Positions 1 through 64,000 of a stretch of 64,000 bases of DNA are shown piece by piece. Each line of letters begins with the position of its first letter. The stretch's first letter is position 1. The position numbers were made by a program, and so were the translations under genes. This DNA is from Halorubrum sp. PV6 (GTDB lineage: Archaea > Halobacteriota > Halobacteria > Halobacteriales > Haloferacaceae), in assembly GCF_003990725.2 (NCBI RefSeq), contig NZ_CP030064.1, positions 1,302,001 to 1,366,000 of the forward strand. Reading direction: 5' to 3'. The notes beneath the pieces were generated by a model. That model did not search any database and had not been told where the DNA came from. It was given only the letters and a program-made list of their open reading frames with translations.

Positions 1-455
1 GAGCCGTTTATCACCCACTCGTCGCCGTCCTTCTCCGCGCGGGTCGCCACGCTCGTCACGTCAGATCCGGCCTGCGGCTCCGAGATGGCCGACCCCATCA
101 CGGCGTCGCCCGCGGTGACCTCCGGGAGGACGCGCTCTTTCTGTGCTTCCGTGCCGAACTCCATCAGCGCCTCGGCGCCGAACCCGGCGCTTGAAACGCA
201 GAGGCCGATTCCGGGGTCGGCGGCGAACAGCTCCTCGGTGAGGATGGCGTTTTCGAGCGAGGAGTAGCCGACGCCGCCGTACTCGACCGGGACGTGGGGC
301 GCGAGCAGCCCCATCTCGGCCGCTTTGTCCATCACCTCGTGCGGGTACGACTCCTCAACGTCGTGATCGGTCGCGACCGGCCGGATCTCCTCGTCGGCGA
401 ACTTCCGTACCTCCTCGCGGAGCTGTCGTTGTTCGTCTGTTAACTGGAACTCCAT
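1..455 (-). CDS. Acyl-CoA dehydrogenase, N-terminal part (cut by window edge)
   Basis: Reads leftward from an ATG at 455 and leaves the window after about 151 codons, so only the N-terminal helical domain and the beginning of the FAD-binding middle domain are present. The opening MEFQLTDEQRQLREEVRKF, the segment ILTEELFAADPGIG and the block MGSAISEPQAGSD are landmarks of the acyl-CoA dehydrogenase family, flavoenzymes that oxidise acyl-CoA thioesters to enoyl-CoA in fatty-acid or branched amino-acid breakdown. The EPQAGSD stretch normally lies at the flavin and substrate site. Chain-length preference cannot be read from this fragment. The next gene upstream on this strand ends 131 bases away, so this is probably a separate transcript. 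Confidence 0.9.
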   Translation of the reverse strand, partial: MEFQLTDEQRQLREEVRKFADEEIRPVATDHDVEESYPHEVMDKAAEMGLLAPHVPVEYGGVGYSSLENAILTEELFAADPGIGLCVSSAGFGAEALMEFGTEAQKERVLPEVTAGDAVMGSAISEPQAGSDVTSVATRAEKDGDEWVING

Positions 456-585
456 GCCGAGACCATCACGATAGTATGTGATAATTGTTAGCGAACGGCC
501 GACAATCCGCGCGAAGTTGTTCGAGGCCCGTACTGGGTATACTTGGTAAAAAGGGGATGACCGAAATCCGCGCGTGACCGCCGCC

Positions 586-1725
586 TCAGCGGTTCTCGAC
601 GAACGTCGCGATCCGGTCGGTCGCCTCCTTCAACTCGCGCATCGAGGTCGCGTACGACACGCGGAGGTGCCCCTCGGCGCCCGCGCCGAAGACGGAGCCG
701 GGGACGACCGCGACACCTTGGGCCTCCAGCAGTTCCTCGGCGAACGCCTCGTCGTCGCCGCCGCAGTCGGGGAAGGCGTAGAAGGCGCCGCCGGGCTCGA
801 AGGTGTCGAGTCCCATCTCGTTGAACCGGGAGACGACCAGCCGGCGGCGGCGGTTGTACTCGTCGACCATCTCAGCCACCTCGTCGTCGCACCGGTCGAG
901 CGCCTCGATGGCGGCGTACTGGGGAGTCGTCGGCGCCGACAGCATGGTGTACTGGTGGATCCGGTTCATCGCGTCGATGGCATCGGTCGGCCCCAACGCG
1001 TAGCCGAGCCGGAGCCCCGTCATCGCGTACGCCTTCGAGAAGCCGTTGACGACGACGGTCCGCTCGCGCATCTCCGGTTGGTTCGCGATCGACGCGTGGT
1101 CGGTTCCGTAGGTGAGCGCGGCGTATATCTCGTCGGCGATCACCCGGAGGTCGTTCTCGCGACAGAACGCGGCCACCTCGGCGAGCTCCTCGTCCGTCAT
1201 CGTCGCGCCGGTCGGGTTGTTCGGGTAACAGAGGACGAGTAAGTCCGCGTCAGCGGCGCCCGCCGCTTCCAGCGACGACCGGGTGAGCGCGAAGTCGTCG
1301 GCCGCGCGGGTGGGGACCGTCAGCCGCTCGCCGCCGGCCAGTTCGATCCCCGGCCCGTAGGAGATGTAGGTCGGCTCGTGGACCGCCACCGTGTCGCCGG
1401 GGTCGACCAGCGCGCGGAAGGCCAGATCGACCGCCTCGCTCGCGCCGGTCGTGACGAGTATCTCCGAGGCGGGGTCGTACGACTGGTCGTAGCGCTGGTG
1501 GTGGTCCGCGATCCGCTCTCGGAGCGCGGCCATCCCGCGGTTCGAGGTGTAGGAGGTCTTCCCGCGTTCGAGCGAGTCGATCGCGGCGGTGCGGGCGGCC
1601 CAGGGCGCGGAGAAGTCCGGCTCGCCGACGCCCAGCGAGATCACGTCGTCGCGCGCCTCGGCGAGCTCGAAGAACTTCCGTATCCCCGACTCCGGGAGGT
1701 CGCGAGCGCGCTCGGACAGCCTCAT
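586..1725 (-). CDS. PLP-dependent class I/II aminotransferase
   Basis: A 379-residue fold-type I aminotransferase of full family length. Visible landmarks are YPNNPTG (about 167-173), the pyridine-contacting Asp198 and Tyr201 in VIADEIYA, and the Schiff-base Lys231 in NGFSKAYAMTGLRLGY. The family moves amino groups between an amino acid and a 2-oxo acid; archaeal members of this group are usually called aspartate or aromatic aminotransferases, and the substrate here is not certain. Its ATG overlaps the stop of the upstream Lrp-type gene by four bases (ATGA), so the two are translated as a pair and the regulator probably controls this enzyme or its pathway. Confidence 0.93.
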   Translation of the reverse strand: MRLSERARDLPESGIRKFFELAEARDDVISLGVGEPDFSAPWAARTAAIDSLERGKTSYTSNRGMAALRERIADHHQRYDQSYDPASEILVTTGASEAVDLAFRALVDPGDTVAVHEPTYISYGPGIELAGGERLTVPTRAADDFALTRSSLEAAGAADADLLVLCYPNNPTGATMTDEELAEVAAFCRENDLRVIADEIYAALTYGTDHASIANQPEMRERTVVVNGFSKAYAMTGLRLGYALGPTDAIDAMNRIHQYTMLSAPTTPQYAAIEALDRCDDEVAEMVDEYNRRRRLVVSRFNEMGLDTFEPGGAFYAFPDCGGDDEAFAEELLEAQGVAVVPGSVFGAGAEGHLRVSYATSMRELKEATDRIATFVENR

Positions 1726-2210
1726 GGCGACACGGAGAGGCGGTCGTCGTCGTCGCCGTCCTCGAACCGGATCCCGCCGTCCTTGTAGGTCTCCATGATG
1801 TAGTGGGTCACCGTCTGAGTGACCTCCGGCATCGGCGCGACCTGCTCGGAGATGAACCGCGAGACGTCTTGCATCGTCTCGCCGAGGACCTCCACGGCGA
1901 AGTCGTAGTCGCCGGACACCAGGTGGAGCGCGTCGACCGCGGGGAACTTCGAAATCTGGTCGGCGACCTGCTCGTAGCCGGTCTCGCGGTCGAGTTCGAC
2001 GTTGATCTCGACGAGCGCGCGGATCTTCCCCTCGTCGACGCGGTCCCAGTCGACGACCGCCTGGTAGCCGTGAACTACGTTGTCAGCCTCCAGCGAGTCG
2101 ATCGCGTCGGCTACCGCTGCCGCATCGAGGCCCGTCTGGGCCGCGATGTCGTCGATGTCTTCGCGGGCGTTCCGCGCCAACACGTCGAGTACCTCGCGCT
2201 CGGCATCCAT
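1722..2210 (-). CDS. Lrp/AsnC family transcriptional regulator
   Basis: A 162-residue regulator with an N-terminal winged-helix segment (MDAEREVLDVLARNAREDIDD, then IAAQTGLDAAAVADAIDSLE, residues about 1-60) and a C-terminal RAM-type ligand/oligomer domain (about 65-145, with HLVSGDYDFAVEVLG). Lrp-type proteins sense amino acids and either activate or repress amino-acid genes. The four-base overlap with the aminotransferase start makes this a two-gene operon. The last 20 residues form an acidic extension typical of halophile proteins. The effector is unknown. Confidence 0.92.
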   Translation of the reverse strand: MDAEREVLDVLARNAREDIDDIAAQTGLDAAAVADAIDSLEADNVVHGYQAVVDWDRVDEGKIRALVEINVELDRETGYEQVADQISKFPAVDALHLVSGDYDFAVEVLGETMQDVSRFISEQVAPMPEVTQTVTHYIMETYKDGGIRFEDGDDDDRLSVSP

Positions 2211-2353
2211 ACCTACAGATTACGCGGGGACGGTTTATGAGTAGCGACGCCTGCAAGACGATCGAGCGTCGCGAGGGGCGGGGCGTCGCTCGCGCCGACG
2301 CACGCCCTTCCGTCACCCGCACCGCTTTCCGCGTGGCGCGCCATCGGCCGACC

Positions 2354-3220
2354 ATGGCTTCAGACGCGAGCGGCCGGAGCGACACGTTCGACATCGGCGG
2401 CGAACTGACGGTCACCCGCCTCGGATTCGGGGCGATGCGAGTCACCGGCGAGTCGATCATCGGCCGCCCCGACGACGAGGCGGCGGCCAAGCGGGTCCTC
2501 GAACGAGCCGTCGACCTCGGCGTCGACTTCGTCGACACCGCCGACTCCTACGGTCCCGGCGTCTCGGAACGGCTCGTCGGCGAGGCGCTCTCCGACCCGG
2601 ACGACGTGGTCGTCGCCTCGAAGGCCGGCCTGCTCCGCAACCGCGACGGCGACTGGCTCCCCCACGGCGACCCGGACTTCCTGCGAAATCAGGTCCTCTG
2701 TAGCCTCGACCGGCTCGGCACGGAGACGATCGACCTGTACCAGTTCCATCGCCCGGACCCCGACACCGACTTCGCGGAGTCGGTCCACGCGTTCGCCGAG
2801 ATGAAAGACGCGGGCCAGATCGCACACGTCGGCCTCTCGAACGTCACCGTCGAGCAACTGGAGACGGCCGCGGACATCGTCGACGTCGCGACCGTGCAGA
2901 ACCGGTACGACGTGGGGAACCGGGACGAGGAGGACGTGTTGCGCGCCTGTGAGGACCGCGACGTGGGGTTCATCCCGTGGGGACCGCTGTACGCGGTCGA
3001 CGAGGAGGAGCCGGCCGCGGTTCTCGAAGAGGTCGCCGCCCGGCGCGACGCCACGCCCCAGCAGGTCGCGCTCGCGTGGCTGCTCGATCACTCCGACGTG
3101 ACGCTCCCGATTCCGGGAACGTCGAGCGTCGATCACCTCGAATCGAACGTCGCGGCCGCGACGCTCGAACTGACCGACGAAGACGTGTCGGCGCTGGACG
3201 CGATCGACCCGCGGCCCTGA
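2354..3220 (+). CDS. Aldo/keto reductase
   Basis: A 288-residue NAD(P)H-dependent oxidoreductase of the aldo/keto reductase superfamily, a TIM barrel. The catalytic tetrad is visible when counted from the chosen start: Asp61 and Tyr66 in DTADSYG, Lys90 in VVASKAG, His132 in YQFHRPD. The C-terminal cofactor segment PIPGTSSVDHLESN is also typical. An upstream in-frame start exists at 2237, but the extra 39 residues are basic and low in acidic residues and do not look like halophilic protein; the ATG at 2354 begins an acidic, family-like N-terminus. The physiological carbonyl substrate cannot be assigned. It stands alone between divergent and convergent neighbours. Confidence 0.92.
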   Translation: MASDASGRSDTFDIGGELTVTRLGFGAMRVTGESIIGRPDDEAAAKRVLERAVDLGVDFVDTADSYGPGVSERLVGEALSDPDDVVVASKAGLLRNRDGDWLPHGDPDFLRNQVLCSLDRLGTETIDLYQFHRPDPDTDFAESVHAFAEMKDAGQIAHVGLSNVTVEQLETAADIVDVATVQNRYDVGNRDEEDVLRACEDRDVGFIPWGPLYAVDEEEPAAVLEEVAARRDATPQQVALAWLLDHSDVTLPIPGTSSVDHLESNVAAATLELTDEDVSALDAIDPRP

Positions 3221-3251
3221 GCGCGGTCGAAAAGCCGGCGGCCGGCGGGCG

Positions 3252-4604
3252 TTACTCGTCGAACGGGTTCGTCAGTTCGACCGTCTCCTCGCGGTCGGGG
3301 CCGACGCCGACGGCGTAGACGGGCGTGTCGATCTCCTCGGCGACGAACTCCAGGTACTCGCGGGCCGCCTCGGGGAGCGCGTCGTATCCGGTCTCGGCCA
3401 CCGCGGCCGAGTCGAACGGCTCCCACGTGTCGAGCGTCTCGTACACGGGCTCGCAGCGCTCCCAGCGGTCGGTCGTGGTGGGGACCGTGTCGATCGTCTC
3501 GCCATCGAGCTCGTAGGCGGTACACACTTTCAGTTCGTCGAGGCCGGCGAGCACGTCGACGTGGTTGACGGCGACGCCGGTGAAGCCGGAGACGCGCGCG
3601 GCGTGGCGCAGCATGGGGAGGTCGAGCCAGCCGATCCGGCGCGGGCGCCCCGTGACCGTCCCGAACTCGCCGCCCTTCTCGCGGATGTGGTCTGCGAGCG
3701 CCTCCTCCTCGGCGTCGCCGTCCAACTCGGTCGGAAGCGGTCCCTCGCCGACGCGCGAGAGGTACGCCTTCACGATGCCGACGACCTCGCCGTCGCCGAC
3801 CGTCGTGACGCCGAGCCCGGAGCCGACGGCGGCGGCGCCCGCAGTCGGGTTCGACGAGGTGACGAACGGGTAGTTCCCGTGGTCGACGTCGATGTGGGTG
3901 CCCTGTGCCCCCTCGAAGAGAATCTCGTCTCCCGCCTCGTGACGTTGGTAGAGATAATCAGAGCAGTTGACGGTCATCCCCTCGTCGGCGAGGCGTTCGC
4001 CGATGGCGGCGTACTCCTCGTGGAGCGCGTCGACGTCGAACGCCTCCGCGCGGTCGTCGTCCCCGAGATCGAGCCCGTACACGTCCTCGACGAGCGCGCG
4101 CTTTTGCGGGACCGCGTACTCGAGCTTGTCGCGGAGCACGTCGGGGTCGAGCAGGTCGGCGATCCGGATGCCGCGGCGGCCCGCCTTGTCCTCGTAGGTG
4201 GGGCCGATGCCGCGGCCGGTCGTGCCGACCTCGTCACCGGCGTCGTCGTCCGACTTGACCTCCTCTTCGATGCCGTCGAGCGCGCGGTGGTACGGCAGGA
4301 TGACGTGCGCCCGGCGGGCGACCCGCACGTCGGGGTCGAGCCCGCGCTCGCGCAGGTCGTCGATTTCGGTGAACAGCGTGCGCGGGTTGACGACGCAACC
4401 GTTTCCGAGGACCCCGGTCGTGCCTCTGACCGCGCCGCTCGGCACGAGCGACAGCTTGTACTCGACGCCGCTCTCGACGACGGTGTGGCCGGCGTTGTCG
4501 CCGCCCTGATAACGGACTACGACGTCCGCGTCCCCTCCCCACCGGTCGACGAGCGCTCCTTTGCCCTCGTCTCCCAGCTGGGAGCCGACGATGGTGAGTG
4601 TCAT
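3252..4604 (-). CDS. purA: Adenylosuccinate synthase
   Basis: Catalyses the GTP-dependent joining of IMP and aspartate to adenylosuccinate, the first committed step from IMP to AMP. The phosphate loop GSQLGDEGKG (residues 7-16) carries the catalytic Asp, followed by the NAGHTV His motif (GGDNAGHTVV), the TGRGIGPTYEDKAGRRG active-site loop and VTGRPRRIGWLDLPML. The start is set at 4604 because the ORF can be extended 21 codons upstream but the P-loop normally begins about ten residues from the N-terminus. Length, 450 residues, is slightly above the usual 430. It is convergent with the aldo/keto reductase and appears to be monocistronic. Confidence 0.97.
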   Translation of the reverse strand: MTLTIVGSQLGDEGKGALVDRWGGDADVVVRYQGGDNAGHTVVESGVEYKLSLVPSGAVRGTTGVLGNGCVVNPRTLFTEIDDLRERGLDPDVRVARRAHVILPYHRALDGIEEEVKSDDDAGDEVGTTGRGIGPTYEDKAGRRGIRIADLLDPDVLRDKLEYAVPQKRALVEDVYGLDLGDDDRAEAFDVDALHEEYAAIGERLADEGMTVNCSDYLYQRHEAGDEILFEGAQGTHIDVDHGNYPFVTSSNPTAGAAAVGSGLGVTTVGDGEVVGIVKAYLSRVGEGPLPTELDGDAEEEALADHIREKGGEFGTVTGRPRRIGWLDLPMLRHAARVSGFTGVAVNHVDVLAGLDELKVCTAYELDGETIDTVPTTTDRWERCEPVYETLDTWEPFDSAAVAETGYDALPEAAREYLEFVAEEIDTPVYAVGVGPDREETVELTNPFDE

Positions 4605-4839
4605 ACGACCCGGTGGTTCCTGGCGGGAGGTAAAACCGATTACGGTCCGGCCTCGTGGAGTCGGCACGAACGTGCATCAACGCGGCAGGGTTTGCGCGGT
4701 TCGATCGCTGTTCGTGGTGGTTTCGCGCCGTGTTCGGCGCCGTTCGGGCGCGCCAGTCGAACCGCGTGATCGAATACGTTAACTACTGCCACGTGAAAAG
4801 TTCGGATCGAGCGACCCGGTGGCACTCGCCGACAGCAAC

Positions 4840-4847
4840 TTTTAAAC
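4840..4847 (+). promoter_or_regulatory. TATA box for the winged-helix gene
   Basis: The sequence TTTTAAAC lies 27-34 bases before the ATG at 4874. That spacing fits an archaeal box A for a leaderless or nearly leaderless transcript. The 269-base gap between purA and this gene holds nothing else I recognise. Confidence 0.6.
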
Positions 4848-4873
4848 GGGGGCATGACGAGTTAACATGTGCC

Positions 4874-5179
4874 ATGATAGATCGACTAGAGAAGGAGGTA
4901 GACATGCTGGAACGTCACCTCCAAGTCCTGCGGATGGTCATCGAAAACGAGCCGATCGGCATCGTGAAGATGTCGAACGAGACGGGATACCCCCATCACA
5001 AGGTTCGCTACTCCCTGCGCGTGCTCGAAGAAGAGAACCTGATCGAGCCGTCCAGTCAGGGCGCAATCACGACCGAGCGCACGCACGAGTTCGTCGACGA
5101 GCTCGACGAGAAACTCGACGAGACCGTCGACAAGCTCGGTTCCATGCGGATCGACGACGCCGCGGAACTCGAGAACTGA
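4874..5179 (+). CDS. Small winged-helix regulator with acidic tail
   Basis: A 101-residue protein. Residues 1-60 form a winged-helix DNA-binding domain: a dimer-type helix (MIDRLEKEVDMLERHLQVL), then IVKMSNETGYPHHKVRYSLRVLEEENLIEP as recognition helix region and wing. The last 35 residues are an acidic amphipathic helix (FVDELDEKLDETVDKLG). It looks like a conserved haloarchaeal regulator of unknown target. Start ATG 4874 is supported by the TATA box at 4840-4847; another ATG at 4867 is in a different frame. It is followed by 246 non-coding bases before the convergent next gene. Confidence 0.8.
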   Translation: MIDRLEKEVDMLERHLQVLRMVIENEPIGIVKMSNETGYPHHKVRYSLRVLEEENLIEPSSQGAITTERTHEFVDELDEKLDETVDKLGSMRIDDAAELEN

Positions 5180-5425
5180 ACCGGCGTGAGTTTGCGCGAC
5201 GAACAGGCTGTGATTTCCCCGCGGTTCGCCCGACTCTGACGAGGATACCCACAGGTGTGGCGGGTTCCTGTTTTGCGTGACGAGTGAGCCGCCGGCTTCG
5301 AGCGTCTCTGTCGGCGGTCGACGAGTGACGGTACGGCAGGGTCTCACAAACCGAACGGTCCGACGAACGGCCGAGCGCGCCTTCCCGACGTGTCCCTCCC
5401 GGCGCCGACGACACCTCAGGTCCGA

Positions 5426-7717
5426 CTACAGGTCGGGGACGGTCATGTGGAAGCCGCCGTCGCGGGCCTCCACGAGACAGAGGTGGAAGCCGCGCTTGCG
5501 CGAGAGTTTCACGAAACTCGCCCGCTTCGACCGGCTGAACAGTCCGCCGCCGACCGCGTCGCTCGCGGTCTCTAACGCGCCCGGCTCGAAGAAGCTCTCC
5601 GTCACCGCGAACGTCGCCGCGAACGGGTCGTTCGACTCGGCGATGTCGCGACCGTTGCCCACGAGCGACTCCAGCGTCCCCTCGGGGGTCGGGTCGCGGC
5701 TGTCGTTGAGGTCGGCGACGAACAGCGGGTTGCCCATGCGGTCGCGCAACACCAGGTCGAACGAGCGCTGCTCGCGGGTCTCCTCGCCGTTCTCCCTGAG
5801 CGCGATCGACACGGAGCCGCCGATCTCCGCGCGGTCGACCTCGGGTATCGCGTCGTAGAGGGCCTTGAGGACGCCCTCGTTGCCGGTGCCGCTCACCTCG
5901 AAGGGCAGTTCCTCGACGAGCCAGCGGGTGAAGCCGTACTCGATGGTCTCCGTCAGGAACTCCTCGTACGGGCGCCCCTCGACCACCAGCCCGTCCGTCT
6001 CGAAGCTCGTGTGGTGTTCGATGCGGAGGTTCTCGCGGAGTTCGTCGCGACCGACGGCGCCGTCGTGGGCGTCTTCGAGCGTCGCGCCGCCCTTCGACTC
6101 GTACCTAACGAAGAGGTTGGTCCCGCTGCGCGCCTCCGCCGCGGAGATGCTCCGGTCGCTCTCCGGGAGCCGGTCGCGCGCGCTCGACAGCTCCGACTGC
6201 AGTTGGTCGCGCTCCTCGCGGAGCGTCGACAGCTCCGACTGCAACCGATCGACCTCGGTCGCGAGCTCGTCGCGGCTGGCGGCGAGCTCGTCGCGCTCCG
6301 CCTTCAGCGACTCTCGCTTCTGCTCTGCGGCGTTGAGTTCTGCTTGGAGCCGTTCGACGCGCTCGTTCTCGCGTGCCGTCTGCCCCGCGCCTGCGGACCG
6401 CTGTGAGACGGCCGAGCGGTTCTCGCGGCTCCGCTCGGTCGACCGCGGCTCCGGCGACGGCGACTCGGCCGCGGCTGCGGCGTCGGGGTCGTCGCTCCGG
6501 CCGCGCGACCCGGAGCGACGCGACTCCGTCGACCCGGCCGACGACCGCGACTCGGACGCCGAGTCGGCCTCGCTGCGACGCCGTTGGCCCGGCGGGTCGC
6601 TCGCCTCGGACGGGTCGAGCGCGGGAATCGACTTCTGCTCGCGCCACTGCTCTTCTTCGGAGAACACGTCGTCGCTCGGTCGGTCGCGGTCGGCGTCGGA
6701 CTCGTCACGACCGCTCGCGGACGCGGCCGCGCTCGACCGCTCCGCGCCAGACGATCGCGATGCGTTCCGTTCGTCCCGGTCGTCCCGTTCGTCCGTGGCG
6801 GTCGCGGCTCGCGACTCCGACTGCTCCGGTTCTGTCGGCGTCTCGGCTGCGGCTTCGGCGCCGGTCGGGTCGTCTCGTCGCCCGTTCGCCGACCGGTCGT
6901 CGCGGCGCCGGTCGGTCGCGGGTTCGTCATCGCGGCGTCGATCGGTCGCGGGCTCCTCGGCTCGCCCCTCGTCCGTCTCGGCGTCCCCGCCCTCGTCGCG
7001 GGCACCGAAGTCGTCCGAGTCGCCGCTCGGGCCGGCGGCAGGGCCGTCTGCCGGCGAGTCGGGTTCCGCCGGGTCGGGCTCTACCGGGTCGGGTTCCACC
7101 GGATCGTCCGCGGAAGCGTCCTCCGGCGTGTCCTCGGTGTCGGACTCATCCGCGGAGGCGACTCCGCCGGCTGCGCCGGCGTCCGGAATCTCTCGCACGT
7201 CCAGATCGACTTCGTAGACGGTGTAAATTCCGACCTCGTCGTCGGCGAGCGCGAAGGCGTCGTCGTCGGTTTCGAGGCGCCGCGAGTTCCCCACGTACGC
7301 CGCCGCCATCGACTCGCCGGCGGTGTACGTGACGTAGTAGTCGCCCGAGAGCACGTTCTCCGAGAGTTCGATGTAGCCCGTGAACCCGCCCTGCGAGAGC
7401 TTTCGGTCGGCCTCCGAGAGCGGCGTGTCGTTCGTGTAGTACTGCGCTCGCGGCTCGCCGCCGCGCTCCTGCATGGCGAACAAGACCGGGAGCACGTCGG
7501 CCGGCGCCTGATAAATCGTCCCCGAGGCGTCTGCGAACGCGTCGAGGTCGGCGCCGGCGGTGCCGACGACGCGGCCCTCGAACACGAACAGCCACCCCGT
7601 GCCGTTCGTCACCGCGCCGGAGAATCCCCGGTCGGCGAGGCGCCGGAGCTCGGAGAACCCGTCCGAGAACTCCTGGGCGTCCCACCCGGTTATCTCCGCT
7701 CTTCGCTGTGCGTCCAT
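5426..7717 (-). CDS. Large acidic haloarchaeal protein with central coiled coil, function unknown
   Basis: A 763-residue protein with three clear zones. Residues 1-175 form a folded domain (GFSGAVTNGTGWLFVFEG, then GYIELSENVLSGDYYVTY). Residues about 176-430 are a low-complexity linker very rich in Asp, Glu, Ser, Arg, Pro and Ala, including repeated VEPDP/AEPDSP units. Residues about 435-520 are heptad-like (RVERLQAELNAAEQKRESL onward), a long coiled coil. Residues about 535-763 are a second folded domain (TNLFVRYESKGGATL, SFDLVLRDRMGNPLFVADLND). I do not recognise a characterised family. No signal peptide or membrane span is evident, so a cytoplasmic scaffold or sensor that oligomerises through the coiled coil is the most that can be inferred. 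Confidence 0.85.
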   Translation of the reverse strand: MDAQRRAEITGWDAQEFSDGFSELRRLADRGFSGAVTNGTGWLFVFEGRVVGTAGADLDAFADASGTIYQAPADVLPVLFAMQERGGEPRAQYYTNDTPLSEADRKLSQGGFTGYIELSENVLSGDYYVTYTAGESMAAAYVGNSRRLETDDDAFALADDEVGIYTVYEVDLDVREIPDAGAAGGVASADESDTEDTPEDASADDPVEPDPVEPDPAEPDSPADGPAAGPSGDSDDFGARDEGGDAETDEGRAEEPATDRRRDDEPATDRRRDDRSANGRRDDPTGAEAAAETPTEPEQSESRAATATDERDDRDERNASRSSGAERSSAAASASGRDESDADRDRPSDDVFSEEEQWREQKSIPALDPSEASDPPGQRRRSEADSASESRSSAGSTESRRSGSRGRSDDPDAAAAAESPSPEPRSTERSRENRSAVSQRSAGAGQTARENERVERLQAELNAAEQKRESLKAERDELAASRDELATEVDRLQSELSTLREERDQLQSELSSARDRLPESDRSISAAEARSGTNLFVRYESKGGATLEDAHDGAVGRDELRENLRIEHHTSFETDGLVVEGRPYEEFLTETIEYGFTRWLVEELPFEVSGTGNEGVLKALYDAIPEVDRAEIGGSVSIALRENGEETREQRSFDLVLRDRMGNPLFVADLNDSRDPTPEGTLESLVGNGRDIAESNDPFAATFAVTESFFEPGALETASDAVGGGLFSRSKRASFVKLSRKRGFHLCLVEARDGGFHMTVPDL

Positions 7718-7783
7718 TTGGGTTTACGTCGCCTGCAGCGACCCAAATACCTTCCGGAGCGTGAGACGACTGTCAGACAGCCG

Positions 7784-8257
7784 TTACGCCCCGCCGACCG
7801 CCGCGATCGCTTCCCGGCCGAGATCGACCACGTCCGGCTGGAGGTCGCTCGCCGCGAGCTCCGCCCGCGTGTACCACTCCCAGTCGTCCGGGTCGGCCTC
7901 GTCGGCGCCGCTCGGGGCGATCGCTCGCGACTCGACCTGCGCGTAGTAGAGGTGGTCGATGTGCTGGTGGCCGACCGAGCCGTCCTCGTGGACGTTGATG
8001 TCGTGGAGCATGAGGTGTGCCGGCTCCGGGATACCCCGCGTGTTCGGCCCCGTTATCGGCGACTCGGTCGCGACGAGCTCGGCCTCCAACCCCGTCTCCT
8101 CGCGAACCTCCCGGAGCGCGGCCTCGTGGGGCAGTTCGTCCCGGTCGACGTGGCCGCCCGGCGGGAGCCGGATTCCCAGCCGTTCGTGAGCGTGCAGCGC
8201 GGTCGCGCCCTCGTTGACGACGTACGTGGTCGCCGTGAAGTGGCGAGTGGTCTCCAT
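7784..8257 (-). CDS. Nudix hydrolase
   Basis: A 157-residue Nudix protein. The Nudix box is complete: GGHVDRDELPHEAALREV followed by REETGLEAEL matches G-x5-E-x7-R-E-U-x-E-E-x-G-U, the Mg2+-binding loop that hydrolyses nucleoside diphosphates linked to another group. The second half (HLMLHDINVHEDGSVGHQHID, then YYAQVESRAI) supplies the rest of the alpha/beta/alpha fold. Substrate is not deducible; family members clean oxidised nucleotides, NADH or sugar nucleotides. The ATG at 8257 is preferred to a GTG two codons upstream. Confidence 0.92.
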   Translation of the reverse strand: METTRHFTATTYVVNEGATALHAHERLGIRLPPGGHVDRDELPHEAALREVREETGLEAELVATESPITGPNTRGIPEPAHLMLHDINVHEDGSVGHQHIDHLYYAQVESRAIAPSGADEADPDDWEWYTRAELAASDLQPDVVDLGREAIAAVGGA

Positions 8258-8404
8258 ATCCACGGCAGGGCCCGCGCGGGCTTGGGCGTTCTGGGAGCCG
8301 ACGGCTGGCCGGGTGGCGACGGGCGGAAGGGTAACAGAGAAGACGGAGAGAAAACGGCGAGCGACGACGACGGCCGAGACCGCGCCGCGAGGGGAGAGCC
8401 CGAT

Positions 8405-9379
8405 TCAGTTCAGCGCGACGCCGTCCTCGGCTTCGAGCAGCTCGTGGTATCGGTTCCGGATGGTGACCTCGCTGATGTTGGCGACGTCGCTGACGTCGCT
8501 CTGGGTCACCTTCTCGTTGACGAGCAGCGAGGCGGCGTACACGGCGGCCGCCGCGAGGCCGACGGGCGATTTCCCCGAGTGAAGCCCTTGCGACTTCGCG
8601 GTGTCGAGCAGCGAGCGCGCCCGTCGCTCCGCCTCGTCCGACAGGCCGAGGTCGGAGGCGAACCGGGGGACGTAGCTGCCGGGGTCGGCCGGCTGAATCT
8701 CTAACTTGAGTTCGCGGACGACGTAGCGGTAGGTCCGGGCAATCTCGTCTTTCTCCACCCGCGAGACGCCCGCGATCTCGTCGAGGCTTCGCGGGGTCCC
8801 CGCCTGCCGGGCGGCGGCGTACAGCGACGCCGTCGAGACGCCCTCGATGGAGCGACCGGGGAGCAGGTCCTCGTCGAGCGCGCGCCGGTAGATGACGGAG
8901 GCGGTCTCACGGACGTTGTCCGGGAGACCGAGCGCCGAGGCCATCCGATCGATCTCGCCGAGCGCCTGTTTCAGGTTGCGCTCCTTCGAGTCGCGGGTGC
9001 GGAACCGCTCGTTCCAGGTCCGCAGCCGCTGCATCTTCTCGCGCTGGCGGCTCGACAGGGACTTCCCGTAGGCGTCTTTGTCCTGCCAGCCGATGTTCGT
9101 CGAGAGCCCCTTGTCGTGCATCATGTTCGTCGTCGGGGCGCCGACGCGCGACTTGGTGTCTTTCTCCTTCGAGTCGAACGCGCGCCACTCCGGCCCGCGG
9201 TCGATCTCGTTTTCCTCAACGACGAGTCCGCAGTCGACACAGACCGTCTCGCCGTGTTCCGTGTCGGTCGCGAGCTGGCCGTCACACTCCGGGCAGCGCA
9301 GCTCCTCGTTCGCCGATTCGGTCTCGGGCTCTGTCTCGTCGACGTGCTCCGCCGTATACGTTCGAACGTTTTCGCTCAT
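8405..9379 (-). CDS. tfb: Transcription initiation factor IIB (TFB)
   Basis: Archaeal general transcription factor that bridges TBP-bound TATA DNA and RNA polymerase. The N-terminal zinc ribbon has Cys29, Cys32, Cys47 and Cys50 (CPEC ... CVDC). The B-finger/reader region follows (DRGPEWRAFDSKEKDTKSR, GAPTTNMMHDKGLSTNIGW), then two cyclin-like repeats, about residues 130-215 and 225-320. The second ends with the BRE-contacting helix-turn-helix (DVSDVANISEVTIRNRYHEL). The length of 324 residues is normal. Haloarchaea usually carry several tfb paralogs, so this may be one of a set rather than the housekeeping copy. Confidence 0.97.
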   Translation of the reverse strand: MSENVRTYTAEHVDETEPETESANEELRCPECDGQLATDTEHGETVCVDCGLVVEENEIDRGPEWRAFDSKEKDTKSRVGAPTTNMMHDKGLSTNIGWQDKDAYGKSLSSRQREKMQRLRTWNERFRTRDSKERNLKQALGEIDRMASALGLPDNVRETASVIYRRALDEDLLPGRSIEGVSTASLYAAARQAGTPRSLDEIAGVSRVEKDEIARTYRYVVRELKLEIQPADPGSYVPRFASDLGLSDEAERRARSLLDTAKSQGLHSGKSPVGLAAAAVYAASLLVNEKVTQSDVSDVANISEVTIRNRYHELLEAEDGVALN

Positions 9380-9460
9380 TGGTTAATTCAGGTGGAGGGA
9401 ACGAGGTGACCGAGCAACGCGTTTCGGTCGGTTTCCTCACCACAATGTAGTCGGCGAATG

Positions 9461-9468
9461 TATTTAAA
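9461..9468 (-). promoter_or_regulatory. TATA box upstream of tfb
   Basis: On the minus strand the sequence GATTTAAATACA contains a near-consensus archaeal TATA box, preceded by purine-rich CGAAGA that could serve as BRE. It is about 82 bases before the tfb ATG, so the transcript would have a leader of roughly 55 bases. The 313-base gap between tfb and the divergent peptidase gene (9380-9692) also contains the plus-strand sequence TATAAATC near 9599, possibly serving the peptidase gene. Confidence 0.5.
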
Positions 9469-9692
9469 TCTTCGGCCGAACAATCAGATTAGAGAATCAC
9501 GGTAATCGGCGCGTAGAGCCCGATTTTACGCGAGTGTACCGAGTTCTTCAGCGGGCCGAAACGTCCGGGGTGTGCGCTCCCGCCGAGCCACCGTCCACCT
9601 ATAAATCTATTTCGCGGTCGGTCCCGCCTCGCGACCGCCGGAGCAACGGCCGCGAGGACAACCGATTTGGGGGCCGATCGAGTACCCTTCGT

Positions 9693-10877
9693 ATGAACCG
9701 CACGCGACTCGACGACCGCCTCGCCGACTTAGCGACCGACGGCTACCTGATCGACGCCGCACAGGACGACGCCAACCAGCTGTACCTCTCGGGGTTCACC
9801 GGCCCCGACCCCTTCCTCACGCTGTACGCCGACGGCGAGATACACGTCCTCGTCAGCGGGCTGGAGTACGGTCGCGCCCGCACGGAGTCGACCGCCGACT
9901 CCGTCGACCGCCACGCCGACTACGACTACGAATACGGCGGCCGCGAGGCCCGAAACGACATGTACGCCCGGTTCGTCCGCGAGAAGGGCGTGGAGTCGGT
10001 GTCGATGCCGCCCCGAGGGCCGGTCGGCACCGCGGACGCCCTTCGCGACCGCGGTATCGACGTCGTCGTCGATTCCGACGACCGGCTCGGGGAGGTCCGT
10101 GCGGTCAAGACGGACGAAGAGATTGCGGCGATTCGCGAGGCACAGCGCGCCAACGAGGCCGCGATGCGGGCCGCCGAGTCGCTGATAGCCGGCGCCGACG
10201 TGGCCGGCGAGGACGCCCCGGTCGACGGCGACGTGGGGCCGGGGACGCTCCTCCACGACGGCGAGCCGCTCACCAGCGAGCGGGTGACCGAGGAGATCGA
10301 GGTGACCCTCCTCCGGCACGGCTGCGCGCTCGACCAGACGATCGTCGCCGGCGGCGCACAGGCGGCCGATCCCCACGACCGCGGTTCGGGCCCGCTCCGG
10401 GCGCACGAGGCGATCATCGTCGACATCTTCCCGCGCTCGAAGGCGACGAAGTACAACGCGGACATGACCCGGACGTTCTGCGTCGGCGAGCCGGGCGACC
10501 GGCTCCGCGAGTGGTACGACCTCACCGAGCGCGCGCTCGACGCCGCGCTCGACGCGATCGAACCGGGCGCTGACGGCGAGGACGTGCACGCGGCGGCCTG
10601 TGCGGTGTACGGGGCGGCCGGCGAGCCGACGTTCCGGACCGACCCCGAGACGGAGACCGGCTTCATCCACTCCACCGGTCACGGGGTGGGACTCGACGTC
10701 CACGAGGCCCCCCGGCTCGCGAGCGGCGGCGGCGAGCTGACGCCCGGTCAGGTGGTCACCGTCGAACCGGGGCTCTACGACCCGGACGTCGGCGGCGTCC
10801 GGATCGAAGACATCGTCGTCGTCACCGAGGACGGCTACGAGAACCTGACCGAGTACCCGATCGAGTTCGTGGTCTGA
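9693..10877 (+). CDS. M24 family metallopeptidase (Xaa-Pro dipeptidase/aminopeptidase-like)
   Basis: A 394-residue creatinase/prolidase-type protein. The N-terminal half is the creatinase-like domain (ANQLYLSGFTGPDPFLTLY). The C-terminal pita-bread domain supplies the five metal ligands: Asp in AIIVDIFPRS, Asp in YNADMTRTFCVGEP, His in HSTGHGVGLDVHE, Glu in VVTVEPGLYDP and Glu in GVRIEDIVVV. Such enzymes release N-terminal residues ahead of proline or split X-Pro dipeptides using two divalent metals. The ATG at 9693 is preferred over in-frame upstream starts because those residues are basic and unlike haloarchaeal protein. Confidence 0.93.
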   Translation: MNRTRLDDRLADLATDGYLIDAAQDDANQLYLSGFTGPDPFLTLYADGEIHVLVSGLEYGRARTESTADSVDRHADYDYEYGGREARNDMYARFVREKGVESVSMPPRGPVGTADALRDRGIDVVVDSDDRLGEVRAVKTDEEIAAIREAQRANEAAMRAAESLIAGADVAGEDAPVDGDVGPGTLLHDGEPLTSERVTEEIEVTLLRHGCALDQTIVAGGAQAADPHDRGSGPLRAHEAIIVDIFPRSKATKYNADMTRTFCVGEPGDRLREWYDLTERALDAALDAIEPGADGEDVHAAACAVYGAAGEPTFRTDPETETGFIHSTGHGVGLDVHEAPRLASGGGELTPGQVVTVEPGLYDPDVGGVRIEDIVVVTEDGYENLTEYPIEFVV

Positions 10878-10946
10878 GACCACCCCACAGCCGGCCTCGC
10901 TGGCCGCGACCGGAACCCCCTTTTTGAGCCCCGAGTTAGGTCAGTC

Positions 10947-12131
10947 GTGAACTGGCGGTACAAACACACCGCGTTGACCCTTTGTACGCTCGCGTTCACG
11001 GCCACGATGGTCGCGCGGCTGGTGATCAGCCCGCTGATCCCGGAGATTCGGACCGAGTTCGGCGTCACAAACGCGACGGTCGGGCTCGGCCTGTCCGGGA
11101 TGTGGCTCGCCTACGCGCTCGCGCAGTTCCCCTCCGGCGTCCTCGGCGACCGCTACGGCGAACGCGCCGTCATCCTGACCGCCGTCGGCGCGACCGCGGT
11201 CGCGTCGCTTTTCATCGCGCTGTCCCCGTCTATCGTCGCGTTCGTCGGCTTCGTCGTGCTGCTCGGGGCCGGCGCCGGACTCCACTACACGGTGGCGACG
11301 ACGTTTCTCAGCCGGCGGTTCGACGACATCGGCCGCGCCATCGGCGTCCACGTGGCCGGCGGTCCGGCGGCGGGGCTCGCCGCGCCGCCGCTGGCCGCCT
11401 TCGTCGGGTCGCGATACGGGTGGCGCGCCGGCATCGCCCTCGGCGTCGCCGTCGCGGTGCCGGTGTTCGCCCTGTTCGCGTGGCGGGTGCGGCCCACGGA
11501 GCCGCGCAGACCGGACCAGGAGGTCCGTGAGCGCTTCGCCGTCGGCCCGCTGGTCGAACTCCTCTCCCGGCCGGCGGTGTTCTACACGACCGCGCTGTCG
11601 ACGATGGGCGCGTTCACGTGGCAGGCGACCGCCTCGTTTCTCCCGAGTTTCCTCGAGTTCGGGACCGGCCTCTCGGCCGGGCTCTCGGCGTTGCTCTTCT
11701 CGCTGTACTTCCTCGTCCACGGGGCGACCCAGCCGGTCACGGGGTCGATATCCGACCGGATCGGCCGCGACGCGACGGTGATGGCGACGATGGCGGCCGG
11801 CGTCGTCGGCTACGGCCTGCTCGCCGCGACGGCGGCAGCCGACCTCGGGCGAGTCGTCCCGGTCGTCGGCGTCGCCGTCGTCGGCCTCGCGATGTCGTGG
11901 GGCGCGCCGCTGCAGTCGCGGTTCATGGACCTGCTCTCGGACGCCGAGCGCGGCGCCGGCTTCGGTCTCGTCCGGACGGCCTACATGGTCGTGGGCGCGT
12001 CGGGGAGCGTCGTCGTCGGCGCGGTGTCGGACGCCACCGGGTGGGCGCCCGCGTTCGGGCTGCTCGCCGGCGTGATGGCGCTCGGGCTCGCGACGCTGCT
12101 CGCGAACCGGCTGTTGGGACTGGGGTACTGA
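10947..12131 (+). CDS. Major facilitator superfamily transporter
   Basis: A 394-residue polytopic membrane protein with about 12 hydrophobic spans. The loop between spans 2 and 3 has the MFS signature GVLGDRYGERAVIL, and its pseudo-repeat occurs after span 8 (GSISDRIGRDATVMA). It probably exports or imports a small solute by proton or sodium coupling; substrate is not deducible. The GTG at 10947 begins the protein (VNWRYKHTALTLCTLAF); a CTTTTTGAG box at about 10919-10927 places transcription initiation close to this codon. Confidence 0.9.
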   Translation: MNWRYKHTALTLCTLAFTATMVARLVISPLIPEIRTEFGVTNATVGLGLSGMWLAYALAQFPSGVLGDRYGERAVILTAVGATAVASLFIALSPSIVAFVGFVVLLGAGAGLHYTVATTFLSRRFDDIGRAIGVHVAGGPAAGLAAPPLAAFVGSRYGWRAGIALGVAVAVPVFALFAWRVRPTEPRRPDQEVRERFAVGPLVELLSRPAVFYTTALSTMGAFTWQATASFLPSFLEFGTGLSAGLSALLFSLYFLVHGATQPVTGSISDRIGRDATVMATMAAGVVGYGLLAATAAADLGRVVPVVGVAVVGLAMSWGAPLQSRFMDLLSDAERGAGFGLVRTAYMVVGASGSVVVGAVSDATGWAPAFGLLAGVMALGLATLLANRLLGLGY

Positions 12132-12157
12132 CGGATACGCGACCGAGAAAAGCGCCG

Positions 12158-12394
12158 TTACAGTCGGTCGTCTTCGAGGCTCCCCGGATCCTGCGCGGTG
12201 TCGAACATGTTGTTTTCGGCGCCGTCGAGCATCTCGTCGCGCGGGTCGTCGTCGACGACGGTCACGTTGTACGCCTCGATGCCGGAGGCGATCAGGTCCT
12301 CTGCGGCCTGCTCTTCGGAGACGAACTCCTGATCGGCGAGCTGCTGGAACTCGGCGTAGACGTCGTCGGACAGGTTCAGCTCGAAGGTGGGCAT
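12158..12394 (-). CDS. Small acidic protein, possible ribbon-helix-helix
   Basis: A 78-residue protein beginning MPTFELNLSDDVYAEFQQLA, a beta strand followed by a helix. The next segment, EEQAAEDLIASGIEAYNV, is a second helix. This resembles the strand-helix-helix layout of MetJ/Arc-type DNA-binding proteins, but the N-terminal strand is unusually acidic for a DNA reader. The C-terminal 30 residues are acidic and probably disordered. It is convergent with the MFS gene and looks like a conserved haloarchaeal hypothetical protein. Confidence 0.7.
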   Translation of the reverse strand: MPTFELNLSDDVYAEFQQLADQEFVSEEQAAEDLIASGIEAYNVTVVDDDPRDEMLDGAENNMFDTAQDPGSLEDDRL

Positions 12395-12473
12395 ACGCGC
12401 TCGTTCCGGCCGGACGCTTTTAAACGTTCGCTCGTCGGCGACGGGCGCGAGCGAGGGTTCTGCGACTCCGGAT

Positions 12474-13076
12474 TTATAAATCGCGCCACGCGCCGAGGAA
12501 TCGCTGGAGCGCGGTGAGGTGTCCGACGGCGGCGAACAGCGCGAGCAGGAGTCCGACGACGTTCAGCCCGACGACTATCGGCGCGGAGTAGACGGCGGCG
12601 ACGACCCCGACGATGCCCATCAGCGCGAGGCGGTCGGCGCGGCCGAGCAGCCCGCCGTACTCGCGGCCGATGCCGACCGCCTGTATCTGGGTGCCCATGT
12701 ACGAGGTCATCAACACGCCGGTCACCGCGGCGAATCCGAGTGCATACGCCCCGATTCCCACGGTGAAACCGGCGATAACCGCGATGTCCGCGTAGCGGTC
12801 GAGAACGTGATCGAGGAGGTCGCCGCCGTCAGAAGAGACCGCCAAGTGGCGGGCGAGCGCGCCGTCGACGAGGTCGAGCCAGCCGTTGAGGAGGACACAG
12901 ATCGCCCCGAGGACGTAGAACGCGGGCTCGCCGACCGCGAACGCGCCGGCCGCGCCGACCGCGACCGCGAAGGCGACGACGCTCACCTGGTCCGGCGAGA
13001 GGCCGAGCCACGCCGCGGCGCGCACCCACGGCCCGAGCAGGCGATCCGCCACCGAGCGGTACTGGTCGAGAGTCAT
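12474..13076 (-). CDS. CDP-alcohol phosphatidyltransferase family membrane enzyme
   Basis: A 200-residue integral membrane protein with about six hydrophobic segments. The family signature D-G-x2-A-R-x8-G-x3-D-x3-D is intact: DGALARHLAVSSDGGDLLD followed by HVLD, the Mg2+-binding site that transfers a phosphoalcohol from a CDP-linked lipid. In archaea such enzymes make archaetidylserine, archaetidylglycerol phosphate or archaetidylinositol phosphate; which one applies is unknown. It lies 26 bases downstream of the adenylate-kinase-like gene and in the same direction, so hisC, the kinase and this gene probably share a transcript. Confidence 0.9.
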   Translation of the reverse strand: MTLDQYRSVADRLLGPWVRAAAWLGLSPDQVSVVAFAVAVGAAGAFAVGEPAFYVLGAICVLLNGWLDLVDGALARHLAVSSDGGDLLDHVLDRYADIAVIAGFTVGIGAYALGFAAVTGVLMTSYMGTQIQAVGIGREYGGLLGRADRLALMGIVGVVAAVYSAPIVVGLNVVGLLLALFAAVGHLTALQRFLGAWRDL

Positions 13077-13102
13077 CTACCGATCCGACCGTCGCGGCGG
13101 AC

Positions 13103-13648
13103 TCATATATACTCCATGAAGTCGACGGTCCCCGCGCTCGGCTCGCGCTCGCCCTCGACGGCGGCGCGGATCTCGTCCGCGACGGCCGCCGGGTCGCGGT
13201 CGGTCGTGTCGATCTCGTAGACGTTCTCGACCCCGTGTTCGGCGACGGCCTCCGAGAGAACCACGTCGAGCGCCTCGCTCTCGGCGTTCTCGGTCGCGGT
13301 CGCGTCCGGCTCCCCGCGCTCGCGGAGCCGTTCCTCGACCGCCTCCGGGTGACAGCGCAGGACCACGACGCGGTCGACGTCGAACCGGTGCGCGAGGTGC
13401 GAGTCGAGCACGCCCGTCCAGTCGCCGAGGTACTCGCGCACCGCGTCCAGGTCGGCGACGAGCGTGTCGCGCTCGGCGTCGCGCTCGGTCCAGAGCGACG
13501 CGTCTTCCTTTATAAGATCGTTGAGGTGGATCACGTCGTACGCGTCTGCGAGCAGGGCCGTCGCCGTCGACTTGCCGGTTCCGGGGGTACCGGTGACGGC
13601 GACGCGGGTCGGGGCCTCGTCCTTGCCGCTCGGAGAGCCCTCGCTCAC
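13103..13648 (-). CDS. Adenylate kinase-like P-loop NTPase (Fap7/hCINAP type)
   Basis: A 181-residue P-loop protein beginning at a GTG whose bases overlap the hisC stop (GTGA, 13645-13648). The Walker A motif GTPGTGKST is close to the N-terminus, followed by VIHLNDLIKEDASLW, the LDSHLAHRF segment and VVVLRCHPEAVEERLRERG, all as in the archaeal Fap7-like adenylate kinases. These bind AMP and ATP, and in eukaryotes and archaea members help mature the small ribosomal subunit. It is translationally coupled to hisC, an arrangement I take to be common in haloarchaea. Confidence 0.88.
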   Translation of the reverse strand: MSEGSPSGKDEAPTRVAVTGTPGTGKSTATALLADAYDVIHLNDLIKEDASLWTERDAERDTLVADLDAVREYLGDWTGVLDSHLAHRFDVDRVVVLRCHPEAVEERLRERGEPDATATENAESEALDVVLSEAVAEHGVENVYEIDTTDRDPAAVADEIRAAVEGEREPSAGTVDFMEYI

Positions 13649-14739
13649 GCCCGAACACCGAGCCCGAGGTCGGCGAGCGTCTCGTTGAGCCGGTCGACCG
13701 CCTCGCGGGTCTCTTCGCGCGTCCCGGTCGAGATCCGGACGTGGTTCGGGAGCCCGAACGAGGTGCAGTCCCGGATGATGACGCCGCGCTCCTGGGCCGC
13801 CTCGGCGACCCGCTCCGCGTCGCCGACCTCGGCGAGCACGAAGTTGCCGGCCGACTCGACGGTCGGCGCGTCGAGTTCCTCGGCAATGTACTCGCGGGCC
13901 CAGCGCGCCGACTCGACCGACTCCTCGACGTGCGACTCGTCGTCGAGGGCGGCGAGCGCCGCCCGGCACGCCAGCTCGTTCGCGGCGAACGGCGTGTTCA
14001 CCTTCGCGTACGCCTCGCCCCACGCCTCCGGGACGACGCCGTACCCGATCCGGAGCCCCGCGAGGCCGTACGCCTTCGAGAACGTTCGCAGCACCGCCAC
14101 GTCGTCGCGCTCGTCGACGAGGGGGATCGCGCTGTCGACGTCCGAGAACTCGCCGTACGCCTCGTCGACGACGACGAGCGTCTCCTCGGCGGTCGCGTCC
14201 GCGATCGCCTCCACCTCGTCGAGCGGCATCGTCGACCCCGAAGGGTTGTGCGGGGAGGTGACGTAGACGATCCGCTCGCCGCCGTACGCGCCGAGGACCG
14301 TCTCCGCGTCCTGCGCGAAGCCGTCGGCCGCGTCGAGGTCGTACGTCGAGACCTCGCCGTGGTGGTACCGCGCCGACATCCCGTAGTAGGCGAAGCCGGG
14401 TTCGGGGACGAGGACCTCGTCGCCGGGCGCTAACGCGGCCCGTGCGAAGTAGTCGATGGAGCCGTCGGCGCCCGGCGAGACCCACACCTGCTCGGTCGTC
14501 ACGTCCCACTTGTCGGCGATCTTGGCGGTGAGGTCGGTGTGCGACGACTTCGGGTACTGGTGGACGCGGTCGGCGTGGTCGCGGATCGCCTCGATCGCCG
14601 CCGGGCTGGGGCCGTGCGGGTTCTCGTTCGACGAGAGTTTGATCAGGTCGTCGGGGTCGAGCCCGCGGTCGCGGGCGACCTCCTCGACGCCCCGGCCGGG
14701 AACGTACGGCGAGTGATCGGAGAGATCCCGTGGTTGCAT
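13645..14739 (-). CDS. hisC: Histidinol-phosphate aminotransferase
   Basis: A 364-residue PLP enzyme that transaminates imidazole acetol phosphate to histidinol phosphate in histidine synthesis. Typical landmarks are LSSNENPHGPSP near the N-terminus, SPHNPSGSTMP, VVDEAYGEFSD, the PLP lysine in RTFSKAYGLAGLRIGYG and the C-terminal HVRISTGTREE. The start is set at the ATG 14739 (MQPRDLSDHSPYVPGRGV); a 19-codon upstream extension looks non-coding. It leads the hisC - kinase - phosphotransferase run. Confidence 0.93.
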   Translation of the reverse strand: MQPRDLSDHSPYVPGRGVEEVARDRGLDPDDLIKLSSNENPHGPSPAAIEAIRDHADRVHQYPKSSHTDLTAKIADKWDVTTEQVWVSPGADGSIDYFARAALAPGDEVLVPEPGFAYYGMSARYHHGEVSTYDLDAADGFAQDAETVLGAYGGERIVYVTSPHNPSGSTMPLDEVEAIADATAEETLVVVDEAYGEFSDVDSAIPLVDERDDVAVLRTFSKAYGLAGLRIGYGVVPEAWGEAYAKVNTPFAANELACRAALAALDDESHVEESVESARWAREYIAEELDAPTVESAGNFVLAEVGDAERVAEAAQERGVIIRDCTSFGLPNHVRISTGTREETREAVDRLNETLADLGLGVRA

Positions 14740-14811
14740 GGGAGCCAGTCGGGGAGGCTCGGATTTAAGCGTGGTCGTACTCGCCGGCGGCGACACCTTC
14801 GGTCGCTCCGG

Positions 14812-16209
14812 TCACGGCGAGCGACCGTCGGCGCGAGCGAGGCGTCGCCGTCCCTCGGCCACGACCCCCGGCCGCCCGCCGAGTTCGATCGCGACCGTCT
14901 CGCCCGCGTACTCGACGCTTGCGACGACGCCGCGGTCGTACGCCCACGACAGCGCCGCCTGCGTCTCCCCGCCGTTCGAGACGGTCACCGCGGCCGTCGC
15001 GGTCGGGAGCGCGTCGGCGACCGCCGATCGGAGGGCGGCGAGCCCCGTGCCGTCGCGCGCGCTGACCGCGACCGGCGACCGGAGCGCGGCCGCGACCGGC
15101 GTCTCCTGCCGGTCGAGTTCGACCACGACCGACCGGTAGGTGTCCATCGCGGCCGCGAGGGCGTCGGCCTCGACCCGATCGGCCTTCGTGAACACGGGGA
15201 GTACGGGGCCGTCGGTCGCCTCGATGGCCGACAGCGACGTGTGCACCTTGCGTCGGACCGCGTCGGCGTCGTCGCTTGCGTCGACGGCGAGCAGCGCGCA
15301 GTCGGCCCGTCGCACCGCGTCGAGGGTCGCGCGGAACGACCGGATCGCGTCGTGGGGCAGCCCGTCGAGAAAGCCGACCGTGTCCGTGACGACCGCCTGC
15401 CGGCCGTCGAGGGTCGCCCGCCGCGTCGTCGTCGAAAGGGTCTCGAACGGCCGGGCGCCGTCGGCGCTCGGTTCGGCGGTGTCGTTGCCACCGTGGCCGT
15501 CGTCGCCGTCGTCGGCGAGTCGGCTCGCGAGCGTCGACTTCCCCGCGTTCGTGTACCCCGCGAGCGACACGAGGTCGAGCCCGGCGGATCGACGCTCCGA
15601 TCTGCGCTTCGCGCGGTCGGCGGTGATCCGGTCTAACGCGCGCTCGGCGGCCTCGATCCGGCGCTCGATGTCGCGGACGCGCGGGTCCCCCTCGGGTCGG
15701 AGCGAGACGCGCTCGTTCGAATCGCGGGCGGCCGCCTCCTCGATCCGCGGGAGCTCGTACCGAAGCCGCGCCAGTTCGAGTTGCCGGTCGGCGACCCCCG
15801 AGTCGGCCGCCGCACTGAACAGCGACAACACCAGCCGCGGCCGGTCGATCACCGCGGTGCCGGTCGGCAGCAGATCCCCGAGCGAGAAGGTCTGACCGGG
15901 CGAGAGGCTCCCGTCGTATAGCACCGCGGCCGCGTCGGTCTCGGCGACGAGTCGCATCAGGTCCTCGGCCGCGCCGCGACCGAGCCCGTACGTCGGGTCC
16001 TCGCGGCGCCGCTGGGTCACCTCGCCGACGACGGCGTAGCCCGCCGCGTCCGCCAGCGCGCGAATCTCGGCCGTGTCCGGCGTCTCGTCCCCCGATCGGG
16101 CCGCGACGACGGCCGGCGTCGATCCCCCCGATCCGTGGGTCGCGGTGCCGTCGCTCGTCGCCGAGTCGGGCGGAGCGGTCGCGTTCGGTTCGGTGTCGTC
16201 TCGTCCCAT
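14812..16209 (-). CDS. hflX: HflX-type ribosome-associated GTPase
   Basis: A 465-residue GTPase. The N-terminal HflX domain (about residues 45-185) contains TYGLGRGAAEDLMRLV, YDGSLSPGQTFSLG and LARLRYELPRIEE, then an arginine-rich linker helix. The G domain has G1 GYTNAGKST, G3 DTVGFLDGLPHD and G4 TKAD (a variant of NKxD). HflX proteins bind the large ribosomal subunit and rescue or split stalled ribosomes. The first 40 residues are a disordered acidic tail. A tandem run of GTC/GTCG codons makes several reading frames look open here; only this one has family motifs. Confidence 0.94.
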   Translation of the reverse strand: MGRDDTEPNATAPPDSATSDGTATHGSGGSTPAVVAARSGDETPDTAEIRALADAAGYAVVGEVTQRRREDPTYGLGRGAAEDLMRLVAETDAAAVLYDGSLSPGQTFSLGDLLPTGTAVIDRPRLVLSLFSAAADSGVADRQLELARLRYELPRIEEAAARDSNERVSLRPEGDPRVRDIERRIEAAERALDRITADRAKRRSERRSAGLDLVSLAGYTNAGKSTLASRLADDGDDGHGGNDTAEPSADGARPFETLSTTTRRATLDGRQAVVTDTVGFLDGLPHDAIRSFRATLDAVRRADCALLAVDASDDADAVRRKVHTSLSAIEATDGPVLPVFTKADRVEADALAAAMDTYRSVVVELDRQETPVAAALRSPVAVSARDGTGLAALRSAVADALPTATAAVTVSNGGETQAALSWAYDRGVVASVEYAGETVAIELGGRPGVVAEGRRRLARADGRSP

Positions 16210-16328
16210 GGTTCACTCGTCGCGGTCACCTCGCGAGCGCCAGCGCGGGGGGCGCTTCGCTCACGAACGTTCACCGGAAACCCGGTGTCCGGTCGCGCTG
16301 GGCGGCGGGTCCCCCGAACGGCCGCCGC

Positions 16329-17072
16329 CTACGGGACCCGCACGTCGTGTTCGAGCGTGCCGACGCCCTCGACGTCGACCTCGACGGTGTCGCCGTCGGA
16401 GAGGGGGCCGACGCCCGCCGGCGTCCCGGTCGATATCACGTCGCCCGGTTCGAGCGTGAGGTAGGCGGTTATCTCTTCGATCAGCGTCGGCACGTCGAAG
16501 AACAGCTGGGAGCGGTCCCCGGACTGCTTCGTCTCGCCGTTCACGCGGAGTTCGACGCTCGCGTCGGCCGGCACCTCGTCCGGCGTCGCCACGACCGGGC
16601 CGAGCGGCGCGGCGCCGTCGAACGCCTTCCCGCGCACCCAGTTCTGTTCGCGGTCCTGGTCGTCGCGGTTCGACACGTCGTTCATGCAGGTGAACCCGGC
16701 GACCACGTCCATCGCGTCTTCGGCCCGAACGTCCTTACACTGCTCGCCGATGACGACGGCCAGTTCGGCCTCCCAGTCGACCCGCGCTTTCCCCGCGGGG
16801 ATCGTTATCTCGTCGCCGTGGCCGGCTAGCGCGTTCGGCGGCTTTAAGAAGAGGAGCGGGCGGTCGGGCACCTCGCTGTCGCGCTCGGCGGCGTGGTCGG
16901 CGTAGTTCCGGCCGATACAGACGATCTTCGTCGGCTGCGCTGGTGGGAGCACGTCGATAGCGGGGTCGTCGAGGGCGTACTCCTCGCCGGCGAAGGCGAC
17001 GGTGTCGCGCTCGGGGTCGTACGTCCCCTCGCGAGTCGAGCCGGCCGGATCGCGGAACCGTACGTGATGCAT
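16329..17072 (-). CDS. Fumarylacetoacetate hydrolase family protein
   Basis: A 247-residue single-domain member of the FAH superfamily. The metal and substrate segments are evident: IVCIGRNYADHAAE, PLLFLKPPNALAGHG, VDWEAELAVVIG (metal-binding Glu), FTCMNDVSNRDDQD and GKAFDGAAPLGPVV, ending STGTPAGVGPLSDGD. Members hydrolyse or decarboxylate 1,3-diketo acids, for instance acylpyruvates, or oxaloacetate. The short length and layout fit the acylpyruvase/oxaloacetate decarboxylase branch better than true fumarylacetoacetase, but substrate is unproven. Confidence 0.92.
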   Translation of the reverse strand: MHHVRFRDPAGSTREGTYDPERDTVAFAGEEYALDDPAIDVLPPAQPTKIVCIGRNYADHAAERDSEVPDRPLLFLKPPNALAGHGDEITIPAGKARVDWEAELAVVIGEQCKDVRAEDAMDVVAGFTCMNDVSNRDDQDREQNWVRGKAFDGAAPLGPVVATPDEVPADASVELRVNGETKQSGDRSQLFFDVPTLIEEITAYLTLEPGDVISTGTPAGVGPLSDGDTVEVDVEGVGTLEHDVRVP

Positions 17073-17131
17073 ACGCGACCCATCGACCGGCCGGATAAAA
17101 GGCGTGCCGGAGGGCGCCGACGGGCCGTCGA

Positions 17132-18076
17132 TCAGCGCTCGGTCTCCGACTCTCGCTCCCGTTTTGACTCGGCGTCGGTCCTGTCGAACCGAAGGTCGGG
17201 GGCGGCCGGGTCGAAGGCGTTCGACCCTCGGCGACTCGGGTCACCGTCGAACAGCTCCGCACGGGCGCAGTCGGCGCAGTAGTGGTTACGCCGCACCGAG
17301 TGCGTCCGGATCGGAACGCCGGCGACGACGGTCTCGTCGCGCCGTCGCCGGACGACGCCGCGTTCGAACTCCCCGCCGCAGACGACGCAGGGGGCCTCGG
17401 TTCGCTCCGTCGACGGCGTGATGCGGCGGTCGACCGACCGGAGGCGGCCGAACCGCGTGACGCGGTGTCGGCGCGCGAACCGGCGCTCCGCGGGCGGCGA
17501 CATCGCGACGCCGACCGCCGCGAACGCGGCGCCGAACAGCGCCCCCGGCGGCGACCCCTGTTCGGCGGAGACGACCGCGACGGCGATGCCGACCGCCACC
17601 AGGACGCCCGCCAACAGGTAGCCGGAAATCGTCACCAGCGGGTCCTCGTGGCTGCCGGGCGCGGACAGCTCGGTCGGCGGCGGCCGCTCGCCGACCGCGA
17701 GGCGGCGGGTGTCGGCCTCCGCGACGTAGTTGTACCAGCCGTACAGGAGGTTCCCGACCCCGCTGGTCGTCAGGAGCAACAGCAGGTGGACCGGAATCGA
17801 GCCGATGTCTCGCTTCACCAGGACGACCCGGTCCCCGTAGTCGTCGGCCACCTCCCAGCCCGCGTCGAGGTGGTCGCGGACCCGGATCCGGAACGTTTTG
17901 CGCGCGGCGGCGTCGGACGCCGCGTCTCGCGCGTTCGCGTCGCCCTCGGGCACGCGGTCGCCACCGCGACGCGGGGCGCCGCAGTCCGGACAGAAGTTCG
18001 CGTCGGGAGGGAGGGCCAGTCCGCACTCGCGACAGCGGTCGGTCGCTCTGGGAGGGTCGCGCTGCTCGGAGGGCAT
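17132..18076 (-). CDS. Zinc-ribbon membrane protein, function unknown
   Basis: A 314-residue protein. Residues about 15-35 form a zinc ribbon (CRECGLALPPDANFCPDCG). A middle region follows (RIRVRDHLDAGWEVADDYGD), then three hydrophobic stretches (IPVHLLLLLTTSGVGNLLYGW; ISGYLLAGVLVAVGIAVAVV; GALFGAAFAAVGVAM). A second set of four cysteines (CVVCGG ... YCADC) lies near the C-terminus. It resembles the many haloarchaeal zinc-ribbon membrane proteins of unknown role. The ATG 18076 is chosen because the upstream extension is basic and out of character. Confidence 0.8.
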   Translation of the reverse strand: MPSEQRDPPRATDRCRECGLALPPDANFCPDCGAPRRGGDRVPEGDANARDAASDAAARKTFRIRVRDHLDAGWEVADDYGDRVVLVKRDIGSIPVHLLLLLTTSGVGNLLYGWYNYVAEADTRRLAVGERPPPTELSAPGSHEDPLVTISGYLLAGVLVAVGIAVAVVSAEQGSPPGALFGAAFAAVGVAMSPPAERRFARRHRVTRFGRLRSVDRRITPSTERTEAPCVVCGGEFERGVVRRRRDETVVAGVPIRTHSVRRNHYCADCARAELFDGDPSRRGSNAFDPAAPDLRFDRTDAESKRERESETER

Positions 18077-18120
18077 CGTCGACCGTTCGGACAGCGGCCT
18101 GTTAATTCCTCTCCCGATTC

Positions 18121-19218
18121 TCACCGGCGACGCAGCCGGATCGAGACGTCGTTGCCGCCGAGGTCGCTCTCGCCGAACGACAGCGCGCCGCCGAACGTCT
18201 CGACGGTCAGCTCCGTGAGCCAGAGGCCGAGGCCGCTCCCGTGGTGGGTCGGCGTGATCTGCGAGCCGTCCAATATCACGTCGCGCTCGTCGGCGGGGAT
18301 CCGCGGCCCGTCGTCTTCGACGTGGATGGCGACCCACTCGCCGGACGCCTCATCGGGCGCCTCGTCGGCCTTCGCGATCCGGACCCGGACCCGCGGCTGC
18401 GGGTTCGGGTTGTGTTCGATGGCGTTGTCGACGAGGCTGTCGACCGCGTACCGCAGGCGGGTGTCGGCCATCACCTGACCCGGGTCGTCGATGTCGACTT
18501 CGACGGCCGCGTTCGGGGCTCGCTCGCGGTGTTCGTCGGCCACCGACAGGACCATCGGTGCGGGGTCGATATCGGTCGGTTCGTCGGCCGGGTGGTCGAG
18601 AATCCGGCGGATGTGGCCGGCCTCTTCGGCCAGCCGTTCGAGTTCGTGGGCGGCGCGTTCGATGGTGGCGGCGACGCTGGTCGACTCGGCGGTCTGCTCG
18701 TCGAGTTCGGCCAGCAGTCGCGTCGTGTGCCCGGCCACGATGTTGGCGTTGTTCCGGAGGTTGTGTCGCAGGATTCGGTTCAGCACCTCCAGCCGGCGCT
18801 CGTTTCTGGACACCTCCGTGAGGTCGGTGTAGACGGCAAAGCCGCCCTCGACGGCCGCGTCGCTCTCCTCGCACCCGGCGTACGGGACGCCGCGGTAGAG
18901 GAACTCCCGAAGGCCGTTCGCGGTCTCCCGCGTCACCTGTTTGTAGTTCACCTCGCCGGAGGCGGTGTTCGAGTCCAGCTGTTCGGCCTCGCTGAGCTTC
19001 CAGCCGGGCACGACCCACTCGTTGAGCGACTCGCCGGCTATCTCGTCGGCCGAGTAGCCGAACACCTCGACGAACGCCCGGTTGACGTCGGTGACTATCG
19101 GATCACCGTCGACGAGTTCGAACTCGACGACCGCGTCTTGGACGTGTTCGATGAGATGGTGATAACGGTCGGGGGCTGCCCCCCCGTCGCTGCGACCGTC
19201 GGCCGCGTTACGAACCAT
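18121..19218 (-). CDS. PAS-domain sensor histidine kinase
   Basis: A 365-residue soluble kinase. Residues about 20-135 form a PAS domain (YHHLIEHVQDAVVEFELVDG, then FGYSADEIAGESLNEWVVPG). The H box is RILRHNLRNNANIVAGH with the phosphorylated His. The ATPase domain has the N box SLVDNAIEHNPNP, G1 HVEDDGPRIPADE and a G2-like GSGLGLWLTELTVETFGG. No membrane span is visible, so the signal is cytoplasmic or arrives through a partner. The HNLRNN form of the H box is common in haloarchaeal kinases. No response regulator is adjacent, so its partner is encoded elsewhere. Confidence 0.93.
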   Translation of the reverse strand: MVRNAADGRSDGGAAPDRYHHLIEHVQDAVVEFELVDGDPIVTDVNRAFVEVFGYSADEIAGESLNEWVVPGWKLSEAEQLDSNTASGEVNYKQVTRETANGLREFLYRGVPYAGCEESDAAVEGGFAVYTDLTEVSRNERRLEVLNRILRHNLRNNANIVAGHTTRLLAELDEQTAESTSVAATIERAAHELERLAEEAGHIRRILDHPADEPTDIDPAPMVLSVADEHRERAPNAAVEVDIDDPGQVMADTRLRYAVDSLVDNAIEHNPNPQPRVRVRIAKADEAPDEASGEWVAIHVEDDGPRIPADERDVILDGSQITPTHHGSGLGLWLTELTVETFGGALSFGESDLGGNDVSIRLRRR

Positions 19219-19463
19219 GTCGTGACTCCACTCTCACGGAGTCCGTAGACCGATCTGGCTGTTAACTCTGTGCTAGTGGGAAGATATTGCGATGAGAACT
19301 GGTATAAATGGACAGATGTATATTTACTACCTAAAAACGCGCTCGATGGTAGAAAACGCCTGCGTCTCGCCGCGTCGTCCGCCGATCGTCGCGTCTTCTC
19401 CGCGGCTCCCGGCGTCGCGGTGTCGGCTTTTATTATCGCCCGCCGATAACTTCTCGCCGTACC

Positions 19464-20186
19464 ATGGAACTAACCTGGCACGGCCACGCGACGTGGCACG
19501 TCGTCGTCGACGACACGGAGCTTCTGATCGATCCGTTCTTCGACAACCCGAAGACCGACGTCGACCCGGAGGCGCTCGACCCCGACTACCTCCTCTTGAC
19601 TCACGGCCACGGCGACCACATCGCCGACGCCGCCGAGTTCCCGGAGGCAACGGTGGTCGCGACGCCGGAACTGACCGCGTACGTCCAGGAGGAGTTCGGC
19701 CACGAGAACGCGGTCGCGGCCGGCGGCATGAACATCGGCGGCACCGTCGAGTGCGGCGACGCGTGGGTGACGATGGTCCGCGCGGACCACTCGAACGGGA
19801 TCGAAAACGACCCGGACTACTCCGCCGGGATGCCCGCCGGCTTCGTCATCGGCGACAAAAAGCCCACACAGGAGTCCGACGCCGACTGTACGTCGTTCTA
19901 CCACGCCGGCGACACCGGACTCATGTCCGAGATGGTCGACGTGGTAGCGCCGTACCTCGAACCGGACGCCGCCGCGCTGCCCGCCGGCGACCACTTCACC
20001 ATGGGGCCCGCGGGCGCCGGCATCGCGGCCGACTGGGTCGGCGCGGACGTGGTGTTCCCGATGCACTACGACACGTTCCCGCCGATCGAAATCGACACGC
20101 GGGAGTTCGTCAACGAGGTGAAAGCAGCTGGCGCCGCGGCCGAACCCGTCGTCCTCGACGGCGACGAGACGTACGTCCTCGAGTAG
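19464..20186 (+). CDS. Metallo-beta-lactamase-fold hydrolase (UPF0173-like)
   Basis: A 240-residue metal-dependent hydrolase. The fold is marked by [20 protein letters not shown], the zinc motif [16 protein letters not shown] (HxHxDH), [14 protein letters not shown] and the C-terminal [18 protein letters not shown]. The compact size and the early GHA motif match the UPF0173 group, whose substrate is unknown. A TTTTATTATC box about 30 bases before the ATG (near 19427-19436) fits a short or absent leader. The 245-base gap before it also serves the divergent kinase gene. Confidence 0.9.
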
Positions 20187-20287
20187 GCCTCCCGACGACC
20201 GCGAGCGACAATCGACAGGGCGCCTCTCGGTAGAGACGGTTCGTGTCGGCACCCTTTAGCCGTGGGAGGTCGAACACACAGTCGACT

Positions 20288-20686
20288 ATGGCAGACATCG
20301 AGACATCCACCGTTTCCGAGGAAGGCTACGCCTGCACGAGTCAGGTCGGCGAGTTCGACCTGCAGATCGACGCGACCGACGAGACGGGGCCGAACCCGAA
20401 CGCCGCGCTCATCGCGACGTACGCCTCCTGTTACCTCCCCGCGTTCCGCGTCGGCGGAAGCCAGCGCGGCGAGGAGGAGCTTGGGAAGGTACAGATCGAC
20501 GCGACCGCAGAGCTCGACGACGACGACGACATCGCCGCCGTCGCCTTCGACGTCCACGTCGAAGCCGACCTCGACGACGAGACCGCGACCGACATCGCCG
20601 AGCGCGCCGAGGGGATCTGCCACGTCCACAGCGCGCTCCGCGAGGAACTCCACGCCGACATCAGCGTCTACACGGGCGCGTTCTGA
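20288..20686 (+). CDS. OsmC family peroxidase-like protein
   Basis: A 132-residue OsmC/Ohr-superfamily protein. The two reactive cysteines are present: Cys48 in IATYASCYLPAF and Cys111 in AEGICHVHSAL. Family members are thiol peroxidases that reduce organic hydroperoxides in the cytoplasm as homodimers. The start at 20288 (MADIETSTVSEEGY) follows a CCTTTAGCC box by about 30 bases. The ORF can be read further upstream but those residues are not conserved-looking. It follows the metal hydrolase in the same direction by 101 bases. Confidence 0.9.
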   Translation: MADIETSTVSEEGYACTSQVGEFDLQIDATDETGPNPNAALIATYASCYLPAFRVGGSQRGEEELGKVQIDATAELDDDDDIAAVAFDVHVEADLDDETATDIAERAEGICHVHSALREELHADISVYTGAF

Positions 20687-20814
20687 GGCGGAGTCGCGGG
20701 TCGAGAGACTCCGGGACGCGGCACGGACCGATTTTTTCGAGGCTCCCGTCGTGAGTCACGTCTGTGAACCAGGAGAGGTCGGGTGGGCCGAATCGGCAGG
20801 CCACGCCGGCCGAC

Positions 20815-23382
20815 TCAGGGCCGATCGACGCCCGTGAACTCGAAGCGAGCCCCGCCGGCGTCGCCCTCCGTCAGCGTCACCTCCCAGCCGTGCGCCTCGG
20901 CGATGCGTTCGACGATGGCGAGTCCGAAGCCGGTCCCCGACTCCGAGGTCGTGTGCCCGCTTTCGAACACCGTCTCGCGTCGCTCCTCGGGGATCCCCGG
21001 CCCGTCGTCTTCGACGTAGAACCCGCCCTCCAAGTCGCCGACGACGACCTCCTCGCCGCCGTGCTCGGCGGCGTTCCGGAAGAGGTTCTGGAGCAGTCGC
21101 TTCAGCCGGCCGGAGTCGGCGAGCAGGTCGTCGTCCGCGTCGATGACGACCTCGACGTACTCGCCGGACCCGTTCGCGCGCCCGGCCACCGCGTCGTCGG
21201 TGCCGCCGTCGGCCCGGCCGAACACGTCGCTCTCGAAGCCGGTCGCCAACGTGTCGAAGGAGACGTGGTCGAAGGAGCCGACCGCGTCGCCCTGTCGGGC
21301 GAGGGTGAGCACGTCCTCGATCAGTCGGTCCATGTCGTCGAGCGCGCTCTCACAGCGGTCGAAGTGCGAGTCCTCGCCGGTCTCGCGGGCGAGCTGGAGA
21401 TACCCGGAGAGGACGGTAAGCGGGTTGCGGAGGTCGTGTGAGACGATGGAGGCGAACTCGTCGAGCCGCTCGTTTTCGCGTTCGATCCGTCGCTCGTACG
21501 CCTTCCGTTCGGAGATGTCGCGGCTGGTGGCGAGATACCGGTCGGCGCCGCGCACGTCGACCCGCCGGATCTGCATCTCGACGGGGAACGTCGTGCCGTC
21601 GGCGCGTTTAAACGTCGTCTCCAGCCGCCGCGTCTCGCCCATGGCGAGGTCCTTCCAGACTTCCTCGCTGTCGTCGGGGGTCCGTTCCTCGTCGATGTCC
21701 CAGACGCTCATGCCCGCGACCTCGTCGCGGTCGTAGCCGAGTTTTGCGGCGATCACCGGGTTCGCGTCCACGATGGTCCCCGACGCGTCGTGGATACTCA
21801 CCATGTCCGGGGAGTCCTCGTACAGCGCCTCCAGCCGGGCTGAGGTGCGCTCCAGTTCCCGCTGTCGGCGACGCTCTTCGGTCACGTCGCGGGCGATACC
21901 CAGGACGCCGTCGAACTCCCCGTCGATGACGAGCCGCTGTAAGCTGGCATCGACGATCGCATCGTCGCGGTAGGGGAGATCGAGTTCGACCGTCTCGGAC
22001 ACCTGTTCGCGGTCCCCGGCCACGAGCGCCGCGAACGGGTCCCCGTCGCCGTGCTCCCGGAGTCGCTCGACCAGCGGGCTCTCGCGGCCGACGAGTTCCG
22101 CCCGCGTCGACTCGTACACCGTCGCGACCCGCTCGTTGGCGGTCGCGAACCGCCCGTCGGCGTCGTACAGCGCGACGGCGTGGGGGAGTTCGTCGACGAA
22201 CCGCCGGTAGCGCTCTCGCTCCCGCGCGCGCTGTTTCTCCTCGGTCACGTCGATGTGGATCCCGACGGCTCGGACCGGCTCCCCCTCGTCGGTGCGCTCG
22301 ACGACGCGGCCGCGGTCGCGGATCCAGATCCAGTCACCCCCCTTCGTCTCCATGCGGTAGTCGCACTGGTACAGCTCCGTTTCGCCGGCGAAGTGGGCCT
22401 CTATCTCCGCCCACACCTCGTCGATGTCCTCGGGGTGGACGCGGCGTTCCCACCCGGACAGTTCGAAATCGATCTCGGATTTGTCGTACCCCAACATCCC
22501 GGCCCACCGGTCGTCGAACTGCACCTCGTTGGTGGTGAGATCCCAGTCCCAGACGCCGACGGCCGCACCCTCGGCCGCCAGTTGGAAGCGCTCGGAGAGC
22601 TCGCGGAGTTTGCGCTCCCGCTCTCTCGCCTCGGTCACGTCTCGGAAGTAGACGGAGAGGCCGGCGGTGGAGGGGTACGCGTCGACCGAGAAGTCGCGTC
22701 CGAACTGCTCCGCGTGGAGGTCGAACGTCGTCGGCGTCCCGGTCGACATCGCCTCGCGGAGCTCGGCCTCGGTCTCGGTGTCGCGAATCTCCGGGAACAG
22801 GTCCCATATCCGGTCGCCGAGCAGGGACTCCGCGTTGCGGTCGAGCAGGTCGCGCGCCCGCTCGTTGAGGTACGTGAGCCGCCACGACTCGTCGATGCCA
22901 CAGAACGCGTCGGTCATCCGTTCTACGTGTTCTGCCACCCGCCGCTCGGCTCGCGACTGGGACACGGCGCAGTCGACGCGCGACGCGAGCCTCTCGTACG
23001 CGCCGTCGCCATCGGCCGGGAGGTACTCGTCGGCGCCCGCGGCGACCGCCTCGCTCGCGATCGCCTCGCTTCCGCGCCCGGTGAAGACCACGAAGGGGAG
23101 GTCGCCGGCGCGGTCGCGGACCGCCCGGAGGAGCGCGACGCCGTCCGTCTCGGGAAAGTCGTAGCCGCTGACGACGCAGTCGATCCCGCCCTCGGCGACG
23201 GTCGCGAGGGCCGCTTCCGGGTCCGTGGCCGTCGCGACGGCGAACCGATCGGCGCCCGCCTCGATGGCTGCGGCCGCGCGGTCGCGGGAGACGGAGTCGT
23301 CGGGAACGAGAAGGATTCGAACCGATCCGGTATGGCCGTCGCCCGCCGACAGGGGGAGTTCCGAATCGTCGCCGGTCACCAT
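20815..23382 (-). CDS. Multi-PAS sensor histidine kinase with pseudo-receiver domain
   Basis: An 855-residue cytoplasmic signalling protein. Residues about 18-145 are receiver-like (VRILLVPDDSVSRDRAA; VVFTGRGSEAIASEAVAAGA). Four PAS/PAC units follow between about 155 and 645 (TDAFCGIDESWRLTYLNER; AVGVWDWDLTTNEVQFDD; DELPHAVALYDADGRF; DMVSIHDASGTIVDANPV). The H box is FASIVSHDLRNPLTVLSGY, the N box LLQNLFRNAAEHGG, and G1/G2 are VEDDGPGIPEERR and GTGFGLAIVERI. In the receiver the usual phospho-accepting Asp appears replaced by Gly (CVVSGYDFPETDG instead of VVSDYxMP). It lacks membrane spans. Such hybrid kinases integrate redox, light or oxygen cues through PAS cofactors. Confidence 0.92.
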   Translation of the reverse strand: MVTGDDSELPLSAGDGHTGSVRILLVPDDSVSRDRAAAAIEAGADRFAVATATDPEAALATVAEGGIDCVVSGYDFPETDGVALLRAVRDRAGDLPFVVFTGRGSEAIASEAVAAGADEYLPADGDGAYERLASRVDCAVSQSRAERRVAEHVERMTDAFCGIDESWRLTYLNERARDLLDRNAESLLGDRIWDLFPEIRDTETEAELREAMSTGTPTTFDLHAEQFGRDFSVDAYPSTAGLSVYFRDVTEARERERKLRELSERFQLAAEGAAVGVWDWDLTTNEVQFDDRWAGMLGYDKSEIDFELSGWERRVHPEDIDEVWAEIEAHFAGETELYQCDYRMETKGGDWIWIRDRGRVVERTDEGEPVRAVGIHIDVTEEKQRARERERYRRFVDELPHAVALYDADGRFATANERVATVYESTRAELVGRESPLVERLREHGDGDPFAALVAGDREQVSETVELDLPYRDDAIVDASLQRLVIDGEFDGVLGIARDVTEERRRQRELERTSARLEALYEDSPDMVSIHDASGTIVDANPVIAAKLGYDRDEVAGMSVWDIDEERTPDDSEEVWKDLAMGETRRLETTFKRADGTTFPVEMQIRRVDVRGADRYLATSRDISERKAYERRIERENERLDEFASIVSHDLRNPLTVLSGYLQLARETGEDSHFDRCESALDDMDRLIEDVLTLARQGDAVGSFDHVSFDTLATGFESDVFGRADGGTDDAVAGRANGSGEYVEVVIDADDDLLADSGRLKRLLQNLFRNAAEHGGEEVVVGDLEGGFYVEDDGPGIPEERRETVFESGHTTSESGTGFGLAIVERIAEAHGWEVTLTEGDAGGARFEFTGVDRP

Positions 23383-23507
23383 CTGTTAGCGCATCGACAC
23401 CGATCTGTAGTAACTGTTTGGATCGCTTACACTAATTTTCAGACACGACGCCGTGAATCACCCGTCACACCGACGCAGATCACTCGTCGCACACCCGCAA
23501 ATCGCGG

Positions 23508-23693
23508 TCACACTGCGGCGTACGCCACGACGACGCTGGAGGCGGCGTACCCGATCGCCGCCAGAATGAGGGCCGCGACGAGCGCGACCGCGAACTCCCC
23601 GGCGACCGCGAACGCGAGGACGAACCCACCCATCCCGACCGCGTTCGCACAGAGCAGTCGCAGCGTCCGGTAGGAGGGCTCACGGGTGGCCAT
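23508..23693 (-). CDS. Small two-span membrane protein
   Basis: A 61-residue protein starting MATREPSYRTLRLLCANAVG. Two hydrophobic segments cover nearly all of the rest (GGFVLAFAVAGEFAVALVAA and LILAAIGYAASSVVVAYAAV). No family recognised. The start at 23693 is chosen because the 47 codons upstream in the same frame are arginine- and serine-rich and look non-coding. It lies downstream of nothing on its strand and is divergent from the next small membrane gene. Confidence 0.6.
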   Translation of the reverse strand: MATREPSYRTLRLLCANAVGMGGFVLAFAVAGEFAVALVAALILAAIGYAASSVVVAYAAV

Positions 23694-23811
23694 AGCCAAC
23701 GTACGACACCGAGAGAGAAAAACCCACGAGTCGCCGAGAGGGCGACGGCGGCTCGGCGCGAGCGGCCCTCGCGTGGGACGGTTTAGGCCGGATGCCGACA
23801 CCACGCCCCCC

Positions 23812-24204
23812 ATGCGTTCGCGAGACGACCGCACCGAGCGGCGGGGACGGGGGAGTACCCGGAGTCGGTCTCAAACTCACTCCCGCGCTCGGTCTCGGAC
23901 CCACCCCCGCAGTCGGTCCCGGAGTCGCTCCTACGGTCGCTCTCGGCTTCGCCGAGGCGCCGAGCCTCGCGACGAGAACCGCCACAGCCCCGGCCGCGGT
24001 GCGGTGATTCTCCCCGGCGCGATGCTCGGGAGCCTCGTCGCCGTCGCCGCGCTCGCGACGGTGCGGGCGGCGATCGGCTTCCCCCGCGGGTGGTCGCTCG
24101 CGCTCACCGCGCTCCTCGTCGTGGGGACGGTCTGGGTGGCCGCGGTCGTCGTCGCTCACCTCGGGGCCGTTCTCGCGGGGCGAGTCGCCGGGATGGGGCG
24201 GTGA
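23812..24204 (+). CDS. Possible small membrane protein with Arg/Ser-rich N-terminus
   Basis: A 130-residue reading frame. Residues 1-65 are an imperfect RS/RT repeat (SRSQTHSRARSRTHPRSRSR) produced by a run of related 12- to 18-base units at about 23840-23950. Residues 66-130 contain two plausible membrane spans (LPGAMLGSLVAVAALATVRA and ALTALLVVGTVWVAAVVVAH). The membrane part looks real, while the basic N-terminus is unlike a halophilic cytoplasmic protein. A later start, for example the ATG at about 24021 (MLGSLVAVAAL), would give a 60-residue two-span protein. Uncertain. Confidence 0.4.
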   Translation: MRSRDDRTERRGRGSTRSRSQTHSRARSRTHPRSRSRSRSYGRSRLRRGAEPRDENRHSPGRGAVILPGAMLGSLVAVAALATVRAAIGFPRGWSLALTALLVVGTVWVAAVVVAHLGAVLAGRVAGMGR

Positions 24205-24328
24205 GTCGTCGGGACGGGGCGGTGAGTCGCCGCGACTTCCACCCCGCGGCGTCTCGCCCCGCTGTGACGCCGGTCGAGCGCCGTTCCTCCGCGGAACGGT
24301 TTTGAGGACGGCGGTGGAACCGAGAGTC

Positions 24329-24889
24329 ATGGTCGCGATGGAATCCGACTCGGAACTCGACCGCGGCGACGCGGCGCCGGCGTTCGATCTACCGGGCACC
24401 GACGGCGAGACGCACTCGCTCGCGTCGTTCGAGGCGGACGCGCTGCTGGTGGTGTTCACCTGTAACCACTGCCCGTACGCGAAAGCGAAGTTCGACCTCT
24501 TAAACGATCTGGCGGCCGAGTACGACGACCTGGCCGTCGTGGGGATCAATCCGAACGACGCCGACGAGTACCCGGACGACTCTTTCGAGACGATGCGCGA
24601 GCGGGTCGACGACGGCACTATCGCGTACGACGCCTACCTCCGCGACGAGACGGGCGCGGTCGCCGACGCGTACGGCGCGGTCTGTACCCCCGACCCGTTC
24701 CTGTTCGGACGCGAGGGCGACGAGTTCCTCCTGCGGTATCACGGCCGCCTCGACGACGCGTTGAACCCCGACGACGAGCCGACCGAGTTCTACGTCCGCG
24801 ACGCGGTCGACGCCGTTCTCGCGGGCGAGTCGGTCGCGGTCCCGGACCGTCCCTCGCGGGGCTGTTCGATCAAGTGGCCGGGTGAGTGA
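24329..24889 (+). CDS. Thioredoxin-fold redoxin family protein
   Basis: A 186-residue protein of the AhpC/TSA-redoxin type. It opens with AAPAFDLPGTDGETHSLASF; the active-site CNHC motif (Cys45, Cys48) lies in VVFTCNHCPYAKAKFDLLND, and the cis-proline region is AVCTPDPFLFGRE. This CNHCPYxK form belongs to the thiol-disulfide redoxins that reduce peroxides or protein disulfides. The start 24329 is 24 bases after a GTTTTGAG box, consistent with a leaderless transcript; an ATG three codons later is also possible. Confidence 0.9.
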   Translation: MVAMESDSELDRGDAAPAFDLPGTDGETHSLASFEADALLVVFTCNHCPYAKAKFDLLNDLAAEYDDLAVVGINPNDADEYPDDSFETMRERVDDGTIAYDAYLRDETGAVADAYGAVCTPDPFLFGREGDEFLLRYHGRLDDALNPDDEPTEFYVRDAVDAVLAGESVAVPDRPSRGCSIKWPGE

Positions 24890-25009
24890 GGCCGGCGCGA
24901 GGCGCGGGGTACCGGGCGCCGCGACGGGCGGCCGCGAGCGAGTCGGGAAGCCGAAGCCGGAGACGCTCCGGAGGCGAGCCTACAAGTCGCTTCGGCGACG
25001 ACCCGACGC

Positions 25010-25753
25010 ATGACACGCGTTACGGTCTGGAACGAGTACCGCCACGAACGCGAAAGCGACGTGGTCGCCGAGGTGTACCCCGACGGCATTCACGCCGTCA
25101 TCGCGGACGCGCTCCGCGAGGCCGGCCACGAGGTCCGCACCGCGACCTTAGACGAGGGGCCGGACCACGGGCTCACCGAGTCGGTCCTGGCCGACACCGA
25201 CGTGCTCGTCTGGTGGGGCCACGCCGCCCACGACGAGGTGCGCGAGAGGGTCGTCGACCGCGTCCACGAGCGCGTTCTCGACGGGATGGGGCTGCTGGCG
25301 CTTCACTCCGCGCACTACTCGAAGATATTTAAACGCCTGATGGGCACCAGCTGTTCACTGAAATGGCGAGAGGCGGCCGAAACCGAGCGGCTCTGGGCCG
25401 TCGAGCCGAGCCACCCGATCGCCGACGGGATCGGCGAGTACATCGAACTCGACGAGACGGAGATGTACGGCGAGCGGTTCGACGTGCCGGCGCCTGACAC
25501 GCTCGTGTTCACCTCGTGGTTCGCCGGCGGCGAGGTGTTCCGCTCCGGGTGCTGTTACCGCCGCGGAAACGGGCGCGTCTTCTACTTCCGGCCCGGCCAC
25601 GAGACGTACCCGATCTACCACGACGAGGACGTGCGGCGGGTGCTCCACAACGCCGTCGTGTGGGCCGAGCCGGGCGACGGGCCCGCGCCCGACTTCGGCA
25701 ACGCCGACCCGATAGCGGACATCGACACCGACGACGAGCGGACGGTTCACTGA
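25010..25753 (+). CDS. ThuA-like domain protein
   Basis: A 247-residue protein of the ThuA family, which has a glutamine-amidotransferase-like flavodoxin fold. Landmarks are [21 protein letters not shown], the [17 protein letters not shown] segment, [19 protein letters not shown] and [19 protein letters not shown]. ThuA proteins are linked to trehalose or other sugar use, but the reaction is poorly defined. A CCTACAAGTC box near 24980-24989 is about 25 bases before the ATG. It stands alone between plus-strand redoxin and the convergent PHP gene. Confidence 0.88.
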
Positions 25754-25787
25754 TCGGCCGGGCATCGGAGCCGACCCCCGGCAGCGG

Positions 25788-26576
25788 CTACCCGTCGGCG
25801 AGCTCCGCCGGCGACACGGGATCGATCCCGCGCCGCGCCAGTTCGGCCTCGATTTCGTCGAGCCGCGGGGAGATGACGCCCGGCTCGTGGCTGTCGGTCC
25901 CGACGCTCATCCGGAGGCCGGCGTCGGCGAGCCGGTCGAAGAGCGGCGGCGCGGGATGGAACTCCCCGTAGTCGTCGAGCAGGCGTCCGGCGTTTATCTC
26001 CGGGACGGTCCGCGAGCCCGCGAACGCCTCCGTGACCGCCGCGTAGTGGTCCGCGGTCGCGAACCCGCGGAGGTGCGGGTTGCGTTCGATCAGGTCGGGG
26101 TGGGCGGCGATCGCGAACAGTTCGGCGTCGACGAGCGCGACCAGTTTCTCGAAGTAGCGGTCGACGAGTTCGCGCCGCGCCGCCTCCGGCATGTCGGCGA
26201 AGTGCGACTGTGCGTGGACGTTCACGCCGTCGAGGTCGTGGACGCTGCCGATCGCGTAGTCGAACCCCGCCTCGTCGAGGAACTCGGCGATGGCTCCCTC
26301 GTGGTCCGGGTCGTAGTCCATCTCCACGGCGTCGAACACGTCGACGTCGACGGTCGGGTCCTCGCGGACCCGCTCGATCGCCTCGCGGCGGCGCTCGTAG
26401 GTGAGATCGAGGTTGAACCCGAACGCCCTTTTAAACGCCTCCGCGCCCGGCTCCGGCGAGACGTTGCAGTGGTCGGCGATGCCGACGCCGTCGAGGCCCG
26501 CGGCGGCCGCGGCGTCCACCATCCGGCGGAGGAACGTCCCATCGGAGTAGTTGGTGTGGACGTGGTAGTCGTACAC
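25788..26576 (-). CDS. PHP-domain phosphoesterase (histidinol-phosphatase-like)
   Basis: A 262-residue PHP-superfamily metal hydrolase. The metal-binding motifs are present: YHVHTNYSDGTFLRRMVDAA, GIADHCNVSP, AVEMDYDPDHEG, IGSVHDLDG, AIAAHPDLIERNPHLRG and a late MSVGTDSHEP. The order fits the HisK/HisJ-type histidinol-phosphatase branch, which completes histidine synthesis, but several PHP proteins act on other phosphoesters, so the name is tentative. No other his genes are next to it (hisC is 11 kb away). Confidence 0.88.
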   Translation of the reverse strand: MYDYHVHTNYSDGTFLRRMVDAAAAAGLDGVGIADHCNVSPEPGAEAFKRAFGFNLDLTYERRREAIERVREDPTVDVDVFDAVEMDYDPDHEGAIAEFLDEAGFDYAIGSVHDLDGVNVHAQSHFADMPEAARRELVDRYFEKLVALVDAELFAIAAHPDLIERNPHLRGFATADHYAAVTEAFAGSRTVPEINAGRLLDDYGEFHPAPPLFDRLADAGLRMSVGTDSHEPGVISPRLDEIEAELARRGIDPVSPAELADG

Positions 26577-26677
26577 GGACGATGGGTCGTCCCGAGCCGA
26601 CTCGTAGTTTCCGGTCGCGTGCGACGAGTTGACACGACGTGAGGGGCGCTCGGCGACGGGGACGCGTCGGGGCGGCG

Positions 26678-27211
26678 TTACTCGCGTCCCTCCCGAAGGC
26701 GCGCTGCGATCTCGGCGCCGGCGGTTCGGGGGTCGGCCTCCCGGATCGCCACGCGGTCCCCGACGGCCACGTCGCCGGCTTCGAGCACGTCACAGCAGAG
26801 CCCGCCGCGGTTGCGCAGGGCCGCCGCGAGCCCCGCCGCGCCCGCCAGTTCCTCGACGTGCGCGCAGGGCGGCCGGCGGCGCGTCGGGCGGAGGAGCGCG
26901 CCGCCGACGGCGACGGTGGCGTCCAGCAGGTCGTCCAGCCCGGCGCCGAACCCCTCGACGACGACGTTCCGCCGATGGCGGCCGTCGGAGACGTCGATGC
27001 CGGTCTCTTCCCGGACCGCGTCGAGCGCCTCCGCGGCGACGAGCGTGACCGCACAGCCGTCGAGTTGGAACGTGCCGTCGCCGGCGCGGTAGCGGTCGCC
27101 GGCGACCCCGTCTGCGTGGACCGTCACCGACTCGCGTCGTTCCGGCGGAGCGCCGCTCTCGGGCGCCGTCACGAGGCTCCGAACCCTGCCGACCGGCGCG
27201 TCGTCCGTCAC
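26678..27211 (-). CDS. MOSC domain protein
   Basis: A 177-residue MOSC (molybdenum cofactor sulfurase C-terminal) domain protein, starting at a GTG that overlaps the stop of the upstream membrane gene (GTGA, 27208-27211). Landmarks are VTVHADGVAGDRYRAGDGTF, CAVTLVAAEALDAV, GRHRRNVVVEG and PPCAHVEELAG with a conserved Cys. MOSC proteins hand sulfur or bind molybdopterin-type cofactors. The fixed overlap implies translational coupling with the membrane protein upstream. Confidence 0.85.
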   Translation of the reverse strand: MTDDAPVGRVRSLVTAPESGAPPERRESVTVHADGVAGDRYRAGDGTFQLDGCAVTLVAAEALDAVREETGIDVSDGRHRRNVVVEGFGAGLDDLLDATVAVGGALLRPTRRRPPCAHVEELAGAAGLAAALRNRGGLCCDVLEAGDVAVGDRVAIREADPRTAGAEIAARLREGRE

Positions 27212-27600
27212 GGCGGCCCTCCCAACAGATCCGGCTCGCCCGGCTTCAGCCACTCTCGGTGCGCGTAGTAGACGACGGCGACCGGCGGCGCGTACAGCGC
27301 GACCAGCGCGTAGAGCCATTTAAAAAGGCCGAACTCCGCGACCCCGCGCTCGGCGAGCGAGAGCGCGTCGAGGAGGACCGCCGCGGTCGCGAGCGGCGCG
27401 AGGAGGTAGCCGTGGGCGAACGCGACGGCGGCACCGACCGGGGTGCCGGCGGTCAAGAGCGCCCAGTCGACGGCGTAGAGGACCGTCCAGCCGACGGCGG
27501 CGACCGCGAGGAATCGCAGCCACGGCCCGTCGAACCGCCGGCCCTCGGCGTCGGCGCCGGGATCGGACGTACCGGAGACCGACTCGGGGTGAGTACTCAC
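27208..27600 (-). CDS. Four-span membrane protein, function unknown
   Basis: A 130-residue protein. Residues 1-25 are acidic and polar; then come hydrophobic stretches at about 28-50 (LRFLAVAAVGWTVLYAVDWA), 54-80 (GAAVAFAHGYLLAPLATAAV) and 92-115 (FGLFKWLYALVALYAPPVAV). It resembles haloarchaeal membrane proteins of unknown function. Coupled by a four-base overlap to the MOSC gene, so it may anchor or assist that activity. Confidence 0.75.
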   Translation of the reverse strand: MSTHPESVSGTSDPGADAEGRRFDGPWLRFLAVAAVGWTVLYAVDWALLTAGTPVGAAVAFAHGYLLAPLATAAVLLDALSLAERGVAEFGLFKWLYALVALYAPPVAVVYYAHREWLKPGEPDLLGGPP

Positions 27601-27727
27601 ACCGGATCTGGGGGGCGGACGGTAATCAACGTCCGGGTCGGTGTCGGCGCCGACCCGCGTTCAGCCCCCAAAACGGCGGTTATTGTTTAAAAGGAGGCGT
27701 CGACGACAACCGCTGACCGCGACGCGA

Positions 27728-29428
27728 TTACCGCAGGTGTGCCCGCACGCCGCTTCGGGGCGCGAGCGCCTGCGCGGTGTCGTTTCCGGCGGGCGCGGAG
27801 GCGTTCGTCGGCGTCCGGATGTCGACGGACTCGTCGTCGTACACCTCCATCGTCTCCAGCACGGTCCCGTTCGCGGCGACGCGCTGGATGACGACCGTGG
27901 GCGTCCGCTCCGTCGCCTCGCTCGACTCCGAGTCCGGGGGCGTCTCGGCGGGCGTCTCGCCGCCGAGGAACCGCGTGATCGCGTCGGTCTCGGCGAACGA
28001 CCTGACGTCGCCGGACCGCGCGTCCACGAAGGCGACGTAGGCGATGCCGCTGTTGTCTTCGGGGACGACCCGGACCTGCCAGTACTCCCGGTCGTCGACG
28101 ACCGTCAGGATCGGTTCGGCCGGGTCGAAGCGGTCCCAGTCGGTCTGGGGGGCGGACTGTCTGACGAGGTCTGCGGCGCGCTGTGGACCGAACAGCGAGT
28201 CCTCCGGGACGTACCGCTCGAAGGTCCCGGTCTGGCCGTCGATCGTCCACAGCTCCTGGAGCCCCTGCGCGTCGCCGTACGGCTCGACGGCGACGACGTA
28301 CTGCGGGCCCGACTCGGAGAGGACGAAGAACGGCTGGTCGTTATCGTCGCCCGGCAGCGGGGCGATCTCGATCTCGTCTTCGTGGCTGGTGTAGGTGTTG
28401 ATGATCCCGTTGCGGTACTTCGTCGCCCCGACCGCCCGCAGCGCGAGGTCCTCGGGGAACAGCTGTTGGTCGTCGAGAACGGGGCTCTCGGCGGCCGCCT
28501 CCGGCGAGAGCAGCTCGGTCGATCCGGACGGGTCGATGACGGCGACGCCGCCCCACTGCGGCGTGGTGTGCGGGATCGGCGTCAGGTGGAACTGCGGCTC
28601 CGAGTAGGGGACGACGATGTACTGTGTCCCCTCGTGGACGACCATCTTGGGGTCGCCGTAGTCGACGAGGTACGCCTGTGACTTCAGGAGCGTCCAGCGG
28701 TAGTTGCGGTAGAAGGCGGTCCCGACGCCGATCTCGAGTTCGCCGTCGACCGACCGGACGTTCGCCCCCTGCGTCGTCATGTCGACGAGGACGGTCCCCG
28801 CCTGTCGCTTCGTGACGGTGTTGAACAGCCCGTCCGGGGCCAGCGGCGCCGCCCAGTAGGGCGTCCCGTTGACGACGCTGATGTCCGTCTCGCCCACCCG
28901 GTACTGCGGTCGGTTGAGCGTGTTGGACGCGTAGCGGTCCGCCACCGCCCGCGTCACGATTCGTGGGTTGTCGGCGTCGGCGTTGTCGAGCCGTTCCACC
29001 GTGGCGGTCGAGCCCATCGTCTGGTCGCTCAGCGTCACGCCGGCGACCGCGTTGGCGACGGGCAACAGCGCGAAGGCGGTGAGGACGAACACGACCAGCC
29101 CCACGCGAACCGGCGTGACCGTGTGGTCGTCGCTGGAGAGCGTGTTGACGACCGTCTCGACGCGGGTCCGCGACCGGGCGGTCGCCCACGCCGCGACGGC
29201 GGCGGTGACGAGTCCGAGGAGCACGAGCGGCGTGGTGTAGACGGTGTACACGATGCCGTGGAGCCACGGCCGGAAGAACCACCCGACCGCGACCACGACG
29301 AGCCCGACGACGCCGAGGGCGATCCACGGCGGCGAGGGCGTTGCGGACGTCGAGTCGGCGGGCGGCCACTGCGAGTCGTCGTCGGCTGCCGGTTCGTCAG
29401 GGTCGTCGGCTGGAGGGCGTGAAGACAT
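27728..29428 (-). CDS. Large membrane-anchored extracellular-type protein, function unknown
   Basis: A 566-residue protein. After an acidic tail come three hydrophobic spans: about 40-60 (PWIALGVVGLVVVAVGWFF), 68-90 (IVYTVYTTPLVLLGLVTAAV) and 110-135 (RVGLVVFVLTAFALLPVANA). The remaining 430 residues are a beta-rich acidic ectodomain (VNGTPYWAAPLAPDGLFNTV, VVDDREYWQVRVVPEDN). N-glycosylation sequons occur in this part. The pattern is a membrane anchor with a large domain outside the cell. The ATG 29428 (MSSRPPADDPDEP) is preferred; a 44-codon upstream extension is not acidic. No family recognised. Confidence 0.78.
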   Translation of the reverse strand: MSSRPPADDPDEPAADDDSQWPPADSTSATPSPPWIALGVVGLVVVAVGWFFRPWLHGIVYTVYTTPLVLLGLVTAAVAAWATARSRTRVETVVNTLSSDDHTVTPVRVGLVVFVLTAFALLPVANAVAGVTLSDQTMGSTATVERLDNADADNPRIVTRAVADRYASNTLNRPQYRVGETDISVVNGTPYWAAPLAPDGLFNTVTKRQAGTVLVDMTTQGANVRSVDGELEIGVGTAFYRNYRWTLLKSQAYLVDYGDPKMVVHEGTQYIVVPYSEPQFHLTPIPHTTPQWGGVAVIDPSGSTELLSPEAAAESPVLDDQQLFPEDLALRAVGATKYRNGIINTYTSHEDEIEIAPLPGDDNDQPFFVLSESGPQYVVAVEPYGDAQGLQELWTIDGQTGTFERYVPEDSLFGPQRAADLVRQSAPQTDWDRFDPAEPILTVVDDREYWQVRVVPEDNSGIAYVAFVDARSGDVRSFAETDAITRFLGGETPAETPPDSESSEATERTPTVVIQRVAANGTVLETMEVYDDESVDIRTPTNASAPAGNDTAQALAPRSGVRAHLR

Positions 29429-29602
29429 GAGTTTCGGTGGTGACTGTCGGTCGGTTCCGACGCCGCAGCCGATCGCTTCGATCGGTGGGCCGACCGAGGG
29501 GGCCGGACCGTTCTGGCGACCTGGAGGGTGGCGCGGCGGAACGCATACGCGGAATGTCACCGCGCAGTAGTTAAAATGTGCGTAAACCGCATCGACCGCG
29601 TA

Positions 29603-30526
29603 CTACTCCGACGGCGCGTCGAAGGTGCCGGCGGTGAGGTAGCGCTCGCCGCTGTCCCAGAAGACGGTGATAACGAGCGGCTCGTCGCCGGCGAACGCCC
29701 CCTCGTCTCGGAGTTCCGCGGCGACGTCTTTGGCCGCGAGGTTGGAGGCGCCCGACGACTGCCCGACGAGCAGCCCCTCCTCGCGGGCGAGGCGGCGGCA
29801 CTCGGCCTCGGCGTCGGCGATGTCGACGCGGTGGACCTCGTCTATCAGGTCGGTGTCGAGGTTCGGCGAGACGAACCCCGGTCCCATGCCCTGAAAGTCG
29901 TCGACGCCCGGCTCGCCGCCGGAGAGGACGGCGTTGTCGCTCGGCTCGACGGCGTCGATGCGCACGTCCGGAAACGCCTCGCGGAGCCGGCGCCCGATGC
30001 CGGTGAGGGTTCCGCCGGTGCCGACGCCGGCGACGAGCGCGTCCACGGTGCGACCGTCCACCTGGTCGAGTATCTCTGAGGCGGTGGTCTCGTAGTGCGC
30101 TCGCGGGTTCGCGGGGTTGTCGAACTGGCGGAGCTGGACCATCCCCTCCGCTTCGAGCGCGTCGGCGCGGGCCTTCGCCGCGGAGATGTCGCCGTCGACG
30201 AGCTCCACGTCGGCGCCGTACGCGCGCATGAGCCGCCGGCGCTCGACCGACTTCCCCTCCGGCATCACGAGCGTCACGTCGTACCCCTTCACCGCGCCGA
30301 CCATCGCCAGCCCGATGCCCGTGTTGCCGGAGGTGGGCTCGACGATGCCGTCGCCGGGCGTCAGGTCGCCCTCCGCCTCGGCCGCCTCGACCATGTACAG
30401 CGCCGGGCGGTCCTTGGCCGAGCCGCCCGGATTGCGCGACTCGACTTTCGCCGCCACCGTCGTCTCGGGCGGGGCGTCGACCCGCACGAGCGGCGAGCCG
30501 AGCGTGTCCAACAGATCCTCGTTCAT
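29603..30526 (-). CDS. cysK: Cysteine synthase-type PLP enzyme
   Basis: A 307-residue fold-type II PLP enzyme. The Schiff-base Lys38 lies in RNPGGSAKDRPALYM, the substrate loop is EPTSGNTGIGLAMVGAV and the phosphate loop VAGVGTGGTLTGIGRR. These are the marks of O-acetylserine (or O-phosphoserine) sulfhydrylase, which makes cysteine from an activated serine and sulfide. The close relative cystathionine beta-synthase shares these motifs, so specificity is probable rather than proven. The ATG 30526 places the first strand in the family position. It is divergent from the thioredoxin gene. Confidence 0.9.
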   Translation of the reverse strand: MNEDLLDTLGSPLVRVDAPPETTVAAKVESRNPGGSAKDRPALYMVEAAEAEGDLTPGDGIVEPTSGNTGIGLAMVGAVKGYDVTLVMPEGKSVERRRLMRAYGADVELVDGDISAAKARADALEAEGMVQLRQFDNPANPRAHYETTASEILDQVDGRTVDALVAGVGTGGTLTGIGRRLREAFPDVRIDAVEPSDNAVLSGGEPGVDDFQGMGPGFVSPNLDTDLIDEVHRVDIADAEAECRRLAREEGLLVGQSSGASNLAAKDVAAELRDEGAFAGDEPLVITVFWDSGERYLTAGTFDAPSE

Positions 30527-30653
30527 GTCCGACCCAGGGCGGCGCCACTCAAATGCCCGACGGACTCGGCCAAGGCGGGGCAGCGGGGCGGCAGGGCGGC
30601 GGGCGGTTGCCACCGACGCGGCGTTTACAAACGTGCCCGGCGTACGAGCGGCC

Positions 30654-31049
30654 ATGTCACTCGAAACGCTCGACCCCGATTCCGACGACGCGGCTCCCGA
30701 CGCCGCCGACCTCGACCCCGCCGTGTTGGACGCGCTCGGCGCCGCAGACTACCGGTTCAAGGTGTGGGGCGGCGACTGGTGTATCGACTGTCAGCGACAG
30801 CTGCCGGCGTTCGGCGCGGCGCTCGCGGCGGCCGGCGTCCCCGACGACCGCATCGAGGACTTCCCCGTGACGAAGAGTCCGGAGGGGAAGGAGGGCGAGG
30901 GCGTCGACGAGTACGACATCGAGCTGATTCCGACCGTCGTTGTCGAGTCTCCCGCCGGCGACGAGGTCGCTCGCTTCGTCGAGGACGCCGACGTGTCCAT
31001 CGCCGAGTTCCTCGCGACGCGGCTCGCCGACGCGGAAGCGAGCGCCTGA
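30654..31049 (+). CDS. Thioredoxin-fold protein
   Basis: A 131-residue protein with redox motif WCIDC (Cys43, Cys46) in KVWGGDWCIDCQRQLPAF and the cis-Pro loop IELIPTVVVESPAGDE. The size and fold match small thioredoxin-family disulfide reductases. A GTTTACAAAC box about 23-32 bases before the ATG suits a leaderless transcript. It is divergent from the cysteine-synthase gene, which suggests a shared sulfur or redox role. Its last codons and stop are part of a 39-base tandem repeat. Confidence 0.88.
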   Translation: MSLETLDPDSDDAAPDAADLDPAVLDALGAADYRFKVWGGDWCIDCQRQLPAFGAALAAAGVPDDRIEDFPVTKSPEGKEGEGVDEYDIELIPTVVVESPAGDEVARFVEDADVSIAEFLATRLADAEASA

Positions 31050-31103
31050 CGCCCGGCTCTCGACGCCGACGCGGAAGCGAGCGCCTGACGCCCGGCTCTC
31101 GAC
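31026..31103. repeat. Tandem duplication, 39 bases x 2
   Basis: Two identical adjacent copies of a 39-base unit (31026-31064 and 31065-31103), beginning GCCGACGCGGAAGCGAGCGC. The first copy contains the end and stop codon of the thioredoxin-fold gene; the second repeats those bases downstream. A short third start follows. It is probably a recent slippage duplication. Confidence 0.9.
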
Positions 31104-31119
31104 GCCGACGCCGGGCGGG

Positions 31120-31902
31120 TTACTCCTGAGGCTTCGGTGAGACCGACTCCGGATCGGCGTACACGATCTGCATCGGGAGCCCCTCCGCGTCCCTCGGGAC
31201 CGACGCCCGGTCCGTCTCCGGGTCGTCGAACGTGCGCTTCAACGAGTCGGCTCCCGCGCTCGCGGTGAGCGCGAGCACCGACGCGTCCAGCAGGTCGTCG
31301 CGGTTCGACTCGCCGATGCGACGCGCCCACGAGGGCTGTCCCTCGATGTGGGTCTCGACGAACTCGTCGTAGACGCCCGCCGCACTCTCCGCCGTCGCTT
31401 CGAGGATCGCGCGCCGCTCTTGTAAGCCGTCGTCGTCGTGTTTCGAGCCGACGGTCCCGCCGGCGAACGAGGCGTAACACACCTCGGGGTGCGACTCCGC
31501 GACGACGGCGCGCGCGGCCTCGGTGTCCCGCAGGAACCGATCCACCTCGCGGATCCGCGGGATCAGCCCCCACGCCTGTGTGGAGAGGCTGTCGCCGCGG
31601 GCGTCGCGGTTCGCCCGCTTGGCCGCGTCGTACGTCTCCTGTTCGACCGCGGCGCGACTCGGCGTCCAGAAGACGCTGCGAGCGCGGTCCCCGCCGAGAA
31701 ACGCCTTCGCGCCTCGGTCACAGTCCCGGCGCGCCGACTCGGGGAGGCCGATTGGGATGTCGACGAGAATCGCCGCCGCGTCGCGGTGGTCGAACCAGAC
31801 GCTATGTATCGAAGGGTGCATCCGCGCGGTCCACTCGCCGTCCTCGATGGCGACCGCGAGCCACCCGCGGGACGCCCAGTCGACGCCGACGTACGAGGTC
31901 AT
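31120..31902 (-). CDS. DUF429 family protein (predicted RNase H-like fold)
   Basis: A 260-residue protein with the DUF429 pattern: an early Asp in YVGVDWASRGWLAVAIEDG, AAILVDIPIGLPESARRDCD, SVFWTPSRAAVEQETYDAA, VVAESHPEVCYASFAGG and a late Asp pair in NRDDLLDASVLALTA. The order of acidic residues recalls RNase H-like nucleases, and this family is often described as predicted nucleases; biochemical function is not established. The gene is the last typical core gene before composition changes. It is convergent with the thioredoxin gene. Confidence 0.85.
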   Translation of the reverse strand: MTSYVGVDWASRGWLAVAIEDGEWTARMHPSIHSVWFDHRDAAAILVDIPIGLPESARRDCDRGAKAFLGGDRARSVFWTPSRAAVEQETYDAAKRANRDARGDSLSTQAWGLIPRIREVDRFLRDTEAARAVVAESHPEVCYASFAGGTVGSKHDDDGLQERRAILEATAESAAGVYDEFVETHIEGQPSWARRIGESNRDDLLDASVLALTASAGADSLKRTFDDPETDRASVPRDAEGLPMQIVYADPESVSPKPQE

Positions 31903-32158
31903 ACTGCGGGTAGTGGCGCGAACGGCATGAGTTCGTTGCTCGGAGGCGCCGACGCCCCCGCGAGCGGTGCGTCACGACGCCGGTTTCGGGACAGCCGATC
32001 GCTCACTCACAGCGACCAGTCAACTGAGGAGACGGTTACGAACGAGTGGGTCTGTTGAAATCCTCAACAAGTGATAGGTTCCACCCTCGGTTGTGGTCAG
32101 TAAAGGATAGCCAGTTGATATCCAACCACTTAACCGAATCTTCGGGTAGTAATTACCT
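31903..32158. other. Intergenic border region with small inverted repeat
   Basis: This gap shows a visible drop in GC to the right. It contains TGTTGA-AATCC-TCAACA (32053-32069), a perfect 6-base inverted repeat of a kind I associate with scars of haloarchaeal insertion sequences, without proof. A likely TATA box (ACTTAACC, about 32127-32134) serves the following gene. No coding sequence is supported. Confidence 0.4.
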
Positions 32159-33055
32159 ATGGATGTCCGCCGTGGCCTCCTCGGCAATCCTGACGTCCGC
32201 CACCGTCTCGCTGGTACCCTCGTTATTCTGTTCGTCTTCTCATTCCTACTCTATGCCGCCTACTGGCGGTCGAACGCGGCCTACGGTGCGAGTACGGAGG
32301 TGACCACCCAATTCAGTGCCATCCGCGCGGTCACTCCAGAGATCAGTGGTATCGGTCACTCCAATGCTGCCGCCATCCTCTACCTGCCCGCAGCGGCGAT
32401 CGCTATTCTCGTCCAGTATCACGGTGGCGCCATACTCTACACGCTCGCAGCGGGGCCTCTCCTACCAGTCGCGTCGGCGCTCGCACGAGTGGTATTCAGC
32501 CCGTTGCCAGATATCTTAGAGATCGATGTTCTCAGTGTCACGCTTCCGACCCACATCCGGCTCGGCCTCGCCGTCGGCGCTCTCGCCGTCGTCGTTGGGT
32601 CCGTCTTCCGCCGATGGAGGCCGCCGAGCGAGCGTTCAGTGTCAGAACGCTTCTTCGGCTCGCCAGAGGACCGCTACAAAGCGCTCGCCGTCATTGTTGT
32701 CGCCGCCGTTCTCTCGGTCCCGTTCACGTTCTGGCTGTACGCCTCGTATCCAGCCTACCAGCCCTTTGTGTATGCCGTGTTCGGCACTCCGATTGCGACG
32801 CTCGTTTACTTGTACTGGCGCGGGATCGTGCTCGCGTGGCTCGGCAACGCTGCGGTCGTCTTGGGACATACCACCGCATTCGCGTTCATCGCCGCTAACC
32901 CTGACTACATCATCGATCCGAGCTGGTCCGTCCCCGCACTCGTGGTTGCAACCGCACTCGGGTCTCTCGGTGCGGCCGCCGCCGTCGTCATTCGAGAGCT
33001 GTACGCGGTCGTCAGCCGCCGTGCCGCCATAGCGTCGGGGTCACTCGGAGAATAA
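32159..33055 (+). CDS. Polytopic membrane protein, function unknown
   Basis: A 298-residue membrane protein with about seven hydrophobic spans (GTLVILFVFSFLLYAAYW; AAILYLPAAAIAILVQYHGG; ILYTLAAGPLLPVASALAR; LAVGALAVVVGSVF; ALAVIVVAAVLSVPFTFWLY; FGTPIATLVYLYW; ALVVATALGSLGAAAAVVI). The loops are short. No transporter or enzyme signature is recognised. Its GC is lower than that of the core genes to the left, so it may be an accessory gene outside the integrase-bounded segment. ATG 32159 follows a TATA-like box by about 25 bases. Confidence 0.75.
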   Translation: MDVRRGLLGNPDVRHRLAGTLVILFVFSFLLYAAYWRSNAAYGASTEVTTQFSAIRAVTPEISGIGHSNAAAILYLPAAAIAILVQYHGGAILYTLAAGPLLPVASALARVVFSPLPDILEIDVLSVTLPTHIRLGLAVGALAVVVGSVFRRWRPPSERSVSERFFGSPEDRYKALAVIVVAAVLSVPFTFWLYASYPAYQPFVYAVFGTPIATLVYLYWRGIVLAWLGNAAVVLGHTTAFAFIAANPDYIIDPSWSVPALVVATALGSLGAAAAVVIRELYAVVSRRAAIASGSLGE

Positions 33056-33359
33056 GTCGAGAGACACGGTTTTCAAGCGGCGACTTTGTTGGAATGAACG
33101 TCGAAGACCCTGTCGTAACTCGTAGTGGAGACACCAGTGACATGCCGGATACGCGCGGTGTATCACGCACGACTATTGGAACACCTCTCTGATCCGGTGG
33201 AATCCTCGACATTCAATGTACAGTTCCCATCGAGCGGCTGCTTCAGGCGAGAATGTGTCTGAAGAGTCGGATTTCCAAAGATCCGAACGGGTATGAAACG
33301 GCGGCCGTACCTTGGTGTGGTTTCGGCGTCGAGCGTCCTCGACCGCACCGAGCCGCCGG
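33056..33359. other. Intergenic, no gene seen
   Basis: About 300 bases without a convincing reading frame on either strand. A 32-codon frame from 33095 has no recognisable content. No clear terminator, tRNA or repeat is visible. Confidence 0.5.
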
Positions 33360-33737
33360 TCAGCCGTGGAACCGGTACAGCGAGGTGACGTACGGCAGCC
33401 GGTTGAGCATCCAGATCGCGACCGGCAGCCCCACGACCGTGATCGCGAGCGCCGAGGCGACGTTCGCCCACAGCAGGCTCAGCCACCACCCGACGAAGAG
33501 GAAGTAGATCCCGCGAACGACGAGCGACGACTGCCCCCGCGACGACTCGGGCTCCGAGAGCGACCGCGGTTCCGCGAGGGTCAACACCGTCGGGACGAGG
33601 TTGATGAGCTTGATCCCGATGGGCAGCAGGACGACGGTGAGGTTGAGCAGCCACGCGGTGTTGACGACGATCGGCGTCGCCCACCACCCGATAGCCAGGA
33701 ACCACAGCGCGCGAACGAAGACGGAGCGTTGTGCCAT
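33360..33737 (-). CDS. YccF-like inner membrane protein
   Basis: A 125-residue membrane protein made of two similar halves. Each has a conserved tryptophan-rich pattern: FLAIGWWATPIVVNTAWLLN followed by VLLPIGIKLINLVPTVLTL, and FLFVGWWLSLLWANVASALA followed by VVGLPVAIWMLNRLPYVTSL. This internal repeat is the mark of the YccF domain, a membrane protein family of unknown function. ATG 33737 is selected because it puts the first repeat just after a short cytoplasmic tail. Confidence 0.85.
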   Translation of the reverse strand: MAQRSVFVRALWFLAIGWWATPIVVNTAWLLNLTVVLLPIGIKLINLVPTVLTLAEPRSLSEPESSRGQSSLVVRGIYFLFVGWWLSLLWANVASALAITVVGLPVAIWMLNRLPYVTSLYRFHG

Positions 33738-33903
33738 GGCCGCGATAGATCCCCCGACGGTAAACCCGTGTCGTCCGTTTCGGATCGGTGAGCCCCCTGC
33801 GTGCGCTGCTCGATTCGGCGCCAACGCTTACACGCGAGACGTTCGGAGCCAAACCCCCTCGGGACACCGCGGTGGCTTTGCTCGTCGGGCTCGAACGAGG
33901 CGT

Positions 33904-34311
33904 ATGGCAGGACAGTTCGAGTCGCGGTTCGACGTGGCGTACGACGGGGAGTTACCGGCCACCGTCGACGCGGCGGCGCTCCGTCGGATGGACGCCGTCG
34001 CGTACGCCCTCGACGAGAGCGTCCGGATTCCGGGAACGAACGTCAGTGTCGGAATCGACCCCATCCTCGGCGTCCTTCCGGTCGCTGGCGACCTAGCCAG
34101 CGCCGGACTCTCGCTGTATCTCGTCGCCGAGGCCGCCGCGCTTGGCGTCTCGTACGCGACGCTGCTCCGGATGATTCTGAACATCGCGATCGACGTTGCT
34201 GGCGGCTCGCTCCCCTACGTCGGCACCCTGTTCGACTCCGTCTGGAAGGCGAACCGACGGAACGTTCAGTGCGTGCTCGCTGCCCTCGCCGAACCGGATC
34301 CCGAGACGTAA
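33904..34311 (+). CDS. DUF4112-type membrane protein
   Basis: A 135-residue protein with the DUF4112 layout: LRRMDAVAYALDESVRIPGT, GIDPILGVLPVAGDLASAGL (a glycine- and proline-rich hydrophobic hairpin), LYLVAEAAALGVSYATLLRM and NIAIDVAGGSLPYVGTLFDS, ending WKANRRN. The family is small membrane proteins of unknown role. It is the last gene before the integrase and appears intact, so if this locus was the integration target the insertion lies in the following non-coding bases. Confidence 0.85.
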   Translation: MAGQFESRFDVAYDGELPATVDAAALRRMDAVAYALDESVRIPGTNVSVGIDPILGVLPVAGDLASAGLSLYLVAEAAALGVSYATLLRMILNIAIDVAGGSLPYVGTLFDSVWKANRRNVQCVLAALAEPDPET

Positions 34312-34380
34312 CTCGACACGCGGGTAGGTCGAGCGCAGACGTGTCTCAGCGCGGTCACTCTCGGAGTGTAGAAGACCGAA

Positions 34381-34412
34381 ATTAGGTGGCTGGGGAGTTC
34401 CCGGCCCCTAAT
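34381..34412. repeat. Imperfect inverted repeat downstream of the integrase
   Basis: ATTAGG at 34381-34386 pairs with CCTAAT at 34407-34412; the inner arms GGCTGGG and CCCGGCC pair with one mismatch around a short GAGTT loop. It lies 96 bases past the integrase stop. It could be the integrase terminator or part of an attachment core. A 10-base word just to its right (ACGGCCAGAG, 34418-34427) recurs at 62531-62540. Confidence 0.6.
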
Positions 34413-34507
34413 ACGCCACGGCCAGAGACCGCGGACGTTGTAGGTGGGCCAACACGGTTTTGGCTTTTCGGTCGGGCGATTCTCTCGTATTTGCGCTCGT
34501 GTACATG

Positions 34508-35539
34508 TTAGATGTCCTCCGGAATGTGTTCCTGCCGCCGGCGCGCTCGCTCGCGGTTGCCGGCCTTGTCGTAGTGCTTTTCGAGTACGTCCTCCGACGC
34601 GTCGCCGCGATCGCTGATCACGGGTCGAGGCGTTCCGGCCGTCCGGTGCGCCGTGACCGAGCCGGTCCGCACGTGGTGCGGGGCGCGCGACGACGGGCAC
34701 TTGCTCGCCTTTTGCGACGGGATTGCCTCGCACTCGTCGGGATCGCGGTCGTGGGGGCACTCCTCGCCGATGACGCACGGCCGCGTCACGCAGTAGATCC
34801 ACCGCTGGAGGGTGGAGACGCCGGGCCGGCCGCGTTTCGTCGTGATGAGCGGCTTGCGCCCCTGGTCGTCGATCACGTCGATGCGCGGGCCGTCGACGTA
34901 GTCGTCGACGACCTCGGCGACCTGCTCTTTCAGAATCACGTCGCGCTCGCTCGTGGAGCCGTTCTTCAGGGGCGTCAACGGCGGGCGGTGTCGGAACTGG
35001 AGGGCGCGGTCCTCTGAGTCCCAGTCACCGAGGTCGAGCGCGCGGATGCCCCCGCGCCGGGCCGGGACGCGCCACATGAGCAGGAGCGTGACGTGCCGGC
35101 GGGACGCGTACTCGTAGGTGGAGAGGTACTCCAAGATGGCCTTCGTGCGCTCCGAGGAGAGGATGGTGTCGTTCGACTGCTCGTCCTTCGAGGGCGACGG
35201 GACGCGGATACGGTCCGGGAGGGTCTCGGGGACGCCCTTGATGTCGGCGACGCGGTAGAGGAACTGCTTGACCGTCGAGACCTGCCCCTGCATCGTCATC
35301 ATGTTGCAGGGGTCGTGGTCGCCGTTGTCCTCGCGCTTCCAGACGCGCCACTCGTGGACCATCCGGACGTCGACGTCGTTCATGTTGGCGACCTGTTTCC
35401 GGTCTTCGAGCCAGTCGACGAACGTCCCGATGCGGTACGCGTGGTCGCGGAGCGTCGCGTCGGCGAGCTCACCGCGGCGCGCGTCGAGATAGTAGTCGAG
35501 CGCGGCGCTCGGGGTGATGGGATCGAGGTCGTCGCTCAC
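34508..35539 (-). CDS. Tyrosine recombinase/integrase (left end)
   Basis: A 343-residue site-specific recombinase. Residues 1-110 are the SAM-like DNA-binding domain (SAALDYYLDARRGELADATL). The catalytic domain has Arg I in WRVPARRGGIRALDLGDWD, the HxxR box in APHHVRTGSVTAHRTAG and the nucleophile Tyr in LEKHYDKAGNRERARRRQ. This is the common haloarchaeal proviral/plasmid integrase type. A cysteine-rich insert (CVIGEECPHDRDPDECEAI) sits before the HxxR box, as in many halovirus integrases. Its ATG overlaps the upstream 126-residue gene by four bases, so it is the last gene of a leftward operon with the J-domain protein and PadR regulator. Confidence 0.93.
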   Translation of the reverse strand: MSDDLDPITPSAALDYYLDARRGELADATLRDHAYRIGTFVDWLEDRKQVANMNDVDVRMVHEWRVWKREDNGDHDPCNMMTMQGQVSTVKQFLYRVADIKGVPETLPDRIRVPSPSKDEQSNDTILSSERTKAILEYLSTYEYASRRHVTLLLMWRVPARRGGIRALDLGDWDSEDRALQFRHRPPLTPLKNGSTSERDVILKEQVAEVVDDYVDGPRIDVIDDQGRKPLITTKRGRPGVSTLQRWIYCVTRPCVIGEECPHDRDPDECEAIPSQKASKCPSSRAPHHVRTGSVTAHRTAGTPRPVISDRGDASEDVLEKHYDKAGNRERARRRQEHIPEDI

Positions 35540-35916
35540 CGTGAGCCCTCCAGCTTGTCGGCGCGGTCTGTCGTCGCATCGATCTCAGCCCTCGGCTCGC
35601 CCCCGCAGGCCACCAGTTCGCGCTCGCCGGCGTGGTACCGGAGGTCCTCGACGAGCGAGATCGCGCGGTCGGCGTCGAGGTCGCGCCGGAATCGGTCGCG
35701 AAGATCGAGTTCGTCGACGACGCGGGTGTCCTCGCAAACGCCGAGGCGCGCGACGGTCTCGCCGTCCGCGCCGTAACGCCGGTCCACGAGCGCGTAGAGC
35801 GATTGGAGCACGCTTCGGTGGTCGGCGAGGAGCCGGGCCGCACGGTCGCGCTCCGCGTACGCCAGCACGGAACCGTGGCGATTGCGTCGCACGACGACCT
35901 CGACGGTCGGGCTCAC
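35536..35916 (-). CDS. Small hypothetical protein in integrase operon
   Basis: A 126-residue acidic and arginine-rich protein (MSPTVEVVVRRNRHGSVLAY; RLLADHRSVLQSLYALVDRR; DLRYHAGERELVACGG). No family recognised; the N-terminal strand pair followed by helices suggests a small folded protein. It overlaps the J-domain gene by four bases upstream and the integrase by four bases downstream, so the three are translated together and it probably serves integration, excision or replication of the element. Confidence 0.75.
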   Translation of the reverse strand: MSPTVEVVVRRNRHGSVLAYAERDRAARLLADHRSVLQSLYALVDRRYGADGETVARLGVCEDTRVVDELDLRDRFRRDLDADRAISLVEDLRYHAGERELVACGGEPRAEIDATTDRADKLEGSR

Positions 35917-36518
35917 GCGTCGTCACCTCCGAGCATCTCCTCTTTCGCGTCGCGAACGCGATACAGTTCTTCCTCCGATCCGCCGTGGTCCGGGTGCGCC
36001 TCCTTGACGCGCTCGTGGTAGGCGTCGACCACCTCGGAATCGGCGGCGTACGCGTCGACGCCGAGAACCTCGTGCGCCGGTTTGCTCGTAGCAGATCCGG
36101 CCACGATCACGTCCTCGTCGGCGTCTCCCGGCGGGAGGCGGGCCGCCGCGAACTCGGAGTCACCGGTCTCGACCGGGCGGTTCCCCCGCATGCGGGTCTC
36201 GTGAACCCACTTGTAGACGGTGCGGACGTTGTCGCGGAGTCGCGAGTAGGCGTCGCAGGCGACGGCGAACTCCTCGCCGTCGTCGCTCCACCGGAGGACG
36301 AACCCCGGATCGTCCGGGTTCGCGTTGTGGAGCGGGAGGCCGTTCGACTTCGTGTGGCCGTTCCCGGTCGACGCGCGCCAGTGGTCGACGCCCATTCGAT
36401 CCAGTTCGGTCGCGAGGTCCTCGGTGGTCCTCGCGAGCGTCGCCTCGAAGCTCCGGTTGCGCTCGCGCTCGGACTCGGGCGTCCGGTCCCACCCTCTGGG
36501 CCAGTCGAGGTTACTCAT
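35913..36518 (-). CDS. J-domain (DnaJ-like) protein of mobile element
   Basis: A 201-residue protein. The C-terminal 60 residues are a J domain: AHEVLGVDAYAADSEVVDAY then HERVKEAHPDHGGSEEELYR with the HPD tripeptide that stimulates Hsp70 ATPase. The N-terminal 130 residues (DWPRGWDRTPESERERNRSF; FVLRWSDDGEEFAVACDAY) form an unrelated domain without a known name. Similar J-domain genes accompany integrases in many haloarchaeal proviruses and plasmids. It may recruit the host chaperone to a replication or recombination complex. It overlaps both neighbours. Confidence 0.87.
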   Translation of the reverse strand: MSNLDWPRGWDRTPESERERNRSFEATLARTTEDLATELDRMGVDHWRASTGNGHTKSNGLPLHNANPDDPGFVLRWSDDGEEFAVACDAYSRLRDNVRTVYKWVHETRMRGNRPVETGDSEFAAARLPPGDADEDVIVAGSATSKPAHEVLGVDAYAADSEVVDAYHERVKEAHPDHGGSEEELYRVRDAKEEMLGGDDA

Positions 36519-36882
36519 CGTCCTTACCTCCCGCGTCGAGTGCGTCGTCGATCGCGTCGCGGTGTCCAGCGAGCAGCTCGCGGGCGCGGTCGGTGACGCG
36601 GTAGGCGTTGGTGCGTCCGTCGATCTCCTCGGTCTCGATCAGGCCCTCGTCTTCGAGGCCGCTCAGGTTGGTGTACAGGCGGCCGTGGTTGATCGGGTCC
36701 GCGTAGCGCGCTTCGAGGCGGTCCATCAGGGTGAGTCCCTTCGGCAGTTCCTCGCCTTCCACTTCGGCGGCGACCAGGAGGAGGTCGCGCTGGAATCCGA
36801 GCAGGTCGTACCAGGCGGTGTCGTCGCGGGCGGTCTCGTCACGGTTCGGCTCGTCGGTCGGCTGGGTGTGGGCGTCGCTCAT
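36511..36882 (-). CDS. PadR-type winged-helix regulator
   Basis: A 123-residue regulator. Residues about 25-110 are a PadR/MarR-like winged helix: DLLGFQRDLLLVAAEVEGEE, then LTLMDRLEARYADPINHGRL, YTNLSGLEDEGLIETEEIDG and TNAYRVTDRARELLAGHRDA. PadR proteins bind inverted repeats and often repress their own operon. The ATG at 36882 is nine bases after GAGG, a possible Shine-Dalgarno that overlaps the stop of a short upstream leader ORF. The 3' end overlaps the J-domain gene by eight bases. It heads the integrase operon. Confidence 0.87.
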   Translation of the reverse strand: MSDAHTQPTDEPNRDETARDDTAWYDLLGFQRDLLLVAAEVEGEELPKGLTLMDRLEARYADPINHGRLYTNLSGLEDEGLIETEEIDGRTNAYRVTDRARELLAGHRDAIDDALDAGGKDDE

Positions 36883-36892
36883 AGTGGTGTCC

Positions 36893-36949
36893 TCAGACGG
36901 CATCGGTCGGTCGTCGCGCGGTGCTGGTCGCGTCGGTGCGAGTCGGCAT
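36893..36949 (-). CDS. Possible 18-codon leader ORF before padR
   Basis: ATG at 36949 opens 18 codons (MPTRTDATSTARRPTDAV) and stops 10 bases before the padR ATG. The ATG stands 24 bases after a CTAAAC box, the same spacing as the true gene starts at 56818 and 58300 under the same promoter type. The stop codon overlaps a GAGG that could serve as the Shine-Dalgarno for padR. A longer in-frame reading from 37087 contains the promoter itself and is therefore less likely. Confidence 0.4.
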   Translation of the reverse strand: MPTRTDATSTARRPTDAV

Positions 36950-36973
36950 GCGTCGGAGTCCGCCCGACGCGTG

Positions 36974-37009
36974 GTTTAGCGTGACCCGGAGCGTTCCGAA
37001 CGGTTCCGG
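36974..37009 (-). promoter_or_regulatory. Promoter and shared GTTCCG element A (padR operon)
   Basis: Reading on the plus strand: GTTTAG at 36974-36979 (CTAAAC TATA-like box on the minus strand), 13 bases, then GTTCCGAACGGTTCCGG at 36993-37009. The same arrangement with the same 13-base gap occurs at 56843-56878 and 58326-58361. A further palindrome of the same half-site, CGGAAC-GCG-GTTCCG, lies at 37050-37064. The element is upstream of the TATA box, where activators or a BRE-contacting factor bind. Confidence 0.65.
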
Positions 37010-37083
37010 CCGGTCGCGTTCCCGATGCCGTGGTCGGGTTTCGGTGGTTCGGAACGCGGTTCCGGACGGGGCGCTCGCGTCGC

Positions 37084-37266
37084 TCATCGGTCGGGGTACA
37101 GGTCCACCTCGCCGCGGAACTCGCGGAGCGTGGTCTGGGCGACGTCGTGGCTCGCGCGGTCGGCGCGAACGAGTGTCGCGAGCGCTGCCGGGTACTCGTC
37201 AGTCAGGGTCGATCCGTCTGCCGTCAGTCCGGGGGATTCTTGCTCCCCGGTGGCGATTGCGTACAT
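37084..37266 (-). CDS. Small hypothetical protein
   Basis: A 60-residue acidic protein (MYAIATGEQESPGLTADGST; DEYPAALATLVRADRASHDV; TTLREFRGEVDLYPDR). The composition is typical of haloarchaeal proteins and the last third looks like one helix plus a strand. No family recognised. It is the most upstream frame of the leftward operon and is divergent from the winged-helix repressor at 37515, with about 250 bases of AT-rich control region between. Confidence 0.55.
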   Translation of the reverse strand: MYAIATGEQESPGLTADGSTLTDEYPAALATLVRADRASHDVAQTTLREFRGEVDLYPDR

Positions 37267-37393
37267 GGCTTTCGTGCTCTATCACGGAAGCCCACGCGGA
37301 CCCGCTGTCCCAAGCAGCGGGGTCCGCAATCCTTTCAGAGTGGACCCATCGAGGAGCGACGGGTCCGCGAGAGTGCTTCCGATACAAACTGTT

Positions 37394-37425
37394 CTGTAGG
37401 TCAGCAGTATAAATCTTGCCTACAG
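37394..37425. promoter_or_regulatory. Inverted repeat around a TATA-like box
   Basis: CTGTAGG at 37394-37400 and CCTACAG at 37419-37425 form a perfect 7-base inverted repeat enclosing TATAAAT (37409-37415). A protein bound here would cover the TATA box. It lies in the divergent region between the 37084-37266 gene and the winged-helix gene at 37515, so either regulator of the left arm may bind it. Confidence 0.55.
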
Positions 37426-37492
37426 TTTAGTTTGTTAGAACGACTAATGGGTTTGTGGATTACCCGCATGAAAATAATAAAGCGCATTGATA

Positions 37493-37513
37493 ATCCTATT
37501 AGCCTCATAGGAT
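37493..37513. promoter_or_regulatory. Operator-like inverted repeat next to repressor start
   Basis: ATCCTAT - seven bases - ATAGGAT, a perfect 7-base inverted repeat one base before the ATG at 37515. Position over the transcription start suggests autoregulation of the winged-helix protein. Confidence 0.6.
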
Positions 37514-37514
37514 A

Positions 37515-37787
37515 ATGCGTCCCCCTCTTGCCTCATGGATGACACCCGTTGATCGGGATATTCTCGAAAAGTTGGCGAACGGGGACGAAGATGAACTGGC
37601 ACTCACTCCGGCATTGATCTCCGTGAACACAGACTGGGGACACCAAACGATTCGAGAACACGTGTCTGTTTTGCGTGATCATGGCCTGATAGAGTATTAC
37701 GACCAAGAGCGAGGTATATACCAAATCTCTAATCTTGGTCGAAAATATCTCAGGGGAGAGGTTGACCCTAGTGATCTTAAAAATTGA
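37515..37787 (+). CDS. PhiH1 repressor-like winged-helix protein
   Basis: A 90-residue winged-helix protein. MTPVDRDILEKLANGDEDEL is helix 1; ALISVNTDWGHQTIREHVSV and LRDHGLIEYYDQERGIYQIS are the recognition helix and wing; LGRKYLRGEVD is the closing helix. This pattern (MxPPLxxWMTPVDxxILE) is that of the small repressors related to halophage phiH1 repressor found on many haloviruses and proviruses. It probably silences the element and itself through the flanking inverted repeats. It is divergent from the integrase operon. Confidence 0.85.
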   Translation: MRPPLASWMTPVDRDILEKLANGDEDELALTPALISVNTDWGHQTIREHVSVLRDHGLIEYYDQERGIYQISNLGRKYLRGEVDPSDLKN

Positions 37788-37805
37788 GACCCTCTTAGAT
37801 CCACT

Positions 37806-38468
37806 TCAGTGAAGTGTGAACCTCATTATCACTGGGTGTCTTCTGAACAGGTCTAAGACCCGATCTGGTAGTATTTCAAGCAACCCTTGGCTGTATTTGT
37901 GTGTGTCTTTAATCCGTACAGCAGGATCGTGAATTGCCATATCCTCGTCAGCCTCAACAACTAGGGTGAAAAAGAACTTGGCATTGTCAACACCATCCGC
38001 GCTAATTGTTTTTGTATCTTCATCATAATCTGCCACACTAGGCAGACTCCCGCTTGTGGGATAGATATCTACCCCATTATCTGATTCGAGTTGGAGGCTG
38101 TACGCATTAACATGAGTATCAAATAACGCGGTTATTCTGATTCTAGCCTTGTCCTCTCCGACATTGATACGCCCCCTATAATTAGCTCTCTCCGTGGTAC
38201 TGTTTTGTGGAGTTAGTTGTTTCCAGTCTATTTCTATATTAAATGGGCGAAACATGTAGTAATAATAAAACGCAGGTAAAATAAGAGTTCCAACCGCGGT
38301 GATTGCTAATGGCGTTGAGTAACTAGAAAATATTGAGGAAAATATCCAAAAGACCGATGAAAGTGGGGACGTTATCTTAAAAAGGTTTGAATCTGAGTAG
38401 TGATTCCAAAAACGGCGGGATTTTCTAGCAAAATAACTTCTCTCCCAAAGCGGCGAAGAGTTGTACAT
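37806..38468 (-). CDS. Unknown operon, gene 4: membrane-anchored protein
   Basis: A 220-residue protein. The N-terminal 75 residues contain two hydrophobic spans (ITSPLSSVFWIFSSIFSSYS and PLAITAVGTLILPAFYYYYM) after a basic patch (FARKSRRFW), so the remainder is probably cytoplasmic. Residues 80-220 are beta-rich (YRGRINVGEDKARIRITALF; LQLESDNGVDIYPTSGSLPS). No family recognised. It starts within one base of the stop of the next gene upstream. It is the last gene of a leftward four-gene AT-richer operon and the only one with membrane spans. Confidence 0.75.
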   Translation of the reverse strand: MYNSSPLWERSYFARKSRRFWNHYSDSNLFKITSPLSSVFWIFSSIFSSYSTPLAITAVGTLILPAFYYYYMFRPFNIEIDWKQLTPQNSTTERANYRGRINVGEDKARIRITALFDTHVNAYSLQLESDNGVDIYPTSGSLPSVADYDEDTKTISADGVDNAKFFFTLVVEADEDMAIHDPAVRIKDTHKYSQGLLEILPDRVLDLFRRHPVIMRFTLH

Positions 38469-39103
38469 TATCTCACCGCAGACTCAAAAGTCTGGATTAT
38501 AAATTCGACATCTCCCGATAGATCCGATTCGATATCCAGCTTATCATCAAGGTATCGCACGTCGAATGGTTCAGACTCATGCGTAAATTCGATCTTGGCA
38601 GAATCAACTGGATAGTTGCCTTTGGCATCCTCAAAGTCAACGCTACTATGTGGGTCCTCAACCAGAGCTATCCGTTGAACGCCTCCGAATGGGGTAACTA
38701 CGTCTATTCTCTGAGGATTTCCTGCTAGTACAAATTGCCATATGACCTGTCTATTCAATACTAATCTCTTATTGATTGCTAGGTTCTCATCAACGGACTT
38801 TCTGAGATCCCTTATGACCTGATCGACTTCTTTTGTCCCAGAATCAGAAATAACGAATAATAAACCAGATGATGGACGAATTTCAATTTTGCCAGTAGTT
38901 GGTTGGACTGAACCAAACCCCGAACTAGGGATATACTCAAATTCAATAGACGTGATATCTTGGTCCTCAAACTGCCATCCCGAAAACTCTCTTTCTCTAG
39001 TCTCCGTAGTTTTGGACTGGATAGTGAACGATTCACCAATAGTGTCGTCACTCGGGTCCCAGCTGTCTTCAACACTGATTTCCCGAATTCCCACTATTGG
39101 CAT
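38468..39103 (-). CDS. Unknown operon, gene 3
   Basis: A 211-residue protein of unknown family. The sequence is mostly predicted beta strand (SIEFEYIPSSGFGSVQPTTG; IEIRPSSGLLFVISDSG) around one helix (EVDQVIRDLRKSVDENLAIN) that begins a central segment. No enzyme motif is evident. It shares its stop base with the first base of the membrane-protein gene downstream and is 64 bases after the 359-residue gene, so it belongs to the same transcript. Base composition is clearly richer in A+T than the core genome, suggesting transfer. Confidence 0.72.
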   Translation of the reverse strand: MPIVGIREISVEDSWDPSDDTIGESFTIQSKTTETREREFSGWQFEDQDITSIEFEYIPSSGFGSVQPTTGKIEIRPSSGLLFVISDSGTKEVDQVIRDLRKSVDENLAINKRLVLNRQVIWQFVLAGNPQRIDVVTPFGGVQRIALVEDPHSSVDFEDAKGNYPVDSAKIEFTHESEPFDVRYLDDKLDIESDLSGDVEFIIQTFESAVR

Positions 39104-39167
39104 GTAGTGCGTCTGATTAACACTACGGGTTCATCTGCTATACGATTTTGCCTTGGTTGCGTCATTG

Positions 39168-40247
39168 TCACTCATCCGGTTCGTAGATTTCAAAGTCAAG
39201 ATTGTATGAGTTAGGATCCTCACCTCGGAGATCGGCGTACCGGTGAACCAGTGGCGTAAAGTCAAAATCAAAGTTTGCCCCCATGTCATTTGCTTCGTTG
39301 TGTAAGTCTTCGAAATAACGTGGGTGGGGATATTTCTCTTCAGTCGGTAGGTCTTCCCATGAGCGGTATTCTTCCATTATTTCAGTTAAGAATTTAATAG
39401 AGATAAGCGCACGCTCCAGTTTTGTGGATGGTCCTAAGTCGCGGTTCGCATACAACCTGACTCGGCCATCACCGAATATTTTAGCGTTTACTCTATGCTT
39501 TCCAATCGCAAAGTCGCCTTCTAACATGGCAACGTCCATATCTTTCAGGATACCTGCTAAGATGGGCAATGATTGCGAAATATCGTCGGAATCGTCCACC
39601 TCTGCGTCCCGACCGAAGTCAGCAGGATCTCCTCCAGTGATTTCAGTTGAATTCAATTCGACAATTTCTAAGCCGGTCGATAGATCTTCCGAGTGCTTGT
39701 CCTTGAGTACGAGCCAAAGTAAGAACTCTTCGTCAAAATCGTGATATGTAAAACTAACTTTATTTTTGAGAGAACTATTAACAGTGGGTGCTACATCGTC
39801 AACCCTCGTCTGCGCACCTTGTACAAATATTGTCTTCGGGTAGTCCCAATATAGGAACACGCTGCGAGTCTTCCGGGGAAAAGCATCCACATATCGAGGT
39901 TCTCCATCACGATATTCCACGGCCTCAATGGGCTCATTCGGATATTCCTCGTACCTGTATTCTATCCCTAAAATATCATCAGCCACTTCGCGTAGGTCGA
40001 ATTGTACATTCTCTTCCTCAGCAAACTCTTCGAGATTAAGTTCAATTGAGCCGGACCCTTGTTGGCCGGGATCTCCTTGTTCAAAGTCGGGAAGTTGATC
40101 AAGAATCTGGTCTCGTAGCCCCTCAGGATCGTCTCGTTTTACGTCGGTTCGTATAATACTATTAAATACTAATTCACCACCGCCATACTCAAATGTCTCT
40201 TCTTCCTCTTCCTGTTCCTTCGCTTCGGTATCTGTCTCAGTGCTCAT
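39168..40247 (-). CDS. Unknown operon, gene 2
   Basis: A 359-residue protein of unknown family. It begins with an acidic tail (TEAKEQEEEEETFEYGGGEL), then a region with VRTDVKRDDP-like charged strands, a middle part with KTRSVFLYWDYPKTIFVQGA and VSFTYHDFDEEFLLWLVLKD, and a second half containing MLEGDFAIGKHRVNAKIFGD and LERALISIKFLTEIMEEYRS. No nuclease, ATPase or transferase motif is seen. It follows gene 1 by six bases and precedes gene 3 by 64, so the operon is tight. The high number of aromatic residues is a feature of the whole operon. Confidence 0.72.
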   Translation of the reverse strand: MSTETDTEAKEQEEEEETFEYGGGELVFNSIIRTDVKRDDPEGLRDQILDQLPDFEQGDPGQQGSGSIELNLEEFAEEENVQFDLREVADDILGIEYRYEEYPNEPIEAVEYRDGEPRYVDAFPRKTRSVFLYWDYPKTIFVQGAQTRVDDVAPTVNSSLKNKVSFTYHDFDEEFLLWLVLKDKHSEDLSTGLEIVELNSTEITGGDPADFGRDAEVDDSDDISQSLPILAGILKDMDVAMLEGDFAIGKHRVNAKIFGDGRVRLYANRDLGPSTKLERALISIKFLTEIMEEYRSWEDLPTEEKYPHPRYFEDLHNEANDMGANFDFDFTPLVHRYADLRGEDPNSYNLDFEIYEPDE

Positions 40248-40253
40248 TTTTAT

Positions 40254-40940
40254 TCACTCCATGAACGAGGTTAGGTCGTTGAGAATAAACTCTGCGTAGT
40301 CTTCCGATTCAAAGTTCGACGGTTGATATATTTCTACGTAGCCGCTTTCGCTCATCGTGGTCTTGATAATCTGCCCGTCTCTCTCAAATTGGAGCCCTAA
40401 TTGATTCAGTTGGGAGCGCTCCAATACCTCGCCAATCTCATCATCGGAAAATACATTCTCTCCGTACACAACACCTTTCTCCGCATTTCCAACATTCCCG
40501 TAGAATCCTACCTGCCAAGGGTCGACGTTCTCAGCTGTATAGTACCTCTCAGCATACTCATTCAGATCTATCGTCGATCTATTCAAGCCATTTACACTGT
40601 GTTCGTAGGACAGAATGTCGAACACAAATGTCCCACGACCGCTACCAACAGCCACGAACTCATCGGGTACTAAAACGAAATCGGTGTATTTCCCCTTTTT
40701 TAACGGTTCATCTTGTACGCTAATATCACCAGTGTCTGGGTCAATGTGTATGTTCGTATCGTCTTCCACCTCTTGTGTTGCCGCTTGACCGCTAATTACC
40801 TCTCTACCACCCGTGGTGTGGTTTGTATTCCTAACTTGGAATGAATGTGTGAACTCTGTTCCATCCTTCTCAAACGTATTATGGAACGACGAGACATCGT
40901 CTAAGCTTCCGTCGATTAGACCAACCACGCCAGCTTTCAT
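40254..40940 (-). CDS. Unknown operon, gene 1
   Basis: A 228-residue protein starting MKAGVVGLIDGSLDDVSSFH. Interesting stretches are FHNTFEKDGTEFTHSFQVRN, KKGKYTDFVLVPDEFVAVGS and GRGTFVFDILSYEHSVNGLN, and near the C-terminus LGLQFERDGQIIKTTMSESG. No known family; the two final segments look like a sensor or regulatory fold. The ATG 40940 is preferred over one 29 codons upstream because a CATATTATTTG box lies just before it on this strand and the upstream residues resemble no halophilic protein. It leads the four-gene leftward operon. Confidence 0.72.
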   Translation of the reverse strand: MKAGVVGLIDGSLDDVSSFHNTFEKDGTEFTHSFQVRNTNHTTGGREVISGQAATQEVEDDTNIHIDPDTGDISVQDEPLKKGKYTDFVLVPDEFVAVGSGRGTFVFDILSYEHSVNGLNRSTIDLNEYAERYYTAENVDPWQVGFYGNVGNAEKGVVYGENVFSDDEIGEVLERSQLNQLGLQFERDGQIIKTTMSESGYVEIYQPSNFESEDYAEFILNDLTSFME

Positions 40941-41134
40941 ACCTATCAAATAATATGTTCGACTAATAATTCTTTCCCCCGAAGACACACTTAGTAAAAT
41001 TTGAAATAAACAGATAGAATCCCACATTGCGAGACCGACTAGCCATCGTTCTCTTTTTTAGGTGACACACTTGGGCCGAATTTAATAGGCTAATGCAGGA
41101 AACCCTCAAGAGACCACTCTCACAAAACCCACCC

Positions 41135-41830
41135 ATGAGCGACGTGGTCTACGCGATTCGGATTTCTCATCTCGAATACTCCGGGCTCAAAATTATGGAC
41201 ATCAAGATCGGCAAGTCCACCGATATCGAGAACACCCTCCGCCAGTACAGCCGGGGCAACCGCGACATCGAACTGCTCGACATGTGGACGCCGAACCCCG
41301 ACAAGACCCTCTCCACCGCCGAGCGCGGCGTCCACGCGGTCGCCGAGCGCTACGCCTACGACAAACAGAGCGAGAAGTTCGTCTTCCTCCAGGGTGCGTA
41401 CCAGGAGTTCGCCGAGACGGTCAACATGCTCCTCCAAAACGTCAGTCGCGAGGACCTCGCTGCGGCGTCGGCGTCGAGCGAGTCCGACGACGTCGACGAC
41501 TACACCGGTACGACGCCCTCGGTAATCAAGATCCTCGGCGAGACGCACGACGTCGGCAGCTGGGCGGACGCGCTGACAGTGGGGGTCGCGGCGATCCTTC
41601 GCGACGTGGATGATCAGGAGCGTATTACCGAGATCGACGGTCGGACGCGAAGCTACTTTGTGGAGGAGGGCCGGCAGTCTGATCTGGTCTCGCCTCGGCG
41701 GATTCCGGATACTAATCTGTACGTGGAGACCAACTTCTCCGCGAACGACTGCGTTCGGAAGATTGAGCAGGTGATGGCGAAGTACGGGTACGACAGGGCT
41801 GAACTGGAGATATTTATTGAAGAATCTTGA
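41135..41830 (+). CDS. Putative GIY-YIG/T5orf172-like nuclease-domain protein
   Basis: A 231-residue protein of two domains. Residues 1-105 (MSDVVYAIRISHLEYSGLKI; DIKIGKSTDIENTLRQYSRG; AERGVHAVAERYAYDKQSEK) follow the order of a GIY-YIG-like Meiothermus/T5orf172 domain: a first strand, IKIGKS in place of VKIGxT, then the arginine helix. The usual first GIY triad is not obvious, so catalytic activity is uncertain. Residues 130-231 (VIKILGETHDVGSWADALTV; RIPDTNLYVETNFSANDCVR) are a second domain which I have seen only as a C-terminal partner of nuclease-like proteins; this is from memory. A TTTAATAGG box lies about 50 bases before. A broken copy is at 45000-45307. Confidence 0.65.
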   Translation: MSDVVYAIRISHLEYSGLKIMDIKIGKSTDIENTLRQYSRGNRDIELLDMWTPNPDKTLSTAERGVHAVAERYAYDKQSEKFVFLQGAYQEFAETVNMLLQNVSREDLAAASASSESDDVDDYTGTTPSVIKILGETHDVGSWADALTVGVAAILRDVDDQERITEIDGRTRSYFVEEGRQSDLVSPRRIPDTNLYVETNFSANDCVRKIEQVMAKYGYDRAELEIFIEES

Positions 41831-41907
41831 TTGAGCGGCTCTGATGGATTGAGATTGATTGGAAGTATATCCCATGATATATCAGATAGTGAAGGATATT
41901 CTAAATC

Positions 41908-42471
41908 ATGGTAAACAGAAATCCGGAGACTGAGGCCGTAGCAAATGAGATCGCAGAATTGCTGATAAAACAAGACTATCAAAGTGGATGGGTTACAGAG
42001 GCGATCTTCGTCACAGCACTTGACCTACAAAATAACCCACATATCGATCTTCAGCGAGATCATCCAGAGCTCAATTCTGGAATAAACGAGGTCTGGAACA
42101 CTCAACCAGAGTGGATATTGAACGAATTACAATCGAACGATTTGCCAAGTGGATTCTCACAGTCTACCTCAAGAGGTGTTGCCAAAGTAGTCGATCTAAA
42201 TGACCCCATACTCAATCACGAATGGCTCATGTACCCGGGCGACGACTTTGTAGAGGTTCTAGTAAGGCAGTATTATCCTATAATTTGTGGTGAGAATAGT
42301 CTTCAGTCCCTCACTCAAGCTACAAGGTCGAAAAAGAACGTTGTTCGTGATGGAACACTCATGTTGATCGCTGGTGGTGAATCTGCTCTTCTCCCCTTGC
42401 TTGGTCTTTTCACACTACATTTAGTAGAAAGTAATATCGATGAAGTGTGTGAAGAATACACAAAGTACTAG
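41908..42471 (+). CDS. Hypothetical protein
   Basis: A 187-residue protein, mainly helical (EAVANEIAELLIKQDYQSGW; GINEVWNTQPEWILNELQSN; LLPLLGLFTLHLVESNIDEV). No family recognised. Its N-terminal 60 residues with repeated helix-turn patterns and IDLQRDHPELNSGINEVWNT might be a winged-helix-like or replication-associated fold, which is a guess. The ATG at 41908 is about 25 bases after GATATATC (41876-41883), a good TATA box for a leaderless transcript. A+T-rich composition indicates acquired DNA. Confidence 0.65.
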   Translation: MVNRNPETEAVANEIAELLIKQDYQSGWVTEAIFVTALDLQNNPHIDLQRDHPELNSGINEVWNTQPEWILNELQSNDLPSGFSQSTSRGVAKVVDLNDPILNHEWLMYPGDDFVEVLVRQYYPIICGENSLQSLTQATRSKKNVVRDGTLMLIAGGESALLPLLGLFTLHLVESNIDEVCEEYTKY

Positions 42472-42574
42472 ACTGCTATATTTGCGCCCCTACAAGCAAG
42501 AACAATCATTTGCGGTATAGATTTTCAGAGTATCTTCTTAGATCCGATTCCAGCTCAAGATCATCCTTACTGTC

Positions 42575-42790
42575 TCAAACTCCCTCCGGATCGAAGTTCA
42601 TCACTAACCGCTCTTTCGCGTCCTTCGCCTCGCCGCGTTTCCCGCTGTTGATGAACCGCTTCTCGTCGCGGTCGAGCACGTACACGTCCTCGAACCTCTC
42701 CGGCAGGTCCTCGTACGAACAGATACAGTCACCCTCCAGCCCCGCCAGCCCGGCGACGAGCGCCTCATGGCTGATTCTGTTCACAAGGGA
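42575..42790 (-). pseudogene. 3' fragment of a Dam-type adenine methyltransferase gene
   Basis: The translated end (ALVAGLAGLEGDCICSYEDL; DVYVLDRDEKRFINSGKRGE; AKDAKERLVMNF) is nearly identical to the last 70 residues of the intact Dam at 55713-56504. The catalytic DPPY and SAM motifs are missing, and upstream (about 42790 on) the frame joins unrelated sequence. GC is high, like the intact gene. It is a relic of another copy, probably from an earlier element. Confidence 0.9.
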
Positions 42791-43085
42791 GACCGCCAGC
42801 ACAGTCACGACCAGACCGCCGGAAACGACCTGGACTGTAACGCTCGCGAAGCGATGTTGAGGTGTAGCCCGTAGCAAGAAAGTAACTGAAGAGGTTGCCG
42901 CTGAGGTGGCTGGCGCTTGCGTGGAAGTACGCGGCCGTAAATACCGTGTACCACTGTGGATCGCTTGGTGCGAGTGCGAGTTGCTGTTGGAGGGCCATCG
43001 GAGTTAAAAAATAAACTATACACAAGAGAGCTGGTACTAACAGAATAAAGACTAAATCAACATTTGGTCTGTTCGGTTTTTCCAT
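42765..43085 (-). pseudogene. Truncated rhomboid-type membrane protease gene
   Basis: The N-terminal 85 residues match the rhomboid pattern: a first span (LVFILLVPALLCIVYFLTPM), then WYTVFTAAYFHASASHLSGN followed by LFSYFLATGYTS, the His/Asn region of the second span. The catalytic Ser (GxSG) and His segments are absent; after about residue 85 the frame runs into the Dam fragment. It is the front half of a rhomboid intramembrane protease gene cut by the join with the Dam relic. Confidence 0.65.
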
Positions 43086-43180
43086 TATTTGTCGGTGAGA
43101 GTCAGACAGTCTGAGGAGGAAGCAAAATAGTCAATTAGAAAGATTATCTACTTCGTCATTGGATGTACGCGGACTGTCTC

Positions 43181-43306
43181 CTAGTTATTGAGAAACTCTG
43201 AATTTTTGACCCGCTTTTTTGCTTCTTCAGTGGCTATATCTTCCATTTCAGACAACGATTTGAATTCCTCTCCTTTTAAATAATCATCCAAAGCAGAGTT
43301 CACAAT
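43181..43306 (-). pseudogene. C-terminal half of gene split by the TnpB element
   Basis: Leftward frame directly beyond the element's right end: VNSALDDYLKGEEFKSLSEM then EDIATEEAKKRVKNSEFLNN and a TAG stop. No start of its own is convincing. It is co-directional with the N-terminal half at about 44791-44936, on the other side of the element, so both halves are probably one small gene interrupted by insertion. Confidence 0.55.
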
Positions 43307-44790
43307 TTGACATCCTCCCGCGCCTGAAGACGCGGGAATCCCACGGCACCGCACCGCTGAGTTGGGATATTACGGTTCGCGGTTAGCAACCTGTTCTCGT
43401 GGGGCGAAAATACCCTCACTACGGTCGAACAGGTGAACCGCTGGCTGTGCCAACCAGCCGTTATCCCTATCACCGCCATCCGTGGCGAGACTCGGGAGTA
43501 CCTTTTGCCGAATATTCTCCGCACCGTTAACGTCCGCGTTCGCCACCGTGTCGCACTCCTCACAGACGTACAGTCCGCGTTCAACGCGCTGATTCTTGTC
43601 TGTGTGACCACACGCTGAACACGACTTCGACGTGTCGCGTTCCGATTCTAACTCCACGTCGATGCCTTCCGCTTCCGCCTTGTAGTCGAGAAGCGTTGTG
43701 AAGCGGTCGAACGCCCACCCGTGCAAGTCGAGGTTGCCGTGGTCGCCCCAATTACGAGATTCGCCACTCTCATCATCCTCACGAATGCCGCCAAGGTCAC
43801 CAACGACAAGCGTCCCGACACCTCGTTCGACACACTGTTCCACGATCGCTTTCGAGAGGGAGTGTAAGAAGTGTGTCCGGCGACCAGTCCACTTCCGGTC
43901 AAGACGAGTCGCCTCAAGGGACGAAGAATCGTCGCACTTGGCCTTCTTTTTTGTGAAGTAGTATTCGTCCTCTTTGAGTGCGCCACCGGGATACAACACC
44001 GACTCGCCACCGAACGAGACGGCGGCGAAGTTGCAAATCCCGAGGTCAACACCGGCCACCCCGTCACCCGGCGGTTCCGGGTCAATCGTGGTGCGACAGA
44101 CGAATTGCAGTCGCCATTTGTCGCGTTTGTGGACGGCTCGAACCTGTTGAATATCCCACTCGGTTAGGTCAACATCCGGGCGAGTCTGATACTCACAGAG
44201 TATGAAGTCTGAACGGTGTTCTTTGAGGTTGCGACCTTTCGAGAGGCGAACGCGATTGAACTGTGCATCGTGCTTGAAGCCAGCCGATTTGAACGACACG
44301 GTTGAACGTGGGTGGGAATCGCCGCTTTTGCGATAGCCGGGCGGTCGGGCACGGTCGTCGCCGTTCTGACGCTTTCCGAACCAGCCGTTGAACGCTTCAG
44401 CGAGTTCTTCGAGAACGCGCTGACTGGATTGAGAATGTAAGTCCGTGTAGCGTTCGTGGCCCTTGAGTTCGGCTTTGAGTTCCCCGTCATCGGGAATCTC
44501 GCCCGTCTCGTCCCACTGTTCTTGTGCGTAGTAGCGACCGACGTTCCAGAGTTTTGAGGCGGCCCATCCGAGTTGGTCGAGGTAGTCACGAACCTGTTGC
44601 TGGTTCGTGATCGTGGCCTCGAAGGTTCGGATGGTTCGACTCATTTCTGGCTTCATAACTGGTTATGTGTGCCGTTTTGTTAATAGTGCCGGTTAGCGTG
44701 GAATATCCGGTTATGCCATCGACGGTGGTTGGTGCAGAGTATTGTCGGATTCATCCTGCGCCTAAAGGCGCAGGTATTCTCCTTGGTTCT
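43307..44790 (-). mobile_element. IS200/IS605-family element carrying only tnpB (IS1341 type)
   Basis: The ends are marked by hairpins: CCCGCG-8-CGCGGG (43317-43336) just beyond the tnpB 3' side, in the sequence context TTGACATCCTCCCG typical of haloarchaeal IS200/IS605 right ends, and the perfect stem CCTGCGCC-TAAA-GGCGCAGG (44755-44774) on the other side. No tnpA is present, so movement needs a transposase in trans. The strand that carries tnpB should also encode the omega RNA, overlapping the tnpB 3' end and the 43317-43336 hairpin, with guide from bases below about 43306. The exact outer limits are estimated. Confidence 0.85.
43370..44656 (-). CDS. tnpB: TnpB RNA-guided endonuclease (IS1341-type)
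   Basis: A 428-residue TnpB. The N-terminal part (TFEATITNQQQVRDYLDQLG; YYAQEQWDETGEI) is the WED/REC-like region. The RuvC domain has RuvC-I Asp in GVAGVDLGICNFAAV, the second motif in GTLVVGDLGGIREDDES, the zinc ribbon CSACGHTDKNQRVERGLYVC then EEC, and RuvC-III Asp in NADVNGAENIRQKV. In canonical TnpB the second motif has Glu before Asp-Leu; here Gly stands there, as I recall for other haloarchaeal TnpBs. TnpB cuts target DNA guided by omega RNA and helps retain the transposon. An ATG four codons later (MSRTIRTFEATI) is an equally good start. Confidence 0.92.
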   Translation of the reverse strand: MKPEMSRTIRTFEATITNQQQVRDYLDQLGWAASKLWNVGRYYAQEQWDETGEIPDDGELKAELKGHERYTDLHSQSSQRVLEELAEAFNGWFGKRQNGDDRARPPGYRKSGDSHPRSTVSFKSAGFKHDAQFNRVRLSKGRNLKEHRSDFILCEYQTRPDVDLTEWDIQQVRAVHKRDKWRLQFVCRTTIDPEPPGDGVAGVDLGICNFAAVSFGGESVLYPGGALKEDEYYFTKKKAKCDDSSSLEATRLDRKWTGRRTHFLHSLSKAIVEQCVERGVGTLVVGDLGGIREDDESGESRNWGDHGNLDLHGWAFDRFTTLLDYKAEAEGIDVELESERDTSKSCSACGHTDKNQRVERGLYVCEECDTVANADVNGAENIRQKVLPSLATDGGDRDNGWLAQPAVHLFDRSEGIFAPREQVANREP

Positions 44791-44936
44791 GTATAAAATC
44801 TCCTCAACTCTGGTCCAGAATTAGGAGGGGTAATATACGCGAATCTTACCACAATTTGGCCGTCATCAGTGTCATTCCTAACCTCAATTTCAAGCGATGG
44901 TGCATGATTTGATTCTGTTACTTCAGTTATTTCCAT
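44791..44936 (-). pseudogene. N-terminal half of gene split by the TnpB element
   Basis: Begins MEITEVTESNHAPSLEIEVR and continues NDTDDGQIVVRFAYITPPNS before entering the left hairpin of the TnpB element. The 49 native codons are beta-rich and acidic. The direction matches the C-terminal half at 43181-43306. The original protein had perhaps 90-100 residues; its function is unknown. Confidence 0.55.
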
Positions 44937-44999
44937 ACAGACACTTGACTTGTTATCCGGTAAAACTATTTTGCCAAGTCTAGGACATCACTCTTGATT

Positions 45000-45307
45000 A
45001 ACGAGACCCTCTACGAGACTCGTGACGTCGAACTGCCCGACATGTGGACGCCGAACCCCGACAAGACCCTCTCCACTGCCGAGCACGGTGTCCACGTGGT
45101 CGCCGAGCGATACGCCTACGACAAAACAGAGCGAGAAGTTTGTCTTCCTTCAGAGCACGTAACAAGAGTTCGTTGGGACGGTCAACATCCTCTTCCGAAA
45201 CGTCAGTCGGGGGACCTCGCCGTGGAGTCGGCGTTGAGCGAGTCTGACGATGTCTGTGGGCTCCGACTCGTACGTATCCTCCACGGCGACGACATACGCG
45301 ACGAGTA
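45000..45307 (+). pseudogene. Frameshifted partial copy of the 41135-41830 gene
   Basis: The segment coding RDVELPDMWTPNPDKTLSTA then HVVAERYAYDK is almost identical to codons about 42-85 of the gene at 41135. After GACAAA one extra A (near 45124) shifts the frame; beyond it the nucleotide match continues (GTCAACATCCTCTTCCGAAA; ACGTCAGTCGGGGGACCTCG) in another frame. The N-terminus and the C-terminal domain are missing. It is a decayed duplicate; the two copies bracket the TnpB region. Confidence 0.88.
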
Positions 45308-45308
45308 G

Positions 45309-45564
45309 GGATCCACCAACCCATCGACGACGTCTGAGTAGCCGCAAGAGTATCTCTTGACCTCGGTCTGAACAGTTCTGAAAGCGAGTACGTTCTCAAT
45401 GTTAGAACGCAGAATTACCAGTTTCTCAATTACTTCAGAAACACCGAAGCAGAAACAGCAAATCTGTGGCTCAGATCGTTTGCCTTCGCATGTTATCTGC
45501 TTGTCTGAACATTACCAATTTCCTAACCAAACATTGATTAGTGTTTGTTTGTTTGTCAATTTTA
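45309..45564. other. AT-rich promoter region of cassette 1
   Basis: No gene is supported here. It contains short A+T-rich stretches (for example AAACATTGATTAGTG about 45526-45540) close to the cassette 1 start; a clear TATA box at the usual distance is not obvious. Confidence 0.4.
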
Positions 45565-47568
45565 ATGAGCACAAGTGGTAATGAGGATTCCGCTGGGCTA
45601 TGGTGGTTTGAAGAAGTTCCCTGCGGTCGCTCCCGAAAACAGGGATTAATACAGAAGAAGACGTTCAGTCGAGATTTGGAGACTTTTGTCCGAGAAATTC
45701 TCCAAAATTCGACGGACGCAAGAGAGGATCCAAACGATCCCGTTAAAGTCTCGTTTCGTCTCCATGAGTTTGACGACCGCACTGTGTTCGAAGAGGCGTT
45801 GCGGTGGAACAAGCTGTATGATCACGTAAAGGCCGCTGGGAAGGATCAAGATGGACACGGACTCACAGATTACGTCGAATACCTTGAGGACGGAGGGACG
45901 TTCAGGATTCTGATTGTAGAAGAGGAGAACGCCAAAGGGATTCAAGGAAACGAGGAGGACCAGGACTCTGACTACGCAGCGCTAATACGTGACCCAGGTG
46001 CGAGTAACAAGGGAGGGAGTACAGGCGGTCGTCACGGGTTGGGAAGTACACTCCTCTGGGTTGCCTCTGGCTTTCAAACTGTCCTCTTCAATTCTACTTT
46101 GGCAAAGGAAATGGAAGGCCAGACCTCTCCTCGATTGGTCGGGCGGTGTTTCATTCCGACACACGAACTATCAGACGGGGAGTGCTACGCGAACGATGGA
46201 TGGTTCGGCGCCCAGTCGGGAATGGAGCGTGATGAGCTCCAACGGCCAGAGTCTATCTGGGGTGACGCTGCTAGTGACTTGGCTGACAATCTTGAGATGG
46301 GCCGGCCAGACAGTTACGGGACCACCATCATGATTCCGGGGTTCCGTGACCCGGCCGACCCAGCCATGGACGACCAACCCTCGCCGCAGGAGCTGTGTCG
46401 GGAGTTCGAAAAATCAACTGCGGACTACTTTTGGCCGGCAATCCGAGCGGGTGATCTAGAAGTCGACATCAACATGTGTGGTCACAGCTCAAGACTCACG
46501 AAAGATACTATCAAAGACCACGAGAGAATCGCTCCGTTCGTCACCTGCTACGATCAGATACGTGAGGCCCCAGAATCGTTCAAAGGACCGGGAACGGTAG
46601 CGAAGACCAACGAAGAGTATAGCATCGTCAGCAAGAAGGAAGACGAGTGTGAGGAGAACGAAGAGTACCCTACACCGTCTGACGGGCACGTAACTGTCGC
46701 CGCCCGGAAAGCTAATCCGAGCGATACCGAGGGACCAGCGTCTAAGCGAATCGGTGAGATAGCCATGTTCAGAGGTCCGGGCATGGTCGTGAAGTACAAG
46801 TCAGGCCACTACCTCGGCCACTCTGGAAAGTACCACGCTCTCCTCGCAGCAGGGAAAGCGCGCACTTTACCAGGGGAGTCCCACGATTCTACCGACGAAG
46901 CAATTGACGACTTTCTGGCGATGGCGGAGCCGCCGATGCATGACCGTTGGTACGGGGAAAAGAATGACGAGCTGAGCGCGAAGTACGAATATGGCGCGAA
47001 AGGGCCGGCTGACGACATCTCAACTAAGATTCTCCGCAACGGTCTCTCGAAGATACTGTACAACCAATCACGCCAAGGGGGGTCGCTGACACGACCTGGT
47101 CGCGACATACTGCCCAAAACGCGTTCGGATCTTGCGAAGGACGGGGGTACAAATCCTCCGACACCGACCATCCCACCGCTGTTTGACTGGGATATTAAGG
47201 ACGAGATCGTTGGAAACAGTTGGAATTTTACTGGCAGTATCGGACCGAATACCGAACGGAAACAGATCGCAGGAAATCCAATCGACGGATGGGAAACGAC
47301 TTTCGAAATCGTCGCACTCTTTGAGGACAACAGAGAGGCTGATACGGTCGTCATTGAAGACGTGGACGCCGAGGTGGAGAGTGGGAGTGGTTCGACCACA
47401 ACGGAAACCCTAGAACACGGTGAGAAAGGACGTATAGAGGTCCAAGGCGACGTCAAGAATGTAGAGTACAGTATCGAAGCTCGACTCCCTGGACGTCGGG
47501 CGCGGCTTGGAGATGTGTCGAAGACCAGACTCAAGCTGACGGATGGTTCCGTGGAGGTGAGTAGCTGA
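45565..47568 (+). CDS. Cassette 1 GHKL (Hsp90/MutL/MORC-like) ATPase
   Basis: A 667-residue protein. The N-terminal GHKL ATP-binding fold has the N box FVREILQNSTDA (Glu44, Asn48), a G1-like LIVEEENAKGIQG in which the usual adenine-contacting Asp is Glu120, and the lid GGRHGLGSTLLW (154-165). A transducer-like second domain has IAMFRGPGMVVKYK and AEPPMHDRWYGEKNDE. The C-terminal 180 residues are beta-rich (GNSWNFTGSIGPNTERKQIA). There is no histidine-kinase H box. It is a paralog of 51967-53859 with the same blocks in the same order. It heads a three-gene operon. GHKL ATPases of the MORC/MutL type are known beside restriction-modification genes; the role here is inferred. The start at 45565 (MSTSGNEDSAGLWW) is preferred to one eight codons upstream. 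Confidence 0.85.
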   Translation: MSTSGNEDSAGLWWFEEVPCGRSRKQGLIQKKTFSRDLETFVREILQNSTDAREDPNDPVKVSFRLHEFDDRTVFEEALRWNKLYDHVKAAGKDQDGHGLTDYVEYLEDGGTFRILIVEEENAKGIQGNEEDQDSDYAALIRDPGASNKGGSTGGRHGLGSTLLWVASGFQTVLFNSTLAKEMEGQTSPRLVGRCFIPTHELSDGECYANDGWFGAQSGMERDELQRPESIWGDAASDLADNLEMGRPDSYGTTIMIPGFRDPADPAMDDQPSPQELCREFEKSTADYFWPAIRAGDLEVDINMCGHSSRLTKDTIKDHERIAPFVTCYDQIREAPESFKGPGTVAKTNEEYSIVSKKEDECEENEEYPTPSDGHVTVAARKANPSDTEGPASKRIGEIAMFRGPGMVVKYKSGHYLGHSGKYHALLAAGKARTLPGESHDSTDEAIDDFLAMAEPPMHDRWYGEKNDELSAKYEYGAKGPADDISTKILRNGLSKILYNQSRQGGSLTRPGRDILPKTRSDLAKDGGTNPPTPTIPPLFDWDIKDEIVGNSWNFTGSIGPNTERKQIAGNPIDGWETTFEIVALFEDNREADTVVIEDVDAEVESGSGSTTTETLEHGEKGRIEVQGDVKNVEYSIEARLPGRRARLGDVSKTRLKLTDGSVEVSS

Positions 47569-47570
47569 AC

Positions 47571-48647
47571 ATGTCCAGCACGATCCAACTAAACCGACCG
47601 CTCAAGTACGAGACATTTCCTCACCACTGTGCGCTTGGCGAACTTGATTTCTGGATTGAAGAGTATGCGGTTGATGGCGACGAGGCTATCGAGCCGGAAG
47701 ACGACCGACGACTTGATCTCACCGAGTACCAAGGTTGGTCAGAGATTGAGTTCACCCTCTGTGTAAACGTCCCAAGTTCGCTCCTTAACGAAGTCCTTCC
47801 CGAGATCGGAGAAAGTACCGCGGCTGACCCCCCGGACAAAGGGCCCGCGGACGTCGTCATAGCTGGTCACTGTGTGAGTACCTACACGCGAGCAGGGACA
47901 GTCCTGAACGATGGACACGAAGTCGGTGCTGAAACGGTAGACGACACGCTCACAATCTCCGCAGACAATATAGAGGATAGACTCGTTCTCCGTCCCTACC
48001 TCCTCCGGTCTAAGCCTCTCAAATCAAAAACTGAATCGTCACTCGGGTTGGCACCGAGCCATGACTATGCGACCGAACCTGGAACCCTCCTTTCTGACGG
48101 TAGTGAGTGTCGGATCGAAATCACCGAGGAAGATCCGGGGAGCGACGATGTGCTACAAGTTGAGCGGACATCATTTGAGAGAGAGAATGAAGACGACGAA
48201 ACGCCGTTCCCGCCAGCCGATCGGATGTACTACCTAGATCTGAAACGAGATCCAAACAATCCAGTCCTTTATTTCAATGAGGATCATGACCAGGTGGTTG
48301 ATATTGTGTGGAACGGAGATAGCAATTACGACGATCTCACGGCCGAGTTGATCTGGGATCAAGTAATGACGCCCGTATGGACCAGAATGGTCCAGGTCGC
48401 TGCCGACGAGTATAATTCCGACTCAAAAGAGTGGACACCAGAGTGGCAACCAGCGGTATTCGAAATGTTGAGTGAGTACCTGTATGAAGGAGAAGATAAG
48501 TCTCCACAGAAAGCCGCAGAGTCGCTACAACAGGAGCTAGAAGAAAGTCCCATGGCTGCGACAGAACGGATTGAACAGGCGGTCCAGGGGCTACTAAATC
48601 CTGCTGAACAGGTCAATAACCACGCAAAGAGGGTGGGTGGCCGATGA
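47571..48647 (+). CDS. Cassette 1 second protein, unknown family
   Basis: A 358-residue protein starting two bases after the ATPase stop. The first 230 residues are beta-rich (FPHHCALGELDFWIEEYAVD; ADVVIAGHCVSTYTRAGTV; RLVLRPYLLRSK), the rest helical (LIWDQVMTPVWTRMVQVAAD; QPAVFEMLSEYLYEG). The block DRMYYLDLKRDPNNPVLYFN aligns with EKRLYHLDFRKVDSPKLWIN in the cassette 2 counterpart, so these are paralogs. No known enzyme motif. The tight spacing and its conserved place between ATPase and third gene in both cassettes imply a structural or DNA-binding subunit of one complex. Confidence 0.8.
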   Translation: MSSTIQLNRPLKYETFPHHCALGELDFWIEEYAVDGDEAIEPEDDRRLDLTEYQGWSEIEFTLCVNVPSSLLNEVLPEIGESTAADPPDKGPADVVIAGHCVSTYTRAGTVLNDGHEVGAETVDDTLTISADNIEDRLVLRPYLLRSKPLKSKTESSLGLAPSHDYATEPGTLLSDGSECRIEITEEDPGSDDVLQVERTSFERENEDDETPFPPADRMYYLDLKRDPNNPVLYFNEDHDQVVDIVWNGDSNYDDLTAELIWDQVMTPVWTRMVQVAADEYNSDSKEWTPEWQPAVFEMLSEYLYEGEDKSPQKAAESLQQELEESPMAATERIEQAVQGLLNPAEQVNNHAKRVGGR

Positions 48648-49441
48648 GCGTTTGGGATCCTAGCAGTGATCTTGAGGATGGACAGGAGCTGGTTAGACTG
48701 GCGGATGGGGCACAGAGTCTGCTCAGTAAGTACGATGAGTTTCTACGTGGCGATTACGACAGCATCCCTCAGACGGAACTTGAGCCACATATCCAATCGA
48801 CTGGGCTGACAGCCGACTTAGCCACGCTGGAAGATGAACTGAGGGCCATCGCGTCGGATACGACCCCCGAAACCGCGCAAGCAGACCCGGAGTCGGCTGT
48901 CGTTGTTCATCGCTGTGTTGATCTAACCCGGGCGGAGGCGTCCGATTCGGGGCTCTGGAGTGCGTTTGCGATATTATACTTCCCATGGTTTGTTAACCAT
49001 CGATGGGCGTTCAACAGCGTTTCGGCGATGAAAGAGAAGTTCTGGACACAGGCTAGGGCTCTTGACGGGAAAGCCAGTACTTTTGAGCGAGCCTGGTGGA
49101 TAGCTGAGCTGACGTGTGAGGAGAATGATGATGGGAGCGTTAATTACGAACCCACCCGGCGCGCACTCAGCAGGCGACGATTCTCGCTTCTAGTTTTCGA
49201 CACACCCATGGCCCGATATGAACCGGCAGTGAGGGCTCTACTTGATGTGTTGTACGACGAAGCAGAGGACGACGAAGAGGGAAGTTTGGTAGACAACGAC
49301 GTCATTGACGAGACAATCAAGCGTTTCAGGAAGTCTGGCTCGGTCTTCCCCTATGAGGGGCAACGAAAGTCCGATCTGAAAAAGACCCTTCGTAGTATCC
49401 GCAGTGAGGTAGAGGAGTCAACCGCAGCCACTGATTCGTAG
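48644..49441 (+). CDS. Cassette 1 third protein, DUF6339-like
   Basis: A 265-residue helical protein overlapping the second gene by four bases (ATGA). The core SGLWSAFAILYFPWFVNHRW then TFERAWWIAELTCEENDD aligns with SGVWHYLATVRYPDFVRHRW and ALHRLWWIAELTREGDDY of cassette 2. This RxWWIAELT block and overall length fit my recollection of DUF6339, a family seen in bacterial operons with GHKL ATPases and methyltransferases; that is memory, not a search. Function is unknown; it contains no evident nuclease motif. A 236-base gap without genes separates it from the convergent methyltransferase-like gene. Confidence 0.78.
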   Translation: MSVWDPSSDLEDGQELVRLADGAQSLLSKYDEFLRGDYDSIPQTELEPHIQSTGLTADLATLEDELRAIASDTTPETAQADPESAVVVHRCVDLTRAEASDSGLWSAFAILYFPWFVNHRWAFNSVSAMKEKFWTQARALDGKASTFERAWWIAELTCEENDDGSVNYEPTRRALSRRRFSLLVFDTPMARYEPAVRALLDVLYDEAEDDEEGSLVDNDVIDETIKRFRKSGSVFPYEGQRKSDLKKTLRSIRSEVEESTAATDS

Positions 49442-49677
49442 AATATCGCTAGAACCCTCCAGAACAGGGTTGCGATTCAAAAACCGAACCAGCTGGATTT
49501 TGCGCAATCTAAAGTGGCTAACAAAGGGCCTATGGTAATTCAGTCTTATATCATACTATAACTCAAAGGGTATATCTCCTGAGACTGATCGGTTGAACGC
49601 TTAATGTGAGGAAGACATCATCAGACAGCCCGAAATGGTCAAATCTAGAGTGAAAGAAGGCCTCCAGACACAGTTGG

Positions 49678-50469
49678 TTACTCTTCGAAGTCGGTCAGTT
49701 GTTTATTGTCTGCTTCTCGCCGGCTGGTTTCCATCCGCTCGTCGTAGTCAGAATAATCGACACGATTCTCAGTTACGCCCTGCTCTTCCTCGTAGACCGC
49801 TAACCACGCTCTGACCAGGTACTGGATGAAGGGTGCGGGGATCGTGTTCTTGGCCATGTGTTGCTTGGTGTATGGCCTTGGGTCGTACCCTTTTGTTGAC
49901 GCCCACCACTCCTTTGACCGCTCTGAGAAGAAGAACGACGAGGTCTCGGTCGTGTCAGAACTACCGTTCGTGGTCAAGAACGCCCTCTCACGGGGCGGTG
50001 AAGCTACGTGGAAGGAAGTCTCGAATGCGCGCTCATACTCTATCGGAAGGCCAAACATCCGCCCGCTGAGGATTGTCGGATCCCGGAGTGGTTCGGCTTT
50101 CGGGACATTCTCAATGACGTAGTGGTCGCAGTAATCCTGAGCGATAGAACGAGCACTCGGAATCATGTTCTCGTGCTCGTCAGGGTCCCCTGAGATACTC
50201 GTCGTCGCTGCCCACTTGGTACATACGGGGTGGAAGACGCCGAGGTCAAACGTCACCTCGTCCTTAATCGGGAAACCCCAGTCTTTCTCTTCGTCACCCT
50301 CAGGCAGGAGATGAGCGTCCGCAGCGATCGGCTCACTCTCGTTCGTGTCTTGAGGATCGATGCTCACTCGAATGACGTCACCGAAGTTTGAGAGCACCTC
50401 CGACTCAGTCCCCTTGTCGGCGAAGCAGTGGAGAATAGTTGGCCGTTCATCGTCCCTATACTCACTCAT
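49678..50469 (-). CDS. Divergent cytosine-C5 methyltransferase-like protein
   Basis: A 263-residue protein with the order of a DNA cytosine-5 methyltransferase but altered motifs. Motif IV, normally PCQ, reads DLGVFHPVCTKWAAT (Cys83). Motif VI is HYVIENVPKAEPL (Glu120-Asn121-Val122), followed by RMFGLPIEYERAFETSF, a counterpart of the GxPQxRxR region. The motif I region is compact (ILHCFADKGTESEVL) and no TRD or GNAVPP end is visible, although the late PAPFIQYLVRAWL corresponds to the final helix. It resembles short phage enzymes. It may methylate DNA or act on free nucleotides, or be a non-catalytic relative. It is downstream of the full-length methyltransferase, 149 bases after, on the same strand. 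Confidence 0.72.
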   Translation of the reverse strand: MSEYRDDERPTILHCFADKGTESEVLSNFGDVIRVSIDPQDTNESEPIAADAHLLPEGDEEKDWGFPIKDEVTFDLGVFHPVCTKWAATTSISGDPDEHENMIPSARSIAQDYCDHYVIENVPKAEPLRDPTILSGRMFGLPIEYERAFETSFHVASPPRERAFLTTNGSSDTTETSSFFFSERSKEWWASTKGYDPRPYTKQHMAKNTIPAPFIQYLVRAWLAVYEEEQGVTENRVDYSDYDERMETSRREADNKQLTDFEE

Positions 50470-50618
50470 GGGTTCACCCTAACGAAAGTAGATAAGACGC
50501 TCTTAGCACGAATAGGAACTAGTAGCGAGCCTTCAGATACTCCGGGGCTAGCCATCTTACCCGAACTCTATGCGGAGCGAATATATTTCCCTCGCATGGA
50601 GTCGGGGGAGCTCTCGAA

Positions 50619-51725
50619 TCAGTCTGCGATGGATGGTTCTGGGACGGCTTCCTCCCCGGCGTCGTAGTGCGAGAGGATTGCTTCACCAATACGCTGGCCG
50701 AGCAGCGGAGGTACGGCGTTCCCGATCATACGGCCGAGGCGTGTAATTGACGCGTCATCCCAGTCTTTAACGAACTTGTAATCTTCGGGGAAGGTCTGAA
50801 TCATCGCGCCCTCGAGAACCGAGAGTGCGCGATCTTGTTCGGTGTCATAGTGACCGAACCGGCCGCTCCCGTAGTTGTAGAACTGTGTTGTCATCGTCGG
50901 TGCCGGCTCATCAGGCGACATCCGCCCGTAAGGTGCTCTGTAGCTACGCCCGCTGGCCTTCTTATGACAATCAAGTAGCAGGTGTTCTTTGTCCTCTTCT
51001 TCCCACACGGTCCAGTCCTCGCCAGGCCTCATGTTCCGGATCCGCTCTTCGTTCAGTTCGGAAAGGTCACGAGCTTGGTGTAGCTTCCGATCGGGATCTT
51101 TTTCACCGTTCTCAAGCGGGGGTAGATGGCCAATTGCGTCGCGTACGGTCGGGTACTCCGACTCGTCTGTCGTGACTGGCTCGCCTAGTTCAATAGTGCC
51201 ATCAAGCGAAGCGATCAAGACCCATCGTTTCCGCTTCTGAGGGATTCCATACTCTGGGCAGTAGACGTTCTTGTCTTCGTCGCTATTTACCGAATATCCC
51301 ATTCTCTCGAGCGTCTGTTCAAAGATCTCGTACGGTCGGTGGTTTCGAACCTCGAAGACGTTCTCCATCACCACGACGTCGGGACGGACATACTCTACAA
51401 TATCACGGAACTCGCCAAGCATCCCATACTTGTCGTGTTGGCTACTATCGCCTCCGTGGTTCATTGGTGAGAACGGCTGACAGGGGGCACAACCGGCGAG
51501 TATCCGGACATCAGCGTTTCGCTCGAATTGAGCAGCGATCCGCTCCGGGTTCTTTGCGAGCGGCCGGATGTCCGTGAGACGGAAGTCCGCATCATTATTC
51601 TCCTCATACGGATACTTACACTCAGGGTCGACGTCAATCCCGACCGAGACGTCGACGCCGGCATCCTCGAGGCCTCTAGTGAGACCACCCGCTCCACAGA
51701 AGAGGTCGACAGCGGATACTTTCAT
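50619..51725 (-). CDS. DNA (cytosine-5) methyltransferase between the two cassettes
   Basis: A complete 368-residue C5-methyltransferase. Motif I is DLFCGAGGLTRGLEDAG (7-23), motif IV the catalytic PCQPFSPMNHGG (Cys82), motif VI MENVFEVRN (Glu121), motif VIII IPQKRKRWVLIAS, and motifs IX-X APTMTTQFYNYGSG ... LGRMIGNAVPPLLGQRIGEA. The target-recognition domain lies about 195-290; the recognised sequence is unknown. It transfers methyl from SAM to cytosine C5. It is divergent from cassette 2 (241 bases apart) and convergent, with the short relative, on cassette 1. It could mark self DNA for the ATPase complexes or be their sensor input. Confidence 0.94.
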   Translation of the reverse strand: MKVSAVDLFCGAGGLTRGLEDAGVDVSVGIDVDPECKYPYEENNDADFRLTDIRPLAKNPERIAAQFERNADVRILAGCAPCQPFSPMNHGGDSSQHDKYGMLGEFRDIVEYVRPDVVVMENVFEVRNHRPYEIFEQTLERMGYSVNSDEDKNVYCPEYGIPQKRKRWVLIASLDGTIELGEPVTTDESEYPTVRDAIGHLPPLENGEKDPDRKLHQARDLSELNEERIRNMRPGEDWTVWEEEDKEHLLLDCHKKASGRSYRAPYGRMSPDEPAPTMTTQFYNYGSGRFGHYDTEQDRALSVLEGAMIQTFPEDYKFVKDWDDASITRLGRMIGNAVPPLLGQRIGEAILSHYDAGEEAVPEPSIAD

Positions 51726-51966
51726 GCTGTATCCTCTTTAACCGCGACATTAAATCTTCTGTGCGATCTCTCGGGGACTCTCAAGATTGTGGAGCCTGGG
51801 AGAATAATAGTCATTTCTCCGACTCAAATCGACGCGATAATACCACCCTCGATACATTAGCAATACAAGACATGACTGACCAATATTTCCCGCTACGTCG
51901 AAGCATCTATCATGACATGAGGCCGGAGACGGTGAGTCAACGTCCGAAGAATTAGTAAGCTGATTC
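51726..51966. other. Divergent control region between methyltransferase and cassette 2
   Basis: These 241 bases hold the promoters of both divergent operons. No gene is supported and no strong inverted repeat was noticed. A TATA-like ATTAGTAA sits about 51951-51958, too close to the ATG at 51967 for a leaderless start from that codon. Confidence 0.4.
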
Positions 51967-53859
51967 ATGGATATGAATAATATTGCGCAAGAAGCGAAGT
52001 GGCACTTCTACGACGGCGGACAGAGTGCGCCTCGATTCGGTGGCGACCCTACTAAACACGCGGTTGACCATAATACAGAGAGCTTCGTCCGAGAGGTCCT
52101 GCAAAACTCGAATGACCAAGCTCTGCCGAACGATATGCCGGTTGAGGTGACGTTCCGCTTGGTGGAGCTTTCTGGTGACGAACTTCATGAGTTTCTTGAA
52201 GCGATCAATTGGGAGAGCGGGCTACGAGACCGTATTGGTGCCGTAGCTAGGTCCGATAGAGGTCGAGGGTTCCAACAATTTCAGGAGCAGTTGGAGGATG
52301 AAGATCCCTCTCTTCGTATACTCATCGTTGAAGATAGAAACACAACTGGACTCACTGGAAACTGGGATGAGGACTCGAACTACGCAGCGCTCGTCCGGGA
52401 CGAGCTTTACAGTCAGAAACAGGACGAGACAGCCGGTGGGTCGTATGGCCTCGGCAAGTCGGTTCTCTGGACCTTCTCGGGGGCATCTACTGTCGTATTC
52501 AATTCGTATCTAAGCGAACCTTCCGAACGGGGATTCCGTCAACGGCTCATTGCCCGGACAAAGCTTCCGACGCACAGCTTGGATGAAGACGGTACGGAGT
52601 ACCAAGGAGCAGGTTGGCTCTGTACTATCGACAACTCGGAGGAAGACCCCAAGCCTCGCTCGTTGTGGGGCTCAACGGCTGAATCACTAGCCGAGCGGCT
52701 CGGTGTTAACCGGCCAACCACTCCGGGTACTAGCGCGATGGTCGTAGGGTTCCGCGACCCAGCACGAGATCGCACGCCGAGCCTCAAGAGTCTCGGACAA
52801 GAGCTCGTTGACGCCGCCGCGAAGTATTTCTGGCCCGCAATGTACCGGAACGATCTCGTTGTAAACGTGGAGGTGGGTTCTGAGACGACAGAGGTTGACG
52901 TAGACAATCACTCGGCAGTACAGCCGTTTGTTGACGCCTACGCGAACCGATACAACGGCGAGACGGGACTTGAGACCCCCGGCGATGTTGCGGGACGCGA
53001 CATCAAGGTAGAACTCCCGAAGAGGGACGACGGAACACAGAGTGAGAGCGGGCCTGTCAGGCTCGCAGCTCGCCTAGCTTCGCCTGTTGACGATCCCACC
53101 CTACGGAACCACGTCGCTATGTTCCGGGGCTCGGGAATGGTAGTGAAGTACTACGACCAGAGTCGGGTGTCTTTCGGGGACCGGAACTTTTTCGCAGTCT
53201 TAGCGGCTGGTACTGCCCGGTCAACTGGTGCTCCCCGAAGATCGGACGAGGAGATTGACCGATTCCTCCGATTCGCCGAACCGCCCGAACATGACGAGTG
53301 GCGCTCAACAGAGAACCTGAAAGAGCAATATATGCAGGGTTATCGGAAGGCAATCCTAAATCTTGAGGCAGACATCCGGGAGGAGCTTCGGAACCTCGTC
53401 TCACGAGGTGGACGAGGAGATCGTAATTTACCTGAGAACGTCTTGAAGAAGTTTCCAATACACGGGCAGGGGCGTCGTTCCAGCTCACCGGCCAACTCAA
53501 AATCATTTGAACTGGACGGTACGGCGTTCTTCGAACGGGACCGCTGGCGTTTCAGTGGGAGTGTGGAACCCGAGGCGGACGACCATTCCGGCTGGACGGC
53601 CCAGATATCTCTTACTGGAGTCGGTGAAGACGGGACGAAGTATCGGCAAGTACCGCTAGAATCGGCCGAGGTTGACGTTGAGGGGGTAGACGTCGTTGAG
53701 CAAGACGGAGCGATGGTTCTGAGAGCTTCGCCGGGAGTAGGAAGGGTAGAGTTTCGTGGAGCGTCTCGTTCAATCGGTCACGCGGACTTCTTCGACGGTT
53801 CAGTCGGTGAGACTCAACTGGAAGTTGACGCTGAGGTCCGACTTGGGGGTGACGAGTGA
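51967..53859 (+). CDS. Cassette 2 GHKL (Hsp90/MutL/MORC-like) ATPase
   Basis: A 630-residue paralog of the 45565-47568 protein. GHKL motifs are better preserved than in cassette 1: N box FVREVLQNSNDQ (Glu43, Asn47), G1-like LIVEDRNTTGLTG with Asp123, and lid GGSYGLGKSVLW (157-168) with Lys164. The transducer-like part has VAMFRGSGMVVKYYDQSRVS and FAEPPEHDEWRSTENLKEQY, then a beta-rich C-terminal domain (GTAFFERDRWRFSGSVEPEA). Paralogs share the order of every block. ATP binding is expected to close the dimer as in MutL/Hsp90; the effector step is unknown. It overlaps the second gene by four bases. MDMNNIAQEAKWHFYDGG is the chosen N-terminus; the second Met is possible. Confidence 0.87.
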   Translation: MDMNNIAQEAKWHFYDGGQSAPRFGGDPTKHAVDHNTESFVREVLQNSNDQALPNDMPVEVTFRLVELSGDELHEFLEAINWESGLRDRIGAVARSDRGRGFQQFQEQLEDEDPSLRILIVEDRNTTGLTGNWDEDSNYAALVRDELYSQKQDETAGGSYGLGKSVLWTFSGASTVVFNSYLSEPSERGFRQRLIARTKLPTHSLDEDGTEYQGAGWLCTIDNSEEDPKPRSLWGSTAESLAERLGVNRPTTPGTSAMVVGFRDPARDRTPSLKSLGQELVDAAAKYFWPAMYRNDLVVNVEVGSETTEVDVDNHSAVQPFVDAYANRYNGETGLETPGDVAGRDIKVELPKRDDGTQSESGPVRLAARLASPVDDPTLRNHVAMFRGSGMVVKYYDQSRVSFGDRNFFAVLAAGTARSTGAPRRSDEEIDRFLRFAEPPEHDEWRSTENLKEQYMQGYRKAILNLEADIREELRNLVSRGGRGDRNLPENVLKKFPIHGQGRRSSSPANSKSFELDGTAFFERDRWRFSGSVEPEADDHSGWTAQISLTGVGEDGTKYRQVPLESAEVDVEGVDVVEQDGAMVLRASPGVGRVEFRGASRSIGHADFFDGSVGETQLEVDAEVRLGGDE

Positions 53860-54884
53860 TGGTTGACTCTAAGAGTCAAAAGCTGCGTCAGACTGCTCTC
53901 CCCTACCCGTACCGCGATAATGGGCTCTCACTTCAAATAGAGGAATACCAGTTAGAAGACGAGCAACCGGTTGAGCTTGATCAGGAACAAGACAATTTAA
54001 CAGTTGACCTTGCGATCAACGAGAGCGATCCTTGGGAGCACGCTACGCTCCGTGGGGAGGTAAATCTCCCCGAAGACGTAGTACAATCCGTGTATCCGCC
54101 GGATGAACGTTCCTCTCCTCCTGGGAAACTCTATGTGGCAGTTCGGTGCCCAGAAACCATTTACAGAGACCGGGTAGACGTGGGTACCAGTGAAACAGAA
54201 GGAGGTCTTGACCCAGGTGTCCATGAAGTTGAGATTTCGCTAGAGAGCAACGATCTCCGGGGTAAGGTTCAGCTACTCCCGTTTCTTGTTCGTTCTTTTG
54301 AAGGCGATAGTGACGGTCAGTTTGCGACGACTCCAAACGTCAGGCTAGCGAGTGGTGAACCGTGGACAGTTGTCGTTGATGAAGAGGAAGAGAGCGGGAG
54401 TCGTCTTATTGAGGGTGAAGAGGCCGAGTTTAGTGAGCATGATCACCTCCCCGGTGAGAAGCGCCTATACCACCTAGACTTCCGGAAGGTCGACAGCCCA
54501 AAACTTTGGATTAACAGCGACCACAGCCGTATAGTAGACATACTCCACGCAAATGGCTCAGTCGGTGCGGAAGCTCGAATGCGCGATGTTGTGCTCGATC
54601 AGATTCAGCAAGGTGTCTGGTCCCAGCTTGTAGTGCGAGCAATTTCGGATGTTGATGATGAGGGCGAGCCCCGACACGACTGGGAAAGAGCAGTACTCAA
54701 TATCTTCGCTCGAGACTTGACTGACGAGGAAGATGTCACGCAGGCGTCGATTCAACTTCGAGAAGAACTCAACGATCCAGAGGGGGTCGCTGTTCTAATG
54801 GAACGACTGGACGGAGCGATTCAGGACTATATTGATCCGCGAGATCAGCTGATCAACCTCATTGAGGAAGGGCTTCAAATATAA
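53856..54884 (+). CDS. Cassette 2 second protein, unknown family
   Basis: A 342-residue counterpart of 47571-48647. Beta-rich first two-thirds (NGLSLQIEEYQLEDEQPVEL; GKLYVAVRCPETIYRDRVDV; LRGKVQLLPFLVRSFEGD) and helical end (VVLDQIQQGVWSQLVVRAIS). The shared central block KRLYHLDFRKVDSPKLWIN then SDHSRIVDILHANG links the paralogs. No catalytic motif. ATGATGG at the start overlaps the ATPase stop (53856-53859), so translation is coupled. The equal gene order in both cassettes supports a fixed stoichiometric complex. Confidence 0.8.
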   Translation: MMVDSKSQKLRQTALPYPYRDNGLSLQIEEYQLEDEQPVELDQEQDNLTVDLAINESDPWEHATLRGEVNLPEDVVQSVYPPDERSSPPGKLYVAVRCPETIYRDRVDVGTSETEGGLDPGVHEVEISLESNDLRGKVQLLPFLVRSFEGDSDGQFATTPNVRLASGEPWTVVVDEEEESGSRLIEGEEAEFSEHDHLPGEKRLYHLDFRKVDSPKLWINSDHSRIVDILHANGSVGAEARMRDVVLDQIQQGVWSQLVVRAISDVDDEGEPRHDWERAVLNIFARDLTDEEDVTQASIQLREELNDPEGVAVLMERLDGAIQDYIDPRDQLINLIEEGLQI

Positions 54885-55579
54885 TGAGCGAACAACCATT
54901 ACGCCGACTGACTGCTGATGGACGACGATTGATCGGGGAAGAGTTCCTCAAGGGAACCAAGGGACAGGTGATCGCGGGTGACGAGCTCGCAGAGTATCTT
55001 GAACTTGAGCCCTCGGGCGAGCAGGTCCAGTTGAGCCAGCTGGATGATGAATTAGAATCAATAGTTAGCTCGTACGATCGGTTCGACACGTCAATTGACG
55101 CCGCGGCGGCACCTGCGGTCAGAGCGTCGCTGAATATGTCTCGGCGTGTTGCGGCAGACTCTGGAGTTTGGCACTATCTTGCGACTGTCCGTTACCCGGA
55201 CTTCGTTCGTCATCGATGGGAGTTCACTAGCAAGAAGGCGATGACAGAGAAGTTCCTCGGTGCGGGAACGGACATTTACTCAAACGCACTCCACCGTCTC
55301 TGGTGGATTGCTGAACTCACTCGCGAGGGTGACGACTACACACTGACTGAGGAGGTTCTCTCAAACCAGACACTGGCGAACAAAATATTCGACCGGTGGT
55401 TCGCACGCTATGAACCAGCTGCGAAGGTCTGTTCTGAGAAACTGATCGGCGAACCTTCGGATGTCGTAGACGAATCGACTCGTCGGTTCAACCACGCACT
55501 CACGAACCTCCAATTAGAGGGGCTTGACGAAGATGACATAGAGCGAGTGATGGACCGTATCCTTGATGACATAAGGTGA
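54884..55579 (+). CDS. Cassette 2 third protein, DUF6339-like
   Basis: A 231-residue counterpart of 48644-49441, starting on the last base of the previous stop (TAATG). The helical core VWHYLATVRYPDFVRHRWEF then HRLWWIAELTREGDDYTLTE and FDRWFARYEPAAKVCSEKLI matches the cassette 1 protein. Family resemblance to DUF6339 is from memory. It lacks the longer acidic loop of its paralog. No nuclease motif was found. It ends the three-gene run; 133 bases without genes follow before the convergent Dam gene. Confidence 0.78.
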   Translation: MSEQPLRRLTADGRRLIGEEFLKGTKGQVIAGDELAEYLELEPSGEQVQLSQLDDELESIVSSYDRFDTSIDAAAAPAVRASLNMSRRVAADSGVWHYLATVRYPDFVRHRWEFTSKKAMTEKFLGAGTDIYSNALHRLWWIAELTREGDDYTLTEEVLSNQTLANKIFDRWFARYEPAAKVCSEKLIGEPSDVVDESTRRFNHALTNLQLEGLDEDDIERVMDRILDDIR

Positions 55580-55712
55580 TAGTGCCAGCTACTCACCTGA
55601 CAGGTAGACAGAGTAAATAAACTGGAGGCAGCCGTCAGCTCCGCTCCATTGGTGTCTCGGTTTTCTGTCGCCTGTGTAAAGATAGGAAATCAAAACGCCC
55701 TGCTGTAGACAG

Positions 55713-56504
55713 TTAGATCATCTCCGGCTTGAAGTTCATCACCAACCGCTCTTTCGCGTCCTTCGCCGATCCGCGCTTCCCGCTGTTGATGAACCGCTTC
55801 TCGTCGCGGTCGATCACGTACACGTCCTCGAACGTTCCCGGAAGGTCCTCGTACGAGCAGATCCAGTCGCCCTCCAGTCCCGCGAGCCCGTCGACGAGCG
55901 CCTCGTGGTCGATCGTGTTCACGAGGTAGTAGTCCTCGTAGCCGACGTACGGCGGGTCGCAGTAGAACACGGTGTCCTCGCTGTCGTACTTCTCGAAGAC
56001 GTCCGCCCAGTCGAGGTTCTCGACGACCACGTCCCCGAACCGCTCGGCGAACTCGTCGAGGCGGTCGACCTTGTTCGCGTACGACAGCGCCCGACTCGAC
56101 ACCTTCGAGGTCCCGAACCCGGCTGGGCCGTCGTACTTCCCGCCCCATTGGGTGTACCGGAGGTAGAAGAACTGACCGGCACGCTCGATCGGGTCGCTCG
56201 GCCGGTAGCCGTGGAAGAGCTTGTGCGCCCACTCGCCGTGGAGCTCACGCGAGTACGGCGTCCGGTCGAGCCACGCGACCAGTTCCTCGCAGCGGTCGCG
56301 AAGGACCTCGAAGAACTGGACGAGGTCGCCGTCGCGGTCGTTGTACACTTCGACCGTGCTCGTGTCCGGGTCCTTGTTCGCGAGCACGCCAGCGGCGCCC
56401 CCGAACACTTCTACGAAGCAGGTGTGCTCCGGGACCTGATCGAGGATCCACGACGCGAAGCGACTCTTCCCACCGGGGTAGGGGAAAACGGCGTCCGCCA
56501 TCAC
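55713..56504 (-). CDS. dam: Dam-type DNA adenine-N6 methyltransferase (D12 class)
   Basis: A 263-residue alpha-class N6-adenine methyltransferase. Motif X is FPYPGGKSRFASWIL, motif I EVFGGAAGVLANKD, and motif IV DTVFYCDPPYVGYEDYY (DPPY 183-186). The late block DVYVIDRDEKRFINSGKRGS is shared almost exactly with the 42575-42790 fragment. D12-class enzymes methylate adenine at short sites such as GATC; the site here is not deducible. Such orphan genes are common on haloarchaeal proviruses, protecting element DNA. The ATG overlaps the stop of the upstream small gene by four bases. Confidence 0.93.
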   Translation of the reverse strand: MMADAVFPYPGGKSRFASWILDQVPEHTCFVEVFGGAAGVLANKDPDTSTVEVYNDRDGDLVQFFEVLRDRCEELVAWLDRTPYSRELHGEWAHKLFHGYRPSDPIERAGQFFYLRYTQWGGKYDGPAGFGTSKVSSRALSYANKVDRLDEFAERFGDVVVENLDWADVFEKYDSEDTVFYCDPPYVGYEDYYLVNTIDHEALVDGLAGLEGDWICSYEDLPGTFEDVYVIDRDEKRFINSGKRGSAKDAKERLVMNFKPEMI

Positions 56505-56818
56505 CGATCCCCTACCAGGCGCTCGCCGACGATGCGGGCGACGCGCTCGACCCAGTTGGGAATCACGTCGTCGGGGACGCCGTTGCCGTCGTTGAACGCA
56601 CGGAGGATCTCCAGCGAGCCGGTAGCCATCCGTGCGTCGAGCTCCCAGTTCAGTTCGTTCGCCGCTTCGATCTCAACGCGGAGTGTGTGGTTTGCGTCGA
56701 CGCTGACGACGGCGCGAGCGTAATTCGGGCTCCGGCCACGAATCCGCTCGCCGACGAGACTGATGTCGAACTCTTTCGTCTGCGCGCTGCCGCTGTGGGC
56801 TGGTTGCTTCGAAGCCAT
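56501..56818 (-). CDS. Small hypothetical protein coupled to dam
   Basis: A 105-residue protein (EFDISLVGERIRGRSPNYAR; AVVSVDANHTLRVEIEAANE; NDGNGVPDDVIPNWVERVAR). Its alternation of strands and a C-terminal helix suggests a small alpha/beta domain; no family recognised. The stop overlaps the dam start (ATGA). It has the strongest evidence for a leaderless start in the region: CTAAAC on this strand lies 24 bases before the ATG, and the shared GTTCCG element lies 13 bases farther up. Confidence 0.78.
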   Translation of the reverse strand: MASKQPAHSGSAQTKEFDISLVGERIRGRSPNYARAVVSVDANHTLRVEIEAANELNWELDARMATGSLEILRAFNDGNGVPDDVIPNWVERVARIVGERLVGDR

Positions 56819-56842
56819 ACCCTGCGCTGGTCGTCGGCCGTT

Positions 56843-56880
56843 GTTTAGACTGACTCGCGAGGTTCCGCACGGTTCCGAAC
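56843..56880 (-). promoter_or_regulatory. Promoter and shared GTTCCG element B (hyp-dam operon)
   Basis: On the plus strand GTTTAG (56843-56848; CTAAAC on the minus strand) is followed after 13 bases by GTTCCGCACGGTTCCGAAC (56862-56880). Box and element have the same spacing as at 36974-37009, and the gene ATG is at 56818. A third example is at 58326-58361. Confidence 0.75.
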
Positions 56881-56925
56881 GCGGGGAACCCGTGAGCTGT
56901 GTGGGAATTCTCCGATTTCCGGACG

Positions 56926-57189
56926 CTATTCCGGAGGGTCACTAGGATGGTGAGATATAGAACGGTGCTCGCTCGCGACATCGGTCTCCTCACTTCCGTC
57001 ATACCCGCTGAAGTCGCTGAACGTTCCAGTGCGCTGATGGACGACTTGGACGCGAAGAACGCCGTCGCCTTCGATGTGCCAGCGGAGCGTGTCGCCGTCG
57101 TCGATGTCCAATTCGTGGCGGATGCGGGCAGGAATGTTCGCTTGATTCCCCGAGACCTTGCTTTCGGAGTCTATCCTCTCGCCACCCAT
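56926..57189 (-). CDS. AbrB/SpoVT-type DNA-binding regulator
   Basis: An 87-residue protein with an AbrB-like swapped-hairpin domain in the first half (DSESKVSGNQANIPARIRHE then LDIDDGDTLRWHIEGDGVLR, residues about 5-48) and an acidic tail. The pattern 'zN.a.IPa.ir..L.i.dGD.l.w' is that of archaeal AbrB transcription regulators and antitoxin-type proteins. The ATG at 57189 is preferred over one 41 codons upstream because TTTTAT (57216-57221 region, minus strand) lies about 27 bases before it. A palindrome at 57205-57217 overlaps that box, suggesting autorepression. It is 58 bases downstream of the orc gene. Confidence 0.82.
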   Translation of the reverse strand: MGGERIDSESKVSGNQANIPARIRHELDIDDGDTLRWHIEGDGVLRVQVVHQRTGTFSDFSGYDGSEETDVASEHRSISHHPSDPPE

Positions 57190-57204
57190 ATGTGGTCGTA
57201 AGGA

Positions 57205-57217
57205 ATCCGTTACGGAT
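57205..57217. promoter_or_regulatory. Palindrome overlapping the AbrB gene promoter
   Basis: ATCCGT-T-ACGGAT, a perfect 6-base palindrome with one central base, between the TATA-like TTTTATC and the ATG at 57189. A plausible operator for the AbrB-type protein itself. Confidence 0.5.
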
Positions 57218-57247
57218 AAAATAGCGTTCCTCACGCTACTGTTCTCG

Positions 57248-58300
57248 TCAGCAGGGGCTGGGGTTCGTCTGGGAGCCTTCGGGACCGACAAGGTGGTACC
57301 GCTTCGAACCACGATCCTGCTCGATGTCGATGAGGTTGTAGTGCTCCAGCTTCGGCAGATGGTTCTCGCGGAGGTACCGCAGCGTCACGGGGTCGTCGTG
57401 CGCCTCCTGGTACCGCGCGTACAGCTCTTTCTGGATGAGCCCGTCCTCCTCGGCGAGGACCTCGTACAGCGCACGCTGATGCGTGTTCAGCTTCGAGATC
57501 GTCTTCTGCCGAACCTCGCGTTCGGCGTCGGCGACCGCGTCCTCGACGAGTCGCCCCGGAATCGCGGCCAGTCCTTCGCGGGAGGCCATCCGCGCCGCGA
57601 CACGCAACCCCGCGATCGCCTGCCGCGCGTCTCCTTCGGAGAGGCGGGCGATGCGCCGAAGCACGTCCTCGTCGACGGCGTTCGGTCCGAGTCCTTCGCG
57701 AGCTCGCCGGGAGAGAATCTCCGTGATCGCGTCCTCGCCGTAGGTGTCGAACCGAACGCGGTAGGCGACGCTGATCCGAGAGGTGATTCGATCGTCGAGG
57801 TCTGCGAGCAGATCGACCTCCCGGTTTGCGATACCAATCCACGAGAGTCCGGGGATATCGTGGAGGTCGTAGAGCACCTTCGTCTCGCGGAGCTGATCGA
57901 CCTCGTCGAGGATGACGACGCCCGGCCCGTGGAGATCAGCCTTGATGCGGTCGATGAGCCGACTCGTTGAGGCCGATCGCGGCATCGCGGCGCCGACGAG
58001 TTCGTGGGATATCTGGTCGAGTACCGCGTTTCTGGTGTAGTACTTCCAGCAGTTAACGTAGGCGTAGGGGACATCAAGAACTTCTCGTCGGAGCTCGCGA
58101 ACAGCGGCTTTCGCGACCGTCGTTTTCCCGACACCGGAGGGGCCAAACAGAAAGCAGTTCTCTGCGCGAAACCCGTCTTGGATCGGTGCGAGAGCGTCTG
58201 TCACTTCGTTCATGTGCCGGTTTCGGTCGACGATCGGGTCGGGCAAGTGTCCCTCTTCGAAGACCGCTCCGTTGCGTACCACGTCTCCGTCGCGTATCAC
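57248..58300 (-). CDS. orc: Orc1/Cdc6-family replication initiator ATPase
   Basis: A 350-residue AAA+ ATPase with the Orc1/Cdc6 plan. Walker A is GPSGVGKT (53-60), Walker B VVILDEVDQL (about 128-137), sensor 1 GIANREVDLL, the arginine-finger region DDRITSRISVAYRVRFDTYG, sensor 2 SEGDARQAIAGLRVAARMAS. The C-terminal winged helix spans about 260-340 (LNTHQRALYEVLAEEDGLIQ; YARYQEAHDDPVTLRYLREN). Such proteins bind origins and load the MCM helicase. As a paralog inside an integrase-bounded segment it probably initiates replication of the element. ATG 58300 fits the box at 58326-58331. Confidence 0.92.
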   Translation of the reverse strand: MIRDGDVVRNGAVFEEGHLPDPIVDRNRHMNEVTDALAPIQDGFRAENCFLFGPSGVGKTTVAKAAVRELRREVLDVPYAYVNCWKYYTRNAVLDQISHELVGAAMPRSASTSRLIDRIKADLHGPGVVILDEVDQLRETKVLYDLHDIPGLSWIGIANREVDLLADLDDRITSRISVAYRVRFDTYGEDAITEILSRRAREGLGPNAVDEDVLRRIARLSEGDARQAIAGLRVAARMASREGLAAIPGRLVEDAVADAEREVRQKTISKLNTHQRALYEVLAEEDGLIQKELYARYQEAHDDPVTLRYLRENHLPKLEHYNLIDIEQDRGSKRYHLVGPEGSQTNPSPC

Positions 58301-58325
58301 GTCTTAGTCGGTCTCGGTACGAGTA

Positions 58326-58361
58326 CATAAGCCGACCCCCGAGTGTTCCGGACGGTTCCGG
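58326..58361 (-). promoter_or_regulatory. Promoter and shared GTTCCG element C (orc gene)
   Basis: Plus-strand CATAAG (58326-58331; CTTATG on the minus strand) then 13 bases then GTTCCGGACGGTTCCGG (58345-58361). Box to orc ATG (58300) is 25 bases. The layout matches elements A and B almost to the base. The element also lies about 125 bases before the restriction-modification methyltransferase on the other strand. Confidence 0.75.
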
Positions 58362-58453
58362 ATGATCCTAGTCGAAGGAGACAGTCGATACCTCCTGGTT
58401 TTAGAGCCAAACACAGATCCTTGAGACCGGTGACAGAAGCCGTAGAGCCAATG

Positions 58454-58461
58454 ATTAAATA
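58454..58461 (+). promoter_or_regulatory. TATA box of the type II methyltransferase gene
   Basis: ATTAAATA, 25-32 bases before the ATG at 58487. This position indicates that the earlier in-frame starts at 58343 and 58451 are not used. Confidence 0.65.
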
Positions 58462-58486
58462 CGGTACGGAGCCAGATTCGATACAG

Positions 58487-59698
58487 ATGGGAGACACGGA
58501 TCTGACCTACGTCGATCTCTTTGCCGGCGCCGGCGGGCTGTCTGTCGGTCTCGAGCGTGCCGGCTTCGATCTCGTTCACGCGGTCGAAGTCGACGCAGAC
58601 GCCCGTGCCTCCTTCGCGAACAACCGAGACAATCTCGAACCCGAAGACTTGACGCAGGACATTCGCGATATCGACAACCAAGACGTACAGGATGTCGTCG
58701 GTCGTGATCGCGTCGACCTCGTCGCCGGTGGCCCACCGTGTCAGGGCTTTTCAGAAGTCGTGAGCCCCGACGGGTCTGACGACCGGAACCACCTGTTCGT
58801 CAACTTCATCTCGTGGGTTAACGAGCTGAACCCGAAGGCCGCGCTGTTCGAGAACGTCCGGGGGATGCAGAACACTGCTGACGGAAAGTTCCTCGAGGCG
58901 GTACAGGATTCGTTCGACCAGATGGGCTACGACGTGAGCCACCGGATCGTGAAGGCGTCTGACTTCGGTGTCCCACAACAGCGACACCGGCTGCTCGTCC
59001 TCGCGACCGAGAAGTCCGCGACCGAACACCCGTTCGAGGGCTTCGAGATCGACCCTGTGGACACCCCTGGCGTGATCGACGGAATCGGAGATCTCCCCAA
59101 GGTTGGTCCCGGTGAGCAGATCACCGAGTACGATGCCGAACCTAAGACGGTGATTCAGGAGGGCCTCCGCGGTGACACGACAGAGCTCACCCATCACCAG
59201 GCGGCGAGCCACTCGGAGGACATGGTTGAGATGATCGATCACATTCCTGACGGAGGGAACCGGACCGCGATCCCCGACGACCTCCAGCCGTCCTCGGGGT
59301 ACCACAACTCCTACTCTCGGCTCGACTCTCAGGAGCCCGCCGTCGCGATCACCTCGAACATGTCGAAGCCCTCCAGCGCCCGGTGTATCCACCCGTTCCA
59401 GAACCGGGGGCTCACCCCGCGCGAGGGTGCTCGACTACAGACGTTCCCGGATTCGTACCGGTTCGAGGGCGGGCTGGTCTCGGTCCGACAGCAAATCGGG
59501 AACGCTGTGCCGCCGTACCTCGGGGAGGCAGTCGGCTACTACCTCAAACAGAGCGTCTATCAACAGGAACTCGCCGAACACGAACAGGAGCGCATCTACA
59601 AGCTCCGGTGCGGTGGCATGGAAATAGACGAGTTTGAAGAGCAGAAGGCTGATATCGGCGGTCACGCTCAACAGGCCACCCTCGACTTCGCGGACTGA
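58487..59698 (+). CDS. Type II DNA (cytosine-5) methyltransferase
   Basis: A 403-residue C5-methyltransferase. Motif I is VDLFAGAGGLSVGLERAGFD, motif IV GGPPCQGFSEVVSP (Cys85), motif VI FENVRGMQNTADG, motif VIII FGVPQQRHRLLVLA, and the last motifs are RLQTFPDSYRFEGG and VRQQIGNAVPPYLGEAVGYY. The TRD covers about 190-285. It methylates cytosine at a sequence not deducible by eye. The next gene, 107 bases on in the same direction, encodes a PD-(D/E)XK protein, so this is the modification half of a type II system. It is not close to the inter-cassette enzyme in detail. Confidence 0.94.
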   Translation: MGDTDLTYVDLFAGAGGLSVGLERAGFDLVHAVEVDADARASFANNRDNLEPEDLTQDIRDIDNQDVQDVVGRDRVDLVAGGPPCQGFSEVVSPDGSDDRNHLFVNFISWVNELNPKAALFENVRGMQNTADGKFLEAVQDSFDQMGYDVSHRIVKASDFGVPQQRHRLLVLATEKSATEHPFEGFEIDPVDTPGVIDGIGDLPKVGPGEQITEYDAEPKTVIQEGLRGDTTELTHHQAASHSEDMVEMIDHIPDGGNRTAIPDDLQPSSGYHNSYSRLDSQEPAVAITSNMSKPSSARCIHPFQNRGLTPREGARLQTFPDSYRFEGGLVSVRQQIGNAVPPYLGEAVGYYLKQSVYQQELAEHEQERIYKLRCGGMEIDEFEEQKADIGGHAQQATLDFAD

Positions 59699-59805
59699 AC
59701 GTCTGCTCCGATTCTGCCGCTGTAGTTACTTTACCAGTGGTCTCGCCATCGCCGAGTCGATGGAAACATTTCTATGATTGTCTATTTCACAATCAGATAA
59801 CCAAA

Positions 59806-60984
59806 ATGAGCGACCGGACTGAGGTTCGCACGGAGCGTGAAGACGATGTCATCCGGACGTTCCTCACCGAGCACTTCCCACCGGGATACGAAGGCGACGG
59901 CTCGACGCTGGCGGACTACACCGACGCTGACGCCGAGATCTCCGTAGACGAGCAAGCGGAAATAGAGGATCTCCTCGAAGAGGCTGGCCGGCACTTCGAG
60001 AGCTCGAAGGGGACGCTCGGACTTGCGATCGACTTCGTGATTCTCGCCGAAGAGCTGTCCGACACGGATGAGTGGCTGGACGGGTACGACTCGTCCATCG
60101 GGAGGAGCGATATCCTCGATCGCTACGAGAGCACCGCGAAGTCCTCTCTGACCCTCAAGCGGGGAGATACAAAAGAGGGAATCCGGTCGTATCACAACGA
60201 CCTGATCGACCTGTTTCGCGAGGATCTCGGCCGAACCAACTTCCCGAGTTCTCCGGGCCACCACACGGGAGAGTGGGAACGATACGATCATATGCTCGAG
60301 CGAGCGTTCCGCCTCTCTCGCCGAGGGCGATTCGTCGCCGCCCAATGTCTGTTCGATCTGGGATTAGAGCGCCTCGAATCGAAGGAGTACGAGCAGCGAC
60401 AGCCGCCCTTCCCAAACCCGTTCCACCGCGTGCTGACCGAGTACGATCGTAGCGCTCCCGAAGAACAGGGCGGATCCGCGTATCAAGCCCTCTGCTACGG
60501 ATACGTGAAAGCGGAGTGGCCGCATCTGTCGCTCCGCGCGAGCAAGGTCCGTACAGGATCGTCTCGACAGAATCGATACGGCGATATAGACGGGTTCTAC
60601 GGTCCGGACTTGATGATTTCCGTCGAAGTCAAGGATAGAGATATCGACGGTTCGAACGTCGACTCCGAACTCGGCACGATGATGCAAGTGGCTCGAAACA
60701 CGACGGCGATCGCGATCGCAATCTGCCGTCGAATCACTGACGACGCTCGCGCGACCCTCGAAGATGCCGGTGTTCAGGTTCTCTCTGATGAGGATCTTGA
60801 ATCACAACTCCAGATATGGGACTATCATAAGCAAAACCGGGCGTTACACGGAATGGTCCACTTCTTCGCCAACATCGAAGAGAATCCGGCAGGAGTACAA
60901 CGGCTGCTGAGATTCGTGGAATCGATCGATCCGGAGAACACCGCTTTGGCCCATCTCTACGAAGATTCTGACGATCAATCTTAA
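59806..60984 (+). CDS. Probable type II restriction endonuclease (PD-(D/E)XK fold)
   Basis: A 392-residue protein. Residues 255-280 show the nuclease core: RYGDIDGFYGPDLMISVEVK has Asp260/Asp262, then 12-14 residues, then Glu274-Val-Lys276, the D...ExK signature that binds Mg2+. The N-terminal 200 residues are helical (SVDEQAEIEDLLEEAGRHFE; YDHMLERAFRLSRRGRFVAA) and probably dimerise or read DNA. Its place directly after a cytosine methyltransferase gene makes it the restriction partner. ATG 59806 (MSDRTEVRTERE) is preferred over a 23-codon longer reading; a run of A+T lies before it. Cleavage site unknown. Confidence 0.82.
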   Translation: MSDRTEVRTEREDDVIRTFLTEHFPPGYEGDGSTLADYTDADAEISVDEQAEIEDLLEEAGRHFESSKGTLGLAIDFVILAEELSDTDEWLDGYDSSIGRSDILDRYESTAKSSLTLKRGDTKEGIRSYHNDLIDLFREDLGRTNFPSSPGHHTGEWERYDHMLERAFRLSRRGRFVAAQCLFDLGLERLESKEYEQRQPPFPNPFHRVLTEYDRSAPEEQGGSAYQALCYGYVKAEWPHLSLRASKVRTGSSRQNRYGDIDGFYGPDLMISVEVKDRDIDGSNVDSELGTMMQVARNTTAIAIAICRRITDDARATLEDAGVQVLSDEDLESQLQIWDYHKQNRALHGMVHFFANIEENPAGVQRLLRFVESIDPENTALAHLYEDSDDQS

Positions 60985-61065
60985 ACTAGCAATGTCTCCT
61001 CGTACCGTACACCACTAATTTATTCAGATAGAAGAACAGTACTATTTTCATCAACTTGAGGCCGT

Positions 61066-61737
61066 ATGACAAGCGAATCACCTACACAGATACTTGATGG
61101 TATTCACCAGAGTATTCTGAGGAAACACGAGTTAGGAGATCAGCGAATCAAAGCATGGTACTGTGACGAGTATGAACCTCCGGAAGAACTCCAAGATATT
61201 GAGACACCCCCTCATCAAAGGTTGTTTGAGCGGAGTGCCAAATTAGCCGACTTTGCAGCGAGTAATTTGGCTAGAGAAGAGGTGAGATTTGGTGATCCAG
61301 ATCCAATCGTTGAACTGATCGCCTATGGTGTGGCTGTCGAGATATTATTGAGTGGAGTCCATCTCAAAGTGGATTCGGAAAAATTTGTCAAAATATTGGA
61401 GAAGAATAAAAAGACACCATCATACTGTGACTGTAAACAGATACTAATCGCTGATATCACCTCAAAAATGCCCTCTGAGCAACTAGGTATCCTGATTAAG
61501 ACTCTTGAGATAATTCGTGATCAACGGAACAATGAAGCCCATCTTGGATATCACACCTATCAGCATTCACATCTTGATGGATTAGTTCTGGAGCTAATCT
61601 ACATACTGCTGAAAATCTACTCTGAATCCGATATACCAGAATTGGAATCTCTTGAGTCACATATCAAAGAAGCGCGATCGAATATCACCAATCCAAGAAT
61701 GGTCACTTTTGATTTAGACGCGATCTTCGAAGAGTGA
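61066..61737 (+). CDS. HEPN-like helical protein
   Basis: A 223-residue, mainly helical and A+T-rich gene product. Residues 55-115 (LFERSAKLADFAASNLAREE; LIAYGVAVEILLSGVHLKVD) and 135-190 are long amphipathic helices. The segment IIRDQRNNEAHLGYHTY contains R154-x4-H159, the Rx4-6H motif of HEPN-fold RNases, placed at the start of a helix that follows a loop as in that family. HEPN proteins are toxins or effectors in many defence modules. No antitoxin-type partner is adjacent. A CTATTTTC box lies about 20 bases before the ATG. Family assignment is inference. Confidence 0.65.
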   Translation: MTSESPTQILDGIHQSILRKHELGDQRIKAWYCDEYEPPEELQDIETPPHQRLFERSAKLADFAASNLAREEVRFGDPDPIVELIAYGVAVEILLSGVHLKVDSEKFVKILEKNKKTPSYCDCKQILIADITSKMPSEQLGILIKTLEIIRDQRNNEAHLGYHTYQHSHLDGLVLELIYILLKIYSESDIPELESLESHIKEARSNITNPRMVTFDLDAIFEE

Positions 61738-61885
61738 GCCAACGTGCTGTGAAATCTAGAACAATGATAGTGCTACTGCCGACTTCTAGAACAAGTCGTC
61801 AACGAACCCCCCAAACCACCCCTGATCACGCCTGAGACCGCGTCGGTTCTGCCGTACTAAGTGCTACCTTCTTTTGGAAGTTCAT

Positions 61886-62491
61886 ATGCGATTAGAGGCA
61901 ACCGGGAAACCGGACCAGTACAAGTGTTGGCTCACGGACGACGACCTCGAGGCGCTCCGTCGTGCCGCCGGGAGTCACCGCGACGACCTCGTGATACAGC
62001 TCGGCGGGTTCGTCGGGCTACGCGCGTTCGAGATCCCGCAGGTTACTCCCAAGCACGTGAAGCGGACTCCCGACGGCGACCACTTCCGACTCCGCGTGCC
62101 AGAGGGGAAGGACACGACCGGGAGCGGCGGGAAGCCTCGCGACGCCTACCTCCCGCAAGAGGTCGAGGGCGACATCCACCGGTACGTCCGCTCGGAGGAT
62201 GTCGGCCGCCACGAGCCGATCGTGGATCTCTCCGAAAGCGGTGTCCGGGCCGTGGTCAAACGCACGGCTGAGCGTGCGGCTGACGCGACCGGTGACGAGG
62301 ACTTCCGCCACGTGTCGAGCCACGATCTCCGGCGCCGTTTCGCACAGCGGCTTCTCGTAGACCGTCACATGAACCCGCGCGTCGTCATGACCGTCGGCGG
62401 GTGGGACTCGTTTCAGGCGATCGAGCCATACCTGAACGCGCCGACGCCTGAGGTCGTCAATGAAGCATTTGAGGAGGCTGGCTTTGAGTAA
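61886..62491 (+). CDS. Short tyrosine recombinase/integrase (right end)
   Basis: A 201-residue recombinase lacking the usual N-terminal SAM-like domain. It starts MRLEATGKPDQYKCWLTDDD and has Arg I in GGFVGLRAFEIPQV, the HxxR box in VSSHDLRRRFAQRLLVDRHM, the Trp in GGWDSFQAIEPYL and the nucleophile Tyr in the same block. This short type is common on haloarchaeal viruses and plasmids. It may belong to the element that begins at 34.5 kb or to a second element that begins to the right. The ATG 61886 is preferred over a TTG four codons earlier. Confidence 0.88.
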   Translation: MRLEATGKPDQYKCWLTDDDLEALRRAAGSHRDDLVIQLGGFVGLRAFEIPQVTPKHVKRTPDGDHFRLRVPEGKDTTGSGGKPRDAYLPQEVEGDIHRYVRSEDVGRHEPIVDLSESGVRAVVKRTAERAADATGDEDFRHVSSHDLRRRFAQRLLVDRHMNPRVVMTVGGWDSFQAIEPYLNAPTPEVVNEAFEEAGFE

Positions 62492-62649
62492 ACACAGAAT
62501 TACCATGGGCCGGTTAGAGCCAATCCAAGAACGGCCAGAGTGCTGAATCCCTCTGCCAGAGATAGGTTTCAGCGTCCTTCGGAGTACAACGCGCGTATAC
62601 AGTGGCAAATGCGGTGATCTAGAAAAAACCAATTGAACCCTTGCTGGTA
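62492..62649. other. Non-coding gap after right integrase
   Basis: No gene is supported. It contains ACGGCCAGAG (62531-62540), also present next to the inverted repeat at 34418-34427. If the element is bounded by both integrases the right attachment site would lie about here. No tRNA gene is found. Confidence 0.4.
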
Positions 62650-63213
62650 CTATGGTCTGAACGTACTCTCGGAGATAACCGTTTTTGAAGGGGTGTGTAC
62701 AATTACAACTTCAAGTTTGTCAGCTTCCGGCCCTGTATTATTTGGTGGACTACGGAAGTCTGCTGCCCCTACTGGTATTCGAAATTTGATATTACTTCCA
62801 GTAGTCCAGGTGGTACTGTCATCAAATAGAACTCCATCAGTGACACCGTATCCAGAAGCTAACTTGTCGTTACCCTCGTAGGAGTCAGCGTCAAAGCTTA
62901 AAGAGCTGGGTGGGAGATTCACCAACCGAACTTGTGTGTCATCCATATTGTCGCCACTAGCACGAACGATTATCTCTAATTTAGAAAGGGCAATATCCTC
63001 TCCAGCGATGTGTGTGATCGACACAACTTGCTGGTCAAGCTCGCCGCCAGCTTCGAATACACCGGTTGTATCTCCAACATTTGGGGCAGGGTCATTAACA
63101 CTCTCTGCAACATCAAAGAAAAGCACCGAAGCCGTTGCAGCTAGTACAACCACAATTGCGACCATAAGAATGGTCGAAATAACAGGAGTAACCGCACGAT
63201 CCTGTTTACACAT
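62650..63213 (-). CDS. Type IV pilin-like protein (class III signal peptide)
   Basis: A 187-residue secreted protein. The N-terminus MCKQDRAVTPVISTILMVAI then VVVLAATASVLFFDV is the archaeal pilin signature: charged leader, cleavage by prepilin peptidase after DR, then a hydrophobic helix that packs the filament core. The rest is a beta-rich acidic domain (VVSITHIAGEDIALSKLEII; GSNIKFRIPVGAADFRSPP). Pilins mediate adhesion, biofilm and sometimes virus attachment. A CTATTTTAG box about 25 bases before the ATG (63238-63247) suits a leaderless transcript. It is convergent with the integrase. Confidence 0.9.
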   Translation of the reverse strand: MCKQDRAVTPVISTILMVAIVVVLAATASVLFFDVAESVNDPAPNVGDTTGVFEAGGELDQQVVSITHIAGEDIALSKLEIIVRASGDNMDDTQVRLVNLPPSSLSFDADSYEGNDKLASGYGVTDGVLFDDSTTWTTGSNIKFRIPVGAADFRSPPNNTGPEADKLEVVIVHTPSKTVISESTFRP

Positions 63214-63330
63214 TATCTATATTACATCCTGCTGGCTAAAATAGCCTTGGAACTCACTATTGAGCGAACCCTCCACATATCGCACGCTGGCCTTATCACA
63301 TCTTGTGTATTTCGCCAGAAGCGCGACAGC

Positions 63331-63519
63331 CTATCGGTCGCTGCGCTTCGCCGGCCGTCGAATCTCTGCTGTCTCTGATCCCTCCTCTGCATAGAATGCA
63401 ATCTGATCCCCCTGCTCGATCTCCCACTCCTCGGCGAGCGGTCGCGGGATAGTCACGGTGACGCTACCGTCTCCTTCCTGTGCGGTGCGACAGTCGGCAA
63501 ACCGGTTCTGAATGCCCAT
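63331..63519 (-). CDS. AbrB/SpoVT-type small regulator
   Basis: A 62-residue protein. VTVTIPRPLAEEWEIEQGDQ then IAFYAEEGSETAEIRRPAKR is the AbrB-like swapped-hairpin DNA-binding fold. Such proteins are chromatin-type regulators or antitoxins. The ATG at 63519 is about 23-30 bases after TTTATATC (minus strand, 63541-63548), an excellent TATA box for a leaderless transcript. It is divergent from the operon at 63671, so it could control it. Confidence 0.85.
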   Translation of the reverse strand: MGIQNRFADCRTAQEGDGSVTVTIPRPLAEEWEIEQGDQIAFYAEEGSETAEIRRPAKRSDR

Positions 63520-63540
63520 ACGTACTCACCCGTCGGTCGG

Positions 63541-63549
63541 GATATAAAT
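63541..63549 (-). promoter_or_regulatory. TATA box of the small AbrB gene
   Basis: GATATAAAT on the plus strand (ATTTATATC on the coding strand), about 22-30 bases before the ATG at 63519. Confidence 0.7.
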
Positions 63550-63670
63550 CGGCAGAACCCACCAGAATCCCTTAGATAGACCCCCAAAACCTCCCAATTT
63601 TCTGTGATTTAGACGACGGCGCCGCGACATCCAGGTGTCGAGCCGTCGGATCGGTTCGGCTGTCGAAAGT

Positions 63671-63760
63671 ATGAACGACGACGACACTGGCTCGCAGAAA
63701 GAGCCCGACAGCGAGGCGGAGCGGTGGATAGATTGGCGGAACCACGGGGCCGACGAGTGA
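63671..63760 (+). CDS. Very small acidic protein, first gene of edge operon
   Basis: ATG 63671 opens 29 codons (MNDDDTGSQKEPDSEAERWI, ending DWRNHGADE). The stop overlaps the next gene's GTG (GTGA). Such short acidic frames at operon heads are common in haloarchaeal viruses and plasmids. Size is below normal ORF limits; support comes from the start codon, acidic composition and exact overlap. Confidence 0.5.
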   Translation: MNDDDTGSQKEPDSEAERWIDWRNHGADE

Positions 63761-63942
63761 GTCGTATCTCGGAAGGGATCGCAGTCTCGGAAGCGTTCGC
63801 AGCGTACCTCAAGAAATTCCGCAGGCGCTACCCGCTCGACAAAGAACTGGCTGAAAAGTACGGCGTGCCCGCCGGAAACGGGCATTTTCGAAATCCAATG
63901 ACACAGATTCGCAGTAGCGGTGGCTACGGAGGTAGCGCATGA
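63757..63942 (+). CDS. Small protein, second gene of edge operon
   Basis: A 61-residue protein from GTG 63757, reading VSRISEGIAVSEAFAAYLKK then FRRRYPLDKELAEKYGVPAG. A single basic amphipathic helix followed by a short loop; no family recognised. The start overlaps the stop of the first small gene and its own stop overlaps the ATG of the next (ATGA, 63939-63942), so the three frames form a coupled operon. A longer reading from 63724 is less likely. Confidence 0.55.
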   Translation: MSRISEGIAVSEAFAAYLKKFRRRYPLDKELAEKYGVPAGNGHFRNPMTQIRSSGGYGGSA

Positions 63943-64000
63943 ACATCAAAAAGGCGGGACTCGCGGCGCTACTGGCGCTCGCGGTGTTGACATCCATGGC
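63939..64000 (+). CDS. Start of a secreted or membrane protein (cut by window edge)
   Basis: ATG 63939 opens 20 codons before the window ends: MNIKKAGLAALLALAVLTSM. Lys-rich start and a hydrophobic run form a signal peptide or membrane anchor. The gene continues outside. Overlapping tiny genes ending in a signal-bearing protein recall virion operons of haloarchaeal pleomorphic viruses, but the visible part cannot show this. Confidence 0.6.
   Translation, partial: MNIKKAGLAALLALAVLTSM

Follow-up and report, generated by a model that had tools for sequence, protein, structure and literature searches.

The RexAB pairs and the RdgC-histone operons are the nearest described systems to the locus studied here. 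The crystal structure of lambda RexA has an RdgC fold, in part common to IML3/CHL4; the protein is DNA-binding and acts together with RexB, a membrane protein (PMC11077077). The RexAB-type systems compared in this study are lambda RexA-RexB, Sbash gp30/31, CarolAnn gp44/43 and RexABpp of P. putida. Both parts are required in those of CarolAnn and P. putida, where the membrane partner has been proposed or shown to be the effector that suppresses growth (PMC6426606, PMC12894663); in P. putida, the RexA-like protein triggers this effector (PMC12894663). A count from 2026 puts the described RexAB-like systems at only five, and the named ones are phage- or prophage-borne in bacteria (PMC12894663). 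How RexA triggers its membrane partner still lacks a mechanism after 70 years. In the RdgC-histone operons of Halobacteria and Bacillus, an RdgC-like protein and a transmembrane protein share one operon (PMC11390915), while Kiwa (KwaA-KwaB) is an antiphage system of a membrane protein and a DNA-binding protein (PMC12904381).

Here we analysed four genes (g1-g4) of Halorubrum sp. PV6, located in a chromosomal window of 64,000 nucleotides (G000:C1:1302001-1366000, the whole stretch of DNA that was analysed). As in RexAB, a cytoplasmic protein with a predicted RdgC fold (g2) adjoins a membrane protein (g4) and the genes are borne by mobile elements; with 280-390 aa, g2 proteins also span the lengths of RexA (279 aa) and CarolAnn gp44 (370 aa). 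Unlike RexAB, the g2-g3-g4 set is archaeal, has an extra core gene (g3) and an optional one (g1), and its g4 has two membrane helices and an Ig-like domain instead of the four membrane spans of RexB, with no sequence similarity detected. Because the four-span partner and the matching sequences are absent, the cassette follows a RexAB-like plan and is not a RexAB member proper. With the RdgC-histone operons it shares the combination of an RdgC-like and a membrane protein, a conserved operon and, partly, the archaeal class; those operons, however, begin with a histone, and their membrane protein has by description a winged helix and several domains, whereas the first gene of our cassettes is g1 or g2, with no histone-like first gene noticed in the neighbourhood maps (drawn without histone profiles). 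No description of g2-g3-g4 was found in open-licence papers. We propose, with confidence a little below even, that g2-g3-g4 may be a RexAB-like system with which haloarchaeal mobile elements bring about exclusion or abortive infection.

Operon layout and promoter

Four open reading frames were confirmed on the minus strand at 37809-40940 of the window, and they encode proteins of 228 (g1, 40257-40940), 359 (g2, 39171-40247), 211 (g3, 38471-39103) and 220 residues (g4, 37809-38468), separated by 6, 64 and -1 bases; an earlier note on this DNA had given the same sizes and spacings. The A+T richness which it had remarked on is also real: g1-g4 have a G+C content of 43-48%, most of the island outside them 49-56% and the chromosome on either side 66-73%. 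The longest frame of g1 begins at 41027, but we place the start at the ATG at 40940, because homologues begin there and a TATA-like box (AATTATTA, 40964-40971, minus strand), read from the sequence, lies at about -27 from it. The position of this box would suit transcription of the operon from a haloarchaeal promoter of the leaderless type, and similar AT-rich boxes are found at the same distance upstream in homologous loci. In many g1-bearing loci, the g1-g2 gap contains an AT-rich box of its own.

Three-gene core and accessory gene

Of 391 Halobacteria genomes searched with profiles, 34 contain g2, whose presence is therefore patchy, and 27 contain g3; neighbourhood maps were drawn for 36 fetched loci and the window. 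The order g2-g3-g4 is fixed in 29 loci on haloarchaeal chromosomes and plasmids. In all 29, g3 follows directly 3' of g2 with a gap of 32-95 nt, and the g3-g4 gap is -4 to +11 nt in 27, while the remaining two have an unassigned frame 3 nt 3' of g3. As order and spacings repeat in many genomes, the operon cannot be put down to chance open frames. By tblastn, plasmids of Haladaptatus halobius and Halobaculum roseum were also seen to carry homologues of g2, each with g3 and then a g4-like gene behind it in the same order. Some copies of g2 are nearly identical between different haloarchaeal families, and the cassette thus moves between these families; two g2 paralogues often lie within one locus. 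In other Haloferacaceae, the g2 profile gave weak matches (E 0.006-0.5), mostly to one short common stretch. No relatives came up when viral contigs were scanned with g1 and g2 patterns, or when phage records were searched by tblastn with a related g2.

The first gene behaves differently. It stands 5' of g2 in only 10 of the 29 g2-g3 loci, at a gap of 50-73 nt in nine of them and of 6 nt in the window, and along the g2 tree its association switches five times or more. Its family was detected in 37 of 194 genomes. Of the g1 loci outside cassettes, 19 were fetched, and g1 had no g2, g3 or g4 beside it in any. Since g1 is optional, mostly stand-alone and variable in its association on the g2 tree, we consider g2-g3-g4 as the core and g1 as accessory; membership of g1 as a fixed component is ruled out. 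The suggestion of the earlier note that the four genes form a fixed cassette therefore has to be dropped in favour of a three-gene core, and the check that it proposed, for the same four genes in other islands, found g2-g3-g4 in 29 loci, with g1 in only 10 of them.

None of g1-g4 belongs to a family in Pfam, NCBIfam or PADLOC, in line with what had been said of them from the sequence, except that g1 matches a viral-protein family (phrog_18169, E=4e-31) with no assigned function. Members of this family are common in haloarchaea, mostly alone (examples besides 40257-40940 of the window are G000:C1:303536-304192 and locus L006), and a weak match is present in Methanocaldococcus fervens tailed virus 1. 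For the three core proteins, no viral structural or plasmid-maintenance homologues were found.

Predicted folds of the core proteins

An AlphaFold model of g2, built from an alignment of 44 sequences, reached a mean pLDDT of 88.9 and a pTM of 0.86. Its top Foldseek match in the PDB was E. coli RdgC (2owl_A, E=1.9e-8, probability 1.00), with TM-scores of 0.46/0.53 over 331 columns and both domains matched, and the top matches among viral models were phage RdgC-type proteins. The model thus predicts for g2 an RdgC fold, as reported for lambda RexA. RexA itself was without a match to g2 among the best 50 Foldseek (PDB) matches listed, so the fold link between g2 and RexA goes through RdgC. Unlike g2, E. 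coli RdgC (PF04381) is a nucleoid/recombination protein that stands alone and has no membrane partner, and the likeness in predicted fold over both domains is not accompanied by a sequence match: PF04381 has no match in the genome, Pfam (PF04381 and RexA/DUF4747 included) has none in the 44 g2 members, and profile comparison (hhalign) of g2 with RdgC and RexA remained at noise level, by which sequence homology of g2 to either protein was rejected. For RexA such a test has little power, because CarolAnn gp44 and RexA, compared as single sequences, were also negative in it. The fold would make g2 a probable DNA-binding sensor, although g2 proteins are on the whole acidic and conserve few basic residues, which leaves DNA binding unproven.

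Ranks 4-6 of the same PDB search were the kinetochore proteins Iml3/CENP-L, and together with the presence of the cassette on haloarchaeal plasmids, they could suggest a module that anchors or segregates DNA at the membrane through an Iml3/CENP-L-like relative of the RdgC fold. We regard this as very improbable, since the RdgC match is much stronger, the cassette is patchy and often chromosomal, and no consistent ParA or rep partner was seen.

In the g4 model (pLDDT 83), an N-terminal helix precedes two membrane helices (about 28-46 and 48-73) and a beta-sandwich which matches Ig-like domains in Foldseek; the model agrees with the two membrane spans and cytoplasmic-type beta domain noticed earlier in the last gene. 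Across the g4 family, basic residues occur on both outer sides of the helical hairpin and are mostly scarce in the loop; from this positive-inside pattern, the protein is predicted to be N-in/C-in with a cytoplasmic beta domain. No profile similarity of g4 to RexB or gp43 was detected. CBASS effectors of the Cap15 type have a 2TM-beta architecture. Although g4 likewise continues from two N-terminal membrane helices into a beta domain, its domain matches Ig-like sandwiches and not a beta-barrel, and the operon is without a recognised nucleotidyltransferase.

The soluble protein g3 is without a known family, and five residues are invariant in its alignment (Q48, R76, S79, Q204 and E207). Comparison of the g2 and g3 profiles by hhalign gave a collinear alignment of 114 columns, from which one could guess that g3 is a second, half RdgC domain; this idea was rejected, because 14% of column-shuffled profiles score equally high and the comparison of g3 with RdgC is at noise level.

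Variant architectures

Members of a shorter g2 clade (280-300 aa) are directly followed by g4, without g3; there are seven such g2-g4 pairs, one of them from a longer g2 paralogue. Other g2 paralogues are followed by an SLFN_AlbA_2 protein, of which two members matched PF04326 at E=1e-11 and 2e-14. Six of the seven loci of this kind (L076, L077, L081, L092, L070 and L090) additionally encode a small protein with a membrane helix at its C-terminus. The g2-SLFN_AlbA_2 genes form a second conserved architecture, in which the small membrane-protein gene is convergent in some loci, with an overlap of a few bases. A distant g2 (E=2e-6, 2e-8) is the last operon gene in an archaeon of the same phylum and another class, and the product of the gene before it has two membrane helices at its N-terminus. 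The recurring theme across these architectures is the pairing of g2 with a membrane protein. In two genomes, a protein of about 2,150 aa is encoded directly 3' of g4 (L074:820-7278 and L075:11052-17483); a Pfam scan of the L075 copy gave no match.

Proposed function

The haloarchaeal set corresponds to the two parts of RexAB plus g3, and on this ground we model g2 as the part that senses, g3 as the one that couples and g4 as the one that acts. With its RdgC/RexA fold, g2 would probably be a dimer clasping DNA, and it may sense virus DNA or an intermediate of replication or recombination. Once activated, it would engage g4 via g3 as a coupler, upon which the g4 helices might assemble into oligomers that de-energise the membrane, make it leaky or arrest growth, and infection would be stopped; g1 may be an accessory or modulator in a subset of cassettes. 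The analysis itself establishes the gene order, the predicted folds of g2 and g4, the pairing of g2 with membrane proteins, the mobility and the island setting; DNA binding and sensing by g2, contacts among g2, g3 and g4, an effect on the membrane and protection from viruses are inferred. The match of g2 to RdgC across both domains, the near-fixed spacing, the predicted N-in/C-in topology of g4, the patchy spread, the near-identical copies across families and the integrase and HTH neighbours all argue for the model, while it counts against it that g4 is not RexB-like, that g3 is unexplained and that a sequence-level link of g2 to RdgC or RexA is missing.

The main rivals are reverse signalling, as in Kiwa, and a membrane-tethered modulator of recombination or replication resembling RdgC, which is taken up with the neighbouring genes below. 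In the Kiwa-like case, g4 would sense the attack at the membrane and g2 would be the DNA-binding effector, blocking replication or transcription of the entering genome. The parts are the same (a membrane protein and a protein with a DNA-binding fold), and the cytoplasmic beta domain of g4 could serve for docking. However, the window proteins have no PADLOC match, Kiwa included, DUF4868 matched none of the 44 g2 members, and KwaB is not among the top Foldseek matches listed for g2. With a different gene set and no KwaA/KwaB (DUF4868) profile match in PADLOC or Pfam, the cassette differs from Kiwa, and we find signalling in this direction unlikely.

The RexAB-like reading can be extended to the variants. 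Somewhat more tentatively still, we suggest that they may represent a widespread and so far undescribed archaeal immune family in haloarchaea and at least one further archaeal class, a counterpart of lambda RexAB that joins a DNA sensor of RdgC fold to exchangeable membrane modules (g3-g4, only g4, or SLFN_AlbA_2 with a transmembrane protein), with g1 as an option. If this is true, the RexAB plan would extend beyond bacteria, in archaeal forms that have one fixed additional subunit and exchange their membrane partners, and their many natural variants could be used to find out what is sensed by the DNA-binding half. Three conserved haloarchaeal gene families absent from the libraries searched also receive testable identities.

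Island setting and neighbouring genes

As the earlier note had it, the operon lies beside an integrase module (34.5-36.9 kb of the window, with the tyrosine integrase of the element at 34511-35539, minus strand) and a nuclease-like gene (41093-41827, with weak T5orf172 and SeqA C-terminal matches). A small HTH regulator (37515-37787, plus strand) converges on g4. The small HTH family occurs within 6 kb of 10 of 27 cassettes and the integrase family within 6 kb of five of them, versus none of 20 control regions for both, and Orc1/Cdc6-type genes are also among the cassette neighbours. No convincing pair of att repeats was found around the island.

Such neighbours would also suit a modulator of recombination or replication, in which g2 would coat DNA and restrain RadA/RecA as RdgC does, and g3-g4 would tether the DNA to the membrane, for the stability of the element or as a lysogeny switch. 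Integrase, HTH and Orc1/Cdc6-type genes are adjacent, g2 has the predicted RdgC fold, RdgC is carried by many phages, and RexA also tunes the lambda switch (PMC11077077). On the other hand, the conserved link is to membrane proteins and not to replication genes, many loci are without nearby integrase or replication genes, and two g2 paralogues often share a locus, and so we hold this role to be improbable.

For the RexAB-like reading, the defence content of the surroundings was considered. Relatives adjoin SduA, DrmD or type IIG enzymes. The count of PADLOC families (139 for 136 neighbour proteins versus 99 for 138 control proteins, with a DISARM locus among the controls) is not clearly higher than in control regions, and the link to defence islands is therefore suggestive only. 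An abortive-infection type of cassette with one membrane effector, as first suggested from the sequence, is supported by the predicted RdgC fold, the membrane pairing, the mobility and the island, but not by a fixed four-gene set or by PADLOC enrichment.

The island in the window is itself rich in restriction and defence-candidate genes. Two similar three-gene sets are located at 45568-49438 and 51967-55579, and the first and third proteins of both match the PADLOC candidates PDC-M33A and PDC-M33C (E 1e-10 to 1e-28), while their middle proteins have no matches. At 58343-60984, a C5-methyltransferase adjoins a type II restriction-enzyme match (E=9e-32), which is a probable restriction-modification pair. 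The T5orf172/SeqA-C gene has a degraded copy at 44994-45308, 3.8 kb away, and a TnpB-like gene (43370-44656) is flanked by the two. An adenine-type methyltransferase fragment (42584-42877) is a duplicate from the intact copy at 55716-56504, to which it is 88% identical over 208 nt.

What the first reader, a model, noticed from the sequence alone, without database searches (positions are those of the whole stretch)
45565..55579. Twin GHKL-ATPase cassettes around two cytosine methyltransferase genes: a candidate new defence system
Two co-linear three-gene operons have the same order, comparable sizes and paralogous proteins in all three positions: GHKL ATPase (667 and 630 residues), a beta-rich protein (358 and 342) and a DUF6339-like helical protein (265 and 231). 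Between them, on the other strand, lie a complete C5-methyltransferase and a divergent short relative. Seen directly: shared blocks (FVRE-LQNS; RLYxLDxR; WWIAELT), four-base and one-base overlaps, position in an accessory island with three other methyltransferases. Known: MORC/MutL-type GHKL ATPases were described beside bacterial restriction-modification genes, in operons that also carry a Z1-domain ATPase and an endonuclease. Here both of those are missing and the ATPase set is doubled. Inference: the two complexes work as a hetero-pair licensed by methylation.
Basis: partly seen in the sequence, partly recalled or inferred. Interest (0 to 1): 0.88.

Follow-up and report, generated by a model that had tools for sequence, protein, structure and literature searches.

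The report
Paired MORC-type ATPase cassettes with methyltransferases
A salt-loving archaeon carries two different copies of a three-gene ATPase cassette around two DNA-methylating genes, an arrangement that recurs in many of its relatives and looks like an unusual, still untested antiviral restriction system.

Summary
Two cassettes (A, GHKL ATPase; B; C, DUF6339; 35/24/32% identical) flank a C5-methyltransferase (M) and a short relative (m). A's predicted fold is MORC/MutL-type (Z 17.6 to MORC3). It carries the ExxxH signature of paraMORC2 (Iyer 2008), and A and C match the PADLOC candidate PDC-M33, so the cassette itself is not new. Some bacterial relatives sit with a Z1 helicase, a PD-(D/E)XK nuclease and C5-methyltransferases. 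New is the haloarchaeal layout: of 391 genomes of the window's class 29 have A; 25 of these carry 2-3 cassettes, never two of one clade; 28 of 28 assessable genomes have two or more methyltransferase genes beside them; partner cassettes are swapped as whole blocks; DISARM drmB lies 4-9 kb away in 13 of the 20 genomes with strong DrmB. Z1 and the nuclease were not detected in the 29. Best reading: a methylation-gated restriction-type array whose cassettes act together, the nuclease supplied elsewhere or replaced by DNA clamping. Defence, pairing and methylation gating are inferred, not shown. New variant of a known kind.

The parts
45565..47568 (+). A1: GHKL ATPase of the partner cassette ('beta' clade); GTG start at 45541 also possible
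   Evidence: 35% to A2; PDC-M33A E 3.5e-25; adenine-site Asp replaced by Glu in all 8 beta-clade rows
47571..48647 (+). B1: Ig-like beta-sandwich plus helical domain (by homology to the B2 model)
   Evidence: B2 model
48644..49441 (+).
   Evidence: PF19866 E 2.6e-15; PDC-M33C E 1.1e-10
49678..50469 (-). m: compact C5-methyltransferase-like protein (263 aa)
   Evidence: phrog_363 E 9.3e-5; conserved HCFAD.GTESE, HPVC, IENV, NTIPAPFIQYL blocks in 21 homologues
50619..51725 (-). M: C5-cytosine methyltransferase of the DrmMII type
   Evidence: PF00145 E 6.9e-47; PADLOC DrmMII E 1e-157
51726..51966 (.). divergent intergenic region between M and A2, likely holding both promoters
   Evidence: coordinates; M lies directly upstream and divergent of the core A in 19 of 23 loci; promoter role inferred
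51967..53859 (+). A2: GHKL ATPase of the 'core' clade; GHKL+S5 about 18-483, beta-sandwich 514-625
   Evidence: MORC3 Z 17.6; PDC-M33A E 8.8e-28
53856..54884 (+). B2: Ig-like beta-sandwich (18-178) plus helical domain (224-339)
   Evidence: model pLDDT 89.2
54884..55579 (+).
   Evidence: PF19866 E 5e-19; PDC-M33C E 8.7e-13

Best explanation
A restriction-type, methylation-gated defence array built from two different paraMORC2/PDC-M33 cassettes. M and m (or M plus a second C5-MTase, M', in some relatives) mark host DNA with 5-methylcytosine (family and motifs shown; activity inferred). Each A-B-C set forms one complex (three-gene linkage shown; complex inferred). In it A is an ATP-driven MORC/MutL-type clamp (fold predicted), B an Ig-like docking or DNA-contact subunit and C a further subunit (roles inferred). 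The frequent 'core' cassette (A2-B2-C2, next to M) and an exchangeable partner cassette (A1-B1-C1) act on the same unmodified DNA, the partner adding specificity or effector recruitment (inferred). In some bacteria the clamp works beside a Z1 helicase and a PD-(D/E)XK nuclease. In the haloarchaeal carriers neither was found, and the destructive step is supplied either by neighbouring DISARM DrmA/DrmC, by another nuclease in trans, or is replaced by clamping alone (inferred; unresolved for this window).
For: A2 fold: the 50 rows shown are all GHKL proteins (MORC3 Z 17.6, MORC4 16.5, SMCHD1 16.2, MutL 16.1). ATP-site columns are 92-100% conserved in 100 aligned A proteins and ExxxH is in 99 of 100. 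B and C follow 59 of 60 haloarchaeal A genes, the 60th A being split. Arthrobacter A/B/C match PDC-M33A/B/C (E 3.5e-82, 6.4e-30, 1e-31). Bacterial cassettes sit with Z1 plus DUF4420 nuclease (4 of 6 neighbourhoods scanned), C5-MTases, dcm+vsr (annotated) or Z1. 25 of 29 haloarchaeal genomes with A have 2-3 copies, 0 of 25 with two of one clade (7.4 expected by shuffling; 0 of 20,000 shuffles). 28 of 28 assessable genomes hold at least two C5-MTase-like genes in the stretch; m and M' largely replace each other (Fisher 2.9e-6). [m,M,A2,B2,C2] is 85/92/88/82/88% identical to G190, whose partner cassette is of another clade, while [A1,B1,C1] is 84/86/83% identical to G184, whose core is 57/45/54%. 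A second kind of linked pair occurs in cyanobacteria. An HhH-GPD glycosylase gene is in the stretch in 20 of 29 genomes.
Against: No virus-challenge, methylation or binding data exist here. No nuclease was recognised in the eight genes. Four haloarchaeal genomes have a single A match genome-wide (G145, G215, G319 and the fragmented G261), and 14 of 14 Myxococcota genomes with A have one match. Three multi-cassette genomes have no core cassette (G188, G243, G330), so a core-partner pair is not obligatory. Two MTases with two cassettes also fits two independent systems. The clade-avoidance, MTase and DISARM tests do not correct for genome relatedness. Profile-profile comparison of A with MutL/TopoVI-B was not significant, and Foldseek's best GHKL match was E 1.6e-5 (GyrB); the GHKL call rests on a predicted model plus motifs.
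Confidence: 0.55

Rival explanations
1. Two complete, independent single-cassette systems that merely live side by side: one with M, one with m, each protecting against different targets, with no hetero-pair.
For: Single cassettes are common in bacteria (14 of 14 Myxococcota genomes). Cassettes move as whole blocks independently of each other. At least two MTase genes per locus. In some cyanobacteria each cassette has its own associates, one with M and one with Z1 plus nuclease.
Against: MTase number does not follow cassette number: five of six three-cassette genomes have two MTases, and three one-cassette genomes also have two. Two cassettes of one clade never share a genome (0 of 25). One core clade is present in 22 of 25 multi-cassette genomes.
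Confidence: 0.3
2. A DISARM accessory module: the array normally works with DrmA/DrmB/DrmC, and the window is a version that lost DISARM.
For: 13 of 20 genomes with strong DrmB also have A, against 29 of 391 overall (Fisher 6e-12), DrmB lying 3.9-9.2 kb from an A gene in all 13 (coordinates). X8 is DrmA, X4 DrmB, X3 DrmC in the representatives scanned. M is DrmMII-like. In DISARM, 5mC lowers DrmAB ATPase activity (PMC9142583, passages).
Against: 16 of 29 genomes with A lack strong DrmB (one of these, G114, has a weak match), and the window's genome has no DrmA or DrmB match. Seven strong-DrmB genomes lack A. Bacterial cassettes occur with Z1 systems instead. Using all 52 DrmB genomes the link is weaker (14 shared, p 1.7e-6).
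Confidence: 0.2
3. Not defence: an accessory chromosome-maintenance or gene-regulation module that uses MORC-type ATPases and methylation.
For: No nuclease recognised; fold closest to eukaryotic MORC/SMCHD1 chromatin proteins.
Against: Patchy presence (29 of 391 genomes in 20 of 86 genera), low-GC island, presence on plasmids, R-M or DISARM genes among the neighbours.
Confidence: 0.1

Closest known systems
paraMORC2 GHKL ATPases in Z1-type restriction-modification operons (Iyer, Abhiman and Aravind 2008, PMC2292703; author names recalled)
   Same: GHKL+S5 architecture, ExxxH motif, neighbourhoods with methylases, Vsr, SFII (Z1-type) helicase and RE-fold nuclease (bacterial relatives)
   Different: In the 29 haloarchaeal genomes Z1 and DUF4420 were not detected; cassettes are doubled or tripled from different clades and stand with two MTases. 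The parts read (2 of 4 of the main section, plus passages) do not describe this, though they do mention neighbourhoods that hold a MORC and a paraMORC1 together.
PADLOC candidate PDC-M33 (A, B, C)
   Same: Same three genes in the same order; A and C match directly, B through a bacterial relative
   Different: Haloarchaeal B is too diverged to match; here cassettes come in heterologous sets with two MTases. No paper naming PDC-M33 was found in the library, so no test of it was seen.
DISARM class II (DrmMII, DrmA, DrmB, DrmC)
   Same: M is DrmMII-like; strong DrmB lies within 10 kb of an A gene in 13 of 29 genomes
   Different: No drmA or drmB match in the window's genome; a search joining DISARM, GHKL and DrmA listed two papers with both DISARM and GHKL, neither about this by its title.
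Mza system (Z1 protein MzaC in PADLOC)
   Same: The Agrobacterium relative has an MzaC-like Z1 protein directly before the cassette
   Different: No Z1 found in the 29 haloarchaeal genomes; the window's A proteins matched no Mza model in PADLOC.
Shedu type I-D VcSduA (paraMORC3 type; PMC12137116, passages)
   Same: Defence protein with a GHKL ATPase domain thought to control a nuclease
   Different: There ATPase and nuclease are in one protein; here no nuclease domain was recognised in A, B or C.

Membership tests
paraMORC2 | N-terminal GHKL domain with conserved ATP-binding motifs plus S5 domain | tested here: met
   A2 model, residues 18-483 align to MORC3/MutL with Z 16-17.6; motif columns 92-100% conserved in 100 rows
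paraMORC2 | ExxxH in the C-terminal part of the S5 domain | tested here: met
   E438 and H442 in 99 of 100 rows, the other row being a split gene; they lie in the last part of the aligned range 18-483
paraMORC2 | direct sequence match to the original paraMORC2 members | not tested
   their list is in a supplement that was not available
paraMORC2 | neighbourhood with Z1-type helicase and RE-fold nuclease | tested here: not met
   met in 4 of 6 bacterial neighbourhoods scanned but neither family detected in the window's genome or in the other 28 haloarchaeal genomes with A (positive control); a usual context of the family, not a feature of the protein
PDC-M33 | A and C components | tested here: met
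   PDC-M33A E 3.5e-25 and 8.8e-28, PDC-M33C E 1.1e-10 and 8.7e-13
PDC-M33 | B component | tested here: inconclusive
   window B1/B2 give no match; an Arthrobacter B at the same place matches PDC-M33B E 6.4e-30, the S. elongatus B does not match; haloarchaeal-type B profile reaches some bacterial B proteins
DISARM class II | DrmA and DrmB | tested here: not met
   no DrmB or DrmA match in the window's genome; so not filed as DISARM
DISARM class II | DrmMII-type C5-methyltransferase | tested here: met
   PDLC02651 E 1e-157
MORC family proper | MORC-specific S5 motif of Iyer et al. | not tested
   only fold similarity was tested
classical restriction-modification | endonuclease in the set | tested here: inconclusive
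   no nuclease match in Pfam/PADLOC/NCBIfam for the cassette genes and none recognised in the A2/B2 models; C was not modelled

The most novel reading that the evidence does not exclude
A prokaryotic MORC-type silencing defence: two different paraMORC complexes, a frequent core one and a swappable one, pair up and clamp or compact DNA that lacks the host's double 5-methylcytosine mark, blocking viral genomes without cutting them. This would be a prokaryotic counterpart of eukaryotic MORC-based silencing, and DISARM would be an optional destructive add-on.
Probability: 0.2. Interest if true: 0.88.

Novelty: new variant of a known kind. Interest (0 to 1): 0.64.

Why it matters
MORC-type ATPases act in genome defence and silencing in eukaryotes, and their prokaryotic relatives were predicted in 2008 to act in restriction. 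Here the ATPase cassette lacks the helicase and nuclease it has in some bacteria, is multiplied into heterologous sets, exchanged as blocks and found beside DISARM in about half of the haloarchaeal carriers. That makes a concrete, testable case for what the ATPase does by itself, and links PDC-M33/paraMORC2 with DISARM.

Tried and rejected
Sequence proof of GHKL: Pfam on 11 A proteins gave no GHKL family, a profile against PDB sequences found nothing significant, and hhalign to MutL/TopoVI-B gave probability 2-4.5% although the N-box and G-box registers were right. The predicted fold settled it: Foldseek gave GyrB at E 1.6e-5 and otherwise mostly beta-sandwich matches of the C-terminal domain; the realignment put MORC, SMCHD1 and MutL first.

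B fold: best VIA-align Z 7.7 and Foldseek E 1.1e-3, to unrelated Ig-like or beta-sandwich proteins; below the level that shows kinship, so only 'Ig-like sandwich plus helices' is claimed. C and B profiles against PDB sequences: nothing significant.

'Apparent loss of C in 8 cassettes' was an ORF-start artefact: all 8 have a full C. 'A1-type lacks the G-box Lys, so is a dead ATPase' was dropped: two partner clades lack it and pair with each other, and GyrB-like loops lack it too (recalled). The Asp-to-Glu change in the beta clade is kept as an observation only.

Viral carriage: a pattern-based scan of IMG/VR confirmed no relative (19 stretches matched a pattern, none confirmed); one weak 6-kb phage-labelled contig, not followed. 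Control: the DUF4420 search in haloarchaea rang in no control genome, so five bacterial genomes known to have it were searched: 5 of 5 positive.

Papers that held no 'GHKL': PMC12458937, PMC12988326, PMC4158269, all by word search only.

Caveats: the DrmB cut (20 genomes, best E 2.8e-95 or better) was set after seeing a gap in the list (next 1.1e-37); all 52 DrmB genomes give 14 shared, p 1.7e-6. In the clade-shuffle test two rows were grouped as one further clade and four unplaced rows counted as clades of their own. Counts of M, m and HhH-GPD cover only the stretches fetched (mostly 20 kb). G261 (contig end) was left out of the MTase count; G139's M was found among unselected ORFs. The 100-row alignment left out bacterial A fragments under 480-550 aa. 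Trees are quick ones without bootstrap. Paper listings showed at most 20 rows of what matched.
Full report
What is there. The window lies in a 3.04-Mb genome (G000:C1:1302001-1366000), haloarchaeal by its named relatives. Between 45565 and 55579 are A1-B1-C1, then m and M on the other strand, then A2-B2-C2. The three gene pairs are paralogous: 35% (E 9e-82), 24% (E 3.5e-22) and 32% (E 4e-30). C is DUF6339. M is a complete C5-methyltransferase whose best PADLOC match is DrmMII of DISARM (E 1e-157). m is a 263-residue protein with weak phage-MTase similarity and, across 21 homologues, conserved blocks that look like C5-MTase motifs I, IV, VI and X (motif names recalled).

What A is. The AlphaFold2 model of A2 (44-sequence alignment, mean pLDDT 82.5) aligns over residues 18-483 with MORC3 (Z 17.6), MORC4 (16.5), SMCHD1 (16.2) and MutL (16.1); the other rows of the 50 shown are GHKL proteins too, such as Hsp90/TRAP1, TopoVI-B and GyrB. 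The C-terminal 514-625 is a beta-sandwich. In 100 aligned A proteins (60 haloarchaeal, 40 bacterial) the ATP-site columns are 92-100% conserved, and E438/H442 (ExxxH) are in 99 of 100. Iyer et al. 2008 (PMC2292703; abstract, parts 1 and 2 of 4 of the main section, and passages seen) mark paraMORC2 by ExxxH in the S5 domain, place it in restriction-modification neighbourhoods, and say it is scattered over bacteria and archaea, mostly cyanobacteria and Gram-positive bacteria. In the beta clade (window A1) the Asp at the adenine-site motif is Glu in 8 of 8 rows and in no other row.

What B and C are. The B2 model (mean pLDDT 89.2) is an Ig-like beta-sandwich plus a helical domain; best matches are generic (Z up to 7.7). 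No nuclease was recognised in A, B, C or m.

Known relatives. A and C match PADLOC's PDC-M33A and PDC-M33C, and an Arthrobacter plasmid cassette matches all three, A/B/C (E 3.5e-82, 6.4e-30, 1e-31). PDCs are candidate systems that PMC12988326 (passages seen; 'M33' is not in it) attributes to Payne et al. 2024, a preprint seen only as a citation. Searches for PDC-M33 and DUF6339 found no paper in the library. Searches joining GHKL with anti-phage/MORC, with haloarchaea, with DISARM, with paraMORC and with defence islands gave listings (at most 20 rows each) in which no title or abstract start describes this layout.

Bacterial context. tblastn of A2 found 21 plasmid records. Six bacterial ones were opened: cassettes of the same order sit beside a C5-MTase (Synechococcus elongatus), near dcm+vsr (Deinococcus, Arthrobacter), after a Z1 protein (Agrobacterium), near an AlwI-type restriction gene (Lactococcus) and among other R-M genes (Ligilactobacillus). 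Upstream genes of six cyanobacterial and myxobacterial neighbourhoods were scanned: in four (L104, L113, L123, L125) a Z1 protein and a DUF4420 PD-(D/E)XK nuclease stand directly before A; in the other two the gene scanned was an integrase (L115) and an acyl-CoA dehydrogenase (L120). L123-L125 also have an HhH-GPD gene nearby. Neither was found in the 29 haloarchaeal genomes with A (Z1 0 of 29, control positive in Corynebacterium; DUF4420 0 of 29; DUF4420 5 of 5 in known carriers).

Haloarchaeal layout. A is in 29 of 391 genomes of the window's class, in 20 of 86 genera. 25 of the 29 have 2 (19) or 3 (6) copies, linked within about 25 kb except in G008, where they lie at contig ends. 59 of 60 A genes are followed by B and C; the 60th A is split. 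Within a genome the copies are 26-40% identical; copies of one clade in different genomes are 37-96% identical. One 'core' clade (23 rows, SH-aLRT 100) is in 23 of 29 genomes and lies directly divergent to M in 19 of 23 cases, with a small ORF between in 3 more. No genome has two cassettes of one clade (0 of 25; 7.4 expected; 0 of 20,000 shuffles). Three multi-cassette genomes lack the core (G188, G243, G330). The 35 haloarchaeal rows of a 56-row tree form one group against the bacterial ones (midpoint root, SH-aLRT 100), so the set probably diversified inside haloarchaea; B and C trees give similar groups.

Module exchange. The window's m-M-A2-B2-C2 is 85/92/88/82/88% identical to G190, whose second cassette belongs to another clade; the window's A1-B1-C1 is 84/86/83% identical to G184, whose m/M/core are 70/60/57/45/54%. 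The partner cassette is therefore swapped as a three-gene block.

Two methyltransferases. 28 of 28 assessable genomes hold at least two C5-MTase-like genes in the stretch examined: M plus m (19), M plus a second M' (8), or all three (1). Of the 9 genomes with two M genes 8 lack m, and none of the 19 others does (Fisher 2.9e-6). The number does not follow the number of cassettes: five of six three-cassette genomes have two, as do three one-cassette genomes. An HhH-GPD glycosylase gene (PF00730 E 1.2e-13; PADLOC 'type II nicking endonuclease' E 9.8e-28) is in the stretch in 20 of 29 genomes; like Vsr in bacteria it probably repairs deaminated 5mC (recalled role of such enzymes). It was not found in the window's locus; weaker homologues lie elsewhere in the genome (best 34%).

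DISARM link. DrmA, DrmB and DrmC genes occur in the flanks of several loci. 20 of 391 genomes have a strong DrmB; 13 of these are among the 29 with A (Fisher 6e-12), and in all 13 DrmB is 3.9-9.2 kb from an A gene (coordinates). Seven strong-DrmB genomes lack A and 16 A genomes lack strong DrmB (one, G114, has a weak match), the window's among them. In published DISARM work 5mC, the DrmMII mark, lowers DrmAB's DNA-stimulated ATPase activity (PMC9142583, passages), which makes methylation gating plausible for a DrmMII-linked array.

Pairing outside haloarchaea. In cyanobacteria 9 of 386 genomes have A. Four show two linked matches, and the map of a fifth (L117) shows a second A; a Cyanobium contig (L101) has two, and the S. 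elongatus plasmid carries a second cassette with a nuclease and a Z1 protein upstream. In these mapped genome loci (L101, L113-L117) the cassette nearer the haloarchaeal type adjoins a C5-MTase gene. In Myxococcota 14 of 282 genomes have A, all with one match. Heterologous pairing has thus arisen or persisted more than once but is not universal.

Mechanism and doubts. The most likely working is a methylation-gated restriction-type system in which MORC-type clamps sense unmodified DNA. Shown: gene content, family matches, fold prediction, linkage, exchange. Inferred: complex formation, pairing, methylation gating, defence. Open: the effector in loci with neither DISARM nor Z1, as in this window. 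The neighbouring C5-MTase plus type II restriction-enzyme-like gene at 58343-60984 looks like a separate system, though a nuclease in trans cannot be excluded.

Noticed in passing
window 58343-60984: C5-methyltransferase followed by a gene matching a PADLOC type II restriction enzyme model (E 8.8e-32): a separate type II R-M pair in the same island.
   Followed up: partly
window 43370-44656: TnpB/IS605 OrfB-type gene (PF01385 and Cas12f1-like TNB domain) just upstream of the first cassette.
   Followed up: no
window 55713-56504 and about 42575-42877: A complete D12-type adenine methyltransferase gene and, 13 kb away, a 100-aa piece resembling it.
   Followed up: no
window 57248-58300: Orc1/Cdc6-type AAA ATPase (Cdc6 lid domain) in a higher-GC stretch (about 64%) beside the cassettes, which may point to an integrated replicon.
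   Followed up: no
window 41093-41830: 245-aa protein with weak T5orf172 and, oddly, SeqA C-terminal-like matches (E 3e-5, just under the cut-off).
   Followed up: no
L042:5861-7387 and 11 other loci: A 508-aa family (X2); the member scanned has no Pfam or PADLOC match. It lies directly upstream of the delta-clade ATPase gene in 11 of 12 delta cassettes (the 12th is at a contig start).
   Followed up: partly
L043:1147-4710, L047, L050: Very long proteins (777-1187 aa); the one scanned (L043) has a weak DrmE C-terminal match (E 0.0035); found in loci of genomes that have DrmB.
   Followed up: no
L051:17006-18767 and five more loci: Two-gene unit (about 335 and 260 aa, no Pfam family over its cut-off in the pair scanned; the second with a weak BrxA match) next to the core cassette, on its DISARM side in several loci.
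   Followed up: no
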